A stretch of DNA of 64,000 nt from Rhodopseudomonas palustris (GTDB lineage: Bacteria; Pseudomonadota; Alphaproteobacteria; Rhizobiales; Xanthobacteraceae), in contig NZ_CP058907.1 of assembly GCF_013415845.1 (NCBI RefSeq), forward strand, positions 2,356,001-2,420,000, read 5' to 3'. The number at the start of each line of letters is the position of its first letter. Positions within the stretch are counted from its first letter, which is position 1. Under the pieces are notes generated by a model. That model ran no database searches. It was given only the letters and a program-made list of their open reading frames with translations, and was not told the DNA's origin. Positions 1 to 64,000 of the stretch are shown here, piece by piece. A program made the translations under genes and the position numbers.

Positions 1-506
1 AGCACACCGGCCGCGCGGTGGTGTTCGAGACGCTGGAGGACATGGCGCGGCGGATCGACGATCCCGATCTCGACGTTGCGGCCGACGACGTGCTGGTGCT
101 GCGCAATGCCGGACCGAAGGGCGCGCCCGGGATGCCGGAGGCAGGCTATCTGCCGATCCCTCTGAAGCTGGCGCGGGCAGGGGTGAAGGACATGGTGCGG
201 ATCTCCGACGCCCGGATGAGCGGCACCGCGTTCGGCACCATCGTGCTGCACATCACGCCGGAGAGCGCCGAGGGCGGACCGCTGGCGCTGGTGCAGACCG
301 GCGATCGCATCGCCCTTGATGTCGCCGCGCGCCGGATCGACCTGCTGGTCGACGACGCCGAGCTGACCCGCCGCCGCACCGCGCTGCCGGCGACCGCAGC
401 GATCCGCCCGGCACGCGGCTATGCGCAGCTGTTCCATGACGCGGTGCTGCAAGCCGATGAAGGCTGCGACTTCGACTTTCTCACCGCGGCGGGGCGCGGA
501 GGGTAG
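1..506 (+). CDS. IlvD/Edd-family dehydratase, C-terminal part (5' end outside window)
   Basis: This is the last ~168 codons of a dehydratase of the dihydroxy-acid/6-phosphogluconate/sugar-acid dehydratase family; the reading frame is open to the window edge, so the start lies upstream. The family removes water from dihydroxy or sugar acids using an Fe-S cluster and Mg2+. Family hallmarks are visible: the stretch GPKGAPGMPE, then VRISDARMSGTAFGT and the late GGPLALVQTGD segment of the C-terminal beta-barrel domain. The cluster cysteines would be in the missing N-terminal part. Sequence alone does not separate IlvD proper from arabinonate/gluconate-type paralogs, so no symbol is given. It converges on the small minus-strand gene that ends 4 bases after its stop. 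Confidence 0.85.
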   Translation, partial: HTGRAVVFETLEDMARRIDDPDLDVAADDVLVLRNAGPKGAPGMPEAGYLPIPLKLARAGVKDMVRISDARMSGTAFGTIVLHITPESAEGGPLALVQTGDRIALDVAARRIDLLVDDAELTRRRTALPATAAIRPARGYAQLFHDAVLQADEGCDFDFLTAAGRGG

Positions 507-510
507 CACG

Positions 511-789
511 TCACATCAGGTTGGCTTCGAGATCCTCCAGCATCTCAAGGGTTTCGAGGTCGCCATTGTCTTCGAGCAGCTCGCGCAGCGTCGGCAGGTA
601 GTTGTGGAGGATGCGCAGGTCGTCGAGGCCCTGCTTGTCGCGCAGCTCGGCGCGCTTCTGGGCGAAGTAAGCCCAGAACGGATTCTCGGCGGCCTCCACA
701 TGGCGTTGCAGTCGCTGCATCACCCGCTCGGAGCGACCCTCCCAGTCGCAGTGTTGGAAGCTGACATAACGATCGAAGGAAGCTGACAT
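511..789 (-). CDS. Conserved small acidic protein of unknown function (92 aa)
   Basis: A 92-residue soluble protein with no signal peptide or membrane segment. It is rich in aromatic residues at the start ([19 protein letters not shown]) and ends in a leucine/acid-rich amphipathic helix ([15 protein letters not shown]), which suggests an all-helical fold and possibly a protein-protein interface. The frame stays open about 65 codons upstream, but that extension is arginine/proline-rich and looks non-coding, so the ATG at 789 is preferred. I do not recognise a named family. It is transcribed away from the Tlde1-domain gene, sharing a 450-base divergent intergenic region with it. Confidence 0.6.
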
Positions 790-1032
790 TCTGGGCCTCA
801 AAACGTAAGAACGCGGCTCAGATGCAACCGGTATGCCATGGCCGGCGAGTCGCGCCGGCCTGCGCCGAAGCGCCGCGGAAGTGAGGGAAGCTCCGGTTGG
901 ACGGCCCCGCGTAGTATTACGAGGATCAGAATTGGCCGGCCCTGGTCGGACGGCGCAGTGGCCTTCGGCGTTGTGTGAATTCAAATAAGCTGTTGATTTT
1001 ATAATAGAATGACGTCCGGGAAGGCTGTAACC

Positions 1033-1052
1033 ATCCGTTAACCATAACGGAT
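1033..1052. promoter_or_regulatory. Inverted repeat containing a CtrA half-site
   Basis: Perfect 8-bp arms (ATCCGTTA / TAACGGAT) around a 4-base spacer. The left arm and spacer include TTAACCA, which resembles the CtrA half-site TTAAC. It sits 23 bases before a complete CtrA box in the same divergent promoter region (790-1241). Its role is inferred from position only. Confidence 0.35.
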
Positions 1053-1074
1053 CATGGTTCCCGTTCGAGGCCGC

Positions 1075-1090
1075 TTAAACTGCATTTAAC
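1075..1090. promoter_or_regulatory. Consensus CtrA binding box
   Basis: The sequence is TTAA, seven bases, TTAAC: an exact match to the CtrA consensus TTAA-N7-TTAAC of alphaproteobacteria. It lies about 150 bases upstream of the Tlde1-domain gene start at 1242 and about 290 bases from the divergent gene at 789. CtrA controls cell-cycle, division and envelope genes, so control of the cell-wall-type gene to the right is plausible. Confidence 0.6.
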
Positions 1091-1241
1091 TAAAACCCGC
1101 CTTAATCGCGCTCCTCTGTTCTGCCACATCTGTATGCGGTATCTTGGTTCGCCGCTGACCGATGGGGAAAAGTCGGGAAGCGAGCGAATGAGAGTCGGCA
1201 CGGGGCGGCGATCGCTGTCCAACCAACGTGGGGCCCGCTAC

Positions 1242-2384
1242 ATGGGGTTTCGGAAATCGCTCGGCGCGATCGGTATCGCGCTGCCGGTGATCGGTTGCGT
1301 CTGGACGGTTTATGCCAACACCGTCGGCGCCAGCATCTATCCGACCGTCGGCTCGTGGCGTGACGATCAGAGCACCCGCTCCTCGATCGAACGCACCTCG
1401 TTCTCTGCCCGGTTCGAACCGCTCGCCGCCGCCGCTGAGGCCGCGCCGCAACTGATGGCCTCGCTGGCGCTGAAATCCGCCTTCAAGAGCCAAGAGGGCA
1501 AGGGCGTCAAAGTCGCCTCAGCCGATCCGACCGATGTTCCGGTCACTGCCAGCGTTCAGGCCTCCGAGCCCGCCAAGACCGGCCACCGCTATTACGCTCT
1601 GCTCGATCCTTCCTATTCGTTCGGCTTCCAGCCCGATCGGTTCAAACAGCCCGGACAGAATCGTCCCGCGGCGGCTGAGACCGAAGACGACGCCAAGGTC
1701 GGCGTCGCGCCGCCACCGTCGCCGGTGAAAGAAGCGATGAACGTGCCGCTGCCGCCGCAGCGCACCAAGTCGGTCGCTGCCGTCACCCCGCGCAATCCGT
1801 CGCGCAACCCCTTCAGCCACGAAGCCCTGGTCGCCCGTGCCAAATCGGCGATCCTGATGTCCGCGCAGAACCACAAGTCGAGCTTCTTCGAGAAGCTGTT
1901 CGGCAAGGTCGACAGCCCGGCGCTCGCTTACGCCTCGGCCGACACCAGCGACATGGACGTGGGTCAGGTTCGCGACAACGCCTTCAATCCCTCCGACGAA
2001 GATCGCTACACCGCTGTCTACGACATCACCGCCAAGATGGTGTACATGCCGGACGGCTCGAAGCTTGAGGCTCATTCCGGCCTCGGCGCCCGGATGGACG
2101 ACCCGCGCCACGTCAGCGTGAAGATGCAGGGCGCCACCCCGCCGCACATCTACGACCTGAAGATGCGCGAGAAGCTGTTCCATGGTGTCGCGGCGATCCG
2201 CCTCACGCCGGTCGGCGGTGAGGACGTGATCTACGGTCGCACCGGTCTGCTGGCTCACACCTACATGCTCGGGCCGCGCGGCGACTCCAACGGTTGCGTT
2301 TCCTTCAAGGACTACAACGCGTTCCTGCAGGCGTTCAAACGTGGCGAGGTCAAGCGCCTCGTGGTCGTCGGCAACCTGACCTGA
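1242..2384 (+). CDS. Tlde1 (DUF2778) domain envelope protein, L,D-transpeptidase-like
   Basis: A 380-residue protein. Residues 1-30 form a single hydrophobic anchor or uncleaved signal (KSLGAIGIALPVIGCVWTVY), followed by a long proline/alanine-rich low-complexity linker (about 30-240) that could span the periplasm. The C-terminal ~125 residues match the Tlde1/DUF2778 domain, with the conserved His339 (LLAHTYM) and Cys352 in the SNGCVSF motif, the expected catalytic pair of an L,D-transpeptidase-like fold that acts on peptidoglycan peptides. Tlde1 was described as a type VI secretion effector, but no T6SS genes or immunity gene are nearby, so a housekeeping envelope role is more likely here. 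The frame is open upstream to about 1134; the ATG at 1242 directly precedes the hydrophobic segment and is preferred. Confidence 0.8.
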   Translation: MGFRKSLGAIGIALPVIGCVWTVYANTVGASIYPTVGSWRDDQSTRSSIERTSFSARFEPLAAAAEAAPQLMASLALKSAFKSQEGKGVKVASADPTDVPVTASVQASEPAKTGHRYYALLDPSYSFGFQPDRFKQPGQNRPAAAETEDDAKVGVAPPPSPVKEAMNVPLPPQRTKSVAAVTPRNPSRNPFSHEALVARAKSAILMSAQNHKSSFFEKLFGKVDSPALAYASADTSDMDVGQVRDNAFNPSDEDRYTAVYDITAKMVYMPDGSKLEAHSGLGARMDDPRHVSVKMQGATPPHIYDLKMREKLFHGVAAIRLTPVGGEDVIYGRTGLLAHTYMLGPRGDSNGCVSFKDYNAFLQAFKRGEVKRLVVVGNLT

Positions 2385-2519
2385 TCAGCTAACCACCACG
2401 TCGCCGGGGCAGGCGCCGTACGCGGCGCGCCAAAGCCGTCTTGTCTCCACAATCCGTGAACGGTCCGGCCGGAACCAGTTGGCCGGGCTCGCACTTGGTC
2501 GATCAAAGGGAGATCGACC

Positions 2520-2849
2520 ATGACCCCACGCCTGTCTGCTGCCGTGTTTGCGTTTACCGTCGCCGCGGGCGGCTCCGCCGTCGCGCAGGATCAGGGCACA
2601 GCCGCGCAGCGCGAGGCGTGTACGCCCGACGCCTTCCGCCTCTGTGGCCAATTCATTCCCGATGCGTCCAGGATCGAAAGCTGTCTGCGTGAGGCGGGGC
2701 CGCGGCTGAGCCCGGCCTGCTACGTGGTGTTCAATCCACCGAAGACCACCAACCAGCGACCGCTGCGCACGGTGCGCCGTCAGGCTCCCCAGGACTTCCA
2801 GCAGGCCGACGATGAGAGCAGCGTCGGACGCAACTTCGATCGCTGGTGA
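2520..2849 (+). CDS. Small secreted cysteine-containing protein (109 aa)
   Basis: Begins with a clear Sec signal peptide (MTPRLSAAVFAFTVAAGG, cleavage near AVAQD) behind a GGGAG ribosome site. The mature part has a four-cysteine core, C-x7-C-x12-C-x11-C, starting at ACTPDAFRLC, then a basic tail. The same arrangement occurs in the protein at 31817-32128 (CRPDVMRLC...), so the window holds two paralogs. The conserved cysteines probably form disulfides in the periplasm. Function is unknown; such proteins are common, lineage-restricted small exports in Bradyrhizobium and Rhodopseudomonas. Confidence 0.75.
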   Translation: MTPRLSAAVFAFTVAAGGSAVAQDQGTAAQREACTPDAFRLCGQFIPDASRIESCLREAGPRLSPACYVVFNPPKTTNQRPLRTVRRQAPQDFQQADDESSVGRNFDRW

Positions 2850-2880
2850 CGTCAGGCTCGGTGTGGCCTCTGAAATGCGA

Positions 2881-2906
2881 AGAGGGCGGATGGAGATCCG
2901 CCCTCT
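2881..2906. terminator. Hairpin between convergent genes
   Basis: Perfect 11-bp arms AGAGGGCGGAT / ATCCGCCCTCT with a GGAG loop, 32 bases after the stop at 2849 and 54 bases after the end of the opposing gene at 2960. The T-tract is weak on the plus strand and modest on the minus strand, so it is probably a bidirectional terminator. Confidence 0.5.
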
Positions 2907-2959
2907 GATGTTGTGGCGGAGCTATCGCTGCTGCCGCGTGGCATGGCTCGATCTGTCGA

Positions 2960-3214
2960 TCAGCGGCAGACGCGGGTGGTGCGAACCACGTGATGGCCGT
3001 GCGGACCGCGGGTGACGACCTTCCGCACCGTGCAGTGCGGGCCACGGCGGATCACCCGCCGCCGCTCGACATAGCGCTGCGCAGAGACGTCGGTCATCGG
3101 AGCGGCGGCCAGCGGCTGCGAAGCCCGGGCGGGCGAGGCGGCAGAGGCGGGAGCACTGAGCACTCCGAGACCCAGAAACAGCGCAGCGGCGGCAGCAAAG
3201 GCAGTTGTCTTCAC
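2960..3214 (-). CDS. Small secreted basic protein (84 aa)
   Basis: An exported protein of unknown function. The start is taken as GTG at 3214 because AAGGAG lies a few bases upstream and the product then begins with a canonical signal peptide (VKTTAFAAAAALFLGLGVLS, cleavage near ASAAS). The mature chain is very basic, with RRRVIRRGPHC and a VVTRGPHGHHVV stretch and two cysteines near the C-terminus (HC, VCR). Histidine/arginine-rich small periplasmic proteins of this type are frequent in Bradyrhizobiaceae without known roles. An upstream ATG near 3274 would add 20 residues and spoil the signal peptide. Confidence 0.65.
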   Translation of the reverse strand: MKTTAFAAAAALFLGLGVLSAPASAASPARASQPLAAAPMTDVSAQRYVERRRVIRRGPHCTVRKVVTRGPHGHHVVRTTRVCR

Positions 3215-3360
3215 ACGCGTTCTCCTTGTCGGCCTCGATGTCCAAGATGGCCGGTAGGCTGCAACGGCGAGCAAAGTGGTTGGTTCGACGGGCGCGACGC
3301 CTCGACGCAGTTCGGTGCGCCAGCCGACACAACTCAGAGCAAGACCCTGCGGCGGGAAAG

Positions 3361-3382
3361 GCTCCGGCGCCGCCGCCGGAGC
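3361..3382 (-). terminator. Probable terminator of the SDR gene
   Basis: Nine-bp GC-rich arms GCTCCGGCG / CGCCGGAGC with a 4-base loop, followed on the minus strand by CTTTCCC. It lies 18 bases past the stop of the SDR gene at 3400. Confidence 0.45.
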
Positions 3383-3399
3383 TTTGAGCGCAGCCGCGC

Positions 3400-4149
3400 T
3401 TACTTGAGCCCGCCGGTGACATGCAGCGTCTCACCCGTGACGTAGGACGCGCCGTCGGAGGCGAGGAAGGCAACGACCGAAGCGATCTCGGCAGCCTCGC
3501 CGATGCGGCCGAGCGGGGTGATCGCTTCGACCTGCTTTCGCATCTCGCCGTCATGGAAGCCGGCAGCCTTGACGCCTTCGGTGACCACCATGCCGGGGTT
3601 GACCGCGTTGACGCGGATCTTGCGCGGCGCCAGTTCTTTCGCCAGCACCGCCGTGATCAGATCGACCGACGCCTTGGTGGCGCCGTAGACCGCGGTGTTT
3701 GGCATCGCGATCGTCGAAACGCCGGATGAGATATTGACGACGCTGCCACCGTCGTTGAACTGCCGCGCGGCCGCTTGCGTCACCAGCAGCAGCCCGAGCA
3801 CGTTGACGTCGAATTGGCGATGGAAGTGCTCCGGCGTGATGTCATCGAGCGCGCCGAATTCATACACGCCGGCATTGTTGACCAACACGTCGATCGGACC
3901 GAACGCCGCGACGGTCGCGTCGACGATGGCCTGCGCCTCCTTGGGATCGGTGACGCTGCCGCCGACCGCGATCGCCTTGCCGCCTTGCGCGGTGATCTTG
4001 TCCACGACGTCGTCGGCGCCCTGTTTGCTGGAGGCGTAATTCACGGCGACCGCGGCGCCTTCGGCCGCGAGCTTCAGCGCGATCTCCGCGCCGATGCCCT
4101 TCGATGCGCCGGTCACCAGCGCCACTTTGCCTTGCAGTGTCTTGGTCAT
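3400..4149 (-). CDS. SDR-family oxidoreductase (FabG-like), ArsR-controlled
   Basis: A 249-residue classical short-chain dehydrogenase/reductase. Visible motifs are the nucleotide-binding TGASKGIG, NNAG, the catalytic Ser (VNISSG), the YGATKAS motif with Tyr and Lys, and the late ASYVTGETLHVTGG strand typical of FabG-like enzymes. It probably reduces a ketone or aldehyde with NAD(P)H in the cytosol; the substrate cannot be told. The start at ATG 4149 gives the usual short N-terminus. It is transcribed divergently from an ArsR-family regulator at 4262, and a perfect inverted repeat lies between them, so it is most likely the regulator's target. Confidence 0.85.
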   Translation of the reverse strand: MTKTLQGKVALVTGASKGIGAEIALKLAAEGAAVAVNYASSKQGADDVVDKITAQGGKAIAVGGSVTDPKEAQAIVDATVAAFGPIDVLVNNAGVYEFGALDDITPEHFHRQFDVNVLGLLLVTQAAARQFNDGGSVVNISSGVSTIAMPNTAVYGATKASVDLITAVLAKELAPRKIRVNAVNPGMVVTEGVKAAGFHDGEMRKQVEAITPLGRIGEAAEIASVVAFLASDGASYVTGETLHVTGGLK

Positions 4150-4200
4150 GATCGTTCTGTCCCTGATCGGAGGTCCGGCCACCGCTGACGGGGCCATTTG

Positions 4201-4231
4201 TTCAATAGTTCGGAAATATAGGACTATTGAA
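4201..4231. promoter_or_regulatory. Operator palindrome between SDR and ArsR genes
   Basis: Perfect 9-bp inverted repeat TTCAATAGT / ACTATTGAA with a 13-base AT-rich spacer, centred at 4216 between divergent starts at 4149 and 4262. An A/T-rich dyad of this size is what ArsR-SmtB dimers bind, and its position lets one site control both genes. Confidence 0.7.
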
Positions 4232-4261
4232 CCAGATCAAGGGGGTGCCTATATCTTTTTC

Positions 4262-4576
4262 ATGGTGCAGTTCGTTCATCCCGCACGCGAGGACATTTTG
4301 CTCGCCGGCGTGCTAGCCGCGCTGGCGGATCCGATGCGGCTGCGCATCGTCAAGGCGCTGCTTCAGGAAGGCGACTGCATGTCCTGCGCCGCGGCGGCGC
4401 CATGTCCGGACATTCCGAAGTCGACGTTGTCCAACCACTTCCGCGTGCTGCGCGAAGTCGGTTTGATCCGCACCACCAAGAAGGGCGTCGAACACCGCAA
4501 CGTCGTGCGCGAAGCCGATATCAACGCGCGGTTTCCCGGGCTGCTCAAGGCGATCCTGAAACACGCGGACGAGTAG
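4262..4576 (+). CDS. ArsR-family transcriptional regulator
   Basis: A 104-residue winged-helix protein. The N-terminal ALADPMRLRIVKALL segment and the recognition helix (KSTLSNHFRVLREVGLI) followed by a wing (RTTKKGVEHRN) are typical of ArsR-SmtB repressors. Between helix 2 and the recognition helix there are three cysteines (Cys39, Cys42, Cys48 in the DCMSC...PCPD insertion) that could sense a metal, an electrophile or redox state; this is inference. The downstream C-terminal helix is short. It is divergent from the SDR gene with a shared palindrome, so it likely represses both itself and the reductase. ATG 4262 was chosen over upstream in-frame codons because they would run through the operator. 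Confidence 0.85.
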   Translation: MVQFVHPAREDILLAGVLAALADPMRLRIVKALLQEGDCMSCAAAAPCPDIPKSTLSNHFRVLREVGLIRTTKKGVEHRNVVREADINARFPGLLKAILKHADE

Positions 4577-5269
4577 GGCTATCGATCGACGCGAGTCTAT
4601 GAAGAGATCGAGGCGGGCTGCGATGTCGCTTCGATTCTGCGCCGCATGAATGCGATGAGTGATTCCGGGCAGCATTGCCGCACGAGCGTACGCAAACGCA
4701 CGATGTGCGACGCGTATCACTGAGCGCGATTGCGCAGCACCGTTTCACACAGCGGCAAATCATGCGGCGCCTGAGGCAAACATCCACACAAATCCGCAGA
4801 AGACCTCTGCGACAGTCTGTAGCGGTAGGTATCTTGTTGCGTGATGGAACTCGCCCAATTAAACAAAAAAGAACATTCAAAAAGAACCGTTCACTGGGGG
4901 CTAAAATGGTGGTGCGCAACAAGATCATTTCCGAAGCGCTGCATAGCGCTTTCGCTCGTTGCACCAAGGCATCGCCGATCGTTGCGAAGATCGAAGGCCT
5001 GGACGCTTAGTCCGCCGCAGCTGGCCTCGACTCGAACGACACATTGCGCGGTCGAGCGAACGCTTAGCAGTTAGCTTCAACGCTTTTCCGGCATCCGGCT
5101 TCAACAGACCGCCTCGGTCTGAACGGCGAAGCTTTGTCGAAATGTCGCCGGCGGCCGAACGGCCGTCCTTCCGTTTGCTGACGGCGTCGCCCACGACGCC
5201 GTGTTGAGGCCGCAGCTCCTCCAGCGGCGTCACTCCGATCCGATCTCCCTCTTGTTCTTGGAAGTCACG
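4577..5269 (+). other. 693-base gap before the autotransporter
   Basis: No gene is confidently supported here. One very small frame at 4906-5010 (34 codons, ATG, GGGGG six bases upstream) could encode MVVRNKIISEALHSAF... but shows nothing recognisable. The stretch 4855-4900 is markedly A-rich for this genome and may carry the promoter for the autotransporter gene. Confidence 0.4.
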
Positions 5270-8041
5270 ATGAAAAAACAACTGCTGCTCACGACGTCGC
5301 TCGCGCCGCTTCTGGCGGTGGGTGTGCTCGGCAGTGCCCCGGCGCTGGCCGATTGCACGATCTCCGGCAATACGACCGGCCTCACTTGCAGCAGCGGCAG
5401 CATTTCCTCCAGTCCCAGCACGGCCGTTACGGTCGGCGACGGCGCCGGAGCCAACGGCAGCGTCACCCTCAGCGGCGCAGGAGCGAGCTGGACCGACACC
5501 AACGAGGTGAGCGTCGGCCGCGATGGCGGCGTCGGCAGTATCAATGTGTCGAACGGCGCCGCGTTGACCACCCGGCGGCTCGCGCTCTCCACCGGGAGCT
5601 GGGAAGCCGGCAGCGGCGGCAATGGCTCGCTGGTCGTGACCGGTCCGCAGACGGTGTGGACGAGCACCGGCGGCGTCGATATCGGCCGTACCGCGGGGGC
5701 GATCGGTAGCCTGACGGTTTCCAACGGTGCGGCTGCTTATATTCGCAACACCGGCATCTACACCGGCGCCGGCGCCGAGATCACCATCCGCGATGCCGGT
5801 ACCCACGTCGAGATCGGCGATCCGAACAATTCGAGCGCTGCGGCCTGGCTGAGTCCTTCCGGCGGCACCGTCAACGTTCTGAACGGAGCCTATCTTTATG
5901 CCAGCGGCATCTACGTCGGCTCGGAGGGGAGTAATCTCACGACGATGAACATCTCGGGCCGCGGCACCGTCGTCGATACCCCTGTGCGCATCTATGTTGG
6001 CGGCCAGAACGGGTCCCGTAACGTCGATCCAATGAACGGCAACGGCATTTTGAACGTCACCGATGGCGCTGTGGTGACTTCGGGCACGGTCGGCGCCGGT
6101 ATGGACCCGCTGTCGCAGGGCATCATCAACGTCTCTGGCAACGGCTCGCGGCTGTGGGCCAAGGCTGATTCAGCCCAGAACATCCTCGGCAATGTTTACG
6201 CCGGCTACAACGGCAACGGCACCGTCGTGGTGTCGAACGGCGCCGAGCTGAAGGCCGACAACGAGGTACGCATCGGCTACGACACGCAGGGCCAAGGCGT
6301 GCTGGCGATCGGCGCGGCGAGCGGGCAGGCGGCCGCTGCGCCAGGCACGATCACCGCGCCCCGCATCGTGTTCGGCAGCGGCACCGGTCAACTCGTCTTC
6401 AACCACACCTCGTCCAATTACACACTGGCGTCTGACATCGTCGGCAACGGCTCGATCAAGGCGATCGCCGGCCGTACCACGCTGACCGGAGACTCCTCGC
6501 AGTTCACCGGCACGATGGAGGTGAGCGGCGGCATTCTGACCATGACCGGCGTGATCGGCGCGGTGATGGCGGTTGAGAGCGGCGCAGTTCTGACGGGCTC
6601 CGGCACAGTCGGCGGCGTCAACGCCCAGACCGGTGCAACGGTCGCACCCGGCAACAGCCCTGGCACGCTGACGGTGACCGGCAACTACCAGCAGGCGGCC
6701 GGCTCGACCTACAATGCCGAACTGGTGCCCGGCAGCACGGTGTCGGATCGGATCGCCGTCGGCGGCACCGCGACGATCGCGCCCGGCGCGATCCTGAAGC
6801 TGACCAAGTATGGTGCTGCGCCTTACGCGCTCGATGCCCGTTACACGGTGCTGACCGCGGCCGGCGGCATCAACGGCACCTACATCCTCACTGGCGACAC
6901 CAGCGTGTCGGCATTTTATTCGCTGATCGCCAGCTACGATCCGAACAACGTCTATCTGCAGTCGGTGCAGACGCGCGGCTTCACGGACGCGGCGCTGACC
7001 GCCAACCAGCGCGCCACCGCGGGCGTGCTGCAGACGATGGCGAACGGCGGCGGTCTGCGCGCTGGAGTCGCGGCATCGCCGACCGACACTGCGGCGCGGG
7101 TGGCGTTCGATCAGCTTTCCGGCGAGGCCTTCGCCTCCACCAAGACGGCGCTGCTGGACGACAGCCGGTTCGTGCGCGAAGCGACCTCGCAGCAGGTGCA
7201 GTCCGCGCTGCGCGGTCCCGACACGGCGGTGTGGGCGCGCGCTTATGGCTCGTGGGCGAAGGCCGATGGCAACGGCAATGCCGCGGATGTGCGGCGCAAT
7301 GCGGGCGGCGTGCTGTTCGGTGCCGATGGCGAGTTGTTTAACGCGCTGCGGCTCGGCGTGGTCGGCGGCTACGGCTCGACCTCGGTCAGTCTCGACGGCG
7401 GGCGTGGCTCGGTGTCGGGCGACACCTACAGCGTCGGCGTCTATGGCGGCCGGGCCTGGAACGCGCTGGCGCTCAGCTTCGGCGCCAATCACGCCTGGCA
7501 TAATCTGTCGTCGAGCCGCACCGTGGCGCTGACTGGCTTCTCCGATCGGCTGACCGCGGACTACAACGCCCGCACCACGCAGGTCTATGGCGACGTCGGC
7601 TACACGATCGAACTCGGCCGCGCCGCGCTGCAGCCGTTCGCCGGCCTGGCTTACGTCAACCTCGACACCTCGAGCTTGACCGAGCGGGGCGGGGCGGCGG
7701 CGCTCCGCAGCGCCGGCGACAATGTCGACGCCACGTTCTCGACTCTCGGCCTCCGCGCCAATGGCGCGCTGACGCTCGGCACCACGGCCGTGACCGCAAG
7801 CGGCATGGTCGGCTGGCGGCATACAATGAACAGCGTGATCCCGACCGTCACCAACGCGTTTTCGACCGGCAACGCCTTCACGGTGTCGGGCATCCCACTG
7901 GCGAAGGACGTCGCGGTGTTCGAAGCTGGCCTCGGCACCGCGCTCAATCCGAGCACCGCGCTCAGCGTCAACTACTCCGGCCAGGTCGGCTCCAGCATTT
8001 CCGATCACGGCGTCCGCGCGAATTTGCGCGTCACGTTCTGA
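5270..8041 (+). CDS. Autotransporter (type Va) with repetitive beta-helix passenger
   Basis: A 923-residue outer-membrane autotransporter. The start at ATG 5270 gives a textbook signal peptide ([17 protein letters not shown], cleavage near PALAD). The passenger (about 28-620) is built from imperfect Gly/Ser/Asn-rich beta-helix repeats such as [21 protein letters not shown] and [11 protein letters not shown], including an [16 protein letters not shown] element typical of autotransporter beta-strand repeats. The last ~270 residues, from about [10 protein letters not shown], form the beta-barrel, ending in LRVTF with the terminal Phe recognised by the BAM machinery. The passenger has very few cysteines, as expected for secretion through the barrel. 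An adhesin or biofilm role is likely; no protease or lipase catalytic motif is seen. Confidence 0.92.
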
Positions 8042-8053
8042 GCTGACAACGCG

Positions 8054-8081
8054 GCCGCCGGATGAGCGATCGTCCGGCGGC
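8054..8081. terminator. Hairpin between convergent genes
   Basis: Perfect 9-bp arms GCCGCCGGA / TCCGGCGGC with a 10-base loop, just after the autotransporter stop and before the end of the opposing UPF0149 gene. No strong T-run follows on either strand. Confidence 0.45.
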
Positions 8082-8098
8082 AGCCGCACCTCGGTGCT

Positions 8099-8785
8099 TC
8101 AGGTCATCCCGCAGCAGCGTTTGTACTTCTTGCCCGAGCCGCAGGGACAGGGGTCGTTGCGGCCGACTTTGCGTGCTGCTGAGGGCGGTCCCCATTCGAT
8201 CTCGCGCGACGCCGGGTCATGGGCGATACGCCAGCGGTTCAGCGTCAGGATCCAGCCGGCGATCTGGTCGGAGTTCGGCGCAGTGATCGCAGGGCGGTCG
8301 CTTGGCTGACTGTCCGCGTCGGCGTCCGCCTCGGCGTCGGCGATCTCGATCAGATCGAGCAGCCCGTCGAACGCGGCCGCTGTCGCTTCGTCGGCATCGT
8401 CCAGGCGGCTCCACGCCTCGGGCCGCAGGTCGGTCGCTGCCGCGAAGCCGTCGATCCAGACCTGCCACACCAATTCGCCGCTGTCGGGATCGACCGGCAG
8501 CAGCGGCTGGTAGCGCTCGGGGTGGTCCGACAGCGTACGGGCGACGGAATTGTAGTACTGCACGATCAGTGCGAACACGCGGCTGGCGTGCGCGGGATCG
8601 GTCAGCGGCGAGGCGTCGTTACCGACGTGCCAGACCGTCGGCAGCCAGTCGCCGGGCTTGATCGGTTCGGGACACAGCAGTAGGCCGGCAACGAAGCCGT
8701 CGAGCTCTTCGACCAGCATGGCGTCGGGGCCGAGCGCCTCCAGCGCGTCGTCGAGTCTGTCGAGATAGTTTGCTGATTTGGCCAT
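8099..8785 (-). CDS. UPF0149 (YgfB/YecA) family protein with C-terminal SEC-C zinc motif
   Basis: A 228-residue cytosolic protein. The first ~170 residues match the all-helical UPF0149 family ([12 protein letters not shown], then [16 protein letters not shown] and the [16 protein letters not shown] segment). The C-terminus is a SEC-C motif, [17 protein letters not shown], the same zinc-binding tail found at the end of SecA, used there for SecB and ribosome contacts. YecA proteins with this tail have been linked to binding unfolded proteins or SecB and to ribosome association; that role is family knowledge. ATG 8785 starts the conserved helix; the open frame upstream to 8875 looks non-coding. 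Confidence 0.85.
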
Positions 8786-8891
8786 GGGCGGGTTCGCTCG
8801 GGCGGTGGAGAGAGTGAGCGCCCTCTGTAGCGCAGATCGCGCGATGGTGCTCGCTCTTAGAAAGTAATGCGCCAATCCTCGAGATCGTCAT

Positions 8892-9032
8892 GCCGTGACG
8901 CGAGCGAAAGCTCGCGGGCCTTGAATCCATATCCGCAGAGCTTCGTGATCGAGAACGGCGGAGCAACGGCCGTGCTTCATCGCGCGTTCCGCGATGGATT
9001 CCGGGCTTGCGCTACGCGCCCCCCGGAATGAC
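8892..9032. repeat. Dispersed palindromic repeat, CATTCCGGGG family (degenerate copy)
   Basis: The right half is the intact module ATGGATTCCGGG...CCCCGGAATGAC; the left half (TGCCGTGACGCGAG...TTGAATCCATA) is diverged. Related copies lie at 20677, 24778, 27073, 30410 and 47121, all intergenic. Confidence 0.7.
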
Positions 9033-9065
9033 CAACGAGAGCCTTTGCGGCCCCGCTTGCGCCAA

Positions 9066-9094
9066 CAAAAAAGCCCGGCGTTTCCGCCGGGCTT
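9066..9094 (-). terminator. Rho-independent terminator of groES-groEL
   Basis: On the minus strand, 8-bp GC arms (GCCCGGCG / CGCCGGGC) with a GAAA tetraloop followed by TTTTTTG, 28 bases after the groEL stop. This is the clearest intrinsic terminator in the window. Confidence 0.9.
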
Positions 9095-9121
9095 CGTTGT
9101 CTGTAGCGATGGTGATTTCGC

Positions 9122-10926
<1,805 letters not shown>

Positions 10927-10931
10927 AAGCC

Positions 10932-11246
10932 TTAGGCCGCCTTCTTCTTGGCGCCGACGTCAGTGATGACGCCCATGATGTCGCTTTCCTTCATGATCAG
11001 CAGCTCTTTGCCGTCGATCTTGACCTCGGTGCCGCTCCACTTGCCGAACAGCACGCGGTCGCCGACCTTCAGGTCGATCGGGATCAGCTTACCGGCTTCG
11101 TCGCGGCCACCCGGGCCGACGGCGACGATCTCGCCCTGCGAGGGCTTTTCCTTGGCCGTGTCAGGAATGATGATACCGCCAGCGGTCTTCTCTTCGGCGT
11201 CGATGCGCTTGACCACGACGCGGTCGTGAAGCGGACGGAAGTTCAT
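10932..11246 (-). CDS. groS: Co-chaperonin GroES (Hsp10)
   Basis: A 104-residue co-chaperonin that caps the GroEL ring. The start [14 protein letters not shown], the mobile-loop region ([18 protein letters not shown]), GEIVAVGPG and [14 protein letters not shown] are all canonical. ATG 11246 follows AGGAGG at good spacing; the long in-frame extension upstream is spurious because it would cross the promoter. It is the first gene of the groES-groEL operon, and the upstream 250 bases contain two CIRCE-like inverted repeats. Confidence 0.98.
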
Positions 11247-11374
11247 GCAAGTCCTCCTAAGTTTCTGAATTGTCTCAGAAAATTGAAATTGGCAGTCGCG
11301 AGCGAAGAGTGCCAGCGCGACACCGACGAGATAAGCGAGGGATTTTGGGGAGACAAGGGCTGCGCGCGAAATTT

Positions 11375-11401
11375 TTGGCACTCGCACGGAACATCTGCCA
11401 A
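11375..11401. promoter_or_regulatory. CIRCE-like element 1 upstream of groES
   Basis: TTGGCACTC, nine bases, ATCTGCCAA: the 9-9-9 layout of the HrcA operator CIRCE (TTAGCACTC-N9-GAGTGCTAA), with 8/9 matches in the left arm and 5/9 in the right. The outer hexamers TTGGCA/TGCCAA are perfectly symmetrical. It lies about 130-155 bases before the groES start. Confidence 0.5.
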
Positions 11402-11464
11402 TCACCGTGAACGAGGATGCGGCAGGGATCAAGCCTTGCTTCGCGGTAGCTTCGCGAAGGCCTG

Positions 11465-11491
11465 TTAGCACTTACTTTAAGTCGCTGCCAA
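11465..11491. promoter_or_regulatory. CIRCE-like element 2 upstream of groES
   Basis: TTAGCACTT, nine bases, CGCTGCCAA: again the 9-9-9 CIRCE spacing, with an 8/9 left arm and a 5/9 right arm. It lies 90 bases further from groES than element 1, between the groES promoter and usg. Confidence 0.4.
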
Positions 11492-11687
11492 CGCTGACTT
11501 TTTCTGCATTTGCTATCGATTTTGCACTTGAGATGCCCAGCCCGGTTGCGTCACATTTTCAGTTGCGCGTTGGTCGCCAAGTGGAGACCGGAACCGGCCA
11601 TCGCGGGGACAGCAGACTGAAGGACGGCATTCCCACGCAATTCCGGTCGCCACTGTTGCGGAATGGCTCGTTCGGGAAGGAGGATTT

Positions 11688-11972
11688 ATGGTCGAACGAG
11701 GTGCAGTTTCTGAAGACTTCAAGAAGCAGGTGCTCGGCTACGGTCTGACGACGGCCGAGATTCTCTATCGCCGCCCCGACCGGCAGTGGCTGCTGCAGAG
11801 CTACACGTGGCAGGACTACGACCTCGCACCCGATTTCCCCGCTCTGAACGACTTTCTCAGTTTCTGGAAGACGAAGCTGGAAGGGCCGCTGTTCGCCGTC
11901 ACCGTCGCGCATTCCAAGCTGATCAAGCCGGCCGAACTGCGCGCCATCGACGGCGTCTTCAGACTGCACTGA
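11688..11972 (+). CDS. usg: Usg protein (trp-associated family, function unknown)
   Basis: A 94-residue protein with the full Usg signature: DFKKQVLGYGLTTAEILYR, then LLQSYTWQDYDLAPDFPALNDFL. In Caulobacter usg lies upstream of trp genes, hence its name; here no tryptophan gene is nearby, so it stands alone. It is small and soluble, with no known catalytic residues. AAGGAGG sits a few bases before ATG 11688. The stretch between groES and this gene (11247-11687) holds the CIRCE-like sites and no other gene. Confidence 0.88.
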   Translation: MVERGAVSEDFKKQVLGYGLTTAEILYRRPDRQWLLQSYTWQDYDLAPDFPALNDFLSFWKTKLEGPLFAVTVAHSKLIKPAELRAIDGVFRLH

Positions 11973-11980
11973 ACTAGCTA

Positions 11981-12012
11981 TTGCCGGTCGGCGTCACTTC
12001 GTCGGCCGGCAA
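11981..12012 (+). terminator. Weak hairpin after usg
   Basis: Ten-bp arms TTGCCGGTCG / CGGCCGGCAA (one G-T wobble) 9 bases after the usg stop. No T-run follows, so its terminator role is uncertain. Confidence 0.3.
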
Positions 12013-12214
12013 CGGATAAGTGGACCGTTGCCTCGCGTCGCGTTCGTCGCGGCAGAGCGACACGTTGAGGGCGGTCCACATTGCATTGCCCGACGTGAAT
12101 GGTGAGCAGGGATCGACTGCATAATGGCAGCGATATGGTGGCGCTGTTCCGAGCTACCGAGACTGGTTGTCGCGATCTTGGTGGGCCTGGAAAAAGTGAT
12201 CGCAGCTCAAAAGC

Positions 12215-13465
12215 TCAGGTCATCACCCCCACCACCGCGCCCATCAGGCAGGTGGTGAGCGTGCCGGACACGATCGAGCGCAGGCCGAGTGCGGCGATCT
12301 CTTCGCGGCGCTCGGGGGCCATTGCGGTGAGGCCGCCGAGCATGATGCCGAGGCTGCCGAAATTGGCGAAGCCGCACATCGCGTACAGCATAATCAGCTT
12401 CGAGCGCGGGTCGAGTGCATCGGCCGGCAGTTTTGCCAGTTCGACATAGGCGATCAGTTCGTTGAGGACGGTCTTGATCCCCATCAGCGAACCGGCGGTG
12501 ACCGCCTGATCCCATGGCAGGCCGAGCAGCCAGCACACCGGCGCCATCAGATAACCGAGCAGCCGTTGCAGCGTGATCGCCTCGCCGCCGACGTGCGGCA
12601 GCAGGCCGAGCACGGCGTTGCCGAGATACACCAGCGCCACCAGCACGATGAGCATCGCGATGATGTTGAGCAGCAGTTCGAGGCCGGCCGCGGTCCCCTT
12701 GACGATCGCATCCATGCTGCTGACCGCGATCTGACCGGGGTCGGCGAGCTCGCCGCCGGTGGCGCGCGCTTCGGTCTCCGGCACCATGATCAGGCTGACC
12801 AGGATCGCGGCCGGTGCGCCAAGCACCGATGCGATGACGAAATGCGCGGCGGCGTCGGGTAGCACCGGAGCCAGCAGCGTGGCGTACAGCACCAGCACGG
12901 TACCGGCGATGCCGGCCATGCCGCCGGTCATCACTAGGAACAGTTCGCTGCGGGTGAGCTGCGCCAGATAAGGGCGGATGAAGAGCGGCGCTTCGACCAT
13001 GCCGAGAAACACGTTGGCGGCGGTCGAGAGCCCGACCGCGCCGCCGACGCCGAGCGTGCGCTTCAGCAGCCAAGCCATGGCGCGCACCACCGGCGGCAGG
13101 ATCCGCCAGTAAAACAACAACGTGGTCAGCACGCTCATCACCAGCACCACTGGCAGCGCCTGAAACGCGAGGATGAAATTGGCCCCCGGCGCCTTAATGT
13201 CGAACGGTGCCGGCGCGCCGCCGAGATACCCGAACGCGAACGAGGTGCCGGCCCGGCTCGCCGCCGAGATCACGCCGACCGCATCATTGATCGCTCCGAA
13301 CGCCTGGGCTGCGCCGGGCAGCTTCAGCATCGCCACCGCGGTCAGAAGCGTGATGCCGAGCCCGATCGCGACCTGCCGCACCGACACACGGTCGCGATTC
13401 TCGCCGAACGCCCACGCGAGCATCAGCAGCGCGAATACGCCGAATCCGGATTGCAGTTGAAGCAT
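12215..13465 (-). CDS. Concentrative nucleoside transporter (NupC/CNT family)
   Basis: A 416-residue inner-membrane protein with about ten hydrophobic helices. CNT-family features are visible: FGYLGG, the FQALPVVLVMSVLTTLLFYW helix, and the conserved core VFLGMVEAPLFIRPYL and MTGGMAGIAGTV. The later VCWLLGLPWDQAVTAGSLMG and YAMCGFANFGSLGIMLGG stretches line the nucleoside/Na+ or H+ site. It imports nucleosides by cation symport. It stands alone, convergent with usg and divergent from the RuBisCO-like gene. Nucleoside import could feed purine salvage, but no nucleosidase is adjacent. Confidence 0.9.
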   Translation of the reverse strand: MLQLQSGFGVFALLMLAWAFGENRDRVSVRQVAIGLGITLLTAVAMLKLPGAAQAFGAINDAVGVISAASRAGTSFAFGYLGGAPAPFDIKAPGANFILAFQALPVVLVMSVLTTLLFYWRILPPVVRAMAWLLKRTLGVGGAVGLSTAANVFLGMVEAPLFIRPYLAQLTRSELFLVMTGGMAGIAGTVLVLYATLLAPVLPDAAAHFVIASVLGAPAAILVSLIMVPETEARATGGELADPGQIAVSSMDAIVKGTAAGLELLLNIIAMLIVLVALVYLGNAVLGLLPHVGGEAITLQRLLGYLMAPVCWLLGLPWDQAVTAGSLMGIKTVLNELIAYVELAKLPADALDPRSKLIMLYAMCGFANFGSLGIMLGGLTAMAPERREEIAALGLRSIVSGTLTTCLMGAVVGVMT

Positions 13466-13645
13466 GTCGTCCCCCGAGCCGAAGCCGATGGGTAGGCCAG
13501 GGCAGGGCGCGCTGGCAAGTCGACTAAAGCGCGGCCCGCCGCGGCTTGGCCGTCATCGCGGCTTCGTCGTGGGCGGCGACAGTGCGGCCGTACAGGTTGT
13601 GCTAGACAAGTCCGACACCTCGGACTTCGCGATATTGGGTTGGAC

Positions 13646-14746
13646 ATGAGCGAGCGGATTATCGTCACCTATCAGGTCGCGGCGGCGCCGGCGGAGATCG
13701 CCGCGCGGGCCGAGGCGCTTGCGATCGAGCAGAGCGTCGAATGTCCGCTGGCGGCGGTGACGGAGCGGCAGATCCGCGAAGAGATCGTCGGGCGGGTCGA
13801 GGCCATTGCACCGATAGGCGAGACGCGCTTTTCGGTGCGAGTCAGCCTGGCGAGCGCGACTGCGCCGGCCGAGCCTGGGCAGTTGCTCAACATGCTGTTC
13901 GGCAACAGCTCGATCCAACCCGACGTCACGCTGGCCGATGTCGAACTGCCGCCGGCCTATCCGGCCGCCTTCGGCGGGCCGAAGCTCGGCATCTCCGGTC
14001 TCCGCGCCAAGCTCGGCGCGCCGCGGCGGGCGCTAACCGGGTCTGCACTGAAGCCGCAAGGGTTGGCGCCGGAGGCGCTGGCGGGCCTCGCGCATCGGCT
14101 GGCGCTCGGCGGCGTCGATCTGATCAAGGACGACCACGGCATTGCCGATCAGGCGTTCAGCCCGTTCGCGGCGCGCGTGCCGGCGGTGGCGCGTGCGATG
14201 CGTGAGGCCTGCGCCGTCCGCGGCGCCGCGATGCTGTACGCGCCGCACGTCTCCGGTTCGCTCGACGACATGCGACGGCAGCTCGACGTCGTCCGCCGCG
14301 AAGGCCTGTCGACGGTGATGCTGATGCCGATGATCGTCGGGCTGGCCAATTTCCACGTGATTGCGAAGGAGGCCGAGGGGCTGATCGTGCTGGCGCATCC
14401 GTCGCTGGCCGGTGCGCAACGGATTGTTCCGGATCTGCTGCTCGGCAAGCTGTTCAGGCTGCTGGGCGCCGACGCGACGATCTTCCCGCATCATGGCGGC
14501 CGGTTCGCCTATACGCCGGAAACCTGCCGCGCGCTGGCGGATGCCGCGCGGCGCGATTGGCACGATCTGAAGCCGTGCCTGCCGGTTCCGGCCGGCGGCA
14601 TCGCGATTGATCGCATCAAAGAACTGCTGGCATTTTATGGGACCGATGTGATGCTGCTGATCGGCGGCAGCCTGCTGGCGGCCGGCGAGCAACTGACCGA
14701 GCACGCGGCGCGGTTCACCGCGGAGGTGGCAAGCCATGGCCAATGA
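13646..14746 (+). CDS. RuBisCO-like protein (form IV, DeepYkr-type), MTRu-1P isomerase
   Basis: A 366-residue form IV RuBisCO homolog. The RuBisCO fold is recognisable from the TGSALKPQGL strand (Lys136, equivalent of Lys175) and LIKDDHG (Lys161, the carbamylated-lysine position, with Asp163), but the Glu of the KDDE metal motif is His164 and the usual loop-6 lysine is absent, so it cannot be a CO2-fixing enzyme. In Rhodospirillum rubrum and R. palustris this type isomerises 5-methylthioribulose-1-phosphate to 1-methylthioxylulose-5-phosphate in methylthioadenosine salvage. The overlapping cupin gene matches that pathway's next step. ATG 13646 is preferred over a TTG two codons earlier. Confidence 0.9.
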   Translation: MSERIIVTYQVAAAPAEIAARAEALAIEQSVECPLAAVTERQIREEIVGRVEAIAPIGETRFSVRVSLASATAPAEPGQLLNMLFGNSSIQPDVTLADVELPPAYPAAFGGPKLGISGLRAKLGAPRRALTGSALKPQGLAPEALAGLAHRLALGGVDLIKDDHGIADQAFSPFAARVPAVARAMREACAVRGAAMLYAPHVSGSLDDMRRQLDVVRREGLSTVMLMPMIVGLANFHVIAKEAEGLIVLAHPSLAGAQRIVPDLLLGKLFRLLGADATIFPHHGGRFAYTPETCRALADAARRDWHDLKPCLPVPAGGIAIDRIKELLAFYGTDVMLLIGGSLLAAGEQLTEHAARFTAEVASHGQ

Positions 14747-15233
14747 CAACGCAGCAACGCCGCATCCGGCTGCGGGCGAACGAGTTGGGGTCCGCGCGCA
14801 GACCGCGCCGGGTCGCTGGGACGGCGTCGCGGTAATGCCGTACAAGCAGACCGCCGAGGCGCCGTTTCAGGACGTCTCCCGCCAGCTGCTGTTTGCGGAT
14901 CCGAACCTTGCCTGCGAGTGGCGCTATTTCGAGGTCGACGAGGGCGGCTATTCGACGCTGGAGCGTCACGCCCATGTGCATGCGGTGATGATCCATCGCG
15001 GGCATGGACGGTGCCTGGTCGGCGAGACGATCAGCGATGTCGCGCAAGGCGATCTGGTCTTCATCCCGCCGATGACCTGGCATCAATTCCGCGCCAATCG
15101 CGGCGACTGCCTCGGCTTTCTCTGTGTCGTCAACGCCGCCCGCGATCGGCCGCAACTGCCGACGGCGGACGATCTTGCGGAGCTGCGCAAGGACGAGCGG
15201 ATCGCCGACTTCATTCGCACCGGCGGAGAGTAG
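14736..15233 (+). CDS. Cupin, probable 1-methylthioxylulose-5-phosphate sulfurylase
   Basis: A 165-residue single-domain cupin. The metal-binding cupin motif is seen around LERHAHVHAVMIHRGHG (His78, His80, His82) with the second-motif histidine in MTWHQF (His116). Its ATG lies 11 bases inside the RuBisCO-like gene, behind GGAGG, so the two are translationally coupled. In Rhodospirillum rubrum the matching cupin releases methanethiol from methylthioxylulose-5-phosphate and yields 1-deoxyxylulose-5-phosphate for isoprenoids (MTA-isoprenoid shunt). The assignment rests on this pairing plus the fold; substrate identity is inferred. Confidence 0.8.
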   Translation: MANDNAATPHPAAGERVGVRAQTAPGRWDGVAVMPYKQTAEAPFQDVSRQLLFADPNLACEWRYFEVDEGGYSTLERHAHVHAVMIHRGHGRCLVGETISDVAQGDLVFIPPMTWHQFRANRGDCLGFLCVVNAARDRPQLPTADDLAELRKDERIADFIRTGGE

Positions 15234-15240
15234 CTGCGGG

Positions 15241-15660
15241 TCAGCGCGGCGCGATTTCGACTGTGACGGTGTGGCGCTGCGCCGGAGCCTGGTTCTCCCA
15301 GTCGCGCAAGTAATCGAACACCGCGGTGGCGGAACCTTCCTTGCGCGCGATGATGCGGAACGACCGGGTGCCGGGGACACCGACCATCGGCTGGTGCACC
15401 ACATCCCCGCCGCCCTGGCGGTACCCGGCGTCGGAGATCTCGATCAGGTCGAGATTGCGGCTCGCTTTGGTGTCGAGATGCCAGCGATAGCCGGTCGACG
15501 GATTCTCTTTCAGGCTGAAGCTGGCTTCGCCACCGACCGCGAGGCGCAATGTCTCGGCGGTGTCGTCGGCCCGCGGTGGCGCGACGCCTGCGATCAGGAC
15601 CGTGCCGGCCAGCAGCCCGAGCAGTCCCAGTGCCCGAACGGTTTTGAACGATTCCCGCAT
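15241..15660 (-). CDS. Secreted chagasin-family (I42) cysteine protease inhibitor
   Basis: A 139-residue exported protein. The signal peptide is MRESFKTVRALGLLGLLAGT with cleavage after PPRA. The mature domain carries chagasin loop signatures: NPSTGY (residues 53-58, loop L4), a glycine-rich GGG near 83-85 where GxGG is expected, and RDW (119-121) in place of RPW/F. Such inhibitors block papain-type cysteine proteases of predators, hosts or the cell itself. ATG 15660 gives the best signal peptide; an upstream ATG at 15693 would add 11 residues. It converges on the cupin gene, 7 bases away, and is not functionally tied to it. Confidence 0.8.
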   Translation of the reverse strand: MRESFKTVRALGLLGLLAGTVLIAGVAPPRADDTAETLRLAVGGEASFSLKENPSTGYRWHLDTKASRNLDLIEISDAGYRQGGGDVVHQPMVGVPGTRSFRIIARKEGSATAVFDYLRDWENQAPAQRHTVTVEIAPR

Positions 15661-15755
15661 CTGCGCCCCCGGAATGAGGTTCCCGTTGCCCATATCCTTA
15701 TCAATTCATTAACCCAGCAAATGCAACGATCCAACAGATCGTGAAGGGGGCTTCC

Positions 15756-16544
15756 ATGCGGATCGGAAGTGCCGCGTCATACCATAATGACGTCGCCGTG
15801 CTGCAATTGCTGTCACGGTCCACCTCATCGTCCGGGAAGGCGGCCGCCGCGTCCTCAGGCGGCGCGGGTTCGGGCGGATGGGATCCCGCCGGGTCCAGCA
15901 ATGCCGCTTCGTCGCTGCTGACCTACACGGCGGCCGGCACGTTGTCCGGCAGCGCCGGCACCGTCTCCCTGCTCAAGACCATGGCGGCGTCGAGCACGTT
16001 TGCGAATGCCGCCAAGGGCGTGGTCGACGATCAGGTTCGCGCGCTGGTGCGGGACGGCAAGATCGCGACCTTGCCGCCGCCCAAAGATTTCGATCCGTCG
16101 AACCTCAGCACCGCCGAGCAGAACATCTATCACGTGGTGCAGGGACTGCAGAGCCTGTACGACATTCAGCCGAAGACGCTCGACGAAGCGCTGGCCAACC
16201 ACGTCAAGACCATCGTGGACACCTATCCGGAGATGATCGCCCGGATGAAGGATGGCCTCGCCAGCGGTACGCTGCCGGAAAGCGACGGCTGGAAGGACGT
16301 CATCGCCAAGTCCGAGGCCGACCTCGAGGCCGCGCAGCAGGGGCGGATGAAGATCACCGCCGTCGACGACCCCAAGCTGGTGCAGACCACCAACGAGTTC
16401 ACCGTCAGGTTCGACGGCATCGGCTGGAGCGGTAGCGGTACCAAGACGACGGCCAATATCCCGGCGCTGCAGGAATTGACTGGCTCCAAGAATGTGTGGG
16501 CCGGCGGCGGTCCTTACACCAACAACTATGTGATCAGCTGGTAA
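15756..16544 (+). CDS. Unknown protein with Ser/Gly/Ala-rich N-terminus (262 aa)
   Basis: A 262-residue protein I cannot assign. Residues 1-90 are low-complexity Ser/Ala/Gly (LQLLSRSTSSSGKAAA...), with no classical signal peptide. The middle part is helical (TLDEALANHVKTIVDTYPEMIARM) and the end is beta-rich with Thr/Gly (WSGSGTKTTANIPAL, NNYVISW). The N-terminus recalls the protein at 62271 (MSISGIGSYAASIL...), and both look like lineage-specific, possibly surface- or flagellum-exported proteins without a cleaved signal; that is inference. The ATG at 15756 follows GGGGG at normal spacing; a GTG at 15741 is less likely. Confidence 0.65.
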   Translation: MRIGSAASYHNDVAVLQLLSRSTSSSGKAAAASSGGAGSGGWDPAGSSNAASSLLTYTAAGTLSGSAGTVSLLKTMAASSTFANAAKGVVDDQVRALVRDGKIATLPPPKDFDPSNLSTAEQNIYHVVQGLQSLYDIQPKTLDEALANHVKTIVDTYPEMIARMKDGLASGTLPESDGWKDVIAKSEADLEAAQQGRMKITAVDDPKLVQTTNEFTVRFDGIGWSGSGTKTTANIPALQELTGSKNVWAGGGPYTNNYVISW

Positions 16545-16563
16545 TCGTGCTGCGAACGCGGCG

Positions 16564-17322
16564 TCAGCCGCGTCCGACAAACGGCATCTTGGTCGCCATC
16601 ACCGTCATGAACAGCACGTTGGCGTCGAGCGGCAGGCCGGCCATGTAGGCCACCGCATCGCCGACCGCCTTGGCATCCATCCGCGGCTCGGCGATGGTGC
16701 GGCCGTCAGGCTGCGGCACGCCTTGCACCATGCGATCGGTCATCGGGGTGGCGGCATTGCCGATGTCGATCTGGCCGACCGCGATGTCGTAGGCGCGGCC
16801 GTCGAGATTGCTGGCCTTGGTCAGGCCGCTGATGGCGTGCTTGGTGGCGGTGTAGGCGGCCGAGAACGGCCGCGGCGCGTGCGCCGAGATCGAGCCGTTG
16901 TTGATGATGCGGCCGCCCCGCGGGGTCTGATCCTTCATGATCCGGAACGCGTGCTGGGTGCACAGGAACGGCGCGGTGAGGTTGGTCGTCACCACCGCCT
17001 GCCACTGTTCAAGCGGCAGATCCTCGAACGGCACCGGCGGCGCGCCGATGCCGGCGTTGTTGAACAGCACGTCGAGCCGGCCGTAGCGCTGCACGATGGT
17101 GTCGAACAGCGCGGCGATCGACGCCGGATCGGCCATGTCGGCGACCACCGGCAGGCTGACGCCGAACTCGGCGCCGAGCTTCTGGGTCTCCTGCAGCAGT
17201 TCCAGCCGGCGCCCGGCCAGCACCACGGTGAAGCCTGCCTGCATCAGCGCCAGCGCCGCGGCACGGCCGACACCGGTCCCTGCGCCCGTGACGAGGGCGA
17301 TCTTGGTGGTGGCGTTCGCCAT
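16564..17322 (-). CDS. SDR-family oxidoreductase
   Basis: A 252-residue short-chain dehydrogenase with TGAGTGVG (cofactor loop), NNAG, an NNGSIS catalytic-serine strand and YTATKHA (Tyr/Lys). The C-terminal part lacks the usual FabG ending and has a [25 protein letters not shown] segment seen in SDRs of the YdfG/serine-dehydrogenase-like group. Substrate unknown. It starts 33 bases after the GNAT gene, last in the same-strand run that begins with the ATP-grasp gene, but a functional link to that cluster is not shown. Confidence 0.82.
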
Positions 17323-17354
17323 GGTGGTCCTCCCTGTGTTTTGGTGTTCGCGCG

Positions 17355-17855
17355 TTACAGTCTGCGCTGCATGTAGCACGCTTCGGCGTCGTAGCTCTTC
17401 AGCTTGGCGTCGAGCGCTGGATCGGCGAGACGGGCGAAGCCCTGCCGCTGCCAGAACTGCACCGTTCCGGACAGCGCCACAAGCGTGATGTTGTCGGCGA
17501 TGCCGGCCGCATGGCGCACCAGCTCTCTGATCACCGCAGAAGCCGCGCCGCCGCCGCGCGCTTCCGGCAGCAGCGCGATGTCGTGCAGATAATAGGTCGA
17601 GGCCGGCAGAGGGACGCTGCCGAGCAGCGCGTTCAAGGCGGGCGGCTGTTTGAGGTGCCACGGGTGGCTGATCAGATAGCCGCCGAGGCCTGGTGCAGTG
17701 TCGAGAACCAAGCAACCGCCCGGATGCAGTGCCAGTCGCTCGGCGAATACCGCGGCGTCTTCAGGATAGGCCGCATGTACCACCGCGGCGATCGCGTTGA
17801 CGGCAGAAAGGTCGGCGGGCGTCATGCCGCGCCAGGTGGCGGTCTTCACAATCAT
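17355..17855 (-). CDS. GNAT-family N-acetyltransferase next to Anbu
   Basis: A 166-residue acetyltransferase. The acetyl-CoA-binding core is visible as [22 protein letters not shown], with the V/I-x-x-x-x-R/Q-x-x-G/A-type turn (ARGGGAA) and the late VQFWQRQGF strand. It starts 18 bases after the Anbu stop, so it is probably co-transcribed with it. A GNAT is not one of the usual four members of the Anbu cluster; it might modify the same substrate or be a passenger. Target unknown. Confidence 0.8.
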
Positions 17856-17873
17856 GATCTTTCGCTCGATGCC

Positions 17874-18620
17874 TCACGCCTGATCCTTGTAGGGCGGGCG
17901 CGGGATGTTCTTGTGGGCGGCCCGGAGTGCGGCGGACCAGCGCGAGCGGAGGTCGTGGAAGTAGGGCTCGCCGGCCTCGATGCGGTGGTTGAGGTCGGCG
18001 TCACAGACGTCGGTGCGCACCACCAGCACGTCGATCGGCAGGCCGACGCCGAGGTTGGAGCGCATCGTCGAATCCATCGAGATCAGGCTGGTCTTCAGCG
18101 CCTCGTAAAGCTCGACGTCGAAGGTGATGGCGCGGTCCAGTACCGGCTTGCCGTATTTGTGCTCGCCGATCTGCAGGTAGGGCGTGTCGATGGTGCATTC
18201 GATGAAATTGCCGGCCGGGTAGATCATGAACAGGCGCATCCGCTCGCCCCTGATCTGGCCGCCGAACAGGAACGACACTTCGTAGTTGATGTCTTCGGCT
18301 TTCAGCGCCTGGGCTTCGGTGGCGTTGACGTGGCGGATCGCGCGGCCGATCAGCTGCGCCGCTTGAAACATGCTGGAGGCGCTGATCAGGGTCTCGCGCT
18401 CGCCGGTCTCGGCATTTTCGAGACCTTCGGTCAGGGTCGACAGCACCGACTGGCTGATCGACAGATTGCCGGCGCTCGCCACCGCCAGGATACGGTCGCC
18501 AGGCTTGCTGAAAACGTGCAGCTTGCGGAAGGTCGAGATGTTGTCGAGCCCGGCATTGGTGCGGGTGTCTGCGACCATCACCAGGCCCTCGCGCACCAGA
18601 ACTCCACAGCAATAGGTCAT
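17874..18620 (-). CDS. Anbu, proteasome-like peptidase
   Basis: A 248-residue Ntn-hydrolase of the Anbu (ancestral beta-subunit) family, related to HslV and proteasome beta subunits. It begins MTYCCGVLVREGLVMVADTR; Thr2, exposed after Met removal, is the likely nucleophile. The downstream TNAGLDNISTFRKLHVF and ILAVASAGNLSISQSVL stretches are Anbu hallmarks. Known Anbu particles assemble as open helical rings rather than closed cylinders. The gene sits downstream of ATP-grasp, alpha-E and transglutaminase-like genes on the same strand, the known Anbu gene set. ATG 18620 places Thr2 correctly; the open frame upstream runs into a repeat element. Confidence 0.93.
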   Translation of the reverse strand: MTYCCGVLVREGLVMVADTRTNAGLDNISTFRKLHVFSKPGDRILAVASAGNLSISQSVLSTLTEGLENAETGERETLISASSMFQAAQLIGRAIRHVNATEAQALKAEDINYEVSFLFGGQIRGERMRLFMIYPAGNFIECTIDTPYLQIGEHKYGKPVLDRAITFDVELYEALKTSLISMDSTMRSNLGVGLPIDVLVVRTDVCDADLNHRIEAGEPYFHDLRSRWSAALRAAHKNIPRPPYKDQA

Positions 18621-18688
18621 CTCGTCCTCGAATACACAGGTGACAGGAAATACGACGGCACGAAGCGTCGATCGGCTGCGGGACACTA

Positions 18689-18794
18689 GAGCATTTCCGG
18701 TTCTGATAGAATCAGAACCGGAAATGCTCCAGTTGTTTGTCTTGACGCGTTTTCTTCACGCGAACCGGTTTCGACTTCGCTCGAAAACGCTCTA
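18689..18794. repeat. Dispersed repeat with a 19-bp perfect hairpin
   Basis: Starts with perfect 19-bp arms (left 18689-18707, right 18711-18729; core TTTCCGGTTCTGAT) around an AGA loop, followed by GACGCGTTTTCTTCACGCG, AACCGGTTTCGAC and GCTCGAAAACGCTCTA. This composition matches a mobile intergenic repeat seen across Bradyrhizobium and other Rhizobiales. It lies between the transglutaminase-like gene and Anbu. Confidence 0.8.
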
Positions 18795-18832
18795 ATCCAT
18801 CCGCGCCGGCGGCCAGCCCCCGAAGGCGCAGG

Positions 18833-19660
18833 CTATTGCGACTGAAACTGCCGGCCGGCCTGATCGACCTTCACCGACACCGTCAGCGTCTCGAGTCCGC
18901 CGCCGTAGCGGGTGCCGCGCACAGGGGCGGCGCCGAGATAGTCGAGCCCGATCGCGACGCGGGCGTGGGCGTCGGTGGTGCAGATGCCGTTGGCCGGATC
19001 GAACCCGACCCAGCCGAGCCCCGGCACATGGGCTTCGGCCCAGGCGTGCCCGGCTGGCTGATGCACCACGCCGTCGGCGCGCAGGAAGTGCCCGGACACG
19101 AACCGGGCCGGCACGCCGCCGGCGCGGGCGCAGGCGATGAACACATGCGCGTAGTCCTGGCAGACGCCGCGGCGCAGCGCGAAGGCTTCGGCCGCCGTGG
19201 TGCCGGAATGGGTCGGGTCATCGTCGAAGGTGATGTGCTTGTTGATCGCCGTCATCAGCGCGTGCAGGAAGCCTATCGTATCGCCGCTGCCGTCGCCGCG
19301 CAGGTCGCGCGCCAGCGCCTGCATCGGCGGCGCGAGGTCGGTCAGCTCGGTCGGGCGCAGAAACAGTTGCGGCGGAAACCGCTCGTCGGTGCCTTTCAGC
19401 ACGCCGCCGGTGTCGGAGGTCTCGATCAGCCCGTCCGCGGTGATGGTGAGATCTTCGGTGGCGCCGACCGTCAGCACATGGGTGATGTTGCCGAACGCGT
19501 CGTAATGCATGTCCAGCCGGGTGTCGGAGGAGATGTCGATCTGCCATTCGGCGACGTACTGCCCGTCGTGGCTGCTCGGCGTCATCCGCAGCACCTGGAT
19601 CACGCCGGTGGCGGGCGGCTCGTAGCGATAGTTGGTGGTGTGCGTGATGCGCAGGCGCAT
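18833..19660 (-). CDS. Transglutaminase-like cysteine peptidase of the Anbu cluster
   Basis: A 275-residue protein with the bacterial transglutaminase N-terminal domain (MRLRITHTTNYRYEPPATGV, about 1-80) and a papain-like core. The catalytic triad is visible: Cys167 (RRGVCQDYAH), His205 (AGHAWAEAHV) and Asp221 (GFDPANG). Such proteins cut or cross-link peptide or isopeptide bonds. In the Anbu cluster it is proposed to process the product of the ATP-grasp/alpha-E pair. It starts 49 bases after the alpha-E stop and probably belongs to the same transcript. ATG 19660 starts the conserved domain directly. Confidence 0.9.
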   Translation of the reverse strand: MRLRITHTTNYRYEPPATGVIQVLRMTPSSHDGQYVAEWQIDISSDTRLDMHYDAFGNITHVLTVGATEDLTITADGLIETSDTGGVLKGTDERFPPQLFLRPTELTDLAPPMQALARDLRGDGSGDTIGFLHALMTAINKHITFDDDPTHSGTTAAEAFALRRGVCQDYAHVFIACARAGGVPARFVSGHFLRADGVVHQPAGHAWAEAHVPGLGWVGFDPANGICTTDAHARVAIGLDYLGAAPVRGTRYGGGLETLTVSVKVDQAGRQFQSQ

Positions 19661-19709
19661 GGCGTCCAGAGTCCGGTTGCGGCGGCGGGCAGGGCGCGCC
19701 TGTGCTCGA

Positions 19710-20654
19710 TCAGATAAGATACTGCTTGGCGACGATTTCGCCGAGCCGACTGTTGTCGGCGATGAATTCCTGAACGAATTCGTGAACGCCGCGCTGGAAG
19801 ATGTCGTCCATGTTGGAGTGTTCCAGCCGGTTGCGGATGGCGCGGGCGTGGCGTTGGGCCGGGCCCTGGCGGCCATAGTCGACGCCGATCTGGTCGAGGT
19901 TGCGCACCAGATTGCCGTAGCACGAGGCCAGCGACCGCGGCAGGCTGTCGTTGAGGATCAGCAGGTCGGCGATCAGCCATGGCTTCAGCGTCTCGCGATA
20001 CACCCAGTGATAGGCGGTCAGGGCCGACACCGAGCGCAGGATCGACGACCACTGATAGTAGTCGAGCGGGCCGCCGACGTGCTCCTCTTCGGGCAGCAGC
20101 AGGTGATATTTGACGTCGAGAATCCGCGCGGTGTTGTCGGCGCGCTCCAGATGCACGCCGAGCCGCGAGAACCAATAGGCGTCGTTTCGCAGCATGGTGC
20201 GATAGGCCGAGCCGTCGAACCGCAGCGACGTCTCCTGCACGAAGCGCAGGAACTGCGTTAGCTGCTCGCGGGTCTTGGCGCCCTTGCTCCAGTTTTCCTG
20301 CAGTTCGATCCAGGCCGAGTTGATGGTGTCCCACATCGCGCCCGTCAGCGCGGTGCGCACTGAGCGTGCGTTCAATCGCGCCGCCTCGATGCAGTTGCGG
20401 ATCGACGACGGATTCGAGGTCGACATCGACAGGAATTCGACGACGTTGGGCTCGTTGGCCTCGTCATACTGCGCATAGAAGCTGGCGCTGACGCCGGCGG
20501 TGAGCAGCGCCGAATCCCATTCATTGCCCTGGCCCGAATAGGTGTTCGGCAGGGCGGTGACGCGCAGCGTCGCCTCGATGGTCCGCGCCAGATATTCGGC
20601 GCGCTCGACATAACGGGACAGCCAGAACAGGTTTTCAGCGGTACGGGACAGCAT
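19710..20654 (-). CDS. Alpha-E domain protein
   Basis: A 314-residue all-helical protein of the alpha-E family, recognised by its N-terminal MLSRTAENLFWLSRYVERAE and by DNTARILDVKYHLLLP and YQWSSILRSVSALTAY in the middle. Alpha-E proteins almost always sit next to a circularly permuted ATP-grasp ligase, as here, and are proposed to help it make or present a peptide product. No catalytic residue set is known. It is preceded by a 150-base gap holding a dispersed repeat, then the ATP-grasp gene on the same strand. Confidence 0.92.
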   Translation of the reverse strand: MLSRTAENLFWLSRYVERAEYLARTIEATLRVTALPNTYSGQGNEWDSALLTAGVSASFYAQYDEANEPNVVEFLSMSTSNPSSIRNCIEAARLNARSVRTALTGAMWDTINSAWIELQENWSKGAKTREQLTQFLRFVQETSLRFDGSAYRTMLRNDAYWFSRLGVHLERADNTARILDVKYHLLLPEEEHVGGPLDYYQWSSILRSVSALTAYHWVYRETLKPWLIADLLILNDSLPRSLASCYGNLVRNLDQIGVDYGRQGPAQRHARAIRNRLEHSNMDDIFQRGVHEFVQEFIADNSRLGEIVAKQYLI

Positions 20655-20676
20655 GGCGGTTCATTCCGAGGACTGC

Positions 20677-20781
20677 GTCATTCCGGGGCGGGAGCGCAAG
20701 CGAGCGAGCCCGGAATTCATAACCCCTGCCGGGAGTATGGATTCCGGGACTGCGCCCCGCTGGGGCGCATCCCGGAATGAC
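20677..20781. repeat. Dispersed palindromic repeat, CATTCCGGGG family
   Basis: Two facing modules: GTCATTCCGGGGCG...AGCCCGGAATTCATA and ATGGATTCCGGG...CCCGGAATGAC, able to fold into a long hairpin. It lies inside the Anbu operon between the ATP-grasp and alpha-E genes. Confidence 0.75.
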
Positions 20782-20805
20782 GACCGGGGGGTTGGCAAGG
20801 ACAGG

Positions 20806-22224
20806 TTACTCATCCAGCACCCAGGTATCCTTGGTGCCGCCGCCCTGGCTGGAATTCACCACCAGCGAGCCTTCCTGCAGCGCGACTCGGGTTAGGCCGC
20901 CGGGCACCACGGTGATGCGGTCGCGGCCGGTGAGCACGAACGGGCGCAGGTCGACGTGGCGCGGGGCGAGACCGGCTTCAGTGCAGGTCGGGCAGGTGGA
21001 GAGTGCCAGCGTCGGTTGGGCGATGAAGCCCTCCGGCTCGCGCTTCAGCTTCTCGCGGAACGCTTCGATCGTCGCCTTGGTGGCGGTGGGGCCGATCAGC
21101 ATGCCGTAGCCGCCGGAACCGTGCACTTCCTTGACCACCAGCTCGGACAGATGGTCGAGCACATAGGCTAGGTCGCTCGGCTCGCGGCAGCGCCAGGTCG
21201 GGACGTTCTTCAGGATCGGTTCTTCGTCCAGATAGAACTTCACGATGTCCGGCATGTAGCTGTACACCGCCTTGTCGTCGGCGATGCCGGTGCCGACCGC
21301 GTTGGCCAGCGTGACGTTGCCGGCCCGATAGGCCGACATCAGCCCGGGCACGCCGAGCACCGAATCCGGGCGGAAGGTGAGAGGATCGATGAAGTCGTCG
21401 TCGACCCGGCGATAGATCACGTCGACCCGCTTCAGCCCCTCGGTGGTGCGCATGAACACCTCGTCGTTCTTGACGACGAGGTCGCGGCCTTCGACCAGTT
21501 CGATGCCGAGCTTGTCGGCGAGGAACGAGTGCTCGTAATAGGCCGAGTTGAAGACGCCCGGCGTCATCAGCGCCACGGTCGGTTCCGACGACGAATGTGT
21601 GGGAGCCACCGAGCGCAGTGCGGTCAAAAGCTCATCCGGATAGCGTTCGACCGGCGCAATGCGGTGCCGCGCGAACAGATCCGGAAACAGCCGCATCATG
21701 ATCTCGCGGTTTTCCAGCATATACGAGACGCCCGACGGCGTCCGCGCATTGTCCTCCAGCACGTAAAAATGCTCGTCGTCGACCCGGACGATATCGATCC
21801 CGGCGATATGGACGTAGACGTCGTGCGGCACCGCCTGGCCGTTCATCTCCGGGCGGAACACCGGGTTCTGGAAGATCAGGTCGTCGGGGATGACGCCGGC
21901 GCGCAGGATGTCGCGGCCGTGATAGATGTCGCGCAGGAACATGTTGAGCGCGCGGACGCGCTGCTTCAGCCCGAGTTCCATCCGCGCCCATTCCTGTGCC
22001 GACAGAATGCGCGGGATGACGTCGAACGGGATCAGCCGCTCTTGCGCCTCGGCGTCGCCGTACACCGCGAAGGTGATGCCGATGCGGCGAAACAGCAGCT
22101 CGGCTTCCTGGCGTCGATGGGTGAGGGCTTCGGGCGGCGTTTCGCCGAGCCAGCGGGACAATTCCTGATAGGCCGCGCGAACATCGCCGCCGGGGCCGTT
22201 CATTTCATCAAACGCAACTGCCAT
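20806..22224 (-). CDS. Circularly permuted ATP-grasp ligase of the Anbu cluster
   Basis: A 472-residue circularly permuted ATP-grasp enzyme, an amidoligase-type fold that joins a carboxylate to an amine with ATP. Family motifs are the early FDEMNGPGGDVRAAY, ITFAVYGD, and LIPFDVIPRILSAQEW, the glutathionylspermidine-synthase-like VLEDNARTPSGVSYMLENR, and KEVHGSGGYGMLIGP near the C-terminus. It is the first gene of the cluster with alpha-E, transglutaminase-like protein and Anbu. ATG 22224 (MAVAFDEM) is preferred; an in-frame GTG at 22245 would add seven residues and cannot be excluded. Confidence 0.9.
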   Translation of the reverse strand: MAVAFDEMNGPGGDVRAAYQELSRWLGETPPEALTHRRQEAELLFRRIGITFAVYGDAEAQERLIPFDVIPRILSAQEWARMELGLKQRVRALNMFLRDIYHGRDILRAGVIPDDLIFQNPVFRPEMNGQAVPHDVYVHIAGIDIVRVDDEHFYVLEDNARTPSGVSYMLENREIMMRLFPDLFARHRIAPVERYPDELLTALRSVAPTHSSSEPTVALMTPGVFNSAYYEHSFLADKLGIELVEGRDLVVKNDEVFMRTTEGLKRVDVIYRRVDDDFIDPLTFRPDSVLGVPGLMSAYRAGNVTLANAVGTGIADDKAVYSYMPDIVKFYLDEEPILKNVPTWRCREPSDLAYVLDHLSELVVKEVHGSGGYGMLIGPTATKATIEAFREKLKREPEGFIAQPTLALSTCPTCTEAGLAPRHVDLRPFVLTGRDRITVVPGGLTRVALQEGSLVVNSSQGGGTKDTWVLDE

Positions 22225-22447
22225 GAAACCAGTCTGATTCCTCACAATGCTGCGTAGAGTGCAGCATGGAACACAGCAGTAGCAAGGGGCGGGCCAGCAC
22301 GATATGGAAGGAGTGGATGGTTTTTGACCGCGGGTTCACAATGTTGCCCGCAATTCAGGCGGCGTCTTGCTCAATTCAGTGGCAGGCGTCTTCGGAACGG
22401 GCAAGCACTTGTCGCCGGCACGTCGCAGCGGGGAAACGGAAGCATTC

Positions 22448-23185
22448 ATGAGCGAGATCGTCACGGCGGGTATCCTGGTGATCGGCGACGAGATTCTGTC
22501 GGGCCGGACCAAGGACAAGAACATCGGCTTCATCGCCGAGTACCTGACCAACATCGCGATCGATTTGCGCGAGGTGCGCGTGGTGGCCGACGATGAGGCC
22601 GCGATCGTCGAGGCGCTGGACGCGTTGCGCAGCCGCTACACCTACGTCTTCACCACCGGCGGCATCGGGCCGACCCATGACGACATCACCGCCGACTGCG
22701 TCGCCAAGGCGTTCGGCGTCGGGATCGACTATCACCCCGAGGTGGTGGCGCGGTTCCGCGAACGGTTCTCCGAAGCCGAGCTCAATGAGGCGCGGCTACG
22801 GATGGCGCGGATTCCGGAGGGCGCCGAGCTGATCCAGAGCGCGACCATCATCGCGCCCGGTTTCAAGATCGGCAATGTCATCGTGATGGCCGGCGTGCCG
22901 TCGATCATGCAGGCGATGATGGACATCGTCGCGCCGCGGCTGAAGTCCGGCGTCCGGATGTTGTCGGAGACGGTGAAGGCGAATGCGCGCGAGGGCGACA
23001 TCGGCGGCCCGTTGCGCGAGATCGCCGCTGCGCATCCGGATACGATGATCGGGAGCTATCCGTTCCTCGACGAGGAGCGCAAACCGAACACCAATCTGGT
23101 GGTGCGCTCGCGCGATCCGGAAAAGCTGCAGCAGGCGATGACCGCCGTGAAGCAGATGCTGGCGGGCCTGCAGGCCGTGAAGTGA
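22448..23185 (+). CDS. CinA-like molybdopterin-binding-fold protein (N-terminal domain only)
   Basis: A 245-residue protein of the competence/damage-inducible CinA family. It starts EIVTAGILVIGDEILSGRT, followed by VFTTGGIGPTHDDITADCVA, the MoaB/MogA-type fold with the GGxGPTxDD motif. It lacks the C-terminal NMN-deamidase (PncC) domain of full CinA. The N-terminal domain of this family has ADP-ribose pyrophosphatase (COG1058) activity, so nucleotide-metabolite clean-up is a plausible role. ATG 22448 fits the family start. It is divergent from the ATP-grasp gene; the 223 bases between them show no clear operator. Confidence 0.87.
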   Translation: MSEIVTAGILVIGDEILSGRTKDKNIGFIAEYLTNIAIDLREVRVVADDEAAIVEALDALRSRYTYVFTTGGIGPTHDDITADCVAKAFGVGIDYHPEVVARFRERFSEAELNEARLRMARIPEGAELIQSATIIAPGFKIGNVIVMAGVPSIMQAMMDIVAPRLKSGVRMLSETVKANAREGDIGGPLREIAAAHPDTMIGSYPFLDEERKPNTNLVVRSRDPEKLQQAMTAVKQMLAGLQAVK

Positions 23186-23204
23186 ACCAAGGCAAGTAGT
23201 TTTG

Positions 23205-23319
23205 GTCATTGCGGGGAGCGGAGCGAAACAATCCAGAAGCACGTGCACCGTGGCTCTGGATTGCTTTGCGGAGCCTGTGCCCGGACGGCGCAAGCGCCGA
23301 TCGGGCTGCTTGCAATGAC
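23205..23319. repeat. Dispersed repeat, TCATTGCGGGGAGC family
   Basis: Outer arms GTCATTGCGGGGAGC and GCTTGCAATGAC, inner arms CAATCCAGAAGC and CTCTGGATTGCTTTG. It is a second intergenic repeat family, distinct from the CATTCCGGGG type, and lies just upstream of the xanthine phosphoribosyltransferase gene. Confidence 0.65.
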
Positions 23320-23338
23320 GAATAGTCGGAGTGGATGG

Positions 23339-23860
23339 ATGACGCAAAGCGAACCGACCGAGCAGAAACGGGCAGGGCGTCCGTTTCCGGTGTCATGGGA
23401 TCAGTTTCACCGCGATTGCCGGGCGCTGAGCTGGCGGCTCAACGAACTCGGACCGTTCCACGCGGTGATCGCCATCACCCGCGGTGGATTGGTGCCGGCC
23501 GCGATCGTCGCGCGCGAACTCGGCCTGCGCGTGATCGATACAGTGTGCATCGCCAGCTACGAGCACGACAAGCAGGGCGAGCTGCAGGTGCTCAAGGGCG
23601 TCTCCGACCAGACCGCCACACTCGGCGGCGGCACCGGCAAGGGCCTGCTGATCATCGACGACCTGGTCGACACCGGCAAGACCGGCCGGATGGTGCGGTC
23701 GATGCTGCCCGACGCGCATTTTGCCGCGGTGTACGCCAAGCCGAAGGGCCGTCCATTGGTCGACACCTTCATCACGGAAGTGTCGCAGGACACTTGGATA
23801 TTCTTCCCCTGGGACACCGGGCTGAGCTTCCAGCCGCCGCTCAAGGACGGGGCGGGGTAA
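23339..23860 (+). CDS. gpt: Xanthine phosphoribosyltransferase
   Basis: A 173-residue type I phosphoribosyltransferase. The PRPP-binding loop [13 protein letters not shown] is at about 103-115, with the [17 protein letters not shown] segment before it, and the short C-terminal [16 protein letters not shown] typical of E. coli Gpt. It converts xanthine and guanine to XMP and GMP with PRPP, salvaging purines. ATG 23339 has a GGAG site nine bases upstream; an in-frame ATG near 23315 lies inside a repeat. It complements guaB and guaA further along the window. Confidence 0.9.
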
Positions 23861-24021
23861 GGAAACGTCTAGTAGGCAAGTTTCTCGTCCTGGGTCTGAC
23901 ACGCGCCGCAGCTTCACCTCTCTCCGCGCGCCTGAGCTTTTCGGGTGGCTGGACGCCGTCGCCGGTGATCTGATCGCTGATTGAGGGCGCTCGGCGGCGT
24001 GGCGACGCCCCCTCATCCCAG

Positions 24022-24047
24022 CCTTCTCCCCGCGCGCGGGGAGAAGG
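24022..24047. repeat. Perfect palindrome of the CTTCTCCCCGCG type
   Basis: Two adjoining 13-bp arms, CCTTCTCCCCGCG and CGCGGGGAGAAGG, with no spacer. It is one module of the CTCTCCCC/GGGGAGAG intergenic repeat family, which appears again at 49930-50165. Confidence 0.6.
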
Positions 24048-24097
24048 AGCGCGCCGTGCGCGGGGATGGTTCTGGCCATGATGTTGATGAGGTCAGC

Positions 24098-24772
24098 ATG
24101 CCCCTGCAGAACCGCGTCACCCCGTTCGGCGAGATCGTTGCGGTGGCGGCGCGCGGGATGTTCACCGGCAATCGCGGCATCATTCATGATCCGGCGACCA
24201 GGACGCTGCTGCGCATGCGCTGGTCGAGTCGCGCTTGGATCACCTGTGCCTGCGAGTTCCGCGGCCGCCGCCGCGATGTGATGGCGACGCGGAGCTGGAC
24301 CGAGCTGTTCTTTCTCGACGAGGCGACCGCGCTCGCGGCCGGGCACCGGCCTTGCTACTATTGCCGCCGCACCGACGCCAACGCCTTCGCCGCCACCTGG
24401 GCGCATGGCAACGGGCTCGCAGGCGTCAGCGCCAAACAGATCGACATCACACTGCATCGCGAACGGCTCGACGGCCGTACCAAGCGACTGCATCCGCTGC
24501 CGTGTCCGATCGATGAGTTACCGGATGGATCGATGGTCGCGGACGTAATGCCCGACGATGCCGGCGTCCGCGATGGTACCTGCACCGGCACTGTTTATCT
24601 GTTCACGCGGGGTGGGCTGCTGCGGTGGTCGTTTGAGGGGTATCAGCCGGTCGAAGTGGCGGTGATCGAAGGCTTGCAGGATCGTCTCTTCCTACTCACG
24701 CCACCGTCAACGCTAAGGGCTCTTGAAGCCGGGTATCAACCCGCACTGCATCCAAGTGCTCGCGCAAACTGA
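24098..24772 (+). CDS. Conserved hypothetical protein with paired cysteines (224 aa)
   Basis: A 224-residue soluble protein of a conserved but uncharacterised family. Recognisable blocks are VAVAARGMFTGNRGIIH, the CACEFRGRRRDVM segment (Cys50, Cys52), ELFFLDEATALAAGHRPCYYCRR (Cys86, Cys89) and DGSMVADV. The CxC plus CxxC set could bind zinc, which is inference. No membrane segment or signal is present. ATG 24098 was chosen because upstream sequence in frame is a GC-rich repeat. No operon partner is evident. Confidence 0.75.
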   Translation: MPLQNRVTPFGEIVAVAARGMFTGNRGIIHDPATRTLLRMRWSSRAWITCACEFRGRRRDVMATRSWTELFFLDEATALAAGHRPCYYCRRTDANAFAATWAHGNGLAGVSAKQIDITLHRERLDGRTKRLHPLPCPIDELPDGSMVADVMPDDAGVRDGTCTGTVYLFTRGGLLRWSFEGYQPVEVAVIEGLQDRLFLLTPPSTLRALEAGYQPALHPSARAN

Positions 24773-24777
24773 CCACC

Positions 24778-24922
24778 GTCATTCCGGGGCGCTCGCGCAG
24801 CGAGCGAGCCCGGAATCCATAACCCCTGTGCGCGGGGGACATCACCCGCGGCTGTCACTTTGCGTAAAATCATCACGGGGAATATGGATTCCGGGTTCGC
24901 GCTACGCGCGCCCCGGAATGAC
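24778..24922. repeat. Dispersed palindromic repeat, CATTCCGGGG family
   Basis: Left module GTCATTCCGGGGCGCTCGCG...CCCGGAATCCATAACC, right module ATATGGATTCCGGG...GCGCCCCGGAATGAC, about 40 bases of unrelated spacer between. The outer and inner modules are reverse complements of one another. Confidence 0.8.
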
Positions 24923-24966
24923 GAACGAGAGAGCGTTTCTGGGGCTCGCTCGGCAAAACTGGCGAC

Positions 24967-25989
24967 CTACTTAAACCGCTCCCGCGCCAATTCTGCGCCG
25001 GCGCCAAGCGCAGCGAGTTTCGCTTCGGCTATCTCCCGCCGCATCGGGGCCATGCCGCAGTTGGTGGTGGCGATGATGTTGCTCTTCGGCACGTGCTGCA
25101 TCACCGCTTCGATGGTGGCGCAGACGTCTTCGGCCGTCTCGACCTCGTCGCTGGCGACATCGATGACGCCGGCCTGGACGATCTTGCCCTTCAGCAACGA
25201 TAACAGTTCCAGCGGCACTTTCGAATTGCGGCATTCGACCGCGACCTGCTGGATCGAGCTGGCGTCGATCGCCGGGAAGATGTCCTCGTATTGCCGCCAC
25301 TCGGCGCCGAGTGTTTCCTTCCAATCGGTGTTGGCCTTGATGCCGTAGCCGTAGCAGATGTGGACGGCGGTGGCGCAGGTCAGGTCCTGCGCGGCACGCT
25401 CCAGAGCCTTGACGCCCCAGTCGGCAGCCTCGCTCATGTAGACATTGAAGGCCGGCTCGTCGAACTGGATCATGTCGATGCCGTCGGCCTGCAGCGCCTT
25501 GGCTTCCTCGTTGAGCAGTTCGGCGAAGGCGAATGCCATCTTGACGCGGTCGCCGTAGTAGCGATCGGCGATGGTGTCGATGATCGTCATCGGGCCGGGC
25601 AGGGTGAACTTGATCTTGTGCGTGCTATGCGCGCGCGCGATCTGGCCTTCAAAGCCGTGAACGCGGCCCTTCAGCCGCAGCGGCGCCACCACCTGAGGCA
25701 CCATCGCTTTGTAGCGATCGTTGCGGATGCCCATCTCGACCTTGTGGGCGAAGTCGATGCCCTCGACGGCTTCGAGGAAGCCGTGGACGAAATGCTGCCG
25801 CGCCTGTTCGCCCTCGGTGACGATGTCGATCCCTGAGTCTTCCTGCAGCTTCAGCGCCAGGATGGTGGCGTCGCGCTTGGCGCGGAGCAGCTCCGCGCCC
25901 GTCGACTTCCACGGCGCCCATAGTTTGTTGGGCTCGGCCAGCCATTCCGGTTTCGGCAACGAGCCGGCGATCGTGGTCGGAAACAGCAT
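24967..25989 (-). CDS. Core-MetE type cobalamin-independent methionine synthase-like protein
   Basis: A 340-residue protein equal to only the C-terminal catalytic barrel of MetE. The zinc ligands are all present: His210 and Cys212 (VHICYGYG), Glu252 (AVECRNS) and Cys311 (TTNCGM), along with the FDEPAF substrate motif. Full MetE is about 750 residues, with an N-terminal duplicate barrel that binds folate; that half is missing. Short core-MetE enzymes are known in archaea and some bacteria and use other methyl donors. No DUF1852 (MesX) partner or cobamide protein is adjacent, so its methyl donor is open. Confidence 0.85.
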   Translation of the reverse strand: MLFPTTIAGSLPKPEWLAEPNKLWAPWKSTGAELLRAKRDATILALKLQEDSGIDIVTEGEQARQHFVHGFLEAVEGIDFAHKVEMGIRNDRYKAMVPQVVAPLRLKGRVHGFEGQIARAHSTHKIKFTLPGPMTIIDTIADRYYGDRVKMAFAFAELLNEEAKALQADGIDMIQFDEPAFNVYMSEAADWGVKALERAAQDLTCATAVHICYGYGIKANTDWKETLGAEWRQYEDIFPAIDASSIQQVAVECRNSKVPLELLSLLKGKIVQAGVIDVASDEVETAEDVCATIEAVMQHVPKSNIIATTNCGMAPMRREIAEAKLAALGAGAELARERFK

Positions 25990-26140
25990 CGTGTTCTCTC
26001 CCTGCAGCCTAACATGGGGCCTGATTGACGGCCTCTGTGCCACGTCCGCGGCAGGGCGTACAGAAGTGCGAGACCGAGGTGACAAGCCGGCCTAAGCCGG
26101 GCTAGGATCGACGCAAACCCGTCAAGAGGACCCTGCCGCC

Positions 26141-26860
26141 ATGATCGATCTGTATTACGCGCCGACGCCGAACGGCTGGAAGATCTCGATCATGCTGGAA
26201 GAGTGCGGCCTGCCTTACAAGGTGGTGCCGATGCAGCTCGGCCGCGGCGATCAGCACCAGCCGGAATTCCTCAAGCTCAGCCCCAACGGACGAATGCCGG
26301 CGATTGTGGATCATGCGCCGATCGGCGGCGGCGCGCCGCTGTCGGTGTTCGAGAGTGGGACGATTCTGATCTATCTGGCGGAGAAATCCGGGCAGCTGAT
26401 GCCGACCGAGACGCGGGAGCGGTTTGAGGTGATGCAGTGGCTGATGTGGCAGATGGCTGGGCTCGGGCCGATGCTCGGGCAGAACGGCCACTTCCTGCTG
26501 TATGCGCCGGAGAAGATTCCGTACGCGATCGACCGCTACAGCCGCGAAGCGAAGCGGCTCTACGGCGTGCTCGATCAGCGGCTGGCCGATCGCGACTATA
26601 TCGCCGGCGACTACTCGATCGCCGACATCGCCTGCTTTCCCTGGATTATGACCCACAAGGCGCAGGGCTTGACGCTCGACGACTATCCGAACATCAAGCG
26701 CTGGTATGCGGCGCTTCGCGCTCGTCCGATGTTGCAGGCAGGTCTCGCCCTTGGCAAGGAAGACAAGAAGCCGATGGACGAACAGGCCCGCAAGCTGCTG
26801 TTCGGCGTCGACAAGCCGGCGCATGCCGATGCCCAGGCGCAGAGCGCGCAGCAGCAGTGA
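26141..26860 (+). CDS. Glutathione S-transferase family protein (YfcG/Ure2p-like)
   Basis: A 239-residue GST. The thioredoxin-fold domain begins IDLYYAPTPNGWKISIMLEE, with PNGRMPAIVD and FESGTILIYLAE as the gamma-glutamyl-binding cis-Pro and Glu-Ser motifs. The helical C-terminal domain includes DYIAGDYSIADIACFPWI, the N-capping box of GST folds. The TPNGWK start resembles YfcG-type disulfide-bond oxidoreductases that use glutathione. The tail after 225 is Ala/Gln-rich and disordered. It is transcribed alone, divergently from the core-MetE gene. Confidence 0.88.
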   Translation: MIDLYYAPTPNGWKISIMLEECGLPYKVVPMQLGRGDQHQPEFLKLSPNGRMPAIVDHAPIGGGAPLSVFESGTILIYLAEKSGQLMPTETRERFEVMQWLMWQMAGLGPMLGQNGHFLLYAPEKIPYAIDRYSREAKRLYGVLDQRLADRDYIAGDYSIADIACFPWIMTHKAQGLTLDDYPNIKRWYAALRARPMLQAGLALGKEDKKPMDEQARKLLFGVDKPAHADAQAQSAQQQ

Positions 26861-26932
26861 TGATGCGGCACAACGCAAGGCGCGAAACAGGGATGGGCGA
26901 CGATCAGCTTCTGGCGCAGTCCTATCATCGAC

Positions 26933-27033
26933 GTCATCGCCCGGCTTGTCCGGGCGACCCAGTATTCCAGAGCGTTCGTTGCGAACGTCGGCGCTCTGCA
27001 ATACTGGATCCCCCGCATCCGCGGGGGATGACG
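26933..27033. repeat. Dispersed repeat, GTCATCGCCCGG family
   Basis: Nested arms: GTCATCGCCCGGCTTG... against CGCGGGGGATGACGG, CCAGTATTCCAGAGCG against CGCTCTGCAATACTGG. The 420-base gap from 26861 to 27280 is filled by this element and the next one; no gene is seen in it. Confidence 0.65.
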
Positions 27034-27072
27034 GTTGTCGCGTAGCGATGTCGTGCGCGGACTCAAGCGTTC

Positions 27073-27227
27073 GTCATTCCGGGGCGCGCAGCGAAGCTGC
27101 GCGAGCCCGGAATCCATACGCCGCAGCGTTGGCGGTGGAGCAGGGCGTCGGTTGCGCGTTGCTTGATCGCGAGGCTAGGGGATATGGATTCCGGGTTCGC
27201 TCCCTGGTGCGAGCGCCCCGGAATGAC
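27073..27227. repeat. Dispersed palindromic repeat, CATTCCGGGG family
   Basis: Left module GTCATTCCGGGGCGCGCAGC...GAGCCCGGAATCCATAC, right module ATATGGATTCCGGG...GCGCCCCGGAATGAC, with about 60 bases between. Confidence 0.8.
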
Positions 27228-27280
27228 GAGTCGAGAGTTTGAACAACGAACAATAATCAACAACAACGGAGGAAATCCCG

Positions 27281-27901
27281 ATGCTCGAGTTCTTCTTCGA
27301 CTGCTCCAGTCCGTGGACGTATCTTGCCTTTCACAACATCCAGCCGCTGGCGAAGGAGATGGGCGAGGAGATTTCGTGGCGGCCGATCTTGGTCGGCGGC
27401 ATCTTCAATTCGGTCAATCCGAGCGTGTATGAATCGCGCAAGACGCCGGTGCCGCTGAAGGCGCATTACATGAAGAAGGATTTGGCGGACTGGGCGCGAT
27501 CGTCAAACTTGGCGATCAAGATGCCGCCCAGCGTGTTTCCGGTGAACAGCGTCAAGGCGATGCGTGGCTGTCTCTGGCTGTTGCGCGACAAGCCCGACGC
27601 GATGGTGCCGTTTGCGACCGCGGTGTTCGAAGCCTATTGGGGCGACGACCAGGACATCTCCAAGGACGACGTACTAAGCGCGATCTGCACCAAATGTGGC
27701 CTTGACCCGCAGGCATTCTTTGCCGCGATCGCGGAGCAGAGCATCAAGGATCAGCTCAAGGACAACACCGACGAGGTGATGGCGCGGGGCGGCTTCGGCT
27801 CGCCGACCATCTTTGTGGACAAAACCGACATGTATTTTGGTAACGATCGGCTGCCGTTGGTGCGCGAGGCGCTGGCGCGCCGCAAGGCGGGTGCCGCCTG
27901 A
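27281..27901 (+). CDS. 2-hydroxychromene-2-carboxylate isomerase family protein (DsbA fold)
   Basis: A 206-residue DsbA/kappa-GST-fold protein. It starts MLEFFFDCSSPWTYLAFHNI, with Ser at the position used to activate glutathione in this isomerase family, and contains the cis-Pro loop GGFGSPTIFV near residue 170 followed by FGNDRLPLV. NahD-type members isomerise a chromene carboxylate in naphthalene breakdown; others act on different aromatic or CoA intermediates. GGAGG precedes the ATG. It overlaps the next gene by one base (TGATG) and opens a four-gene operon. Confidence 0.88.
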   Translation: MLEFFFDCSSPWTYLAFHNIQPLAKEMGEEISWRPILVGGIFNSVNPSVYESRKTPVPLKAHYMKKDLADWARSSNLAIKMPPSVFPVNSVKAMRGCLWLLRDKPDAMVPFATAVFEAYWGDDQDISKDDVLSAICTKCGLDPQAFFAAIAEQSIKDQLKDNTDEVMARGGFGSPTIFVDKTDMYFGNDRLPLVREALARRKAGAA

Positions 27902-28875
27902 TGCCGAAGGCTGTAGTATGCCGCGAACTCGGCCCTCCCGAGTCGCTGCGGCTGGAAGAGATTGAACGCAAGGCATTGAAGCCCGGCGACGTGCGGATCG
28001 CGATCCGCGCTGCCGGCATCAACTTCCCCGACATCCTGATGTGCGCCGGCGAGTATCAGCTCAAGCCGGAGCTGCCGTTCATTCCTGGAATGGAGGCGGC
28101 CGGTGAGATCATCGAACTCGGAGCTGATGTGACCAGCGTCAAGCTCGGCGATCGGGTGATCGTCAAGCTGCGGTTCGGCGCCTATGCCGAAGAGGTGGTG
28201 GCTGCGGCCTTGCAGCTCACGCCGGCGCCGGCGAATTTCGATTTTGCCGAAGCTGCGACTTATCTGGCCGGCCACGGCACCGCCTGGCACGGGCTGGTCG
28301 AGCGCGGCCAGCTGCAGCCCGGCGAAGTTCTACTGGTGCACGGCGCCGGCGGCGGCGTTGGGCTCGCGGCGGTCGAGGTCGGCAAGTATCTCGGCGCCAC
28401 CGTGATAGCGGCGGCGTCGAGCGAAGAGAAGCTCGCGGTGGCGCGGCAGCGCGGAGCCGACCACGGCATCCTCTACGGCGCCGAGCCGTTCAAGGATGCG
28501 GTGAAGCGTATCACCGAGGGCCGCGGCGCCGACGTGGTGTTCGATCCGGTCGGCGGCCAGATCTTCGAAGACAGTGTGCGCTGTATCAATTGGGGCGCGC
28601 GGCTGCTGGTGGTCGGCTTTACCGGCGGCATCGGGCTCGCGCGCACCAACCTGATCCTGATGAAGGGCGCGAGCGTGATCGGCGTCCGTGCCGGCGAGGC
28701 GGTGCGGCGCGATCCAGCGCGCGGCGAGCAGCGCACCGCCAAGCTGCTCGAGCTCGCCGCCAAAGGCGTGCTTCGCCCCAACGTGTCGCATCGCTTGCCG
28801 CTGTCGCAATGGGCGCCGGCGATGCGTTTGCTGATCGACCGCAAGGCCATCGGCCGGGTCGCGCTGCTCCCGTAG
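27901..28875 (+). CDS. NADPH:quinone oxidoreductase family protein (MDR/zeta-crystallin)
   Basis: A 324-residue zinc-free medium-chain dehydrogenase. The GroES-like N-terminal domain (residues 1-120) has GINFPDILMCAGEYQ and PFIPGMEAAGEI; the Rossmann part has VLVHGAGGGVGLAAVEVGKYLGA. No zinc-binding cysteines are seen, as usual for quinone or enoyl reductases. It is translationally coupled to the isomerase gene before it and followed by MaoC and SDR genes, which suggests reduction of an enone or enoyl-CoA in the same pathway. Confidence 0.88.
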   Translation: MPKAVVCRELGPPESLRLEEIERKALKPGDVRIAIRAAGINFPDILMCAGEYQLKPELPFIPGMEAAGEIIELGADVTSVKLGDRVIVKLRFGAYAEEVVAAALQLTPAPANFDFAEAATYLAGHGTAWHGLVERGQLQPGEVLLVHGAGGGVGLAAVEVGKYLGATVIAAASSEEKLAVARQRGADHGILYGAEPFKDAVKRITEGRGADVVFDPVGGQIFEDSVRCINWGARLLVVGFTGGIGLARTNLILMKGASVIGVRAGEAVRRDPARGEQRTAKLLELAAKGVLRPNVSHRLPLSQWAPAMRLLIDRKAIGRVALLP

Positions 28876-28966
28876 CACGGAATTTCACGCGCCCGCGGCG
28901 AGCGAAGATTTCGCTTGGCGCGGGTTTCGCGATGTGGAATGTGCAGCGCGGAACAACGAGGTTGGA

Positions 28967-29434
28967 ATGAGCACTGAACTGGAACTCGACGCCTATATCA
29001 AGCTCGTCGGCACCGAGATCGGCGTGTCGGAATGGCATGTGCTCGATCAGAAGCGGATCGATCAGTTCGCCGATTGCACCGAGGATTGGCAGTACATCCA
29101 CGTCGATCCGGAGCGCGCCGCGCGCGAGACGCCGTTCGGCACCACGATCGCTCACGGCTTCCTGACGCTGTCGATGCTGAGCGTGTTCTCCTACGAGGCG
29201 ATGCCGAAGATCAAGGGCGTCACCATGGGCGTCAACTACGGCTTCGACCGGCTGCGCTTCATCTCGCCGGTGAAGGCGGGATCGCGCGTGCGCGGCCGCT
29301 TCATGCTGGCGGAAGCCACTCTGCGCAAGCCGGGCGAATTGTTGTCGCGTACCAGCGTCAACGTCGAAATCGAGGGTGAGAAGCGCTCGGCCCTCGTGGC
29401 TGACTGGCTCGGCCTGATCTACTTCGAACAATAA
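28967..29434 (+). CDS. MaoC-like enoyl-CoA hydratase
   Basis: A 155-residue hotdog-fold R-specific enoyl-CoA hydratase. The hydratase-2 signature is seen in FADCTEDWQYIHVDPERA (Asp and His active site) and GTTIAHGFLTLSML. It adds water to trans-2-enoyl-CoA. ATG 28967 gives a standard family start. It lies between the quinone-reductase gene and a peroxisomal-MFE-like SDR, a hydratase/dehydrogenase pair resembling a split multifunctional enzyme type 2 for beta-oxidation. Confidence 0.88.
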   Translation: MSTELELDAYIKLVGTEIGVSEWHVLDQKRIDQFADCTEDWQYIHVDPERAARETPFGTTIAHGFLTLSMLSVFSYEAMPKIKGVTMGVNYGFDRLRFISPVKAGSRVRGRFMLAEATLRKPGELLSRTSVNVEIEGEKRSALVADWLGLIYFEQ

Positions 29435-29453
29435 ATCCGGGGAAGCAATACAC

Positions 29454-30371
29454 ATGGCTATCAGGTTCGACGGACGCGTCGCCATCGTCACCGGCGCGGG
29501 CAACGGTCTCGGCCGCGCGCATGCGCTGGGTCTCGCGGCGCTCGGCGCCAAGGTGGTGGTGAACGATTTCGGCGGCGCGCGTGACGGCACCGGCGGTTCG
29601 ATGACCGCGGCCGAGACGGTGGTCGAAGAGATCAAGAAGGCCGGCGGCACTGCGATGGCCGACGGTGCCGACGTGTCGAACTACGAGCAGGTCCAGGAGA
29701 TGGTCGCGAGGGCGACCAAGGAGTGGGGCAGCGTCGACCTGCTGGTCGCCAACGCCGGCATCCTGCGCGACAAGTCGTTCGGCAAGATGGAGCTGAGCGA
29801 CTTCCAGAAGGTGATCGACGTGCATCTCGCCGGCACCTTCTACTGCTGCAAGGCGGTGTGGGACGGCATGAAGGAGCGCAACTACGGCCGCATCGTGCTG
29901 ACCACCTCGTCGTCGGGCATGTTCGGCAATTTCGGCCAGGCCAACTACGGTGCTGCGAAGGCCGGCATCGTCGGGCTGATGAACGTGCTGGCGCAGGAAG
30001 GCCGCAAGACCGACATCCGCGTCAACACCGTGTCGCCGACCGCCGCGACCCGCATGACCGAAGAGCTGCTGCCGCCGCAGGCGCTGCAACTGATGAAGCC
30101 GGAGGCGATTACGCCCGCGGTGCTGTTCCTGCTGAGCGACAACGCGCCGACCCGCACCACGCTCGGCGCCGGTGCCGGCTCGTTCGCGCAGATCAAGATC
30201 ATCGAGACCGAAGGCATCAACCTGCCGGAGTCCGAATGGACCCCCGACGCGATCGCCGCGCATTTCGCCGAGATCAGCGACGACTCCAAGGCCCAGGCGC
30301 TCGAAGGCGCGTTCCAGCAGACGCAGAAGTACGTGGCGCAGGCCGCCGCGCGCCTCGGCATCAAGATGTGA
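29454..30371 (+). CDS. SDR, (3R)-hydroxyacyl-CoA dehydrogenase type (MFE-2 N-domain-like)
   Basis: A 305-residue SDR resembling the dehydrogenase unit of peroxisomal multifunctional enzyme 2. It has TGAGNGLGRAHA, the family-specific VVNDFGGARDGTGGS insertion after the second strand, NAGILRDKSF, TSSSGMFGNFGQANYGAAKAG (Ser/Tyr/Lys), and a C-terminal extension. The family oxidises (3R)-hydroxyacyl-CoA with NAD+. It follows the MaoC hydratase by 19 bases, so the two likely act in sequence. A dispersed repeat follows the stop. Confidence 0.9.
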   Translation: MAIRFDGRVAIVTGAGNGLGRAHALGLAALGAKVVVNDFGGARDGTGGSMTAAETVVEEIKKAGGTAMADGADVSNYEQVQEMVARATKEWGSVDLLVANAGILRDKSFGKMELSDFQKVIDVHLAGTFYCCKAVWDGMKERNYGRIVLTTSSSGMFGNFGQANYGAAKAGIVGLMNVLAQEGRKTDIRVNTVSPTAATRMTEELLPPQALQLMKPEAITPAVLFLLSDNAPTRTTLGAGAGSFAQIKIIETEGINLPESEWTPDAIAAHFAEISDDSKAQALEGAFQQTQKYVAQAAARLGIKM

Positions 30372-30409
30372 GACCGTGCTGCGGCTCGGTCGAGTCGCAG
30401 AACAAATCC

Positions 30410-30515
30410 GGATTCCGGGTTCGCTCGCTGGCGCGAGCGCCCCGGAATGACGGAGCTGGGACAAGGTCTCTCCACGAGTCATTCCGGGTCACGCCGAAGG
30501 CGTGAACCCGGAATC
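30410..30515. repeat. Dispersed repeats, CATTCCGGGG family (two half elements)
   Basis: First module 30410-30451 (GGATTCCGGGTTCGC...GCGCCCCGGAATGAC), second module 30478-30515 (GTCATTCCGGGTCACGCC...GTGAACCCGGAAT), each a separate hairpin. Confidence 0.7.
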
Positions 30516-30574
30516 TCTACGCCGATCCCGGTTCGTGTATAAGCGCCGGATGATTTTCATCGCAGGCAGCCGTC

Positions 30575-31810
30575 GTGGCTGACATTCTCGACATCGACGC
30601 CGCCGTGATCGGCGCCGGCCCGGCTGGGCTGATGGCGGCCGAGCAGCTTGCGCGCGGCGGCCTGCGCGTCACCGTGTTCGACGGCATGGGCGCGCCGGCG
30701 CGGAAGCTTCTGCTGGCCGGCCGCGGCGGCCTCAATCTCACCCACAGCGAAGCCAAGCCGGACTTTCTGTCGCGCTATGGCGCGGCGCAGGCGCGGCTGG
30801 CCCCGGCGATCGAGGCGTTCGGGCCGCGGCAACTGCGTGCCTGGGCCGACGAACTGGAGCAGCCGACCTTTGTGGGCTCCAGCGGGCGGGTGTTTCCGGT
30901 CGCGATGAAGGCCTCGCCGCTGCTGCGCGCCTGGCTGCGCCGGCTGGATGCGCAGGGCGTGCAGCTTCGACTGAAGCATCGCTGGACCGGATGGGACGGC
31001 GAGGGAAGGCTGTTGGTCGACACGCCGGACGGATCGCGCGCCATCGCGGCGCGGGCGACGGTGCTGGCGCTCGGCGGCGCGAGCTGGCCGCGGCTCGGCT
31101 CGGATGGAAGCTGGCGCGGTTTGCTGGCTGCCAAGGGCATCACGATCGCGCCGCTGCGGCCGGCGAATTGCGGCTTCGTCGCAGAGTGGTCGGCGCTGTT
31201 CGCAGACAAGTATCAGGGCGCGCCGCTGAAGAATGTGGCGCTATCGTTCGGCACTCGCACCGTCCGCGGCGAGGCGGTGATCACCCGCGAAGGCATTGAA
31301 GGCGGCGCGATCTACGCGATCTCGGCACTGTTGCGCGACGCGATCCTGGCAGACGGCGATGCGAAGCTGTCGATCGCGCTTCGCCCCGATCTCACGGCAG
31401 ATGATCTCGCTGCGCGATTAGCAAAGCCGCAGGGCAAGCAGTCGCTGTCGACGTATTTGCGCAAAACGGCGGGGTTGCCACCGGCCGGCATCGGCCTGCT
31501 GCAGGAAGCAGCCCATGCATCGGGCCGCGCGTTGGCGACGCTGCCGCCCGATCAGCTCGCCGCGCTGATCAATGCCGTGCCAGTGCGCCTGGTCGGCACC
31601 GCACCGATCGAGAAGGCGATCTCGACCGCGGGCGGCATCGCGCTCGACGAAATCGACGCGAACTACATGCTGCATAAGCTACCCGGCGTCTTCGCCGCCG
31701 GCGAGATGCTCGACTGGGAAGCTCCGACCGGCGGCTATCTGCTCACCGCCTGTTTCGCCACCGGCGCCGAAGCAGGGCGAGGCGCGCTGCGCTGGCTGCA
31801 GCGGAGCTGA
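30575..31810 (+). CDS. BaiN/RdsA-family NAD(P)/FAD-dependent oxidoreductase
   Basis: A 411-residue flavoprotein of the HI0933/BaiN-like family. The FAD-binding motif is AAVIGAGPAGLMAAEQLARG at the start, then GRGGLNLTHSE, which is diagnostic of the family, VLALGGASWPRLGSDG, and the C-terminal LPGVFAAGEMLDWEAPTGGYLL. The best-known relative, BaiN, reduces bile-acid enones; most members are uncharacterised. The start is GTG 30575, just before the Rossmann strand. It ends six bases before the opposing small secreted-protein gene and has no operon partner. Confidence 0.85.
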   Translation: MADILDIDAAVIGAGPAGLMAAEQLARGGLRVTVFDGMGAPARKLLLAGRGGLNLTHSEAKPDFLSRYGAAQARLAPAIEAFGPRQLRAWADELEQPTFVGSSGRVFPVAMKASPLLRAWLRRLDAQGVQLRLKHRWTGWDGEGRLLVDTPDGSRAIAARATVLALGGASWPRLGSDGSWRGLLAAKGITIAPLRPANCGFVAEWSALFADKYQGAPLKNVALSFGTRTVRGEAVITREGIEGGAIYAISALLRDAILADGDAKLSIALRPDLTADDLAARLAKPQGKQSLSTYLRKTAGLPPAGIGLLQEAAHASGRALATLPPDQLAALINAVPVRLVGTAPIEKAISTAGGIALDEIDANYMLHKLPGVFAAGEMLDWEAPTGGYLLTACFATGAEAGRGALRWLQRS

Positions 31811-31816
31811 CGCTGC

Positions 31817-32128
31817 CTATTGCGTCACGACCGAAAGGCTTGCGACGGGGGACGACGCATCGCTGCGGCGGCTCGGGAACATCACCTTCGCGCAGGCAGC
31901 GCTGAGTTGGGTGCGCTTGGCGATCAGGCAGGCAGTGATGCGCGGCACGTTGGGGATCTCGGGGCGGCACAGCCGCATCACGTCGGGCCTGCAGGCGCGA
32001 CGCTCCTGCGGTGTGCCTTGCGCCGATGCCGGACTCGTCATCACGGTCGAGCACAGCGTCGCGGCCGCGACGAGGGAGGCGGCGGATAGTCTGGAGCGGC
32101 GGGCGAAGTCGTTAGCTGAAGCAGTCAT
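31817..32128 (-). CDS. Small secreted cysteine-containing protein (103 aa), paralog of 2520
   Basis: A 103-residue exported protein. The N-terminus is basic then hydrophobic (RRSRLSAASLVAAATLCSTV) with probable cleavage at ASAQG. The mature core has four cysteines in the pattern C-x7-C-x12-C-x11-C (ACRPDVMRLC, TACLIAKR, SAACAKVMF), matching the 2520-2849 protein position by position in the cysteines and in the CxPDxxRLC start. A periplasmic disulfide-bonded fold is likely. It starts 11 bases after the TetR stop, so it is probably in the TetR transcript and under the same palindrome. Confidence 0.75.
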   Translation of the reverse strand: MTASANDFARRSRLSAASLVAAATLCSTVMTSPASAQGTPQERRACRPDVMRLCRPEIPNVPRITACLIAKRTQLSAACAKVMFPSRRSDASSPVASLSVVTQ

Positions 32129-32139
32129 GGTCCAGTCCT

Positions 32140-32796
32140 TCACGAGGTGGGGGAATGCAGAAAGGTTGCGACGATGCTGCGCGCCAGCAGTGACGGCGCT
32201 TCGGCGGGGGCGATGTCCGGCGCGATCTCGTTCAGCAGCACCGGCACCGAATGCGGCTGATGCACCGAGTTGCTGAGCAGCAGGAAGAACAGCGCCGGAT
32301 GCTGTGTCCGCACCACGCCGCAATCGATGCCGGCCTGAACTAGGTCGCGGACCGACTGATAAGCCGGACGGGCGAGCCGATCGATCAGCAGCGCAGCGCG
32401 CTCCGGCGCTTCGGCGGCGTGCTGCGCGACGAACTGCCGGACTTCCGGATGGGCGATGCCGAACGCCACGAAGGTCTCGATCGCTTCACGCAGCCGGTCA
32501 TAGGCGGGGCGGTCGGTTTCGGCGGAGAGCCTGGTCATCACCGCCATGATCGGAGCGGCTTCCCGGGTCACGGCGTCGAGGCAGGCGAGCCACAGCGCGG
32601 CCTTGTCGCCGAAATGAATCCGGATCAGCCCGGTATCGACATCAGCGGCCTTGGCGATGCTGCGCAGATCCGCGCGCTCGAAGCCGAGCTCGGCGAAGGC
32701 GCGGGTCGCGGCGGTGAGCAGGGCGGCGCGGCCGCTCGGCGCCCCGGCGGGGCGGCGGCCGCGTGGACGATGGGGTAGGGGCGAAGCTGTTGTCAT
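32140..32796 (-). CDS. TetR-family transcriptional regulator
   Basis: A 218-residue TetR-type repressor. The helix-turn-helix lies at about 25-65 (ALLTAATRAFAELGFE, RADLRSIAKAADVDTGLIRIHFGDKAALW). The C-terminal ligand domain has the TetR_C-type helices ending LLLSNSVHQPHSVP. A 26-bp perfect palindrome lies directly before the ATG at 32796, strong evidence for self-regulation. The gene just downstream codes for the small secreted cysteine protein. No divergent gene is next to the operator, so other targets may be elsewhere. Confidence 0.88.
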   Translation of the reverse strand: MTTASPLPHRPRGRRPAGAPSGRAALLTAATRAFAELGFERADLRSIAKAADVDTGLIRIHFGDKAALWLACLDAVTREAAPIMAVMTRLSAETDRPAYDRLREAIETFVAFGIAHPEVRQFVAQHAAEAPERAALLIDRLARPAYQSVRDLVQAGIDCGVVRTQHPALFFLLLSNSVHQPHSVPVLLNEIAPDIAPAEAPSLLARSIVATFLHSPTS

Positions 32797-32797
32797 G

Positions 32798-32823
32798 TTT
32801 ATATCCACAATTGTGGATATAAA
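32798..32823. promoter_or_regulatory. Perfect 26-bp palindromic operator of the TetR gene
   Basis: Two adjoining 13-bp arms, TTTATATCCACAA and TTGTGGATATAAA, with no mismatch, ending one base before the TetR start codon. The length and symmetry fit binding of one or two TetR dimers. Confidence 0.8.
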
Positions 32824-32899
32824 CTCAGGCGCGCGCCGAGTCAATCCGCTCAGTCGGTGTGGTTATTAAATACCGTTCAAAGCTTCGGAAGAGGCCTTA

Positions 32900-34717
32900 T
32901 CAGGCGCTTTCGATCTCTTCGCGCAGCATTTCCAGCTCGAGCCAGCGATGCTCGGAGGCGTGCAGCTCGTCGTGAGCCTTGGCCATCGCGGCCGAGACCT
33001 TGTCGAACTTGGCGCGGTCGCGGGCGAACAGCTGCGGATCGTCGAGCTGCTTCTGCAGGTCGGCGATCTCGGCCTCCAGTTTGGCGATGGTCTTGGGCAG
33101 GGTTTCCAGCGCGTGCTTCTCGTTGAAGCTCAGCTTGCGCTTCGGCGCCGGCGCGGTGGCGGGCGAGGGAGCAGCCTTCGCGGCGGCCGGCTCGGTCGCG
33201 GCGGCCTTGGCCGGCTGCCGGCTCAGGTCGGCGCCGCGCTGCGCCAGCATGTCGGAATAGCCGCCGGCATATTCGATCCATTTGCCGCCGCCGTCCGGCG
33301 CGATCACCGAGGTGACGACCCGGTCGAGAAAGTCGCGGTCGTGGCTGATCAGGATCACCGTGCCGTCGTAGTCGCCGAGCATCTCCTCGAGCACGTCGAG
33401 GGTTTCGAGATCGAGGTCGTTGGTCGGCTCGTCGAGCACGAGCAGGTTCGACGGGTTGGCCAGCGAGCGCGCAAGCATCAGCCGACCGCGTTCGCCGCCG
33501 GATAGCGCTTCCAGCGGCGTGCGCGCCTGCTCTTGGGTGAACAGGAAGTCCTTCATGTAGCCGATCACATGGCGCGGCTTGCCGCCGACCATCACCTGGT
33601 CGCCGCGGCCGCCGGTCAGTGCGTCGGAGAGCGTCGATTTCGGATCCAAGCTGTCGCGGCTCTGGTCCAGCGTGGCGATCTCCAGATTGGTGCCGAGCCG
33701 CACCGTGCCGCTGTCGGGGGCAAGCGCGCCGGTCAGCAGGCTGATCAGCGTGGTCTTGCCGGCGCCGTTCGGGCCGACGATGCCGACGCGGTCGCCGCGA
33801 TTGATCCTTATCGAGAAGGCGTCAACGATCGGGCGCTCGCCCCAGGCCTTGCTGATCGACTTGGCTTCGATCACCAGCTTGCCGGACTTGTCGGCCTCGG
33901 CCGCGGCGAGCGAAGCCGCCCCGGTCGGTCCGCGATAGTCGCGGCGCTGGGCGCGCAGCTCGTGCAGGCCGGCGAGCCGCTTGACGTTGCGCTTGCGGCG
34001 GCCGGAGACGCCGTAGCGCAGCCAGTGCTCTTCCATCACGATCTTGCGGTCGAGCTTGTGCTGATCGCGCTCTTCCTCGGCCAGCACGTCGTCGCGCCAG
34101 CTTTCGAACTGCGAGAAGCCGCGGTCGATCTGGCGGATCACGCCGCGGTCGAGCCAGGCGGTGGCGCGCGACAGATTGGTGAGGAAGCGGCGGTCGTGGC
34201 TGATCATTACGATCGCGCATCTGCGCTGGGCGAGATCGTTTTCCAGCCATTCGATCGTCGTCAGGTCGAGATGGTTGGTCGGCTCGTCGAGCAGCAGGAT
34301 GTCGGGATCGGGTGCCAGAATCCGCGCCAGCGCCGCGCGACGGGCCTCGCCGCCGGACAGATGAGCGGGGTTCTCGTCGCCGTGCAGGCCGAGCTGTTCG
34401 AGCAGATAGGCGGCCTGATAGTGATCGTCGCCCGGCGCGAGCCCGGCCTCGACATAGGCCAGCGTGGTGGCGAAGCCGTCGAAATCCGGCTCCTGCGGCA
34501 GATAGCGCACGGTGGCGCCGGGCTGCACGAAGCGGCTGCCGCGATCGGGCTCGATCAGGCCGGCGACGATCTTGAGCAGCGTCGACTTGCCGGAGCCGTT
34601 GCGGCCGATCAGGCACAGCCGGTCGCCGGCGGAGACGGCGAGTTCGACGCCGTCGAACAGCGCGGCGCCGCCGAAGGTCAGCGCGATGTCTTTCAGTTGG
34701 ATCAGCGGCGGCGCCAT
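32900..34717 (-). CDS. ABC-F family ATPase (Uup-like)
   Basis: A 605-residue soluble protein with two ABC ATPase domains and no membrane segments. Domain 1 has the Walker A GRNGSGKST (near 40) and LSGGEARRAALARIL with LLLDEPTNHLDL; domain 2 has GPNGAGKTT and LSGGERGRLMLARSL with LVLDEPTNDLDLETL. The linker between them is charged, and the C-terminus is a coiled coil (about 540-605) after a Pro/Ala-rich stretch, which is the Uup arrangement. ABC-F proteins act on ribosomes in the E-site; Uup also binds branched DNA. It is followed by a DUF188 gene on the same side, in the upstream direction. Confidence 0.9.
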   Translation of the reverse strand: MAPPLIQLKDIALTFGGAALFDGVELAVSAGDRLCLIGRNGSGKSTLLKIVAGLIEPDRGSRFVQPGATVRYLPQEPDFDGFATTLAYVEAGLAPGDDHYQAAYLLEQLGLHGDENPAHLSGGEARRAALARILAPDPDILLLDEPTNHLDLTTIEWLENDLAQRRCAIVMISHDRRFLTNLSRATAWLDRGVIRQIDRGFSQFESWRDDVLAEEERDQHKLDRKIVMEEHWLRYGVSGRRKRNVKRLAGLHELRAQRRDYRGPTGAASLAAAEADKSGKLVIEAKSISKAWGERPIVDAFSIRINRGDRVGIVGPNGAGKTTLISLLTGALAPDSGTVRLGTNLEIATLDQSRDSLDPKSTLSDALTGGRGDQVMVGGKPRHVIGYMKDFLFTQEQARTPLEALSGGERGRLMLARSLANPSNLLVLDEPTNDLDLETLDVLEEMLGDYDGTVILISHDRDFLDRVVTSVIAPDGGGKWIEYAGGYSDMLAQRGADLSRQPAKAAATEPAAAKAAPSPATAPAPKRKLSFNEKHALETLPKTIAKLEAEIADLQKQLDDPQLFARDRAKFDKVSAAMAKAHDELHASEHRWLELEMLREEIESA

Positions 34718-34727
34718 ATTCGGTCCA

Positions 34728-35204
34728 TCAGGTCGGAGCGGCCCTGCGGCGCGCGATCCTGCGGATCGCGCTATCGAGCGCCGAGAGAAAGGTGGAGCGG
34801 TCGCGCGGCGAAAACGCGCGCGGGCCGCCGGTGATCTCGCCGGTCGAGCGCAGATCGGTCATCAGATTGCGCACCGCCAGCGTCATGCCGATCGACTCCT
34901 CGGTGAACGGCTTGCCGTTCGGAGCGATCGCGGTGGCTCCCGCTTTGACGCAGCGGCTCGCCAGCGGAATGTCCGCGGTGATGACGATATCGCCCGGTTT
35001 GATCCGCTCCGCAATCCAATCGTCGGCCGCATCCATGCCGGAACCGGCCGCGACGCGCTCGATCAGTGGATGCTGCGGCACCCGGATGAAGCCGCCTGCC
35101 ACCAACGTCACCGGAAGATGGTGACGCTCGGCCACCTTGTACACCTCGTCCTTCACCGGACAGGCGTCGGCGTCGACATAGATGCGGGTGAGGGCGTCGG
35201 TCAT
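34728..35204 (-). CDS. YaiI/YqxD family protein (DUF188)
   Basis: A 158-residue cytosolic protein of the UPF0178/YaiI family, with a PIN-related fold. It begins with [20 protein letters not shown], and contains [22 protein letters not shown], whose aspartates could bind metal as in nucleases of this fold. No activity is established for the family. Its stop is 10 bases from the ATG of the ABC-F gene on the same strand, so they are likely co-transcribed, with this gene first. ATG 35204 fits the family start. Confidence 0.85.
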
Positions 35205-35307
35205 CGGGCGGTGTGCAGTCCTCTGGGAGCGGCCTTGCGTTGCCGGCGCAGTGGCGTAGCATCGCCGGCAACGATCGCCAACAAGATCGGGCAAACCGGG
35301 AGACACC

Positions 35308-36108
35308 ATGGCCGCACCGCTTGCGCCCTGGCGCGTCAGCGCCTTCAACACCGCCAAACAATCCGAAAACAAGATGCACGACGACACCGTGGCCCGCCGC
35401 TTCGGCTTCACCGGCGGCCTGGTGCCCGGGGTCGAGGTGATGGCCTATATGATGCATCTGCCCGTCGCCCTCTGGGGTCGGGACTTCCTGGAGCGGGGGC
35501 TGATCGAGGCGCGCTTCGTCAAGCCGGTGTACGATGGCGAGACCGCGACGGTGACCGGCGAGGAGCAGGGCGAGGCCATCACGCTCGCGGTCGAGAGCCG
35601 CGGCGAGCTCTGTGCCACCGGCAGCGCATCGCTACCGGTGCGGGCGCCAGCGGTTGATCTCGCAGCCTATCCGGAGACAGCCGCGGCGACGAACCGGCCG
35701 CCGGTCGGCGTGCAGTCGTTTCCGGAGGGGCACTGGTTCGGTACCGCGCCGGTGAATTGGGGCGGAGCGAAGCTGCGCGACTATCTCGACGAGATTCGCG
35801 AGACCGATCCGATCTATCGAAGCGATGATCTGATCCATCCCGGCACGCTGCAGCGGATCATGAACCGCGTGCTGGTCGACAATGTCGTGCTTGGGCCGTG
35901 GATCCATGTCGGATCGAAGATGCAGCTGCTCGCCGCGGCGCGCGGTGACGACGTGCTGACCGCGCGGGCCAAAGTGGTCGCCAACTACGACAAGAAGGGC
36001 CACCGCTTCGCCGAGTTCGACGCGCTGATCGTGGCGAATGGCGACCGGCCGGTGGCGCATTGTCACCACGTCGTGATCTTCGCACCGCGGCAGCGGGCGG
36101 CCGCGTAG
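35308..36108 (+). CDS. Hotdog-fold (MaoC-like) protein of unknown substrate
   Basis: A 266-residue protein with hotdog-like features: an N-terminal [22 protein letters not shown] helix after a histidine (His25), and [18 protein letters not shown] strands, typical of MaoC/FAS1-type dehydratases and thioesterases. The second half ([43 protein letters not shown]) looks like a second hotdog repeat. A GGGAGAC site precedes the ATG. It stands alone between DUF188 (divergent) and the solute-binding protein gene. Substrate unknown. Confidence 0.72.
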
Positions 36109-36302
36109 CAGGCGCTTATTCCGCAAGGCGGGCGGCGGGCGACGTCATGCGACGTTCTGCCCCTCTCGCCTTGCGGGCGGGTGCGGCGACAATGCGTAGC
36201 GATGATCACGGCCAACAGGGAGGGCGGGGCACATCGATCCATGCGCAGGCGCCGGCGATACGGCCGAACTGATAACAAATCAAAAAATCATCCGGAGGAA
36301 AC

Positions 36303-37517
36303 ATGACACTCGTTCAACGGGCGGCAGCGATGATGCTGGCCGCGCCGCTGCTGCTCGGGGCACCCGCCTTCGCGCAGCAACAGGCCCCGCTCAAGATCGG
36401 TCTGCTCGGCGACTTCCAGTCGGTGTATTCCGACATCGGCGGCCAGGGCAATGTCGAAGCCGCCAAGATGGCGATCGAGGAGATGGGCGGCACGATGTTC
36501 GGCAAGCCGATCGAGTTCATCTCGGCGGACGTGCAGAACAAGCCCGACATCGCCGCGTCGCTGGCGCGCAAATGGTACGAGAATGAAAACGTCGACATGA
36601 TCGTCGATCTGCCGACCTCGGCCACCGCGCTCGCCGCGATGGAGATGTCGAAGAAGTTCGAGAAGATCATGATCGTCACCGACGCGGCGTCGTCGGACAT
36701 CACCGGCAAATCGTGCTCGCCCTACACCGCGCACTGGACCTACGACACCTATTCCAACGCCCACACCGTCGGCTCGGCGATCGTGAAGAACGGCGGCGAC
36801 ACCTGGTTCTTCATCACCGCGGACTATCTGTTCGGCCACTCGATCGAACGCGACACTGGCGAGGTGGTGAAAGCGGCGGGCGGCAAGGTGCTCGGTAGCG
36901 CGCGGCATCCCTTCAACAACGCCGACTTCTCGTCGTTCCTGCTGCAGGCGCAGTCGTCGAAGGCCAAGATCATCGGCATGGCCAATGGCGGTGGCGACAC
37001 CATCAACACCATCAAGCAGGCGGCTGAATTCGGCATCGTCACCGGCGGCCAGAAGCTCGCCGGCATCGTGATGTTCATCTCCGACATCCACAGCCTGGGG
37101 CTGAAGATGGCCAACGGCCTGATCATCACCGAGGCGTATTATTGGGACCTCAACGACCGCACCCGCGCGTTCGGCAAGAAGTTTTACGAGCGCACCAAGC
37201 GGATGCCGACGATGAACCAGGCCGCGACCTACAGCGCGACGTTGCATTACCTGAAGGCGGTGAAGGCGGCGAACAGCAAGGACACCAAGACGGTGCTGGC
37301 GAAGATGCGAGAACTGCCGGTGCGCGACGCCTTCACCGACAACGGCTTCCTGCGCGAAGACGGCCGCATGGTGCACTCGATGTTCCTGTTCGAGGTCAAG
37401 AAGCCGGAGGAATCCAAGGCGCCATGGGACTACTACAAGGTCCTCGCCGAAGTCCCCGGCGACCAGGCCTTCCGCCCCCTGAAAGACGGCGGTTGCCCGC
37501 TGGTGAAGACGGAGTAG
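36303..37517 (+). CDS. ABC transporter periplasmic substrate-binding protein (Leu/Ile/Val type)
   Basis: A 404-residue periplasmic type I binding protein. The signal peptide is MTLVQRAAAMMLAAPLLL with cleavage after AFAQ. The mature chain begins KIGLLGDFQSVYSDIGGQG, which is typical of branched-chain amino acid/amide-binding proteins, and has VDMIVDLPTSATALAAMEM and WFFITADYLFGHSIERD. GGAGGA precedes the ATG at good spacing. The permease and ATPase genes are missing nearby, so it is an orphan subunit. A neighbouring CoxL-like gene on the opposite strand may share a pathway; ligand unknown. Confidence 0.9.
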   Translation: MTLVQRAAAMMLAAPLLLGAPAFAQQQAPLKIGLLGDFQSVYSDIGGQGNVEAAKMAIEEMGGTMFGKPIEFISADVQNKPDIAASLARKWYENENVDMIVDLPTSATALAAMEMSKKFEKIMIVTDAASSDITGKSCSPYTAHWTYDTYSNAHTVGSAIVKNGGDTWFFITADYLFGHSIERDTGEVVKAAGGKVLGSARHPFNNADFSSFLLQAQSSKAKIIGMANGGGDTINTIKQAAEFGIVTGGQKLAGIVMFISDIHSLGLKMANGLIITEAYYWDLNDRTRAFGKKFYERTKRMPTMNQAATYSATLHYLKAVKAANSKDTKTVLAKMRELPVRDAFTDNGFLREDGRMVHSMFLFEVKKPEESKAPWDYYKVLAEVPGDQAFRPLKDGGCPLVKTE

Positions 37518-37560
37518 AGAGCTGGCCTCTGACAATGAGGCCGTGTACTCCGCACAACAG

Positions 37561-37708
37561 ACGTCGTCGCCGGGCTCGACCCGGCGACCCATCTTCTTCG
37601 TAGAATGATATTGTTGCGCGCAACACGCGAGATGGATGCGCGGGCCTTCGCCGCGCCGAAGCGGCTACGGCCGCGCAGGCGGGTCAAGCCCGCGCATGAC
37701 TTTTCGTA
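37561..37708. repeat. Dispersed repeat, GTCGTCGCCGGG family
   Basis: Arms CGTCGCCGGGCTCGACCCGG and GATGCGCGGGCCTTC against GGCGGGTCAAGCCCGCGCATGAC. It is related to the element at 26933 and fills most of the 230-base gap between convergent genes. Confidence 0.5.
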
Positions 37709-37750
37709 GTAAGGCAGGCTCGCCCCTGAGAAATGCGCAGCGGCCGCGTT

Positions 37751-40126
37751 TCACGCCGCTGTCTTCGCCTTCGCCTCGTGGATCGCGCGCCACACCTTCT
37801 CAGGCGTCAGCGGCATGTCGAGCGTCGTCACGCCGTAATCCTTCAGCGCATCGAGCGCCGCGTTGACGATGGTGGCGAGCGAGCCGGCGCAGCCGGCTTC
37901 GCCGCAGCCCTTGGTGCCGAGCGGATTGGTCTTGGCCGGCACCGGGTGATCGCCCACAGTCATCAGCGGGATATCCTCGGCGCGCGGCAGCGCGTAGTCC
38001 TGCAGCGAGCCGGTGATCGGCTGGCCGTCGGCGTTGTACGAGACCTTCTCCATCAGCGCCTGGCCGATGCCTTGGGCGACGCCGCCGTGCAACTGGCCGG
38101 CGACGATCATCGGATTGACCACGGTGCCGAAGTCGTTGACCGCGGTGTAGCGCACCACGCGGGTGACGCCGGTGTCGGGATCGATCTCGACCTCCGCCAC
38201 ATGGCAGCCGTTGGGGAAGGCAGAGGGGACGCCCTCGGTGGTGTGATCGACGTCGAGCGAAGCCGGCACTCCCTCTGGCAGCTCCGCGCCGCGCAGCCGC
38301 TGTGCCAGGTCCATGATGCCGATGTTGCGGTCGGTGCCGGCGACAGTGAAACGGCCATCGGCGAACTCGATGTCGGCTTCGGCGGTCTCCAGCAGATGCG
38401 CGGCGGCGCTCTTGCCCTTGGCGATCACCTTCTGCGACGCCTCGACGATCGCCATGCCGCTGGCGGTGATCGAGCGCGATCCGCCGGTGCCGTTGCCGGT
38501 GTGGACGATATCGCTGTCGCCCTGTTCGAGCCGGATGCGCTCGAACGGCACGCCGAGAAACGTGCTGAGCACCTGCGCGAACGGCGTCGCATGGCCCTGG
38601 CCATAGTCGAGCGTGCCGGTGATCAGCCGCACCGTGCCATCGGCCTCGAACACGATCTTGCCGAGTTCGGGGTTCGGCGGCGCCGTTACTTCCAGATAGG
38701 AGCCGACCGCGATGCCGCGCAGCTTGCCGGCCTTGCGCGCGTCCTTCTTGCGCTTGGCGAAGCCGTCATAGTCGGACAGTTCCAGCGCCTGGCCGAACAC
38801 GCCGGCGAAATCGCCGCTGTCGTAGGTGACGCCGGAGCAGGCGGTGAACGGCATCTGCGTCGGCTTGATGAAGTTGCGCTTGCGCAAGGTGAGGCGGTCG
38901 ATCCCCATCTCGTCGGCGGCGCGATCGATCAGCCGCTCCAGGAAGTAGTTGGCCTCCGGCCGGCCGGCACCGCGATAGGCACCCATCAGCGTGACGTTGG
39001 TGACGACGCATTTGATATCGACGCTGAGCAGCGGCGTCCGGTACACGCTGCCGATGTTCTTGCCGGTGTTGAGCGACAGCGGCAGCGGCGCGACGCCGGT
39101 GATATAGGCGCCGAGATTGCCGGTGCCGGACAGGCGGATCGCCAAAAAGCGGCCGCCGGCATCCAGCGCCAGTTCGGCGCGGATCTGCTGGCCGCGGCCC
39201 TGGCTGTCAGACAGAAAGCTGGTCGAGCGCTCGTCGGTCCACTTCACCGGGCGGCCGAGCGTCTTGGCGGCGTGCAGAATGCAGATGTACTCGGGGTAAG
39301 AGATGTTCTTCATCCCGAACGAGCCGCCGACCTGGCCGGTCAGCACCCGCACCTTGTCGGTCGGCACGCCGAGTAGTTTGGCGAGCGTATTGCGGTTGCC
39401 GGAGACGCCCTGGGTCGGAAGCTGAATGGTGTAGCGGCCGTTCTGCTGATCGTAGGAGGCTAGCCCGACCCGCGGCTCCATCGGCACCGCGGCGACGCGG
39501 GTGTTCTCGATGTCGAGCGTGGTGACATGCGCGGCCGCGGCGAAGGCTGCGTTCACTGCCGCGGTGTCGCCGAAGTGATAGTCGAGCGCGACGTTGTTCT
39601 CGATGTGATCATAGAGCTGCGGCGCGCCGGGCTGCATCGCGGCTTCGGCATCGGTGACGGCGGGCAGCGGTTCGATATCGAGTTCGACGGCTTCGGCGGC
39701 ATCGCGCGCCTGCGCCAGCGTCTTGGCGACCACGCAGGCGACCGCTTCGCCGACGAAGCGGACCTTGTCGGTGGGCAGCGCGCCGTGATGGGTCTGCTTC
39801 AGCGGCGTGCCGTCGCGGCTCTTCAGCGGCAGACCGGAACTGAACGGAGCGTAGCCGGCTGAAGCGAGGTCCGCGCCGGTGTAGATCGCGCAGACGCCGG
39901 GCATTGCCTTGGCGGCGTCGGTGCCGATGCCGCGGATGATGCCGTGCGGATGCGGGCTGCGCACCATCACGGCGTAGAACTGCCCCGGCAGATTGCAGTC
40001 GTCGGTGTAGCGGCCCTTGCCGCGCAGCAGAGTTTCGTCCTCCTTGCGCCGGACCGGCTGGCCCACGCCGAATTTGTGCAGCGCGAGGGAAGTGTCGAGC
40101 GACGCGATGGCGGGGCGGTCCTGCAT
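37751..40126 (-). CDS. Molybdenum hydroxylase large subunit, form II CoxL-like (orphan)
   Basis: A 791-residue molybdopterin-binding subunit of the xanthine dehydrogenase/CO dehydrogenase family. The start is taken at ATG 40126 (MQDRPAIASLD), just before VGQPVRRKEDETLLRGKGRYTDD. The N-domain, then the Mo-binding domain with GQVGGSFGMKN and GAYRGAGRPEANY, are clear. AYRGAGR, not the AYxCSFR motif, marks form II; these are not proven CO oxidisers and often act on other aldehydes or N-heterocycles. The FAD (CoxM) and Fe-S (CoxS) subunit genes are not within view, so it is an orphan. Confidence 0.9.
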   Translation of the reverse strand: MQDRPAIASLDTSLALHKFGVGQPVRRKEDETLLRGKGRYTDDCNLPGQFYAVMVRSPHPHGIIRGIGTDAAKAMPGVCAIYTGADLASAGYAPFSSGLPLKSRDGTPLKQTHHGALPTDKVRFVGEAVACVVAKTLAQARDAAEAVELDIEPLPAVTDAEAAMQPGAPQLYDHIENNVALDYHFGDTAAVNAAFAAAAHVTTLDIENTRVAAVPMEPRVGLASYDQQNGRYTIQLPTQGVSGNRNTLAKLLGVPTDKVRVLTGQVGGSFGMKNISYPEYICILHAAKTLGRPVKWTDERSTSFLSDSQGRGQQIRAELALDAGGRFLAIRLSGTGNLGAYITGVAPLPLSLNTGKNIGSVYRTPLLSVDIKCVVTNVTLMGAYRGAGRPEANYFLERLIDRAADEMGIDRLTLRKRNFIKPTQMPFTACSGVTYDSGDFAGVFGQALELSDYDGFAKRKKDARKAGKLRGIAVGSYLEVTAPPNPELGKIVFEADGTVRLITGTLDYGQGHATPFAQVLSTFLGVPFERIRLEQGDSDIVHTGNGTGGSRSITASGMAIVEASQKVIAKGKSAAAHLLETAEADIEFADGRFTVAGTDRNIGIMDLAQRLRGAELPEGVPASLDVDHTTEGVPSAFPNGCHVAEVEIDPDTGVTRVVRYTAVNDFGTVVNPMIVAGQLHGGVAQGIGQALMEKVSYNADGQPITGSLQDYALPRAEDIPLMTVGDHPVPAKTNPLGTKGCGEAGCAGSLATIVNAALDALKDYGVTTLDMPLTPEKVWRAIHEAKAKTAA

Positions 40127-40367
40127 GAGGCTGAGTTCCGGCTTGAGAGGCGCGCGGGACGGGAAAAAGCCGCGTGGGGCGGCGTTTCTGCGCGGGGGAA
40201 TGTCAGTGCTGATAGTTCCAACGGATAACGCAGCCGCCGACACCCCACAACGCACGAAACCGCATGCTTCGCCCGCAGGTGGGTTGCGCCGGGGCGGTGC
40301 GCTGCTAAACTTTCCGTGAATGATGATTTCGGCGTCGGTCGTGCACGGCCGCGGAAAGACGAATTTG

Positions 40368-41435
40368 ATGGACGACGAAACGCGGCTTCGCCCGGGCTCG
40401 CTGCCTGGCGAGGATCCGCACGCGATCGTTGCGCTCGCCGAGGAGGAGCACGCCACCGCGTCGCACGGCGACGGCGTTTACGCCGCGCTCGACCTCGGCA
40501 CCAACAATTGCCGGCTGCTGATTGCGCGCCCGGCGGGTGACGGCTTTCGCGTGATCGACTCGTTCTCGCGGATCATCCGGCTCGGCGAGGGCGTCGCCAC
40601 CACCGGACGGATCAGCGAGGCGGCGATCGGACGCGCAATCTCGGCGCTGGCGGTGTGCCGAGAGAAGATCGACGCACGCAAAGCCAAGCGGCAGCGGCTG
40701 ATTGCAACCGAGGCTTGCCGCGCCGCCAGCAATGCCGACGAGTTTTGTGACAGGGTCGCGCACGCCACCGGCATCCGGCTCGAGATCATTGGCCGCGAGA
40801 CCGAAGCGCGGCTTGCCGTGACCGGCTGCTCGCCGCTGCTCGATCCGAACGGTCGCGGCGCGATCCTGTTCGATATCGGCGGAGGCTCCAGCGAGCTGGT
40901 GCGGATCGCCCGCGATCCTGAGCGCCCCGACGTGCCGCCGCGAATTCAGGCCTGGATGTCCGTCCCGCTCGGCGTCGTCACGCTGGCCGAAGCGTTCGGC
41001 GGCAAGGTGGTGACGCCGGAGACCTACACGTCGATGGTCGCCGAGGTCGCCAAGCATGTTGCGCCATTCGCCGCGCAGCATGGCGGCGATCTCGACCGGA
41101 TGCATCTGCTCGGCACCTCGGGCACGGTGACGACGCTGGCCGGGCTGTATCTCGACCTGATCCGCTACGACCGGCGACGGGTCGACGGCATCTGGATGAG
41201 CGACGCCGAGCTCAGCGCCACGGTCGAGAAGCTGCGCAGCATGAGTTATCACGACCGCGCCCATAACCATTGCATCGGCAATGAGCGGGCAGATCTGGTG
41301 CTGGCCGGCTGTGCCATCCTCGATGCCGTCCGCGCTGCGTTCCCGCTGCCGCGGCTCCGCGTCGCCGATCGCGGTCTGCGCGAGGGCATGCTGGTCGAAA
41401 TGATGCGCGAAGACGGCTTGCTCGGGCCGGTTTAG
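40368..41435 (+). CDS. Ppx/GppA-family exopolyphosphatase / pppGpp phosphatase
   Basis: A 355-residue enzyme of the actin/Hsp70-like ASKHA fold. The two phosphate motifs are AALDLGTNNCRLLIA (near 40) and ILFDIGGGSSELVRI (near 165); the LGTSGTVTTLAGLYL strand follows. It lacks the extra C-terminal HD domain of the longer Ppx proteins, giving the short GppA-like form. It degrades polyphosphate or pppGpp. ATG 40368 follows GGAAAGA; an ATG 16 codons upstream is weaker. RlmE follows on the same strand after the LysE gene on the opposite strand. Confidence 0.88.
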   Translation: MDDETRLRPGSLPGEDPHAIVALAEEEHATASHGDGVYAALDLGTNNCRLLIARPAGDGFRVIDSFSRIIRLGEGVATTGRISEAAIGRAISALAVCREKIDARKAKRQRLIATEACRAASNADEFCDRVAHATGIRLEIIGRETEARLAVTGCSPLLDPNGRGAILFDIGGGSSELVRIARDPERPDVPPRIQAWMSVPLGVVTLAEAFGGKVVTPETYTSMVAEVAKHVAPFAAQHGGDLDRMHLLGTSGTVTTLAGLYLDLIRYDRRRVDGIWMSDAELSATVEKLRSMSYHDRAHNHCIGNERADLVLAGCAILDAVRAAFPLPRLRVADRGLREGMLVEMMREDGLLGPV

Positions 41436-41461
41436 CTCTGGTCGAAGACGCCGCTGGCGGC

Positions 41462-42037
41462 TCAGACGGTGGTGAGCGCGCCGGCGATCAGCGACAGCGA
41501 CACCAGCGCCAGCCACAGCGAGGCAATCCGCTGCGTCATCTGTAGGCGGCGGTCGCCGCCGGCGCCGATCTGCGTCATGGTTCCGGCGAAGCCCCACAGC
41601 AGCGCCACCACGCCGACCATCAGACAGAACATCGTCAGCTTGGTGGGGAAATCGGGTTCGCTCGGTGCGGGCAGCAGCACCAGAGCGAAAATCAGCGCCT
41701 TCGGGTTCAGCAACGTCGTCAGATAAACCCGCCGCGCCGTAATTGCCCCGGTCGCACCGGATGGGTTCAGGTGCCAGAGCCGCACCGCCAGCAGCATCAC
41801 CCAGGCGGCCGCAGCGACCTTCACGACCAGGGCGGCGGCCGGAAGCTCTGCCATCAGGTCGGCGCCCAGATAGGCGAGGGGCAGGATCGCTGTCAGATAG
41901 CCGATCAGTTCGGCCGGCAGCAGCCGCGCGACGCGGCCGAGCCCGCCCTGCGCGCCGGCGACGCCGATCAGGGTGTTGGTCGGCCCCGGGGCCAGCAGCA
42001 GCGCCAAAACGGCGGAGGCGAAAGCGGCAAACGACAT
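41462..42037 (-). CDS. LysE-family translocator
   Basis: A 191-residue inner-membrane exporter with six hydrophobic segments. It starts MSFAAFASAVLALLLAPGPTNTLIGVAGAQG, where PGPTN is the conserved LysE/RhtB motif, and the second helix region has GYLTAILPLAYLGADL. LysE-type proteins export amino acids such as lysine, threonine or homoserine lactone. It lies between the Ppx and RlmE genes on the opposite strand. Substrate cannot be told. Confidence 0.85.
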   Translation of the reverse strand: MSFAAFASAVLALLLAPGPTNTLIGVAGAQGGLGRVARLLPAELIGYLTAILPLAYLGADLMAELPAAALVVKVAAAAWVMLLAVRLWHLNPSGATGAITARRVYLTTLLNPKALIFALVLLPAPSEPDFPTKLTMFCLMVGVVALLWGFAGTMTQIGAGGDRRLQMTQRIASLWLALVSLSLIAGALTTV

Positions 42038-42233
42038 GATCCCAGCCTGTTGGACCTCCCGGAGGTATTCCTTGCTCCATCGATGTCTTGATCTTGATCA
42101 TGCCGCAACGCTTGGTCCGGCGCGGCATCCTGGCACGCCGCCGTTCCGACGGCCGGCCGACGCCGGTTCCGCACTGGTTTTTCCGGGCCCGTCTGGTAAG
42201 CAGCGGCCTTATCCCTCGATTGTAAGCGAAGCC

Positions 42234-42947
42234 ATGGCCAAGGACACCACCGGACGAATGCGCGTCACCGTCAAAAGCGGCGGGCGGATGAAGCTGTCGT
42301 CCAAGCTGTGGCTGGAGCGCCAGCTCAACGATCCTTACGTGGCGCAGGCCAAGCGTGACGGCTACCGCTCCCGCGCGGCCTATAAGCTGACCGAGATCGA
42401 CGACAAGTTCCGGCTGCTCAAGTCCGGTATGGCGGTGGTCGACCTCGGCGCCGCGCCCGGCGGCTGGAGCCAGGTCGCAGCCAAGAAGGTCGGCGCCGCC
42501 GACGGCCGCGGCAAGGTGGTGGCGATCGATCTCTTGGAGATGGGCGAGGTGCCCGGCGTCACCTTCGCCCAATTGGATTTTCTCGATCCGTCGGCCCCAG
42601 AGCGGCTGCGCGAGATGCTCGGTGGCGGCGCCGACATCGTGATGAGCGACATGGCTGCCAACACCACCGGCCACCGCAAGACCGATCAGCTCCGCATTGT
42701 CGGCTTGGTGGAGACCGCCGCGATGTTTGCCTCCGAAGTCTTGAAGCCGGGTGGCACCTTTCTGGCCAAGGTGTTTCAGAGCGGCGCCGACGCCTCGCTG
42801 ATGACCGAGCTGAAGCGCGACTATGCCAGCGTGAAGCACGTCAAGCCGGCGGCCAGCCGCAAGGACTCATCCGAGCGCTACCTTCTGGCGACCGGCTTTC
42901 GTGGCGGCGCGGCGCGTGATGCCGAAGCGGCTGCTGAGACGGAATGA
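42234..42947 (+). CDS. rlmE: 23S rRNA (uridine-2552-2'-O)-methyltransferase RlmE/FtsJ
   Basis: A 237-residue SAM-dependent methyltransferase that methylates the 2'-O of U2552 in the ribosomal A-loop. The SAM site is VVDLGAAPGGWSQVAA, and the K-D-K-E catalytic set is visible as the Lys in YRSRAAYKLTEID, Asp in MSDMAAN, Lys in TFLAKVFQ and Glu in SSERYLL. A lysine/arginine-rich N-terminal tail (about 30 residues) may bind RNA. ATG 42234 is preferred; the longer open frame upstream overlaps the LysE gene. Next to a Ppx/GppA gene as often seen in Bradyrhizobium-type genomes. Confidence 0.93.
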   Translation: MAKDTTGRMRVTVKSGGRMKLSSKLWLERQLNDPYVAQAKRDGYRSRAAYKLTEIDDKFRLLKSGMAVVDLGAAPGGWSQVAAKKVGAADGRGKVVAIDLLEMGEVPGVTFAQLDFLDPSAPERLREMLGGGADIVMSDMAANTTGHRKTDQLRIVGLVETAAMFASEVLKPGGTFLAKVFQSGADASLMTELKRDYASVKHVKPAASRKDSSERYLLATGFRGGAARDAEAAAETE

Positions 42948-43110
42948 TCGGGCTGCCTTGCTCGGCGTGGTGACGAGACTGCTCCTTAGTCGCGCTTAAC
43001 CTAGCGAATTCATCTGGTTAATTGTTGGTAAAGGTAGCTTTCTACTGAGCAATTCCTCGTAGTTCCCATAGGCTTATCGGCATCCATCGGGCGAATCGGG
43101 GGGAAAACCA

Positions 43111-43290
43111 ATGGAGATTCCTACGCCGATGTGCAGAGCCTGCGGCGTCGATCGGGAGCTGATCGAGATCGAGCACGCCAACGCGTCGTTCGACGTACCG
43201 CATTATCGCTGCCCGATCTGCAGCGACGTGCTGCGCCTGGCCGTCCGTCAAGACGATGGCGCCCAGTCCGGGGGCGACCGTTTCGGCTGA
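43111..43290 (+). CDS. Small CxxC-CxxC zinc-ribbon-like protein (59 aa)
   Basis: A 59-codon gene starting at ATG 43111 behind GGGGG. The product has two CxxC pairs, MCRACGVD and YRCPICSDV, 26 residues apart, the pattern of a small zinc ribbon, and an acidic segment between them (RELIEIEHANASF). Function unknown; small zinc ribbons can bind nucleic acid or act as protein adaptors. It ends 17 bases before the opposing MFS gene. The upstream region (42948-43110) has TTAACC and GGTTAA 14 bases apart. Confidence 0.65.
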   Translation: MEIPTPMCRACGVDRELIEIEHANASFDVPHYRCPICSDVLRLAVRQDDGAQSGGDRFG

Positions 43291-43306
43291 GCGCCGGGGG
43301 CCGGGC

Positions 43307-44782
43307 TTACCCGAACCGCTGGTCGCGGGCATCCTGGGTCTGTTCGGACGCGGCCTTGGTCGCAGCGTTGTCGCCGGCCTTCTTGCTCGAAATCTCGATC
43401 ACCTTGCGTCCCGAAATCTCGTGGCCGGCATCGCTCGGCATCTGCCAGAAGAACAGCGCCGACAGCGCGGCGGGCACCGCCACCACGATGAAGGCGGGTG
43501 CGAAGTCCGCAGCGCCCAGCGTGGTGACGCCGCGCAGAGCCATGGTTGCTTCCACCGAGAACGCGCCGACTGCAACACCTGCCGATAGCGCGAGCTGCTG
43601 GCCGACACTGAGCAGGGTGGTGGCGCGGCTCATCTGCGCCTGCTCGACCTCGGCATACGCGACGGTGTTGATCGAGGTGAACTGCAGCGATCGGAAGAAG
43701 CCGCCGACCACCAGAATGATCATGATCAGCAGCAGCGGCGTGCCCGGTGTGAACAGCGCGCAGGCGGCGAGAAACACCGAGCTGACCACCGCGTTCACCG
43801 TCATGATGTTGCGGAAGCCGAAGGCGCGGATGATGCGCGCCGCCAGCGTCTTCATGCCGATCGCGCCGGCCGCAGAGGCGAACGTAACCAGGCCGGATTG
43901 AAACGGAGACAGCCCGAAGCCGATCTGCATCAGGAGCGGTAGCAGGAACGGCAGTGCGCCGATGCCGAGCCGGAACAGGAAACCGCCGATCAGGCTGGAG
44001 CGCAGCGTCGTCAGGCGCAGCAGCGAGAAGTCCAGCACCGGCGCCGGCACGCGGCGGGCGTGGAACACGTAGAGCGTCATCGCGATCGCGCCGACACCGA
44101 TCAGCCCGACCACCACGGTCCAATGCAGCAGGCCGAGGCCTGCGACAGACAGGCCGAAAGCGATGCCGGCGACGCCGATCCCGGCCAGCGCCAGCCCCCA
44201 CAGGTCGAATTTTTCGAGATGATCGCTGCGGATCGGATCGATGAAGCGCTGCGCCATCGTGATACCGATCAGGCCGATCGGAATGTTGATCAGGAAGATC
44301 CAGTGCCAGGAGAAGTAGGTGGTGATGAAGCCGCCGAGCGGCGGGCCGATCACCGGGCCGATCAGCGCCGGCACCGTCACCCAGGCCATCGCGCCGACCA
44401 GCGCGCTCTTGTCGATCGAGCGCAGCAGGACCAACCGCCCAACAGGAGTCATCATCGCCCCACCGATGCCCTGCACGATGCGGGCGATGACGAAATCGGT
44501 GATCGAACTCGACAGCGCGCAGCCGATCGAGCCGACCATGAACACCGCGATCGCGATCGAGAACACGGTGCGGGCGCCGAATCGATCAGCAGTCCAGCCC
44601 GACGCCGGAATGAACACCGCCAGCGACAACAGATACGAGGTGATCGCCAGCTTCAGCGTCAGCGGCGAGGTGCCGATGTCGGCGGCGATCGCCGGCAATG
44701 AGGTCGCGATCACGGTCGCGTCCATGTTCTCCATGAACAGCGCGGCAGCCACGATCAGCGGAATAACTCGATCTTTGTTCAT
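43307..44782 (-). CDS. MFS transporter, DHA2 (EmrB/QacA) family drug-proton antiporter
   Basis: A 491-residue inner-membrane protein with about 14 helices. The first helix region is MNKDRVIPLIVAAALFMENMDATVI, where D-x-T/V is a DHA2 signature, with motif A-like ASGWTADRFGARTVF, and the motif C-like GPVIGPPLGGFITTYFSWHWIF. The protein probably exports drugs or small organic compounds with proton antiport. The C-terminal tail is charged and soluble. No regulator or membrane-fusion gene is adjacent, so it is not an EmrAB pair. Confidence 0.9.
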   Translation of the reverse strand: MNKDRVIPLIVAAALFMENMDATVIATSLPAIAADIGTSPLTLKLAITSYLLSLAVFIPASGWTADRFGARTVFSIAIAVFMVGSIGCALSSSITDFVIARIVQGIGGAMMTPVGRLVLLRSIDKSALVGAMAWVTVPALIGPVIGPPLGGFITTYFSWHWIFLINIPIGLIGITMAQRFIDPIRSDHLEKFDLWGLALAGIGVAGIAFGLSVAGLGLLHWTVVVGLIGVGAIAMTLYVFHARRVPAPVLDFSLLRLTTLRSSLIGGFLFRLGIGALPFLLPLLMQIGFGLSPFQSGLVTFASAAGAIGMKTLAARIIRAFGFRNIMTVNAVVSSVFLAACALFTPGTPLLLIMIILVVGGFFRSLQFTSINTVAYAEVEQAQMSRATTLLSVGQQLALSAGVAVGAFSVEATMALRGVTTLGAADFAPAFIVVAVPAALSALFFWQMPSDAGHEISGRKVIEISSKKAGDNAATKAASEQTQDARDQRFG

Positions 44783-44973
44783 GAGTGATGTCGACCAGAG
44801 GAGGGCGCTCGCGCTGTACCACCGTGTCGCGGCCCCGGCTATTGCGCAGCTTGCGCGGTTACCTAAATCCTCCGTGACCGGCACACCTTCCTCACGGCGG
44901 AAATCGCTTTCGGATGTGCTGCCGTGATGACGATGAGCGGCACCTGGATCGGTTCCGCGACGGAGACTGGCCG

Positions 44974-45222
44974 ATGATCTATCTGCTCGCTGCGTTCCTG
45001 CCGCCGCTCGGCCTGTTGTTCAACGGCCAGCCGCTGTCGGCGGTGTTCAACCTCGTGCTGCTGGTGGTGTGCATCGTGCTGGGGCTGCTTTTCCACCCGC
45101 TGCTGGTGATCCCGTCGCTGCACGCGCTGATTGCCGTGCGGATGGAGCGCGAAAAGCGCATGCACCGCGAGGTCGTTGAGGCGATCCGCGAACACGGCCT
45201 GCAGCCGGGCTACCGGCGCTGA
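44974..45222 (+). CDS. Small two-helix membrane protein (YqaE/Pmp3-like)
   Basis: An 82-residue protein with two membrane helices (IYLLAAFLPPLGLLF and NLVLLVVCIVLGLLFHPLL), resembling the YqaE/Pmp3 fold in its AFLPPLGLLF helix start, then a charged C-terminal tail (RMEREKRMHREVVEAIREH). Pmp3 proteins influence membrane potential and stress; here the match is only by pattern. GGAG precedes ATG 44974. The frame is open upstream but that part is charged and unlikely. Confidence 0.65.
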   Translation: MIYLLAAFLPPLGLLFNGQPLSAVFNLVLLVVCIVLGLLFHPLLVIPSLHALIAVRMEREKRMHREVVEAIREHGLQPGYRR

Positions 45223-47072
<1,850 letters not shown>

Positions 47073-47120
47073 GGCGTCGGCAAGTAACAGCCTTTCCGTC
47101 GTCGTAACGACGTCTGCACT

Positions 47121-47266
47121 GTCATTCCGGGGCGCAAGCGCAGCTCGCCAGTCCGGAATCAATAACCACCGTGCTGCATTATAGTAACATGGTGGCGCGA
47201 CGGCGTGACTTGAGGCGACGATAGGGAGCATGGCTTCCGGGTTCGCGCTTCGCGCCCCGGAATGAC
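47121..47266. repeat. Dispersed palindromic repeat, CATTCCGGGG family
   Basis: Left module GTCATTCCGGGGCGCAAGCG...AGTCCGGAATCAATAACC and right module GCATGGCTTCCGGG...GCGCCCCGGAATGAC, with about 60 bases of other sequence between. Confidence 0.75.
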
Positions 47267-47367
47267 GAGCGACAGGCTACCTGCGCTGCCTGTCGCAGTT
47301 GGCGAATGCGTTGGGGTCGCTTACAGTCTCGGCCCTGACGACAACGAACATCAAAAAAGGAAACGAA

Positions 47368-48393
47368 ATGCCCAAGGGTCAGCGTATCGTGCTCGCGTCG
47401 CGTCCGGTCGGCGAGCCGACGCCGCAGAATTTCCGCCTCGAAGAGTTCGATGTTCCGGCGCCCGGCGAGGGGCAGGTGCTGCTGCGCACGATCTGGCTGT
47501 CGCTCGATCCCTATATGCGCGGCCGCATGAGCGATGGCCCGTCCTACGCGCAGCCGGTGCCGGTCGGTGGCGTGATGGAAGGCGGCACGGTCTGCGAAGT
47601 GATCGATAGCAAGAGCCCGGGCTTCGCCAAGGGTGACATCGTGCTGGCGCATTCGGGATGGGCGACGCATGCGATCGCCGATGCCAAGCCCCTGCGCAAG
47701 ATCGATCCGGCGCTCGGCCCGATCTCGACCGCGGTCGGCGTGCTCGGCATGCCGGGGATGACCGCCTACACCGGCCTGCTCGACATCGGCCAGCCGAAGG
47801 AAGGCGAGACCGTCGTGGTCGCCGCAGCCTCGGGCGCGGTCGGTTCTGCCGTGGGACAGATCGCCAAGGTGAAGGGCGCGCGCGCCATCGGCATCGCCGG
47901 CGGCAAAGACAAGTGCGACTACGTCAAGCAGGAGCTCGGCTTCGACGACTGCCTCGATCACCGCGATCCCGATCTCGCCGCCAAGCTGAAGGCGGCGTGC
48001 CCGAACGGCATCGACGTGTACTTCGAGAATGTGGGCGGTGAAGTGTTCGAAGCGGTGTTTCCGCTGTTGAACGCCTTCGCCCGCATCCCGGTGTGCGGAC
48101 TGATCGCGCAGTACAACGCGTTCGAAACCCCGCCGACGCCGAAATGGGCGACCGCACTGATGCGTCACGTGCTGACCAAGCGGCTCACTATCCGCGGCTT
48201 TATCGTCAGCGATTTCGCCGGCCGACGGCAGGAGTTTCTGCGCGAGATGTCCGGCTGGGTGCGGGACGGCAAGGTCAAGTACCGCGAGCACGTCACTGAC
48301 GGGCTCGAAAACGCGCCCGAGGCCTTCATGGGCCTGCTCAAGGGCGCCAATTTCGGCAAGCAACTGGTCCGCGTCGGGCCGGAGCGCGCCTGA
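47368..48393 (+). CDS. NADP-dependent oxidoreductase (CurA/leukotriene-B4-dehydrogenase-like MDR)
   Basis: A 341-residue zinc-free MDR reductase. It starts GQRIVLASRPVGEPTPQNFRLEE, has the conserved LSLDPYMRGRM, and the cofactor motif VVVAAASGAVGSAVGQIAKVKGAR, then GIDVYFENVGGEV. These are typical of prostaglandin/curcumin reductases, which reduce activated enones with NADPH. AAGGAAA precedes ATG 47368. It sits between guaB and the rRNA methyltransferase gene with no evident functional link to purine synthesis. Confidence 0.9.
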   Translation: MPKGQRIVLASRPVGEPTPQNFRLEEFDVPAPGEGQVLLRTIWLSLDPYMRGRMSDGPSYAQPVPVGGVMEGGTVCEVIDSKSPGFAKGDIVLAHSGWATHAIADAKPLRKIDPALGPISTAVGVLGMPGMTAYTGLLDIGQPKEGETVVVAAASGAVGSAVGQIAKVKGARAIGIAGGKDKCDYVKQELGFDDCLDHRDPDLAAKLKAACPNGIDVYFENVGGEVFEAVFPLLNAFARIPVCGLIAQYNAFETPPTPKWATALMRHVLTKRLTIRGFIVSDFAGRRQEFLREMSGWVRDGKVKYREHVTDGLENAPEAFMGLLKGANFGKQLVRVGPERA

Positions 48394-48583
48394 TCGCAAG
48401 CGCCGCAGCGGAGCCCCGGCGTGGCCGGGACTCTGCGTTGCGGTGGTTCGATTGTCATCGGCGGGGGCGGCAGCTATAGCGGGAGCCTGAAAGCGTCGGA
48501 CCGATGCCGCCCTTGAGCGTGTCGCGTCCATGTTGTGACGCCGCTCGGCGCGTTGCGCGCCTGACCCTGATTGAAAGCTCCGC

Positions 48584-49885
48584 ATGACCCCCGCCGCACG
48601 GCTGTCCGCAGCCATTGACCTGATCGCCGCCATCGATGCGCAGCGCATCCCGGCCGCAAAGGCCCTCAAGGAATGGGGGACAGCGCATCGCTATGCCGGG
48701 TCTGGCGATCGATCCGCGATTGCCGGGCTAGTGTGGGACGTGTTGCGCCGACGGGCGTCCTGCGCGTACCTGATGGATGCGGACACGCCCCGGGCGCGGG
48801 TGCTGGGCATGCTGAAGCTGGAGCGCGGCATGACGGCCGAGGCGATCGCGGCGCTGTGCGACGGTAGCCGGTTCGCGCCGGAGCCGCTGAGCGATGCCGA
48901 ACACGCCGCGCTGTCGACGCGGACGCTACAGGGCGCGCCCGCTCATATCGCCGGCGACTACCCGGAATGGCTCGACGGCGCGCTCGCCGAGATGTTCGGC
49001 GAGGCGCGCGTCGCCGAGGCTGCGGCGATGGCCAGCCGGGCGCCGCTCGATCTGCGCGTCAACACGCTGAAAGCATCGCGCGACAAGGAGCTGGCCTCGC
49101 TCGCCCATCTGGGCGCCAAGCTGGCGCCGTGGTCGCCGTGGGGGCTGCGGATCGAATTACCGGCCGATGCCCGCAATCCCGGCGTACAGGCCGAGCCGGA
49201 TTTCATCAAGGGCGCGGTCGAGGTGCAGGACGAGGGCTCGCAGCTCGCGGCGCTGTTGTCAGCCGCGAGGCCCGGCGAGCAGGTGATCGACCTCTGCGCC
49301 GGCGCCGGCGGCAAGACCCTGGCGCTGGCCGCGATGATGCAGGGCAAGGGCCGGCTGATCGCCACCGACGGCGACAAGCGCCAGCTCGCCCCGATCCACG
49401 AGCGGCTGTCGCGCGCCGGCGTCCACAATGCCGAGGTGAGGGCGCCGAAAGGCGACGCCGACCCGCTGGCCGACATCAAGGGCAGCGCCGATCTGGTGCT
49501 GGTCGACGCGCCGTGCACCGGCACCGGCACCTGGCGCCGCAACCCGGACGCGAAATGGCGGATGCGCCCCGGCGCGCTGGAAATCCGCCTCAAGGACCAG
49601 GCCGAGGTGCTCGCGCGCGCCGCGCGACTGGTGAAGCCGGGCGGCCGCATCGCCTACATCACCTGCTCGGTGCTGGCGCCCGAAAATACCGGCCAGGTGC
49701 AGGCATTTACCGCCGCCCATCCGGAGTTCGCCGTGGTCCCGCCGGCCGAGGTCGCGGCTGCGCTGTGGGACAAGGCCGAGCTGTTCCTCGCCGCCGCCTG
49801 GATCTCGCCCGAAGGCTTGCTGATGACCCCGCGCCGCACCGGCACCGACGGGTTTTTCGTCAGCGTACTGAAGCGCCAGGGCTGA
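48584..49885 (+). CDS. RsmB/NOP-family rRNA (cytosine-5) methyltransferase
   Basis: A 433-residue SAM-dependent RNA m5C methyltransferase. The N-terminal ~150 residues resemble the NusB-like helical region of RsmB. The C-terminal catalytic domain has VIDLCAGAGGKTLALAAMM, VDAPCTGTGTWRRNPDAKW with the first conserved Cys, and YITCSVLAPENTGQV with the second (catalytic) Cys. RsmB modifies C967 of 16S rRNA; other members of the family act elsewhere, so the exact target is not fixed. ATG 48584 is the first good start. Common neighbour of guaA in this group of bacteria. Confidence 0.9.
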   Translation: MTPAARLSAAIDLIAAIDAQRIPAAKALKEWGTAHRYAGSGDRSAIAGLVWDVLRRRASCAYLMDADTPRARVLGMLKLERGMTAEAIAALCDGSRFAPEPLSDAEHAALSTRTLQGAPAHIAGDYPEWLDGALAEMFGEARVAEAAAMASRAPLDLRVNTLKASRDKELASLAHLGAKLAPWSPWGLRIELPADARNPGVQAEPDFIKGAVEVQDEGSQLAALLSAARPGEQVIDLCAGAGGKTLALAAMMQGKGRLIATDGDKRQLAPIHERLSRAGVHNAEVRAPKGDADPLADIKGSADLVLVDAPCTGTGTWRRNPDAKWRMRPGALEIRLKDQAEVLARAARLVKPGGRIAYITCSVLAPENTGQVQAFTAAHPEFAVVPPAEVAAALWDKAELFLAAAWISPEGLLMTPRRTGTDGFFVSVLKRQG

Positions 49886-49929
49886 ACCGGGCAGGGCGCA
49901 GCGCTTTTGTTTTGAGTACGGGACCGCCC

Positions 49930-50165
49930 CGAGCAAGGCGCGCTCCCGCTCCCGCGCGCGGGAGAGGGCTGGGGTGAGGGCGCCCCAGGCACAGTGCGCT
50001 CCCTCGCCCCGCCCTTGCGGGGAGAGGGGTGGGGTGAGGGGCGCTGCGGGCACTGAGTCTCGGCCTTGCGGAGGCGCCCCCTCACCCGACCCGGCTTCGC
50101 TGCGCTCCGCCGGGCCGACCTCTCCCCGCCCGCGGGGAGAGGTTGCGCTGTGCATGGGGAGAGGT
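49930..50165. repeat. Tandem CTCTCCCC/GGGGAGAG palindromic repeats before guaA
   Basis: The 348-base gap between the methyltransferase gene and guaA holds alternating modules: GGGAGAGGGCTGGGGTGAGG, CCCTTGCGGGGAGAGGGG, CCCCTCACCCGACCCGGC and CCTCTCCCCGCCCGCGGG. This is the common intergenic repeat of alphaproteobacteria. No gene is seen here. Confidence 0.7.
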
Positions 50166-50233
50166 CAGGGGACGCTGCCGCTCATCCTGTTTTCCCCGTT
50201 GCGAGCCGGGCTGCGGTCGCGTATCTGCTGCCC

Positions 50234-51856
50234 ATGACAGCCCCCAGCACATCCTCCGCTTCGTCCGTCGTCCCCTCCGGCGCCGACACCTCGCCGCACG
50301 TCGCTGCGATCCACGAGAAGATCCTGATCGTCGATTTCGGCTCGCAGGTCACCCAGCTGATCGCCCGCCGCGTCCGCGAGGAGGGCGTGTATTCCGAAAT
50401 CGTGCCGTTCCAGAAGGCGGAGGCCGCCTTCGCCGAGATGAAGCCGAAAGCCGTGATCCTGTCCGGCGGTCCGGCCTCGGTGCTGGACGACAACGCGCCC
50501 AGCGCCCCGATGACGATCCTGGAAGCCGGCGTACCGGTGCTCGGCATCTGCTACGGCGAACAGACGCTGGCCAAGCAGCTCGGCGGCACCGTCGAGGGTG
50601 GCCACCACCGCGAATTCGGCCGCGCCCAGATCGAGATCACCGATGACTGCGCGCTGTTCGACGGCATCTGGCAGAAGGGCGGCAAATACGACGTCTGGAT
50701 GAGCCATGGCGACCGCGTCACCAAGCTGCCGGCAGGTTTTCGCGCGGTGGCGCAGGCGCCGGGTTCGCCGATCTCGGTGATCGCCGACGACACCCGCAAA
50801 TTCTACGCGATGCAGTTCCACCCCGAAGTGGTGCACACGCCCGACGGCGCCAAGCTGCTCCGCAATTTCGTCCGCAAGGTCGCAGGCCTCACCGGCGACT
50901 GGACGATGCGCGCCTTCCGCGAGGAAGCGATTGAGAAGATCCGCAGCCAGGTCGGCAGCGGCAAGGTGATCTGCGGCCTGTCCGGCGGCGTCGACTCCGC
51001 GGTCGCGGCGGTGCTGATCCATGAAGCGATCGGCGATCAGCTCACCTGCGTGTTCGTCGACCATGGCCTCTTGCGCAAGGACGAGGGCAAGAGCGTCGTC
51101 GACCTGTTCCGCCACCACTACAACATCCCGCTGGTGCATGTGGATGTGTCCGAGACCTTCCTCGGCGCGCTGAAGGGCGTCACCGATCCGGAGCAGAAGC
51201 GCAAGACCATCGGCAAGCTGTTCATCGACGTGTTCGAAGCCGAAGCCAGACGCGTCGGCGGCGCCGACTTCCTGGCGCAGGGCACGCTGTACCCGGACGT
51301 GATCGAGAGCGTGTCGTTCACCGGCGGCCCGTCGGTGACGATCAAGTCGCATCACAACGTCGGCGGCTTGCCCGAACGCATGAACATGAAGCTGGTCGAA
51401 CCCTTGCGCGAACTGTTCAAGGACGAAGTCCGCGCGCTCGGCCGTGAGCTCGGGCTGCCCGACGTGTTCGTCGGCCGCCATCCGTTCCCGGGCCCCGGCC
51501 TCGCGATCCGCTGCCCCGGCGAGATCACCGAAGAGAAGCTCGAAATCCTGCGCAATGCGGATGCGGTGTATATCGACCAGATCCGCAAGGCGGGCCTCTA
51601 CGATGTCATCTGGCAGGCGTTCGCCGTGCTGCTCCCGGTCCGCAGCGTCGGCGTGATGGGCGACGGCCGCACCTACGACTACGTCGTCGGCCTGCGCGCC
51701 GTGACGTCCACCGACGGCATGACCGCCGACTTCTATCCGTTCGAGATGTCCTTCCTCGGCGCCACCGCGACGCGGATCATCAACGAGGTCAAGGGCGTCA
51801 ACCGCGTGGTGTACGATGTCACGTCGAAGCCGCCGGGGACGATTGAGTGGGAGTGA
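50234..51856 (+). CDS. guaA: GMP synthase (glutamine-hydrolysing)
   Basis: A 540-residue enzyme that aminates XMP to GMP. The N-terminal class I glutamine amidotransferase has [17 protein letters not shown], the catalytic Cys in GICYGEQ, and MQFHPEV with the His and Glu. The ATP-pyrophosphatase domain has the PP-loop [10 protein letters not shown]; the dimerisation domain ends [11 protein letters not shown]. The N-terminus is about 25 residues longer than usual, Ser/Pro-rich. ATG 50234 is used because upstream sequence is repetitive. Its last 26 bases are repeated at 55976-56001, and it marks the left edge of the accessory region. Confidence 0.98.
51831..51856 (+). repeat. Direct repeat at the guaA 3' end (left copy, att-like)
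   Basis: The final 26 bases of guaA, from CGCCGGGGACGATTGAG to GGGAGTGA (the stop), are found again without a mismatch at 55976-56001. Integration at the guaA 3' end is a known island strategy, and the repeat has the position of an attL. Confidence 0.75.
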
Positions 51857-52328
51857 GGAATACAAAAGGTGGCAACGGCGTAGTTTCAGCGGCGGCTTTC
51901 GCGCTCGCGTAGTTGCCATTCACCTCTGTTTCTCTGCCGCCTCGCCGGCACCGAGAGCAACATTAGCGACGCGGCGCTGGACGATCCGACCAGCGTGGAG
52001 CTGGTGCTGTTGCTTTTAGAACCGAAGAACAAGAAGAAGTGCTGGGTCTCGACAACCTTTTCTCCTCTCCCGAATGTGCGCCTTAAGGAGGCCATTCAAA
52101 GCTGTGACCCAAAGGCGGGGGAGCCGGAGTCAGCGCAATCGGCAGCATCCATTGATTTTGAGATACGCGATCTGAGTCAAGGTCGGCGAGGAGACATTGT
52201 GCGGGCAAGCACGCTTGCAACCTTGCGTCGCAAGCTTCACCTTTCTGCAAGGATTCGGGGGGCTCTCTAGCGAACTGAAGTTTGGATGCCGGGGAGGTCT
52301 GTGCGCTCAATCTCTATGGAAAGCTCAA
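51857..52328 (+). other. 472-base leader between guaA and hamA
   Basis: No gene is firmly supported. One open frame, readable as LAGTESNISDAALDDPTSVE then LVLLLLEPKNKKKCWVSTTF and ending at 52270, has protein-like composition but no start codon with a ribosome site except GTG 51995; it may be a remnant. No integrase or recombinase fragment is recognised. Confidence 0.4.
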
Positions 52329-53252
52329 ATGGCGGGACTGATATTCGACGTCCTTATCGACGATTCGCTATCGAACATTACTTCGGCTTCGCAGCTCAAA
52401 GGTTTGGTGAAGAAGCGTGTCTTGAGCCTCGTCAACGACTTTGAAGATGCGAGTTGGCGCTATCTGAAGTTCAAGAGCTTCCTCTGGGACAACATCGCTC
52501 AGACAGCGCTGTCCGAAAGAGAGCGGGCCTCTCTTGTGGATCAGAGTTACAGCAGTCTGGTGGCTGCCGCGAAGAACCTGAGATTGACGGACAAGGATGG
52601 GGTCGGGCAGGGAAGTGAGATCGCGGAAGTGTTCCTGTATGGAATCATGCGGCACCAATATAAGGCGCTGCCTGTTGTTCCGAAGATTTTCTACAAGCAA
52701 AACACTCAAGACAACGCCAAAGGCGCGGATAGCGTTCACATCGTTATTAATGAGAGTGATTTCACGCTCTGGTTTGGCGAAGCGAAATTTTACAACTCTA
52801 TCGAGGACTATCGCCTCGATTCCATTGTCGCATCGGTCATGGCGTCACTCTCGACTGATAAGCTGAAGAAGGAAAACGCGATCATCACCAGCGTTTCTGA
52901 TCTGGACGGATTGAGAATTGAGCCGACTCTACGCGAGAATATCAGGTTAGCTCTCAGTAACAGAGAGTCTATCGATAACCTGAAATCAAAAATCCATATT
53001 CCAATCTTAATACTCCACGAGTGCCGTGATACGGCGGCTTCGAAAGACCTTACCGAATCTTACAAGAAGAAGATTCAATCATACCACAAGGGTAGGGCGG
53101 ATGCGTATTTTGCCAAGCAGATTACGAAGTCGAGTAGTATTCACAAATACGACGACATAACTTTTCACATCATACTATTCCCAGTCCCGAGCAAGAAGGA
53201 CATCGTTGATGCCTTCATCAAGACTGTCGCTTTCTATAAGGAGCAGGGGTGA
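52329..53252 (+). CDS. hamA: Hachiman anti-phage system nuclease HamA (DUF1837)
   Basis: A 307-residue protein matching the DUF1837 family that defines HamA. The C-terminal half carries a PD-(D/E)xK-type nuclease core: GSEIAEVFLYG (Glu97/Glu100), GADSVHIVI (Asp134) and WFGEAKFYNS with Glu151 and Lys153. In studied Hachiman systems HamA degrades DNA when released by HamB on sensing damaged or invading DNA, stopping phage spread by killing the cell. The gene overlaps hamB by one base (TGATG). Base composition is clearly more AT-rich than the flanking guaA. ATG 52329 follows GGAAAG; earlier in-frame codons are less convincing. Confidence 0.88.
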   Translation: MAGLIFDVLIDDSLSNITSASQLKGLVKKRVLSLVNDFEDASWRYLKFKSFLWDNIAQTALSERERASLVDQSYSSLVAAAKNLRLTDKDGVGQGSEIAEVFLYGIMRHQYKALPVVPKIFYKQNTQDNAKGADSVHIVINESDFTLWFGEAKFYNSIEDYRLDSIVASVMASLSTDKLKKENAIITSVSDLDGLRIEPTLRENIRLALSNRESIDNLKSKIHIPILILHECRDTAASKDLTESYKKKIQSYHKGRADAYFAKQITKSSSIHKYDDITFHIILFPVPSKKDIVDAFIKTVAFYKEQG

Positions 53253-55339
53253 TGGATTTTTTCGAAACCTGTCACGAGATCAATAATCTTCTCTCTGTGC
53301 GCAATGAGCTTGCAGCGAGAAATCTCCTGATCCGTTTGTTGGCAGATCTTGAGCAGGCGGGGCGACCTTATCCGCAGGTTGTGAACCACATGATTAGGGC
53401 GACCGGGTTGTTTCCGTACTTGCAGCTTGATGGTGCATCCTGGGACGTCAAGTATGTCCATCAGGCATTTGAGGTCGACGTCGGACGTCGTGTCGCAACC
53501 CTGCATCGGGAGCAGTCTAGTGTTCTGGCGAAGTTGTTGGATGGAACGAGTATCGCCGTAAGTGCTCCTACCAGTTTTGGAAAGAGCTTTATTATTGACG
53601 CCTTCATCGCGGCGAAGCGGCCCGATACAGTTGTGATCATTGTGCCGACAATCGCGCTCATGGATGAAACACGCAGGAGGATTTTTAAGAAATTTTCAAA
53701 AGAATACACGGTGATCACTGCGTCTGATACGGCGCTAGGCGCCAAGAATATTCTTATATTTCCGCAGGAACGGGCGTTTGGGTATTTGGGCCTTCTAGAT
53801 AGTATAGATCTGCTGGTCGTCGATGAGTTTTACAAGGCTAGCCAGAAGCACGATCGGGAGAGGGCACCATCCCTCATTAAGGCGATACTAAAACTCTCGA
53901 AGAAGGCAAAGCAGAGATACTATCTGGCGCCGAATATCAAGAGGCTTGGGGAAAACGCGTTCACAAAGGGGATGGATTTTATCGAACTTCTCGATTTCAA
54001 TACCGTCTATCTTGATATCAAGGATCACTACAGTGAGATTGCTGGTGATGAGGGCAAGAAGGGTGAAAAGCTTATCGAGCTGATTTCATCGGGCAATCAG
54101 AAGGCGCTTATCTACGCCGGAACCTATGCGGACATTAAGCGGGTGTCCGACCTTGTTATCGGTCGTATGCCGAAGGTTGATAATCCCTACACTGGGCCGT
54201 TCGCGCAATGGCTTCGCGACAATTACAAGTCAGACTGGATACTGGCTGATCTTGCCGATCGAGGGGTCGGTGTCCACAACGGGCGAATGCATCGTTGTAT
54301 AAGTCAGCTTCAGGTGAAGCTGTTCGAGTATGACAACGGATTCAACAACATTGTGTCGACATCTTCGATTATTGAGGGTGTGAATACGTCCGCAGAGAAT
54401 GTCATTTTGTGGCGGAGCAAGATTGGAAAGAATAATCTGAAGGATTTTACCTATAAGAACATTATTGGTCGCGGTGGCCGAATGTTCAAGTATTTCGTTG
54501 GAAACATTCACCTCCTGGATAATCCGCCGGCCGCGGAGGATGCTCAGCTCGAAATAGAATTCCCAGAGGAGATTCTGGGCACGCTGGACGAGGCCGGCGA
54601 TGCCGATCAGTTGACGGACCGCCAAGTTGAGAGAATTATCGAGTATAAGGCCCAGATGTCGTCAATCGTTGGCGACGAGAATTTCGCGCGCATCAAGCGC
54701 GAGAATTTACTTCATGACAGTGACGCCGATTTCTTGCTGCGTCTAGCGATGGACATGCGGGACTCCCCCGACGATTGGAAGGGATTCGGGTATCTTAATT
54801 CGCGAAATTCGTCCAACTGGGACAGTACACTTTACAAAGTGCTAAAGTTGAAGCCGAATGGCTGGGATGCCCCTTGGGGTAAGGTTGTTGCCGTTACGAA
54901 GGCTATCGCCAATAACTGGACGCAAGACCTTTCTCGGATCATCAAATCCCTTGAAGATGACGGGATAGATATCGAGGAATTTTTCAAGATAGAGCGTGCG
55001 GTAACTTTCAAATTGTCGGCGCTTCTTAGCGATACAAATGAACTGCACAAGTTGATCGTCAATTCGTCCATCGACGTTTCCGGCTTCGTTAGTCGCATGA
55101 GTCGCGCATTCCTCCCAAGCGCTGTGTATCACCTTGAGGAGTACGGGCTCCCTCGGATGATATCGAAGAAGATTCACAACGCGGGCATTATCAATTTTGA
55201 AGAGGCTGGTATGGATCTGCTCGTGGCCCTAGAGCGGTTCAAGATGATCGGGGAGGCGAAGGTTTCGGAGGTCGAGACGCTGAGTCGATTCGACAGATAC
55301 GTTGTGAAATTTTTCTTCGACGGGATCACCGTAGATTGA
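53252..55339 (+). CDS. hamB: Hachiman anti-phage system helicase HamB
   Basis: A 695-residue superfamily 2 DNA helicase. Motif I is APTSFGKS (about 105-112), Ia VPTIAL, motif II VDEFYK (a DExx box, about 190-195), then GVGVHNGRM and STSSIIEGVNTSAENV, with motif VI NIIGRGGRM near 405. The C-terminal ~280 residues are helical and specific to HamB-like proteins. HamB forms a complex with HamA, senses DNA ends and unwinds them to free the nuclease; that mechanism is known from other Hachiman systems. AAGGAG lies before the TGATG overlap with hamA; a GTG one codon earlier is possible. AT-rich codon use like hamA. Confidence 0.9.
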   Translation: MDFFETCHEINNLLSVRNELAARNLLIRLLADLEQAGRPYPQVVNHMIRATGLFPYLQLDGASWDVKYVHQAFEVDVGRRVATLHREQSSVLAKLLDGTSIAVSAPTSFGKSFIIDAFIAAKRPDTVVIIVPTIALMDETRRRIFKKFSKEYTVITASDTALGAKNILIFPQERAFGYLGLLDSIDLLVVDEFYKASQKHDRERAPSLIKAILKLSKKAKQRYYLAPNIKRLGENAFTKGMDFIELLDFNTVYLDIKDHYSEIAGDEGKKGEKLIELISSGNQKALIYAGTYADIKRVSDLVIGRMPKVDNPYTGPFAQWLRDNYKSDWILADLADRGVGVHNGRMHRCISQLQVKLFEYDNGFNNIVSTSSIIEGVNTSAENVILWRSKIGKNNLKDFTYKNIIGRGGRMFKYFVGNIHLLDNPPAAEDAQLEIEFPEEILGTLDEAGDADQLTDRQVERIIEYKAQMSSIVGDENFARIKRENLLHDSDADFLLRLAMDMRDSPDDWKGFGYLNSRNSSNWDSTLYKVLKLKPNGWDAPWGKVVAVTKAIANNWTQDLSRIIKSLEDDGIDIEEFFKIERAVTFKLSALLSDTNELHKLIVNSSIDVSGFVSRMSRAFLPSAVYHLEEYGLPRMISKKIHNAGIINFEEAGMDLLVALERFKMIGEAKVSEVETLSRFDRYVVKFFFDGITVD

Positions 55340-55528
55340 GGGGCATCTGTAACGACGAAGAACAATTTCGATTAAATCGTGTTGGTCGGAAGATTCGAGG
55401 CCTATCGTTGGGGTATGACGCTCCCTAACACTGGAGCCTAGGCCAGGGGACGTCTTGACTTCGCCTCAACGCTTGGTGGGCGCCGCGCGTAAACCTCGTA
55501 GCAAAGCGAATCTCCGTCGAGTGAACGC

Positions 55529-55771
55529 CTAGAGCGGTAGCCAGCATCGTGCCGTCATCTCCCGCGTCATCTCCGCAATCGTCTCCCGTAGCTCCGTCGG
55601 CCCCAGCACGTCCGCCTCCGGCCCGAGCCGCAGTAGTTCGGAGGCGGCGTGCCAGGATGTTTGCCGATCGGGATCTTGGCGATGTGCCAGCCATCCGCGT
55701 TTGAGACATCATCGAGCGGCGTGCACGATCGGACATAGGACTCGCTCAGTGCGTCGAGGTGCGTGACGCCG
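55529..55771 (-). pseudogene. Degraded 3' fragment of a WYL-domain regulator
   Basis: The minus strand codes for [20 protein letters not shown] then ADGWHIAKIPIG, which aligns with the C-terminus of the intact WYL protein at 60334-61329 (LNALSQPYVRSRTELDDIAD, then ADGWRVAKIPVG). After IPIG a one-base deletion shifts the frame; the next frame continues SWHAASELLRLGPEADVL and GPTELRETIAEMTREM, again matching the intact copy, to a stop at 55529. It lacks the first ~245 codons, so it is not functional. It is joined to a guaA fragment at the sequence CGCCG (55767-55771). Confidence 0.88.
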
Positions 55772-56001
55772 TGCTGTTCCCAGTCCCGCACCGTCGCGTG
55801 ATGGGCGACAGCCGCACCTACGACGACACCCTCGGCCTGCGCGCATTGACGTCGACCGATGGAGAGATCACCGACTTCTATCAGTTTGAGATGTCCTTCC
55901 TCGGCGCCACCGCAACATGGATCATCAACGAAGTGAAGGGCGTCAACCGCGTGGTGTGCGACGTGACGAGCAAGTCGCCGGGGACGATTGAGTGGGAGTG
56001 A
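55767..56001 (+). pseudogene. guaA: Diverged 3' fragment of guaA
   Basis: This frame codes for [20 protein letters not shown] then [20 protein letters not shown] and ends [11 protein letters not shown], a diverged copy of the last ~78 residues of GuaA. It has substitutions at conserved sites (for example R-to-W in TATWII) and no start of its own, so it is not functional. The last 26 bases equal the true guaA end exactly. Its 5' border is fused to the WYL remnant. Confidence 0.9.
55976..56001 (+). repeat. Direct repeat at the guaA-fragment end (right copy, att-like)
   Basis: Exact 26-base match to 51831-51856. Together the two copies bound the Hachiman cassette (51857-55975). Confidence 0.75.
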
Positions 56002-56281
56002 ATTACCCTCATCTCACGCCGCTTCAAACGAATTCAAAAGTCACGAAAATCCAAGAGTGATAGCAACTTGGGTGCATCAGGTCCCCTCGTCCTGCTTCAC
56101 CTAAGCTTGCGCATTTGACGATAGTTGCCGCATGAGCTGATCCGCAAGCCGCGGGCTTCCGGCGACTCGATTGCTGAGACGGCGAAGATGACGAAATGCT
56201 CGACCAGCCAGGTGAAGCTTGTTTGCCGACAGGTGCAATCTGAGCCGGCCGCCCCTTAATGTTGCACGAACGTCCGTCTCT
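56002..56281 (-). other. Gap with a possible gene remnant
   Basis: On the minus strand about 50 in-frame codons ending at 56101 read RLRLHLSANKLHLAGRAFRH then LRRLSNRVAGSPRLADQLMR before a stop. The composition is protein-like, but there is no start and no recognised family; it may be the tail of a lost gene of the second cassette. Confidence 0.3.
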
Positions 56282-56806
56282 TTACGTCGCCTCCGCCGTC
56301 ATGGTTGGCGTGATCTTCTCGGCGTCAGAGATCAAGACTTGCATGGACTGAACGCACAGCCGGATTTGCTCGCCGTAGTTCAACCACGATTGCACGCCCT
56401 TGTTGCCATGAAAAATGTTGTTGCGGGATCGGAAGATAACGAAGACGAGAAGAAACACCTTGTCTTCGCCGGTGAACGCGTCGAACGGGAGTTGGAGCAG
56501 GGCTGAGTGTCCCACGTTCTCATGCCCATGCATGAGGTTTCCGAGCCGCCTCTTGTCCTGAAACCGCGCGTGAAAGTGAGCTACGGCGTCACGCAGTTCA
56601 GCGGCGTCGATGCGAGGTGCCGTGCGCTGTGCGTACTGCACAATGCCTGAGGCTCTGACGTAGCCCCCAAAACAGTTGGACTCGAATGGCGACCACACTA
56701 CCAGGAACTGCAAGGCCGTCTCGTCTGCGAGCAGGCGAGTCATCTCAAATTCCGACTCGCCGAACAATGTCCCAAGCCATGAGTGGAAGTTTGCATTGCT
56801 TGGCAT
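56282..56806 (-). CDS. HEPN-like protein, candidate ribonuclease (174 aa)
   Basis: A 174-residue largely helical protein. Near the C-terminus it has RSRNNIFHGNK, which fits the HEPN ribonuclease motif R-x4-6-H (Arg128, His133, with Asn after Arg), followed by a helix (WLNYGEQIRLCVQSMQVLI) as in HEPN domains. HEPN proteins are RNA-cutting toxins or sensors in many defence systems. The N-terminal half (LGTLFGESEFEMTRLLADE) is unassigned. It is the last of three minus-strand genes; a 137-base gap separates it from the 216-residue gene. AT-richer than the core genome. Family assignment is by motif only. Confidence 0.65.
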   Translation of the reverse strand: MPSNANFHSWLGTLFGESEFEMTRLLADETALQFLVVWSPFESNCFGGYVRASGIVQYAQRTAPRIDAAELRDAVAHFHARFQDKRRLGNLMHGHENVGHSALLQLPFDAFTGEDKVFLLVFVIFRSRNNIFHGNKGVQSWLNYGEQIRLCVQSMQVLISDAEKITPTMTAEAT

Positions 56807-56943
56807 GTTCGTGCGTTCCAGAAAGGAAGTTGGTCTGGTAGAGTCCGCGTAATAACTCCGATATAACGGGCAGTACGGTAATTGTTGGCTAGTTAGTTGC
56901 CGTGCAAGGTCTGCACTGCTGACTGGCCTCAGCGCCGCCGGCT

Positions 56944-57594
56944 CTATCTTGTAGCTCTTGACTTATCAGCAAGTGACGCAAGAAGCAGGTTGTCGAGCTG
57001 GCGCGGCGATAGTTTGAGGCCAAATTCGCGCCTGATGTGGGCAACCAAATGGGCGCATTTCTCGACGAATTTCCGGTATTCATGGTCGCTGGTCCCGTCT
57101 GTTCGTGAGGCGCGGGGCACTAAGTAAGCGAAGTGGCGCATCGCTTTCACCGCTCGCGTGTCGTAGATGTAGAAGAGCTGCGGGACATGGAAATGAAGAT
57201 ACTTCGATGCAAGGGAACGCTTTTCCAGGTCGCTTATTCTGCTAAATAGCTCAGTAACTTTGCCATGGATCATGAGTAGAGTTCTTGATCCATCCTGCGT
57301 CCCTGGTGTCGCGGCTCTTGCCTCCCGCAGCCATTGATCGATTTCCGAGTTCATGACCGCCGGTGCGACAGATGTTAGATAGAAGTCATCGTTCTGATCT
57401 GCTGCGGTCTTGTTCTTCCTGCGTTCGATGGCGGCCGCGTAAGCACGACCAATGATCAAAATCTTGGCAACCACGGCACCCCGATCAGTATGCGCCGGAT
57501 ATCGTTCGCAGAGTTCGTAGAGTATTTTGTTGCAGGTGTCCCAAGGGGTTCCAGCCTTGGCCTCCAGGATGGCATTCCGGGTGATGGCTTTCAT
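56944..57594 (-). CDS. Unknown accessory protein (216 aa), partner of the HEPN-like gene
   Basis: A 216-residue soluble, mostly helical protein. It begins MKAITRNAILEAKAGTPWDT, and includes KILIIGRAYAAAIERRKN, HGKVTELFSRISDLEKRSLA, and FYIYDTRAVKAMRHFAYLVP. No known domain or catalytic motif is recognised with confidence. ATG 57594 is used; the frame is open 47 codons upstream but that part is arginine-rich and overlaps the next gene. It lies between the HEPN-like gene and a small gene on the same strand, so these three may form one cassette in the guaA-WYL hotspot. Confidence 0.65.
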   Translation of the reverse strand: MKAITRNAILEAKAGTPWDTCNKILYELCERYPAHTDRGAVVAKILIIGRAYAAAIERRKNKTAADQNDDFYLTSVAPAVMNSEIDQWLREARAATPGTQDGSRTLLMIHGKVTELFSRISDLEKRSLASKYLHFHVPQLFYIYDTRAVKAMRHFAYLVPRASRTDGTSDHEYRKFVEKCAHLVAHIRREFGLKLSPRQLDNLLLASLADKSRATR

Positions 57595-57686
57595 GTAATG
57601 ATCTCGGTGCGTGATTCGCCCGGCGCAATGTATCCAACTTGCGGCTCCATCCGTGAATTCGGGGCGCCGTTCAGGCTGACGACAAC

Positions 57687-57908
57687 TCACTTTGAGTAGT
57701 CGTCGGTGTAGTCGTGGAACGCCTGCGGGGGCCATCGCTGATTGAGCGCGCGTTCGACCTGCAGCAGCCAGCTTTCAGTCTCCGGAGACACGTTGCCTGC
57801 ATATATCGCCTCCAAGTCATCCGGAATGCTGCGCATGACGGCCTGCGCCAGGCCCTTCGGGCTGATGCTCGAGTGTTCGCTCCTAAAGAGCGCCCGGCCC
57901 GCAGCCAA
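57687..57908 (-). CDS. Small acidic protein or truncated gene (73 aa or longer)
   Basis: The frame reads AAGRALFRSEHSSISPKGLA, then SIPDDLEAIYAGNVSPETES and ends FHDYTDDYSK. It looks coding, but the first usual start is TTG 57908, and the same frame stays open upstream through VDGRGLW, PGQTERG and VYDYRYV to about 57995. A GGGGG site lies upstream of an ATT codon there, so the gene may use a rare start, or its 5' end was lost. No family recognised. It lies 92 bases before the 216-residue gene on the same strand. Confidence 0.45.
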   Translation of the reverse strand: MAAGRALFRSEHSSISPKGLAQAVMRSIPDDLEAIYAGNVSPETESWLLQVERALNQRWPPQAFHDYTDDYSK

Positions 57909-58040
57909 GTCAATCCATAAGCCTCGACCATCAACGAATACTGAAGCTCCCCGTTCGGTTTGGCCGGGGGGCGTAACATATCGATAATCATATACAATTT
58001 GATTTTTCCCCCAGGGCCCGAACCGTGATGTCGCGCTCTC

Positions 58041-59237
58041 TCAACCGACAAAGGCGGAGATGATCAGGGCGTTGACGATGTCGATAAAGAAGCCGCACAC
58101 CAGGGGTACGACGATGAAGGCGCGGTGGGCGGCGCCGTATTGCTGGGTGACCGCTGTCATGTTGGCGATGGCGGTGGCCGTCGAGCCCAGCGCTATTCCG
58201 CCGAAGCCCGCCGAGATCACCACAGCCTCGTAGTCCTTCCCCATAAACCGGAACACGATCGATATGGTGAAGACGACGGCCAGGATGATCTGCACGAAAA
58301 GAGCCGAGGCGACGAAGGTGAAGACGCCATTGAGTTGCCAGAGCTGAAGCCCCATCAACGCCATGGTCAGGAACAGGCCGAGGGCGAGGTCGGATACCAG
58401 GGTCAGTCCGTCGTCCACGCCAGGCCAAAGTCTCTGGACGCGCGAACTCACAGCGATGGGCATGAGGTTGCGGATCAGGATTCCGGCCATCAGGCAACTC
58501 ACGAAGGCGGGCAGGTTCAGGCCTGTGCGTGTCAGCGCATCATGAATGCCGAGCCCGAGGATGATGGCGAGGTTCAAAGCCAGCACAGCCCAAAGGATGC
58601 AGAAGTAGTCGAGCTTGGGCTGACGGCCGTCATTGGAAACGCCGATGGCGAGTTCGGGGTCGTCGGTGGCGGCGACATTGTGACGCTTCATCAGGAAGGC
58701 GGCCACGGGGCCGCCGATCATGCAGGCCGCGATCAGCCCGACCGTATTGGCCGCAACACCCAATTCCATGGCGTTGGTGATGCCGAGCCGCTCGGTGAAT
58801 GTCGGTGCCCAGGCGAGCGTCGTACCGATGCCGCCGGTCAGCGAGATCGAGCCCACCATCAGTCCGGCCTTGGCTTCCAGTCCGAACAGCGAAGCCATGC
58901 CCATGCCGGCAAAGTTCTGGATCAGCATGAGGACGACAGCGAGCGACAGCAGGATGACCAGCGGCCGGCCGCCGGCCAGAAGCATCTTGACCTCGGCCTT
59001 CAGGCCTATGCCCGCAAAGAACAACAGAAGCAGAAAGTCGCGCATCGCGAGATCGAAGGTGATCTGCCGATCAAGAAGCGTGTAGCTGAGGGCAACCACC
59101 GCTGTGCACAGGAACCCACCGATGACCGGCTCGGGAATGGAATATTTGCGCAGGAGCGGCGCGTTCAGTGTCGCGATCTTGCCGGTCAGAAGCAGGATGA
59201 CGGCGATCGTGAACGTATAGAAGGCATCGATTTCCAT
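58041..59237 (-). CDS. gltS: Sodium/glutamate symporter GltS
   Basis: A 398-residue inner-membrane transporter with about ten helices, close to the 401 residues of the E. coli protein. It starts MEIDAFYTFTIAVILLLTGK, with YSIPEPVIGGFLCTAVV and the pore loop SLTGGIGTTLAWAP in the first half, and its inverted-repeat counterpart AGFGGIALGSTATAIANMTA in the second half. It imports glutamate with Na+. It stands alone in the accessory cassette, with no apparent link to defence genes. ATG 59237 fits the family. Confidence 0.92.
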   Translation of the reverse strand: MEIDAFYTFTIAVILLLTGKIATLNAPLLRKYSIPEPVIGGFLCTAVVALSYTLLDRQITFDLAMRDFLLLLFFAGIGLKAEVKMLLAGGRPLVILLSLAVVLMLIQNFAGMGMASLFGLEAKAGLMVGSISLTGGIGTTLAWAPTFTERLGITNAMELGVAANTVGLIAACMIGGPVAAFLMKRHNVAATDDPELAIGVSNDGRQPKLDYFCILWAVLALNLAIILGLGIHDALTRTGLNLPAFVSCLMAGILIRNLMPIAVSSRVQRLWPGVDDGLTLVSDLALGLFLTMALMGLQLWQLNGVFTFVASALFVQIILAVVFTISIVFRFMGKDYEAVVISAGFGGIALGSTATAIANMTAVTQQYGAAHRAFIVVPLVCGFFIDIVNALIISAFVG

Positions 59238-59414
59238 AGGCTTTTCGGATTCTAATGGGGGACCAGGCAGTGACAGCAGTTTTGCGATCACGGCGGACAG
59301 GGGTTCAATTGAGCGGCTGGCTCAACGCCCGTGGTGGGCAGTCATCGGGAGGTGCGGGCGCGGGACAACGCCATGTGCGCGTAGCCGGCAAACCCACGGC
59401 GGTTCACGCTCGGC

Positions 59415-59843
59415 TCATGCCGCTCCCCGGATCGGGTTGATGAGCTCGATGCCCTCGAAGTCGTTCTCGTTGTCTGTGACGACAAGGCATCCGTTCGCTT
59501 CGGCGACGGCGGCGATGATGGTATCAAGCGCATTCCGAGGCCTGCCTCGAGCTTTCCCGTCCGCCATGAGCCGCGCCCAGACCAGCGCCGCGCTCTCGTC
59601 GAAAGGAAGTATTCGGCCGGCGAACAGCGCCTGCGGTCCTTCAGCCGCTGAAAACCAGGCTTCCAGTTGATCGCGTGTTTTGCCTGCCGGCTTATCGAGA
59701 ATCCCGCGGCGAATTTCGGCGACGGTCTGGGAGGAAATGAAGAGATCCTCGTCTGCCTGATCAGCCATCCAGGCCAAAAGGGGGGCTGGCGGATTTGGTT
59801 TGGTGATGTTGCTCAGGATGTTGGTGTCGAGCAGATAGCGCAT
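59415..59843 (-). CDS. vapC: PIN-domain toxin, VapC family
   Basis: A 142-residue PIN-domain ribonuclease toxin. The acidic active-site residues are visible: Asp in MRYLLDTNILSN, Glu in TVAEIRRGIL, Asp in NALDTIIAAVAEANG and Asp in VVTDNENDFEGI. VapC toxins cut tRNA or rRNA until bound by antitoxin. Its ATG overlaps the antitoxin stop by one base (TGATG), so production is coupled. Length and motifs are normal. Confidence 0.92.
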   Translation of the reverse strand: MRYLLDTNILSNITKPNPPAPLLAWMADQADEDLFISSQTVAEIRRGILDKPAGKTRDQLEAWFSAAEGPQALFAGRILPFDESAALVWARLMADGKARGRPRNALDTIIAAVAEANGCLVVTDNENDFEGIELINPIRGAA

Positions 59844-60142
59844 CAAAGGTCGACCTTGCGCCCTTCGTCGCGCGGACGCGCCAGATCGAGAGTGGCGCCG
59901 ACCAAGGGCGAGCGCCGGAGCGCGGCAGCGATGCCTCCCTTTTTCGGCGGCTCGCCGGCGATCGTCTGACTGAGGGCCGCGCGCAGCCGCGAGGCCTCCG
60001 GTCCCTCTTCGGCCAGTCGGCGGGCAAGCGATCGAATAAGATCACGGTCGGCATCGCGGCCGAGAACCTCAAAGCGCGCCAGGCCTCGCTCACTCAGGCG
60101 CGATCGATAGTTCTGAATGGCGCGCTTTTGCGAAGTGCCCAT
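59843..60142 (-). CDS. Antitoxin of the VapC pair (vapB-like)
   Basis: A 99-residue protein directly upstream of vapC with a TGATG overlap. It is basic and helical at the start (GTSQKRAIQNYRSRLSERGL) with FEVLGRDADRDLIRSLARRL and ends ARPRDEGRKVDL, which probably wraps the toxin. The N-terminal RSRLSERGLARFEVLG segment resembles a ribbon-helix-helix DNA-binding unit, so the pair likely represses its own promoter. It does not match the classic AbrB- or Phd-type VapB closely. Confidence 0.8.
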   Translation of the reverse strand: MGTSQKRAIQNYRSRLSERGLARFEVLGRDADRDLIRSLARRLAEEGPEASRLRAALSQTIAGEPPKKGGIAAALRRSPLVGATLDLARPRDEGRKVDL

Positions 60143-60333
60143 CGGTCTGCTCCGGAGATTTCCAGTGATATATCCAGAGCCATGGGGGTGGGCAAGGCGC
60201 GATGGAACGGGGCGCGTTTGACGTGCTGTCGCGGGCCGCACCGCTTTGTCGCCGCTTGGTCATGTCCTGGCCGTCGCGTCCGCGAGCGCAGCCAGCACGA
60301 AATCGGCGCGGGCTGCGGTGGGGATCATGAGTA

Positions 60334-61329
60334 TCAAGATGTGAGCGCAGTGGCGTATCGCTCCGCCATCGCCCGCGTCATCTCGGCAATCGTTGTGCGG
60401 AGCTCCGCCGGCTCCAGCACTTCGGCCTCCGGTCCGAGGCGAAGCAGTTCAGCGGCTGCGTGCCAGGACGTTGTGCCGACCGGGATCTTCGCGACCCGCC
60501 AACCATCCGCATCGGCGATGTCATCGAGCTCTGTGCGCGATCGGACATAGGGCTGGCTCAGCGCGTTCAGCAGCTTCACGCCGAGCGGGGACAGCCGGAC
60601 AGTCGCGATGTTGGGATGGAGCTCGGCTTCCATGCGCAGCGTCGCGCTTTGCCAGTAGGCGGCGAGATCGAAATCGGCCGGACGCGTGAAGCGGTCGTCG
60701 AGCGGCGTGCAGTCGAGCACGCGCGCGATCCGGTAGGTCCGGACGCTGCCGTCGACCTGTCCGGCGAGATACCAACTGCCGCCCTTTAGCACGAGGCCGA
60801 GCGGCGCGACGCGGCGGCGCTTCTGCCCGCGCCAGCTCTCGTAGCGGATCTTGATCAGCGTCCCGCGCAGCACCGCGGCGGCGACGGCGCGCAGATGCTT
60901 CGGCTCTTCGGCCTCGCCGAACCAGCCCGGCGCGTCGAGGTAGAAACGCTCCTGCATCCGTCCGGCGTCTTCGCGTACATTGGCCGGCAGCGCCGCCATC
61001 AGCTTGTTCTGCGCGGCGATCATCGCCGCATCGAGACCGAGCGCGGCGGCGGGGCCGCGCAGGCCGGCGAGGAACAGCGCGCCGGCTTCGCTCTGCGACA
61101 GCCCGTTCAGCCGCACGCGATAGCCGTCGAGCAGCCGATAGCCGCCCTCGGCGCCGCGGTCGGCATAGACCGGCACGCCGGACGCTGCGAGCGCGTCGAT
61201 GTCGCGATAGATCGTGCGCACCGACACCTCGCAGGCCTCGGCCAGCTCCGGCGCGGTGACCCGGCCCTTGGCCTGCAAAGTTGTGAGGATCGACAGCATT
61301 CGGCTCGCGCGCATGATGGATTGAACCAT
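60334..61329 (-). CDS. WYL-domain transcriptional regulator (YafY/DeoR type)
   Basis: A 331-residue regulator. An N-terminal HTH-11 domain (ASRMLSILTTLQAKGRVTAP, then EVSVRTIYRDIDALAASGVP) is followed by GLSQSEAGALFLAGL and the WYL domain (about 135-215, KIRYESWRGQKRRRVAPLGLV, with RTYRIARVLDC). A perfect palindrome overlaps its start codon, so it likely controls itself and the divergent GST gene. WYL proteins are ligand or nucleic-acid sensors. The 3' third has a degraded duplicate at 55529-55771. ATG 61329 is preferred over a GTG three codons upstream. Confidence 0.9.
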   Translation of the reverse strand: MVQSIMRASRMLSILTTLQAKGRVTAPELAEACEVSVRTIYRDIDALAASGVPVYADRGAEGGYRLLDGYRVRLNGLSQSEAGALFLAGLRGPAAALGLDAAMIAAQNKLMAALPANVREDAGRMQERFYLDAPGWFGEAEEPKHLRAVAAAVLRGTLIKIRYESWRGQKRRRVAPLGLVLKGGSWYLAGQVDGSVRTYRIARVLDCTPLDDRFTRPADFDLAAYWQSATLRMEAELHPNIATVRLSPLGVKLLNALSQPYVRSRTELDDIADADGWRVAKIPVGTTSWHAAAELLRLGPEAEVLEPAELRTTIAEMTRAMAERYATALTS

Positions 61330-61354
61330 ACCTGACACAGGATGTCAGGTATGG
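61326..61354. promoter_or_regulatory. Operator palindrome over the WYL start codon
   Basis: Perfect 12-bp arms CCATACCTGACA / TGTCAGGTATGG with a 5-base spacer. The left arm covers the WYL start codon (complement of CAT at 61327-61329); the right arm ends 31 bases before the GST start at 61386. It is the obvious site for the WYL regulator. Confidence 0.8.
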
Positions 61355-61385
61355 GCTGCTAGGACGGTGCCTCGCAAGCTGGCTG

Positions 61386-62042
61386 ATGGAGACCGCCGTG
61401 ACCGATCCGAACCGACTGACCTTGTTCTATTCGCCGCAGACCCGGGCCACCGGCATGCGCGTGCTGCTCGAGGAGCTCGGCGCGCCGTACGATCTGCATG
61501 TGCTGAACATGAAGGCCGGCGAGCAGCGACAGCCGGCGTATCTCGCCATCAATCCGCTCGGCAAGGTGCCGGCGATCCGCCGCGGCGACGCGCTTGTCAC
61601 CGAGCAGGTCGCGATCACGATCTATCTGGCCGACCTGTTTCCGGGGGCCGGTCTCGCGCCATCGCTCGACGATCCGCTGCGCGGCCCGTATCTGCGCTGG
61701 ATCGCCTATTACGGCTCGACGTTCGAACCGGCGGTGGTCGACAGGTCCATGCAGCGCGAACCCGGACCGGCGGAGATGTCGCCCTATGCCGACTACGACA
61801 CGATGCTCGGCGCGCTCGAAGCGCAGCTTGCGACCGGGCCGTATCTGCTCGGCGACCGCTTCACGGCCGCGGACGTGCTGTGGGGGATTGCACTCAACTG
61901 GACGCTGAATTTCGGCCTGGTGCCGAAGAAAGACGCTTTCGTGCGCTACGCGGAGCTGGTCACCGCGCGGCCGGCGTTCCGGCGGGTCGATCAGGCCGAT
62001 GCCGAGATGGCGGCGGAGCACGCCGCTGCGGTTGGCGGCTGA
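61386..62042 (+). CDS. Glutathione S-transferase family protein, WYL-linked
   Basis: A 218-residue GST. The thioredoxin fold starts LTLFYSPQTRATGMRVLLEE; the cis-Pro motif is NPLGKVPAIRR and the glutathione-binding acidic-Thr pair is in VTEQVAITIYLADLF. The C-terminal helical domain includes YLLGDRFTAADVLWGIAL, the GST N-cap. It is divergent from the WYL regulator with a shared palindrome, so it is probably the regulated target, perhaps in detoxification. Substrate unknown. Confidence 0.9.
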   Translation: METAVTDPNRLTLFYSPQTRATGMRVLLEELGAPYDLHVLNMKAGEQRQPAYLAINPLGKVPAIRRGDALVTEQVAITIYLADLFPGAGLAPSLDDPLRGPYLRWIAYYGSTFEPAVVDRSMQREPGPAEMSPYADYDTMLGALEAQLATGPYLLGDRFTAADVLWGIALNWTLNFGLVPKKDAFVRYAELVTARPAFRRVDQADAEMAAEHAAAVGG

Positions 62043-62270
62043 ACGGGTGCGGATCGCTCGCGTTGTTGGGCGATTGATTGACTAGCGCCAGCGGCCGCCG
62101 CGAGGCGGCAAGATCGTCGTGCAGGCGGCAAGACTTGCCGACATCAGACGACGCGGCGCCGCCGATGTGGCGCCGCAATGCGCTGCGGCTGTTTGCGAAA
62201 ACGGCCGTCGCCGGGATGGCACGTGCGTTGCTTTTGAGCGTGCTCGACCAAGCACGTTTGAAGGCGCGTC

Positions 62271-62714
62271 ATGAGCATTTCTGGAATCGGGTCGTATGCG
62301 GCCTCTATATTGACCCCGTCGCGCGGCAGCGCCGGCACCAGCGCATCGGCCGCGGCCACCGCTGCCGACAGTCCGGCGGCAACCAAGTCGGGCAGCGGCG
62401 GCGCACAGAAGACCGACTTCACCCAGATGACGCACAAGCAGCTGTTCGACTGGGTCAACAGCAAGATCGCCAGCGGCGAGATGAGCTTCGACGAGAGCTC
62501 GACCTTCATCAGCATGACGGTGAGCATGCCGGTCGATGGTTCTTCCATGGCGCCCGACGACAAGCAGCCGGTCAACTTCATGCAGTCGGTGCGCGGCGGC
62601 ATGGAGCGGGCTCTGCAGACCAACGATTCCGATCTGTTCACCCGCCTGCAAACCGCGCTTCACACCATGCAGCGCTCTCAGGGCGAAGTCCGCGGCGTGA
62701 ACATGACGGTGTGA
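62271..62714 (+). CDS. Unknown Ser/Ala-rich protein (147 aa)
   Basis: A 147-residue protein of unknown function. The first ~50 residues are low complexity (SISGIGSYAASILTPSRGSA) with no signal peptide, then a helical domain begins TDFTQMTHKQLFDWVNSKIA and continues through FMQSVRGGMERALQTNDSDL. The SISGIGSYAAS start recalls proteins exported by the flagellar or a type III-like route and resembles the 15756 protein's start (MRIGSAASYHND). That similarity is weak and only suggestive. ATG 62271 stands after GGCGCGTC, without a strong ribosome site. Confidence 0.6.
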   Translation: MSISGIGSYAASILTPSRGSAGTSASAAATAADSPAATKSGSGGAQKTDFTQMTHKQLFDWVNSKIASGEMSFDESSTFISMTVSMPVDGSSMAPDDKQPVNFMQSVRGGMERALQTNDSDLFTRLQTALHTMQRSQGEVRGVNMTV

Positions 62715-62788
62715 GCGGCGCTCGCCCCTGGCGGAGCGAGACGCTGCTCCGGGGCGGCCAGCCGGCGGGGCCAAAGGGGGAAGCGGCG

Positions 62789-63349
62789 ATGATCCGACAT
62801 CCGCGCAAGACCGACTTTCCCGTCTCGGCGGTCCGCCGCTATCTCGAACCGGGCCCGATCGTGCTGGTGAGTTCGCACTGGCGCGGCGCGCACAACATCA
62901 TGACGCTCGGCTGGCACGTCGTGCTGGAATTCACCCCGTCGCTGATCGGCCTGATGATCTCCAGCGGCAACCACTCGTTCGAGATGATCCGCGCCTCCGG
63001 CGAATGCGTCGTCAATCTGCCGACCACGGCGCTGACCGATATCGTCGTCGGCATCGGTAACACGTCGGGCGCCGAGATCGACAAGTTCGCCCATTTCGGA
63101 CTGACGGCGGAGAAGGCGACGGCGGTCGCCGCACCGCTGATCGGCGAATGCCACGCCGCGTTCGAATGTCGGCTGCACGATGATGCCATGGTCGACAAGT
63201 ACAACTTCTTCATCTTCGAAGTCGTCAAAGCCCACGTCGCCGCCCGGCCGAAACATCCGCAGACGCTGCACTACACCGGCGACGGCGTGTTCATGGTCGC
63301 CGGCAAGACCATCAGCCGAAAATCACTGTTCCGTCCGGGGATGTTGTGA
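62789..63349 (+). CDS. Flavin reductase-like (FMN-binding split barrel) protein
   Basis: A 186-residue protein of the flavoredoxin/flavin-reductase family. It starts RKTDFPVSAVRRYLEPGPIV, with LVSSHWRGAHNIMTLGWHVV, and LIGLMISSGNHSFEMIRASG giving the FMN-binding barrel, followed by ECVVNLPT. It probably binds FMN and reduces it with NAD(P)H or acts as an electron donor. GGGGGAAG precedes ATG 62789. It lies beside a flavin-type monooxygenase on the opposite strand, but they do not share a promoter. Confidence 0.87.
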   Translation: MIRHPRKTDFPVSAVRRYLEPGPIVLVSSHWRGAHNIMTLGWHVVLEFTPSLIGLMISSGNHSFEMIRASGECVVNLPTTALTDIVVGIGNTSGAEIDKFAHFGLTAEKATAVAAPLIGECHAAFECRLHDDAMVDKYNFFIFEVVKAHVAARPKHPQTLHYTGDGVFMVAGKTISRKSLFRPGML

Positions 63350-63374
63350 GCGGACGCCGAAGATCGGCGCCCGC
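63350..63374. terminator. Hairpin between convergent genes
   Basis: Eleven-bp arms GCGGACGCCGA / TCGGCGCCCGC with one mismatch and a 3-base loop, starting right after the flavin-reductase stop and 21 bases before the end of the monooxygenase gene. Confidence 0.4.
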
Positions 63375-63394
63375 AGATTTGATCGCGTACCCGC

Positions 63395-64000
63395 TCAACC
63401 CAGGTGATGCACCTGTTGCAGGCCGTAGACCGGGGTGGGGAGGCCTTCCATCCGGGCTTTGAGCTGCAGCGCCAGGAACTGCGAGTAGTGGCGCGACTGG
63501 TGCAGGTTGCCGCCGTGGAACCACAAGCCTTCCTGTTGCGTCGGCTTCCACATGTTGCGCTGTTCGCCCTCCCACGGACCGGGGTCTTTGCGGGTGTTGG
63601 AGCCGAGGCCCCAGACCTTGCCGACCTTGTCGGCGACCTCTTTCGAGATCAGGTCGGCGGCCCAGCCGTTCATCGAACCGTAGCCGGTCGCATACACCAC
63701 GAGATCGGCGGGCAGCTCGGTGCCGTCGCTGAGGATTACGGAGTGCTCGGTCAGGCGCTGAACGTCGACGCCGCTCTTGAGCTTGATGCGGCCGTCGGCG
63801 ACCAGTTCGGAAGCGCCGACGTCGATGTAGTAGCCCGAGCCGCGGCGGAGATACTTCATGAACAGGCCGGAATCGTCCTCGCCGTAGTCGAGCATGAAGC
63901 CGGCGGCCTCCAGGCGTTTGTAGAAATCGGCGTCGCGCTCGCGGATCGCGTTGTAGATCGGGATCTGGAATTCGTGCAGGATCTTGTACGGCAGCGAGGC
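63395..64000 (-). CDS. Flavin-containing monooxygenase-like protein, C-terminal part (5' end outside window)
   Basis: About 200 C-terminal codons of a flavoprotein, open to the window edge. It has AFYKRLEAAGF-like helical sequence near the edge, then YYIDVGASELVADGRIKLKSG, LPADLVVYATGYGSMNGWA with the ATGY motif of Baeyer-Villiger/FMO-type enzymes, and the C-terminal GLWFHGGNLHQSRHYSQFLA. These are features of class B flavin monooxygenases. The nucleotide-binding motifs lie outside the window, so the exact type is open. Confidence 0.82.
   Translation of the reverse strand, partial: ASLPYKILHEFQIPIYNAIRERDADFYKRLEAAGFMLDYGEDDSGLFMKYLRRGSGYYIDVGASELVADGRIKLKSGVDVQRLTEHSVILSDGTELPADLVVYATGYGSMNGWAADLISKEVADKVGKVWGLGSNTRKDPGPWEGEQRNMWKPTQQEGLWFHGGNLHQSRHYSQFLALQLKARMEGLPTPVYGLQQVHHLG

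Follow-up and report, generated by a model that had tools for sequence, protein, structure and literature searches.

Two accessory cassettes joined by a seam of broken flank-gene ends between guaA and a WYL gene in Rhodopseudomonas palustris

Background

Integration of e14 or phage 21 inside icd displaces the 3' end of that gene and leaves a second, diverged end of 100-200 bp downstream. Genomic islands that carry P4-type integrases target guaA at its 3' end (Song et al. 2012, as cited in the available text of PMC7775301), and guaA ICEs are known in Mesorhizobium (PMC8627217, available text). It is an open question how hotspots without a recognised recombinase acquire their content; a double crossover in the genes on either side is one proposal (2017, PMC5635113, available text). 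In transformable bacteria, homology-facilitated illegitimate recombination involves segments of 3 to 10 bp (PMC6382021, available text).

The locus described here lies in a stretch of 64,000 nucleotides of the R. palustris genome (the window; all positions are its own), in which the interval between guaA and a WYL gene carries two accessory cassettes separated by a decayed seam that consists of two broken gene ends. Like icd with e14 or phage 21, it shows a second, diverged 3' gene end downstream; however, those elements have a fixed att site and an integrase, whereas the guaA scars have variable junctions and no integrase was found in the guaA-WYL interval. With the P4-type guaA islands it shares the target gene end and the core sequence in both copies: both ends carry a direct repeat of about 20 bp containing GAGTGGGA, here as the final part of a repeat of 235 bp. 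It differs from these islands in that no integrase was found in the interval, and in the length of the duplicated guaA end, 235 bp instead of about 20 bp. The hotspots of PMC5635113, as its available text describes them, are similar in their conserved flanks, variable content and defence genes, and in that no mobile element was recognised, here among the scanned ORFs of the guaA-WYL interval. Their model exchanges content by double crossover, whereas in the guaA-WYL interval one end looks illegitimate, content is added and flank-gene scars stay. Homology-facilitated illegitimate recombination likewise combines a homologous anchor with a joint of short microhomology; in the available text it is documented in competent laboratory cells, whereas here we infer it from a decayed natural scar. 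The open-licence PMC literature yielded, among the papers listed, no account of guaA 3'-end duplications like these and nothing on a one-sided crossover combined with tandem duplication.

Results

The left flank is an intact guaA gene (GMP synthase, 50234-51856, plus strand) and the right flank an intact gene for a WYL transcriptional regulator (60334-61338, minus strand). The left cassette is the Hachiman pair hamA (52329-53252) and hamB, the helicase gene (53249-55339), both on the plus strand; the ATG at 52329 was picked as the hamA start because family relatives align from about that residue. HamA matched PF08878 (Pfam, E 2.9e-54), and the PADLOC profiles HamA1 (E 1.4e-141) and HamB2 (E 1.2e-216) were covered over nearly their full length. 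A hamA gene (DUF1837) adjoining a hamB helicase gene is, by definition, a Hachiman system, and an anti-phage role is predicted for it from sequence. The right cassette, all of it on the minus strand, comprises gltS, a VapBC-like pair and three ORFs without family match, of 174 aa (56282-56806), 263 aa with an uncertain start (56944-57735) and 126 aa (57671-58051), the last of which may not be a gene. The gltS block (58017-59392, gene 58041-59291) is 93-94% identical to counterparts 3' of guaA in three genomes of the genus (G004, G005 and G015), with nearly the same edges. It is followed by a gene for a PIN-domain (VapC-like) protein (59415-59846) and by that of its probable antitoxin partner (59843-60241), which had no family hit and is so named from its position. 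The genome also carries a GTA_TIM gene.

Between the cassettes, blastn of 55400-56120 against the window matched 55767-56001 to guaA 51622-51856 (86%, 236 columns, E 2e-74) and 55546-55774 to WYL 60357-60586 (79%, 230 columns, E 2e-50), both plus/plus. Within its own genome the seam matches itself, guaA and WYL only (E 0.001). It thus consists of a decayed 3' fragment of the WYL gene (WYL', 55546-55771, minus strand), in which blastn matched none of roughly the final 23 bp of the gene, and a decayed 235-bp 3' fragment of guaA (guaA', 55767-56001, plus strand). Read from the sequence, the two overlap at the joint by exactly CGCCG (55767-55771, plus strand); at least five shared bases are expected at a random WYL|guaA joint with P = 0.011. 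Joints in homology-facilitated illegitimate recombination commonly share 3-10 bp. Alignment and sequence alike bear out what the sequence-only reading had described, namely a fused scar joined at CGCCG that runs, left to right, from the WYL stop side into the WYL body and from the guaA body to the guaA stop, and they support two cassettes stacked in tandem around it. The class of event then suggested, a segment added in tandem or integrated as a circle, was also the right one: the geometry of the seam is obtainable from one homologous crossover and one illegitimate joint, or from tandem duplication. A two-step course of tandem joining and later deletion would be needless, as a single microhomology joint would yield the structure directly.

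The divergence of the fragments is less informative than that reading had held. Between guaA' and the genome's own guaA, 18 of 153 sites differ at codon positions 1 and 2 and 13 of 78 at position 3, a near-even ratio of 1.42; of the 24 sites (among 235) unique to guaA', 20 fall at positions 1 or 2. Since the differences are nearly even over codon positions, most of the guaA' divergence is pseudogene decay, and it fails as the proof of a related donor chromosome, against in-place duplication, for which it had been taken. WYL' carries 23 unique changes in 252 compared columns, and such a similar load in both fragments is as expected if a single event made them. The terminal 26 bp of guaA (51831-51856) and guaA' (55976-56001) are identical (0/26 changed against 31/208 elsewhere). 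Phylogeny placed both fragments among close kin inside the genus, guaA' with G004 (94/74) inside a group of G004, G015 and G005 (97/90), and WYL' nearest G005. A donor lineage, which phylogeny of the fragments had been expected to reveal, was not singled out: a sister position to the genome's own copy was not rejected for guaA' (p-AU 0.145) or WYL' (p-AU 0.342), and the assignment of a donor by phylogeny was dropped, the fragments being too short and too decayed. No mosaic break was evident in the genome's own guaA. Both guaA' and gltS point to the G004/G015/G005 haplotype.

Across the genus, G004, G005 and G015 carry gltS 3' of guaA and no Hachiman (no WYL gene was found in G004), and a search at E 1e-40 gave no Hachiman match in any of the 15 genus genomes besides this one. 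The cassettes are therefore not always found together, as they would have to be to refute the sequence-only reading; guaA-Hachiman-WYL alone was not found among the 16 genus genomes. What follows guaA varies across most of 15 genus genomes compared there (G004 resembles G015 and G007 resembles G010; the G013 contig ends within guaA). The WYL gene is present in 10 of 16 genus genomes and on the guaA contig in eight. Adjacency to guaA was observed in this genus alone; in the 22 tested of 23 WYL-bearing genomes from other genera, the gene lies more than 100 kb from guaA or on another contig, so the WYL'-bearing cassette was probably joined inside a guaA-WYL interval of the genus. Pieces of the flank genes occur in other intervals as well: G011 has WYL' alone, and G009 and G005 have guaA' alone. 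The scar count leaves out a marginal match of 49 bp to guaA (G006) and matches of 42 bp to WYL (G007, G010). Hachiman relatives of 68-75% identity occur in 6 of 391 family genomes and, in the two of these compared, not beside guaA (about 0.94 Mb apart in G282, on another contig in G176).

Extra matches to the guaA C-terminus, counted by eye, were found in 32 of the 391 family genomes, which represent one strain per species; in 24, the window aside, guaA is followed on its own contig by a guaA fragment. These fragments start 85-553 bp ahead of the guaA end and reach within 6 bp of it in 20 of 24. In a control with the guaB C-terminus on the same 391 genomes, two matches were seen by eye in 25 among the matches listed; 15 of these belong to this genus and five to genus g10, presumably as paralogs, which leaves, among the matches listed, five genomes (G051, G198, G314, G357, G396) against 32 for guaA. 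Pooled over 25 scars including the window, differences number 131/3043 at positions 1 and 2 and 273/1528 at position 3, a per-site third-position ratio of 4.15, compared with 6.7 for functional species pairs and 9.8 for close pairs; the scars were located by protein search, which picks up fragments with little change at positions 1 and 2 more readily and so raises the pooled ratio to some extent (it also missed a scar in G107). Of the 18 pairs whose comparison extends to the last base, at least six differ in their stop codon. The third-position excess suggests that most copies evolved apart as functional genes, apparently in different genomes, and were brought together by import, which seems favoured over in-place duplication for most of the 25.

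Junctions within 1 bp of each other formed 12 pairs against 4.6 expected (P 0.008, from 25 junctions listed and merged by hand), so that preferred sites or an undescribed recombinase fit better than random joints. Three junctions at -324 (G208, G381, G336) have one upstream context and represent one event, and two at -137 (G032, G066) likewise share a context; scar counts are thus not counts of independent events. Inserts are shorter than 4.5 kb in 19 of 25 scars. Third positions compared with the nearest sister species showed no consistent direction of import between functional copy and fragment: in G428 the fragment is closer to G353 (44 against 57 third-position differences), while in G208, G381, G338 and G431 the functional copy is closer to the nearest sister.

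Discussion

The reading preferred here, and considered probable, is that the guaA-WYL interval is an insertion hotspot in which the cassettes were stacked in one two-joint event. Incoming guaA-Hachiman-WYL DNA, linear or circularised at CGCCG, would have encountered a chromosome that already carried guaA-gltS-WYL. Of the two joints, one would be a homologous crossover within either of the flank genes, guaA or WYL, and the other an illegitimate joint over 5 bp of microhomology, from WYL body to guaA body. With one end homologous and the other illegitimate, the new cassette would be added beside the old one without replacing it; the intact guaA and WYL genes would remain outermost and the WYL'|guaA' seam would decay. 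Both flank genes are candidate anchors for the homologous end, and the donor side is not distinguishable, there being neither a mosaic break nor a consistent direction. Identity and choice of the donor partner, the direction of transfer and the delivery route, perhaps a short fragment taken up by transformation or carried by a gene transfer agent, are, like the two-joint event itself, what we infer from these traces.

The same joint would be obtained exactly, and in one step, by in-place tandem duplication from 235 bp before the guaA end to the WYL body via CGCCG, with Hachiman later taking the place of one cassette copy, or gltS and its neighbours that of the other. Copies duplicated in place start identical, and their later differences are expected to be even over codon positions; the decay-like divergence of guaA' agrees with this, as does the survival of both sister-to-own placements. 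However, blastn of 50000-62000 against itself revealed no direct repeat besides the flank fragments, so that a later full replacement is needed; the nearest relative of guaA' is G004 and not the genome's own guaA; and most family scar copies differ mainly at third positions, hence probably come from different genomes. Duplication in place appears rather unlikely, yet for this one scar, with its near-even ratio, it stays a candidate. The separate proposal that WYL' and guaA' are debris of two unrelated exchanges, abutting by chance, can point to the flank-gene pieces scattered through other intervals (G011, G009, G005), but it is made very improbable by the exact abutment with a 5-bp overlap (P 0.011), the matching orientations and the similar load of unique changes in both fragments.

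A site-specific element at the guaA 3' end, its P4-type integrase lost or acting in trans, would contain Hachiman, WYL' and most of guaA', the 26-bp terminal repeat representing attL and attR. The identity of that repeat fits a site-specific core, guaA and guaA' both hold the tested 21-mer containing the GAGTGGGA core of guaA islands (PMC7775301, available text), intact P4-like integrases lie 3' of guaA in G001, G012, G014, G057 and G313 (58 sequences), and the clustering of family junctions keeps a preferred-site reading alive. Against this, Pfam recognised no integrase among the 10 interval ORFs, three guaA integrases had no tblastn match in the guaA-downstream stretch of the window, and core exchange gives a repeat of about 20 bp, compared with 235 bp here and 85-553 bp in the family. 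Nor are the last 26 bp unusually similar over 18 scars (ratio to the rest 0.81, against 0.71 for functional pairs), and a common integrase site was rejected for this absence of core homogenisation. Such an element is judged a rather improbable origin of the seam.

Beyond the window, it is tentatively possible that the guaA 3' end is, throughout the family, a recurrent landing site for short foreign pieces, often single-gene or defence cassettes, that enter by one-sided homologous recombination and leave a second guaA 3' end from another genome as a scar. The scars may then be fossils of cassette uptake that needed no integrase, with gene transfer agents as a possible vehicle, and would explain why defence genes stack without replacing one another. 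Scars with two identifiable parents permit a direct test of how hotspots without a recognised recombinase gain content, and counting differences by codon position in the duplicated end tells imported from in-place copies; over the 25 scars the count leans towards import. If this holds, the same trace could be sought at other hotspots, and there would be a physical explanation for defence systems stacked beside a housekeeping gene.

Organization of the interval and its scar

The window genome is a single contig of 5.32 Mb. In the window, guaA (50234-51856, plus strand) forms the left border of the interval and is followed by hamA (52329-53252, plus) and hamB (53249-55339, plus), a Hachiman pair according to both Pfam and PADLOC. 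Beyond hamB lie the scar, three ORFs, gltS (58041-59291), a PIN-domain VapC-like gene with its probable antitoxin, and an intact WYL gene (60334-61338), all of the genes after the scar being on the minus strand. The Hachiman insert measures 3.9 kb and its block has a GC content of 0.50 vs 0.65 for the window, in which ARAGORN found no tRNA. The three minus-strand ORFs, at 56282-58051 between the guaA fragment (guaA') and gltS, match no Pfam, NCBIfam or PADLOC family, and this stretch has no blastn match in 17 guaA/WYL loci from 15 relatives.

The sequence-only reading of two stacked cassettes separated by fused gene ends proved right: a WYL 3' fragment (WYL', 55546-55774, 79% identity) is joined at CGCCG to a copy of the terminal 235 bp of guaA (55767-56001, 86%). 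This motif is common to both halves, the preceding base reading as in WYL and the following one as in guaA; only 1.1% of random WYL-guaA joints share five or more bases. A search of the window genome with the scar returned no matches other than the scar, guaA and WYL.

Decay and origin of the fragments

Over 235 ungapped bp, guaA' differs from the guaA of its own genome at 14, 9 and 15 sites in codon positions 1, 2 and 3, the ranges for functional guaA genes of the genus being 1-6, 1-5 and 10-30. Of the sites unique to guaA', 20/24 fall in positions 1 or 2; the unique changes of WYL' number 10, 8 and 5. The divergence of guaA' in the window is decay. The load of unique changes is alike in guaA' (24/235) and WYL' (23/252), as expected from a single event. 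guaA (51831-51856) and guaA' (55976-56001) end in 26 identical bp, the remainder of guaA' being 15% different (31/208).

In phylogenetic trees, guaA' groups with comparison genome G004 (94/74), inside a G004, G015 and G005 clade (97/90), and WYL' falls among G005, G006, G011, G015 and the resident WYL (91/96), nearest to G005 (82%). A sister position to the resident copy was not rejected for either guaA' (p-AU 0.145) or WYL' (p-AU 0.342). From these placements both fragments look as if they came from within the Rhodopseudomonas-type genus of the window. Given this and the decay-type divergence, the differences are no evidence for a remote donor. The kind of event first proposed, a segment joined in tandem or inserted as a circle, stands for this scar, and the argument that divergence points to a related donor chromosome does not.

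The interval in the genus and beyond

All 16 genomes compared from the genus carry guaA and 10 carry WYL, on the guaA contig in 8 of these 10 (split in G013 and G014). Of the 15 genus genomes read, most have different content downstream of guaA; G004 resembles G015, G007 resembles G010, and the G013 contig ends in guaA. A gltS block, 93-94% identical and with nearly equal edges, follows guaA in G004, G005, G015 and the window. In G005 (locus L090, 3731-7172), IetA-IetS defence genes detected by PADLOC lie between guaA and this common block. Flank-gene fragments recur inside the intervals of G011 (WYL', 188 bp, E 1e-48) and G005 (guaA', 47 bp, E 2e-11), weaker matches in G006, G007 and G010 being left out of the count. 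In G009 (L094, 5017-5157, guaA turned to plus), a 110-bp internal guaA fragment (E 7e-17) lies about 30 bp or less from the WYL 3' end, a scar of other geometry in the same interval. WYL relatives occur in 33/248 family genomes (E 1e-40), 10 of them of this genus; in all 22 of the other 23 for which guaA was located, WYL and guaA are either >100 kb apart or on separate contigs, although draft contigs still allow closeness.

guaA scars across the family

The last 157 GuaA residues were searched (cut-off 1e-6) against 391 family genomes, each at least 90% complete. At least 32 contain more than one C-terminal match (a by-eye count). In the guaB control, 25 genomes have two matches (also by eye), 20 of them in two genera and presumed paralogs, leaving 5 vs the 32 for guaA. 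The guaA locus was taken from 25 of the 31 multi-match genomes other than the window genome; G052, G063, G083, G237, G281 and G386, in which the second match lies >100 kb from guaA or on a separate contig, were left out. The examined locus of G313, whose second match is on another contig, holds no fragment. A guaA' downstream of guaA on the same contig is thus found in 24 loci and the window, or 25/391 genomes. This is a lower bound, since a DNA-level scan of 15 loci lacking a second protein match (L128-L142) revealed a clear scar missed by the protein search, in G107 (L142, 19375-19487; 115 bp, 93%, 17.7 kb downstream of guaA), as well as short or weak guaA matches in G133, G229, G235 and G247.

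The fragments start 85-553 bp upstream of the guaA end and reach to within 6 bp of it in 20/24 (exceptions G397, G336, G117 and G338). Inserts between guaA and guaA' span 0.3-16.3 kb (median 2.3 kb; 19/25 below 4.5 kb) in a view of about 18 kb downstream. G208/G381/G336 and G032/G066, which share junction and upstream sequence, represent one event each.

The inserts of L106, L117, L118, L121 and L125 (0.9-1.5 kb) contain essentially one main gene each, like recombinase-less single-gene cassettes: phosphatase-like, membrane, protease-like, PD-DExK nuclease-like (a PADLOC match, the others being guessed from sequence) and ParB-like. In G117, G338 and G279 (L114, L119, L123), the same short sequence, ctttgaaaagtagatca, possibly one end of a dispersed repeat, precedes guaA' by about 7-13 bp at three different guaA junctions.

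An in-place duplicate is identical to its source at the start and then decays evenly over codon positions. Pooled over the 25 scars, functional and fragment copies differ at 131/3043 first and second and 273/1528 third positions. The resulting per-site ratio, 4.15, is somewhat inflated, as the protein search prefers fragments with few changes in positions 1 and 2. Even decay would place about one third of the 404 differences, rather than 273, in third positions. The ratio is 6.7 for functional guaA of 114 genomes (9.8 for close pairs) and exceeds 2 in 21/25 scars, the others being G397, G357, G431 and the window (1.38-1.86). Of the 18 pairs whose comparison reaches the very end, at least 6 differ in their stop codon. 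Judging from this third-position excess and the differing stop codons, most family-scar copies were probably once functional genes in separate genomes, which favours import over duplication in place.

Recombinases and mechanism

P4-type integrases are described as targeting the guaA end, with a 20-bp repeat around GAGTGGGA (PMC7775301). Among 58 sequences, intact P4-like tyrosine integrases, about 73-87% alike, lie some 300 bp after guaA in G001, G012, G014, G057 and G313 (L086, L097, L100, L140, L127), five genomes in which integrase islands occupy this site. N-terminal integrase remnants just after guaA' in G208 (L104, 4489-4581) and G336 (L109, 4895-4984; guaA turned to plus in both) suggest an older integrase island shifted downstream by a later insertion beside guaA. 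Such integrases could explain neighbourhood divergence right at the guaA stop codon. However, whereas their islands have repeats of about 20 bp, the guaA repeat of family scars is 85 bp or more, for which they do not account. Across 18 scars, the last 26 bp show no special conservation between the copies (0.81 vs 0.71 in functional pairs). The 25 junctions, merged by hand, are clustered, with 12 pairs no more than 1 bp apart where 4.6 would be expected (P 0.008), so preferred joints or another enzyme may be involved.

One homologous crossover and one illegitimate joint would produce the window structure: the Hachiman cassette would be added beside the gltS cassette, guaA and WYL kept intact, and a WYL'-guaA' seam left behind to decay. 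We infer the mechanism of the general guaA-scar pattern. The model described in PMC5635113 invokes double recombination in flanking core genes; the window would represent its one-sided failure and so extend it. Transformable bacteria are known to undergo homology-facilitated illegitimate recombination (PMC6382021). The window genome has a comEC-family gene, which says little about competence as the family also occurs in 10/14 control genomes, and a GTA_TIM gene that lies within a long open frame. RcGTA is described as packaging pieces of about 4.5 kb (PMC9690577), and the fit to the 3.9-kb insert is suggestive only.

Besides the Hachiman pair of the window, a Gabija pair (GajA, 1.4e-233; GajB, 1e-240) lies 169-3757 from the guaA end in G279 (guaA turned to plus), a member of another genus, enclosed by guaA and a 139-bp guaA' fragment. 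Defence cassettes therefore use the guaA site in at least two genera, and the general guaA-scar pattern deserves specialist attention.
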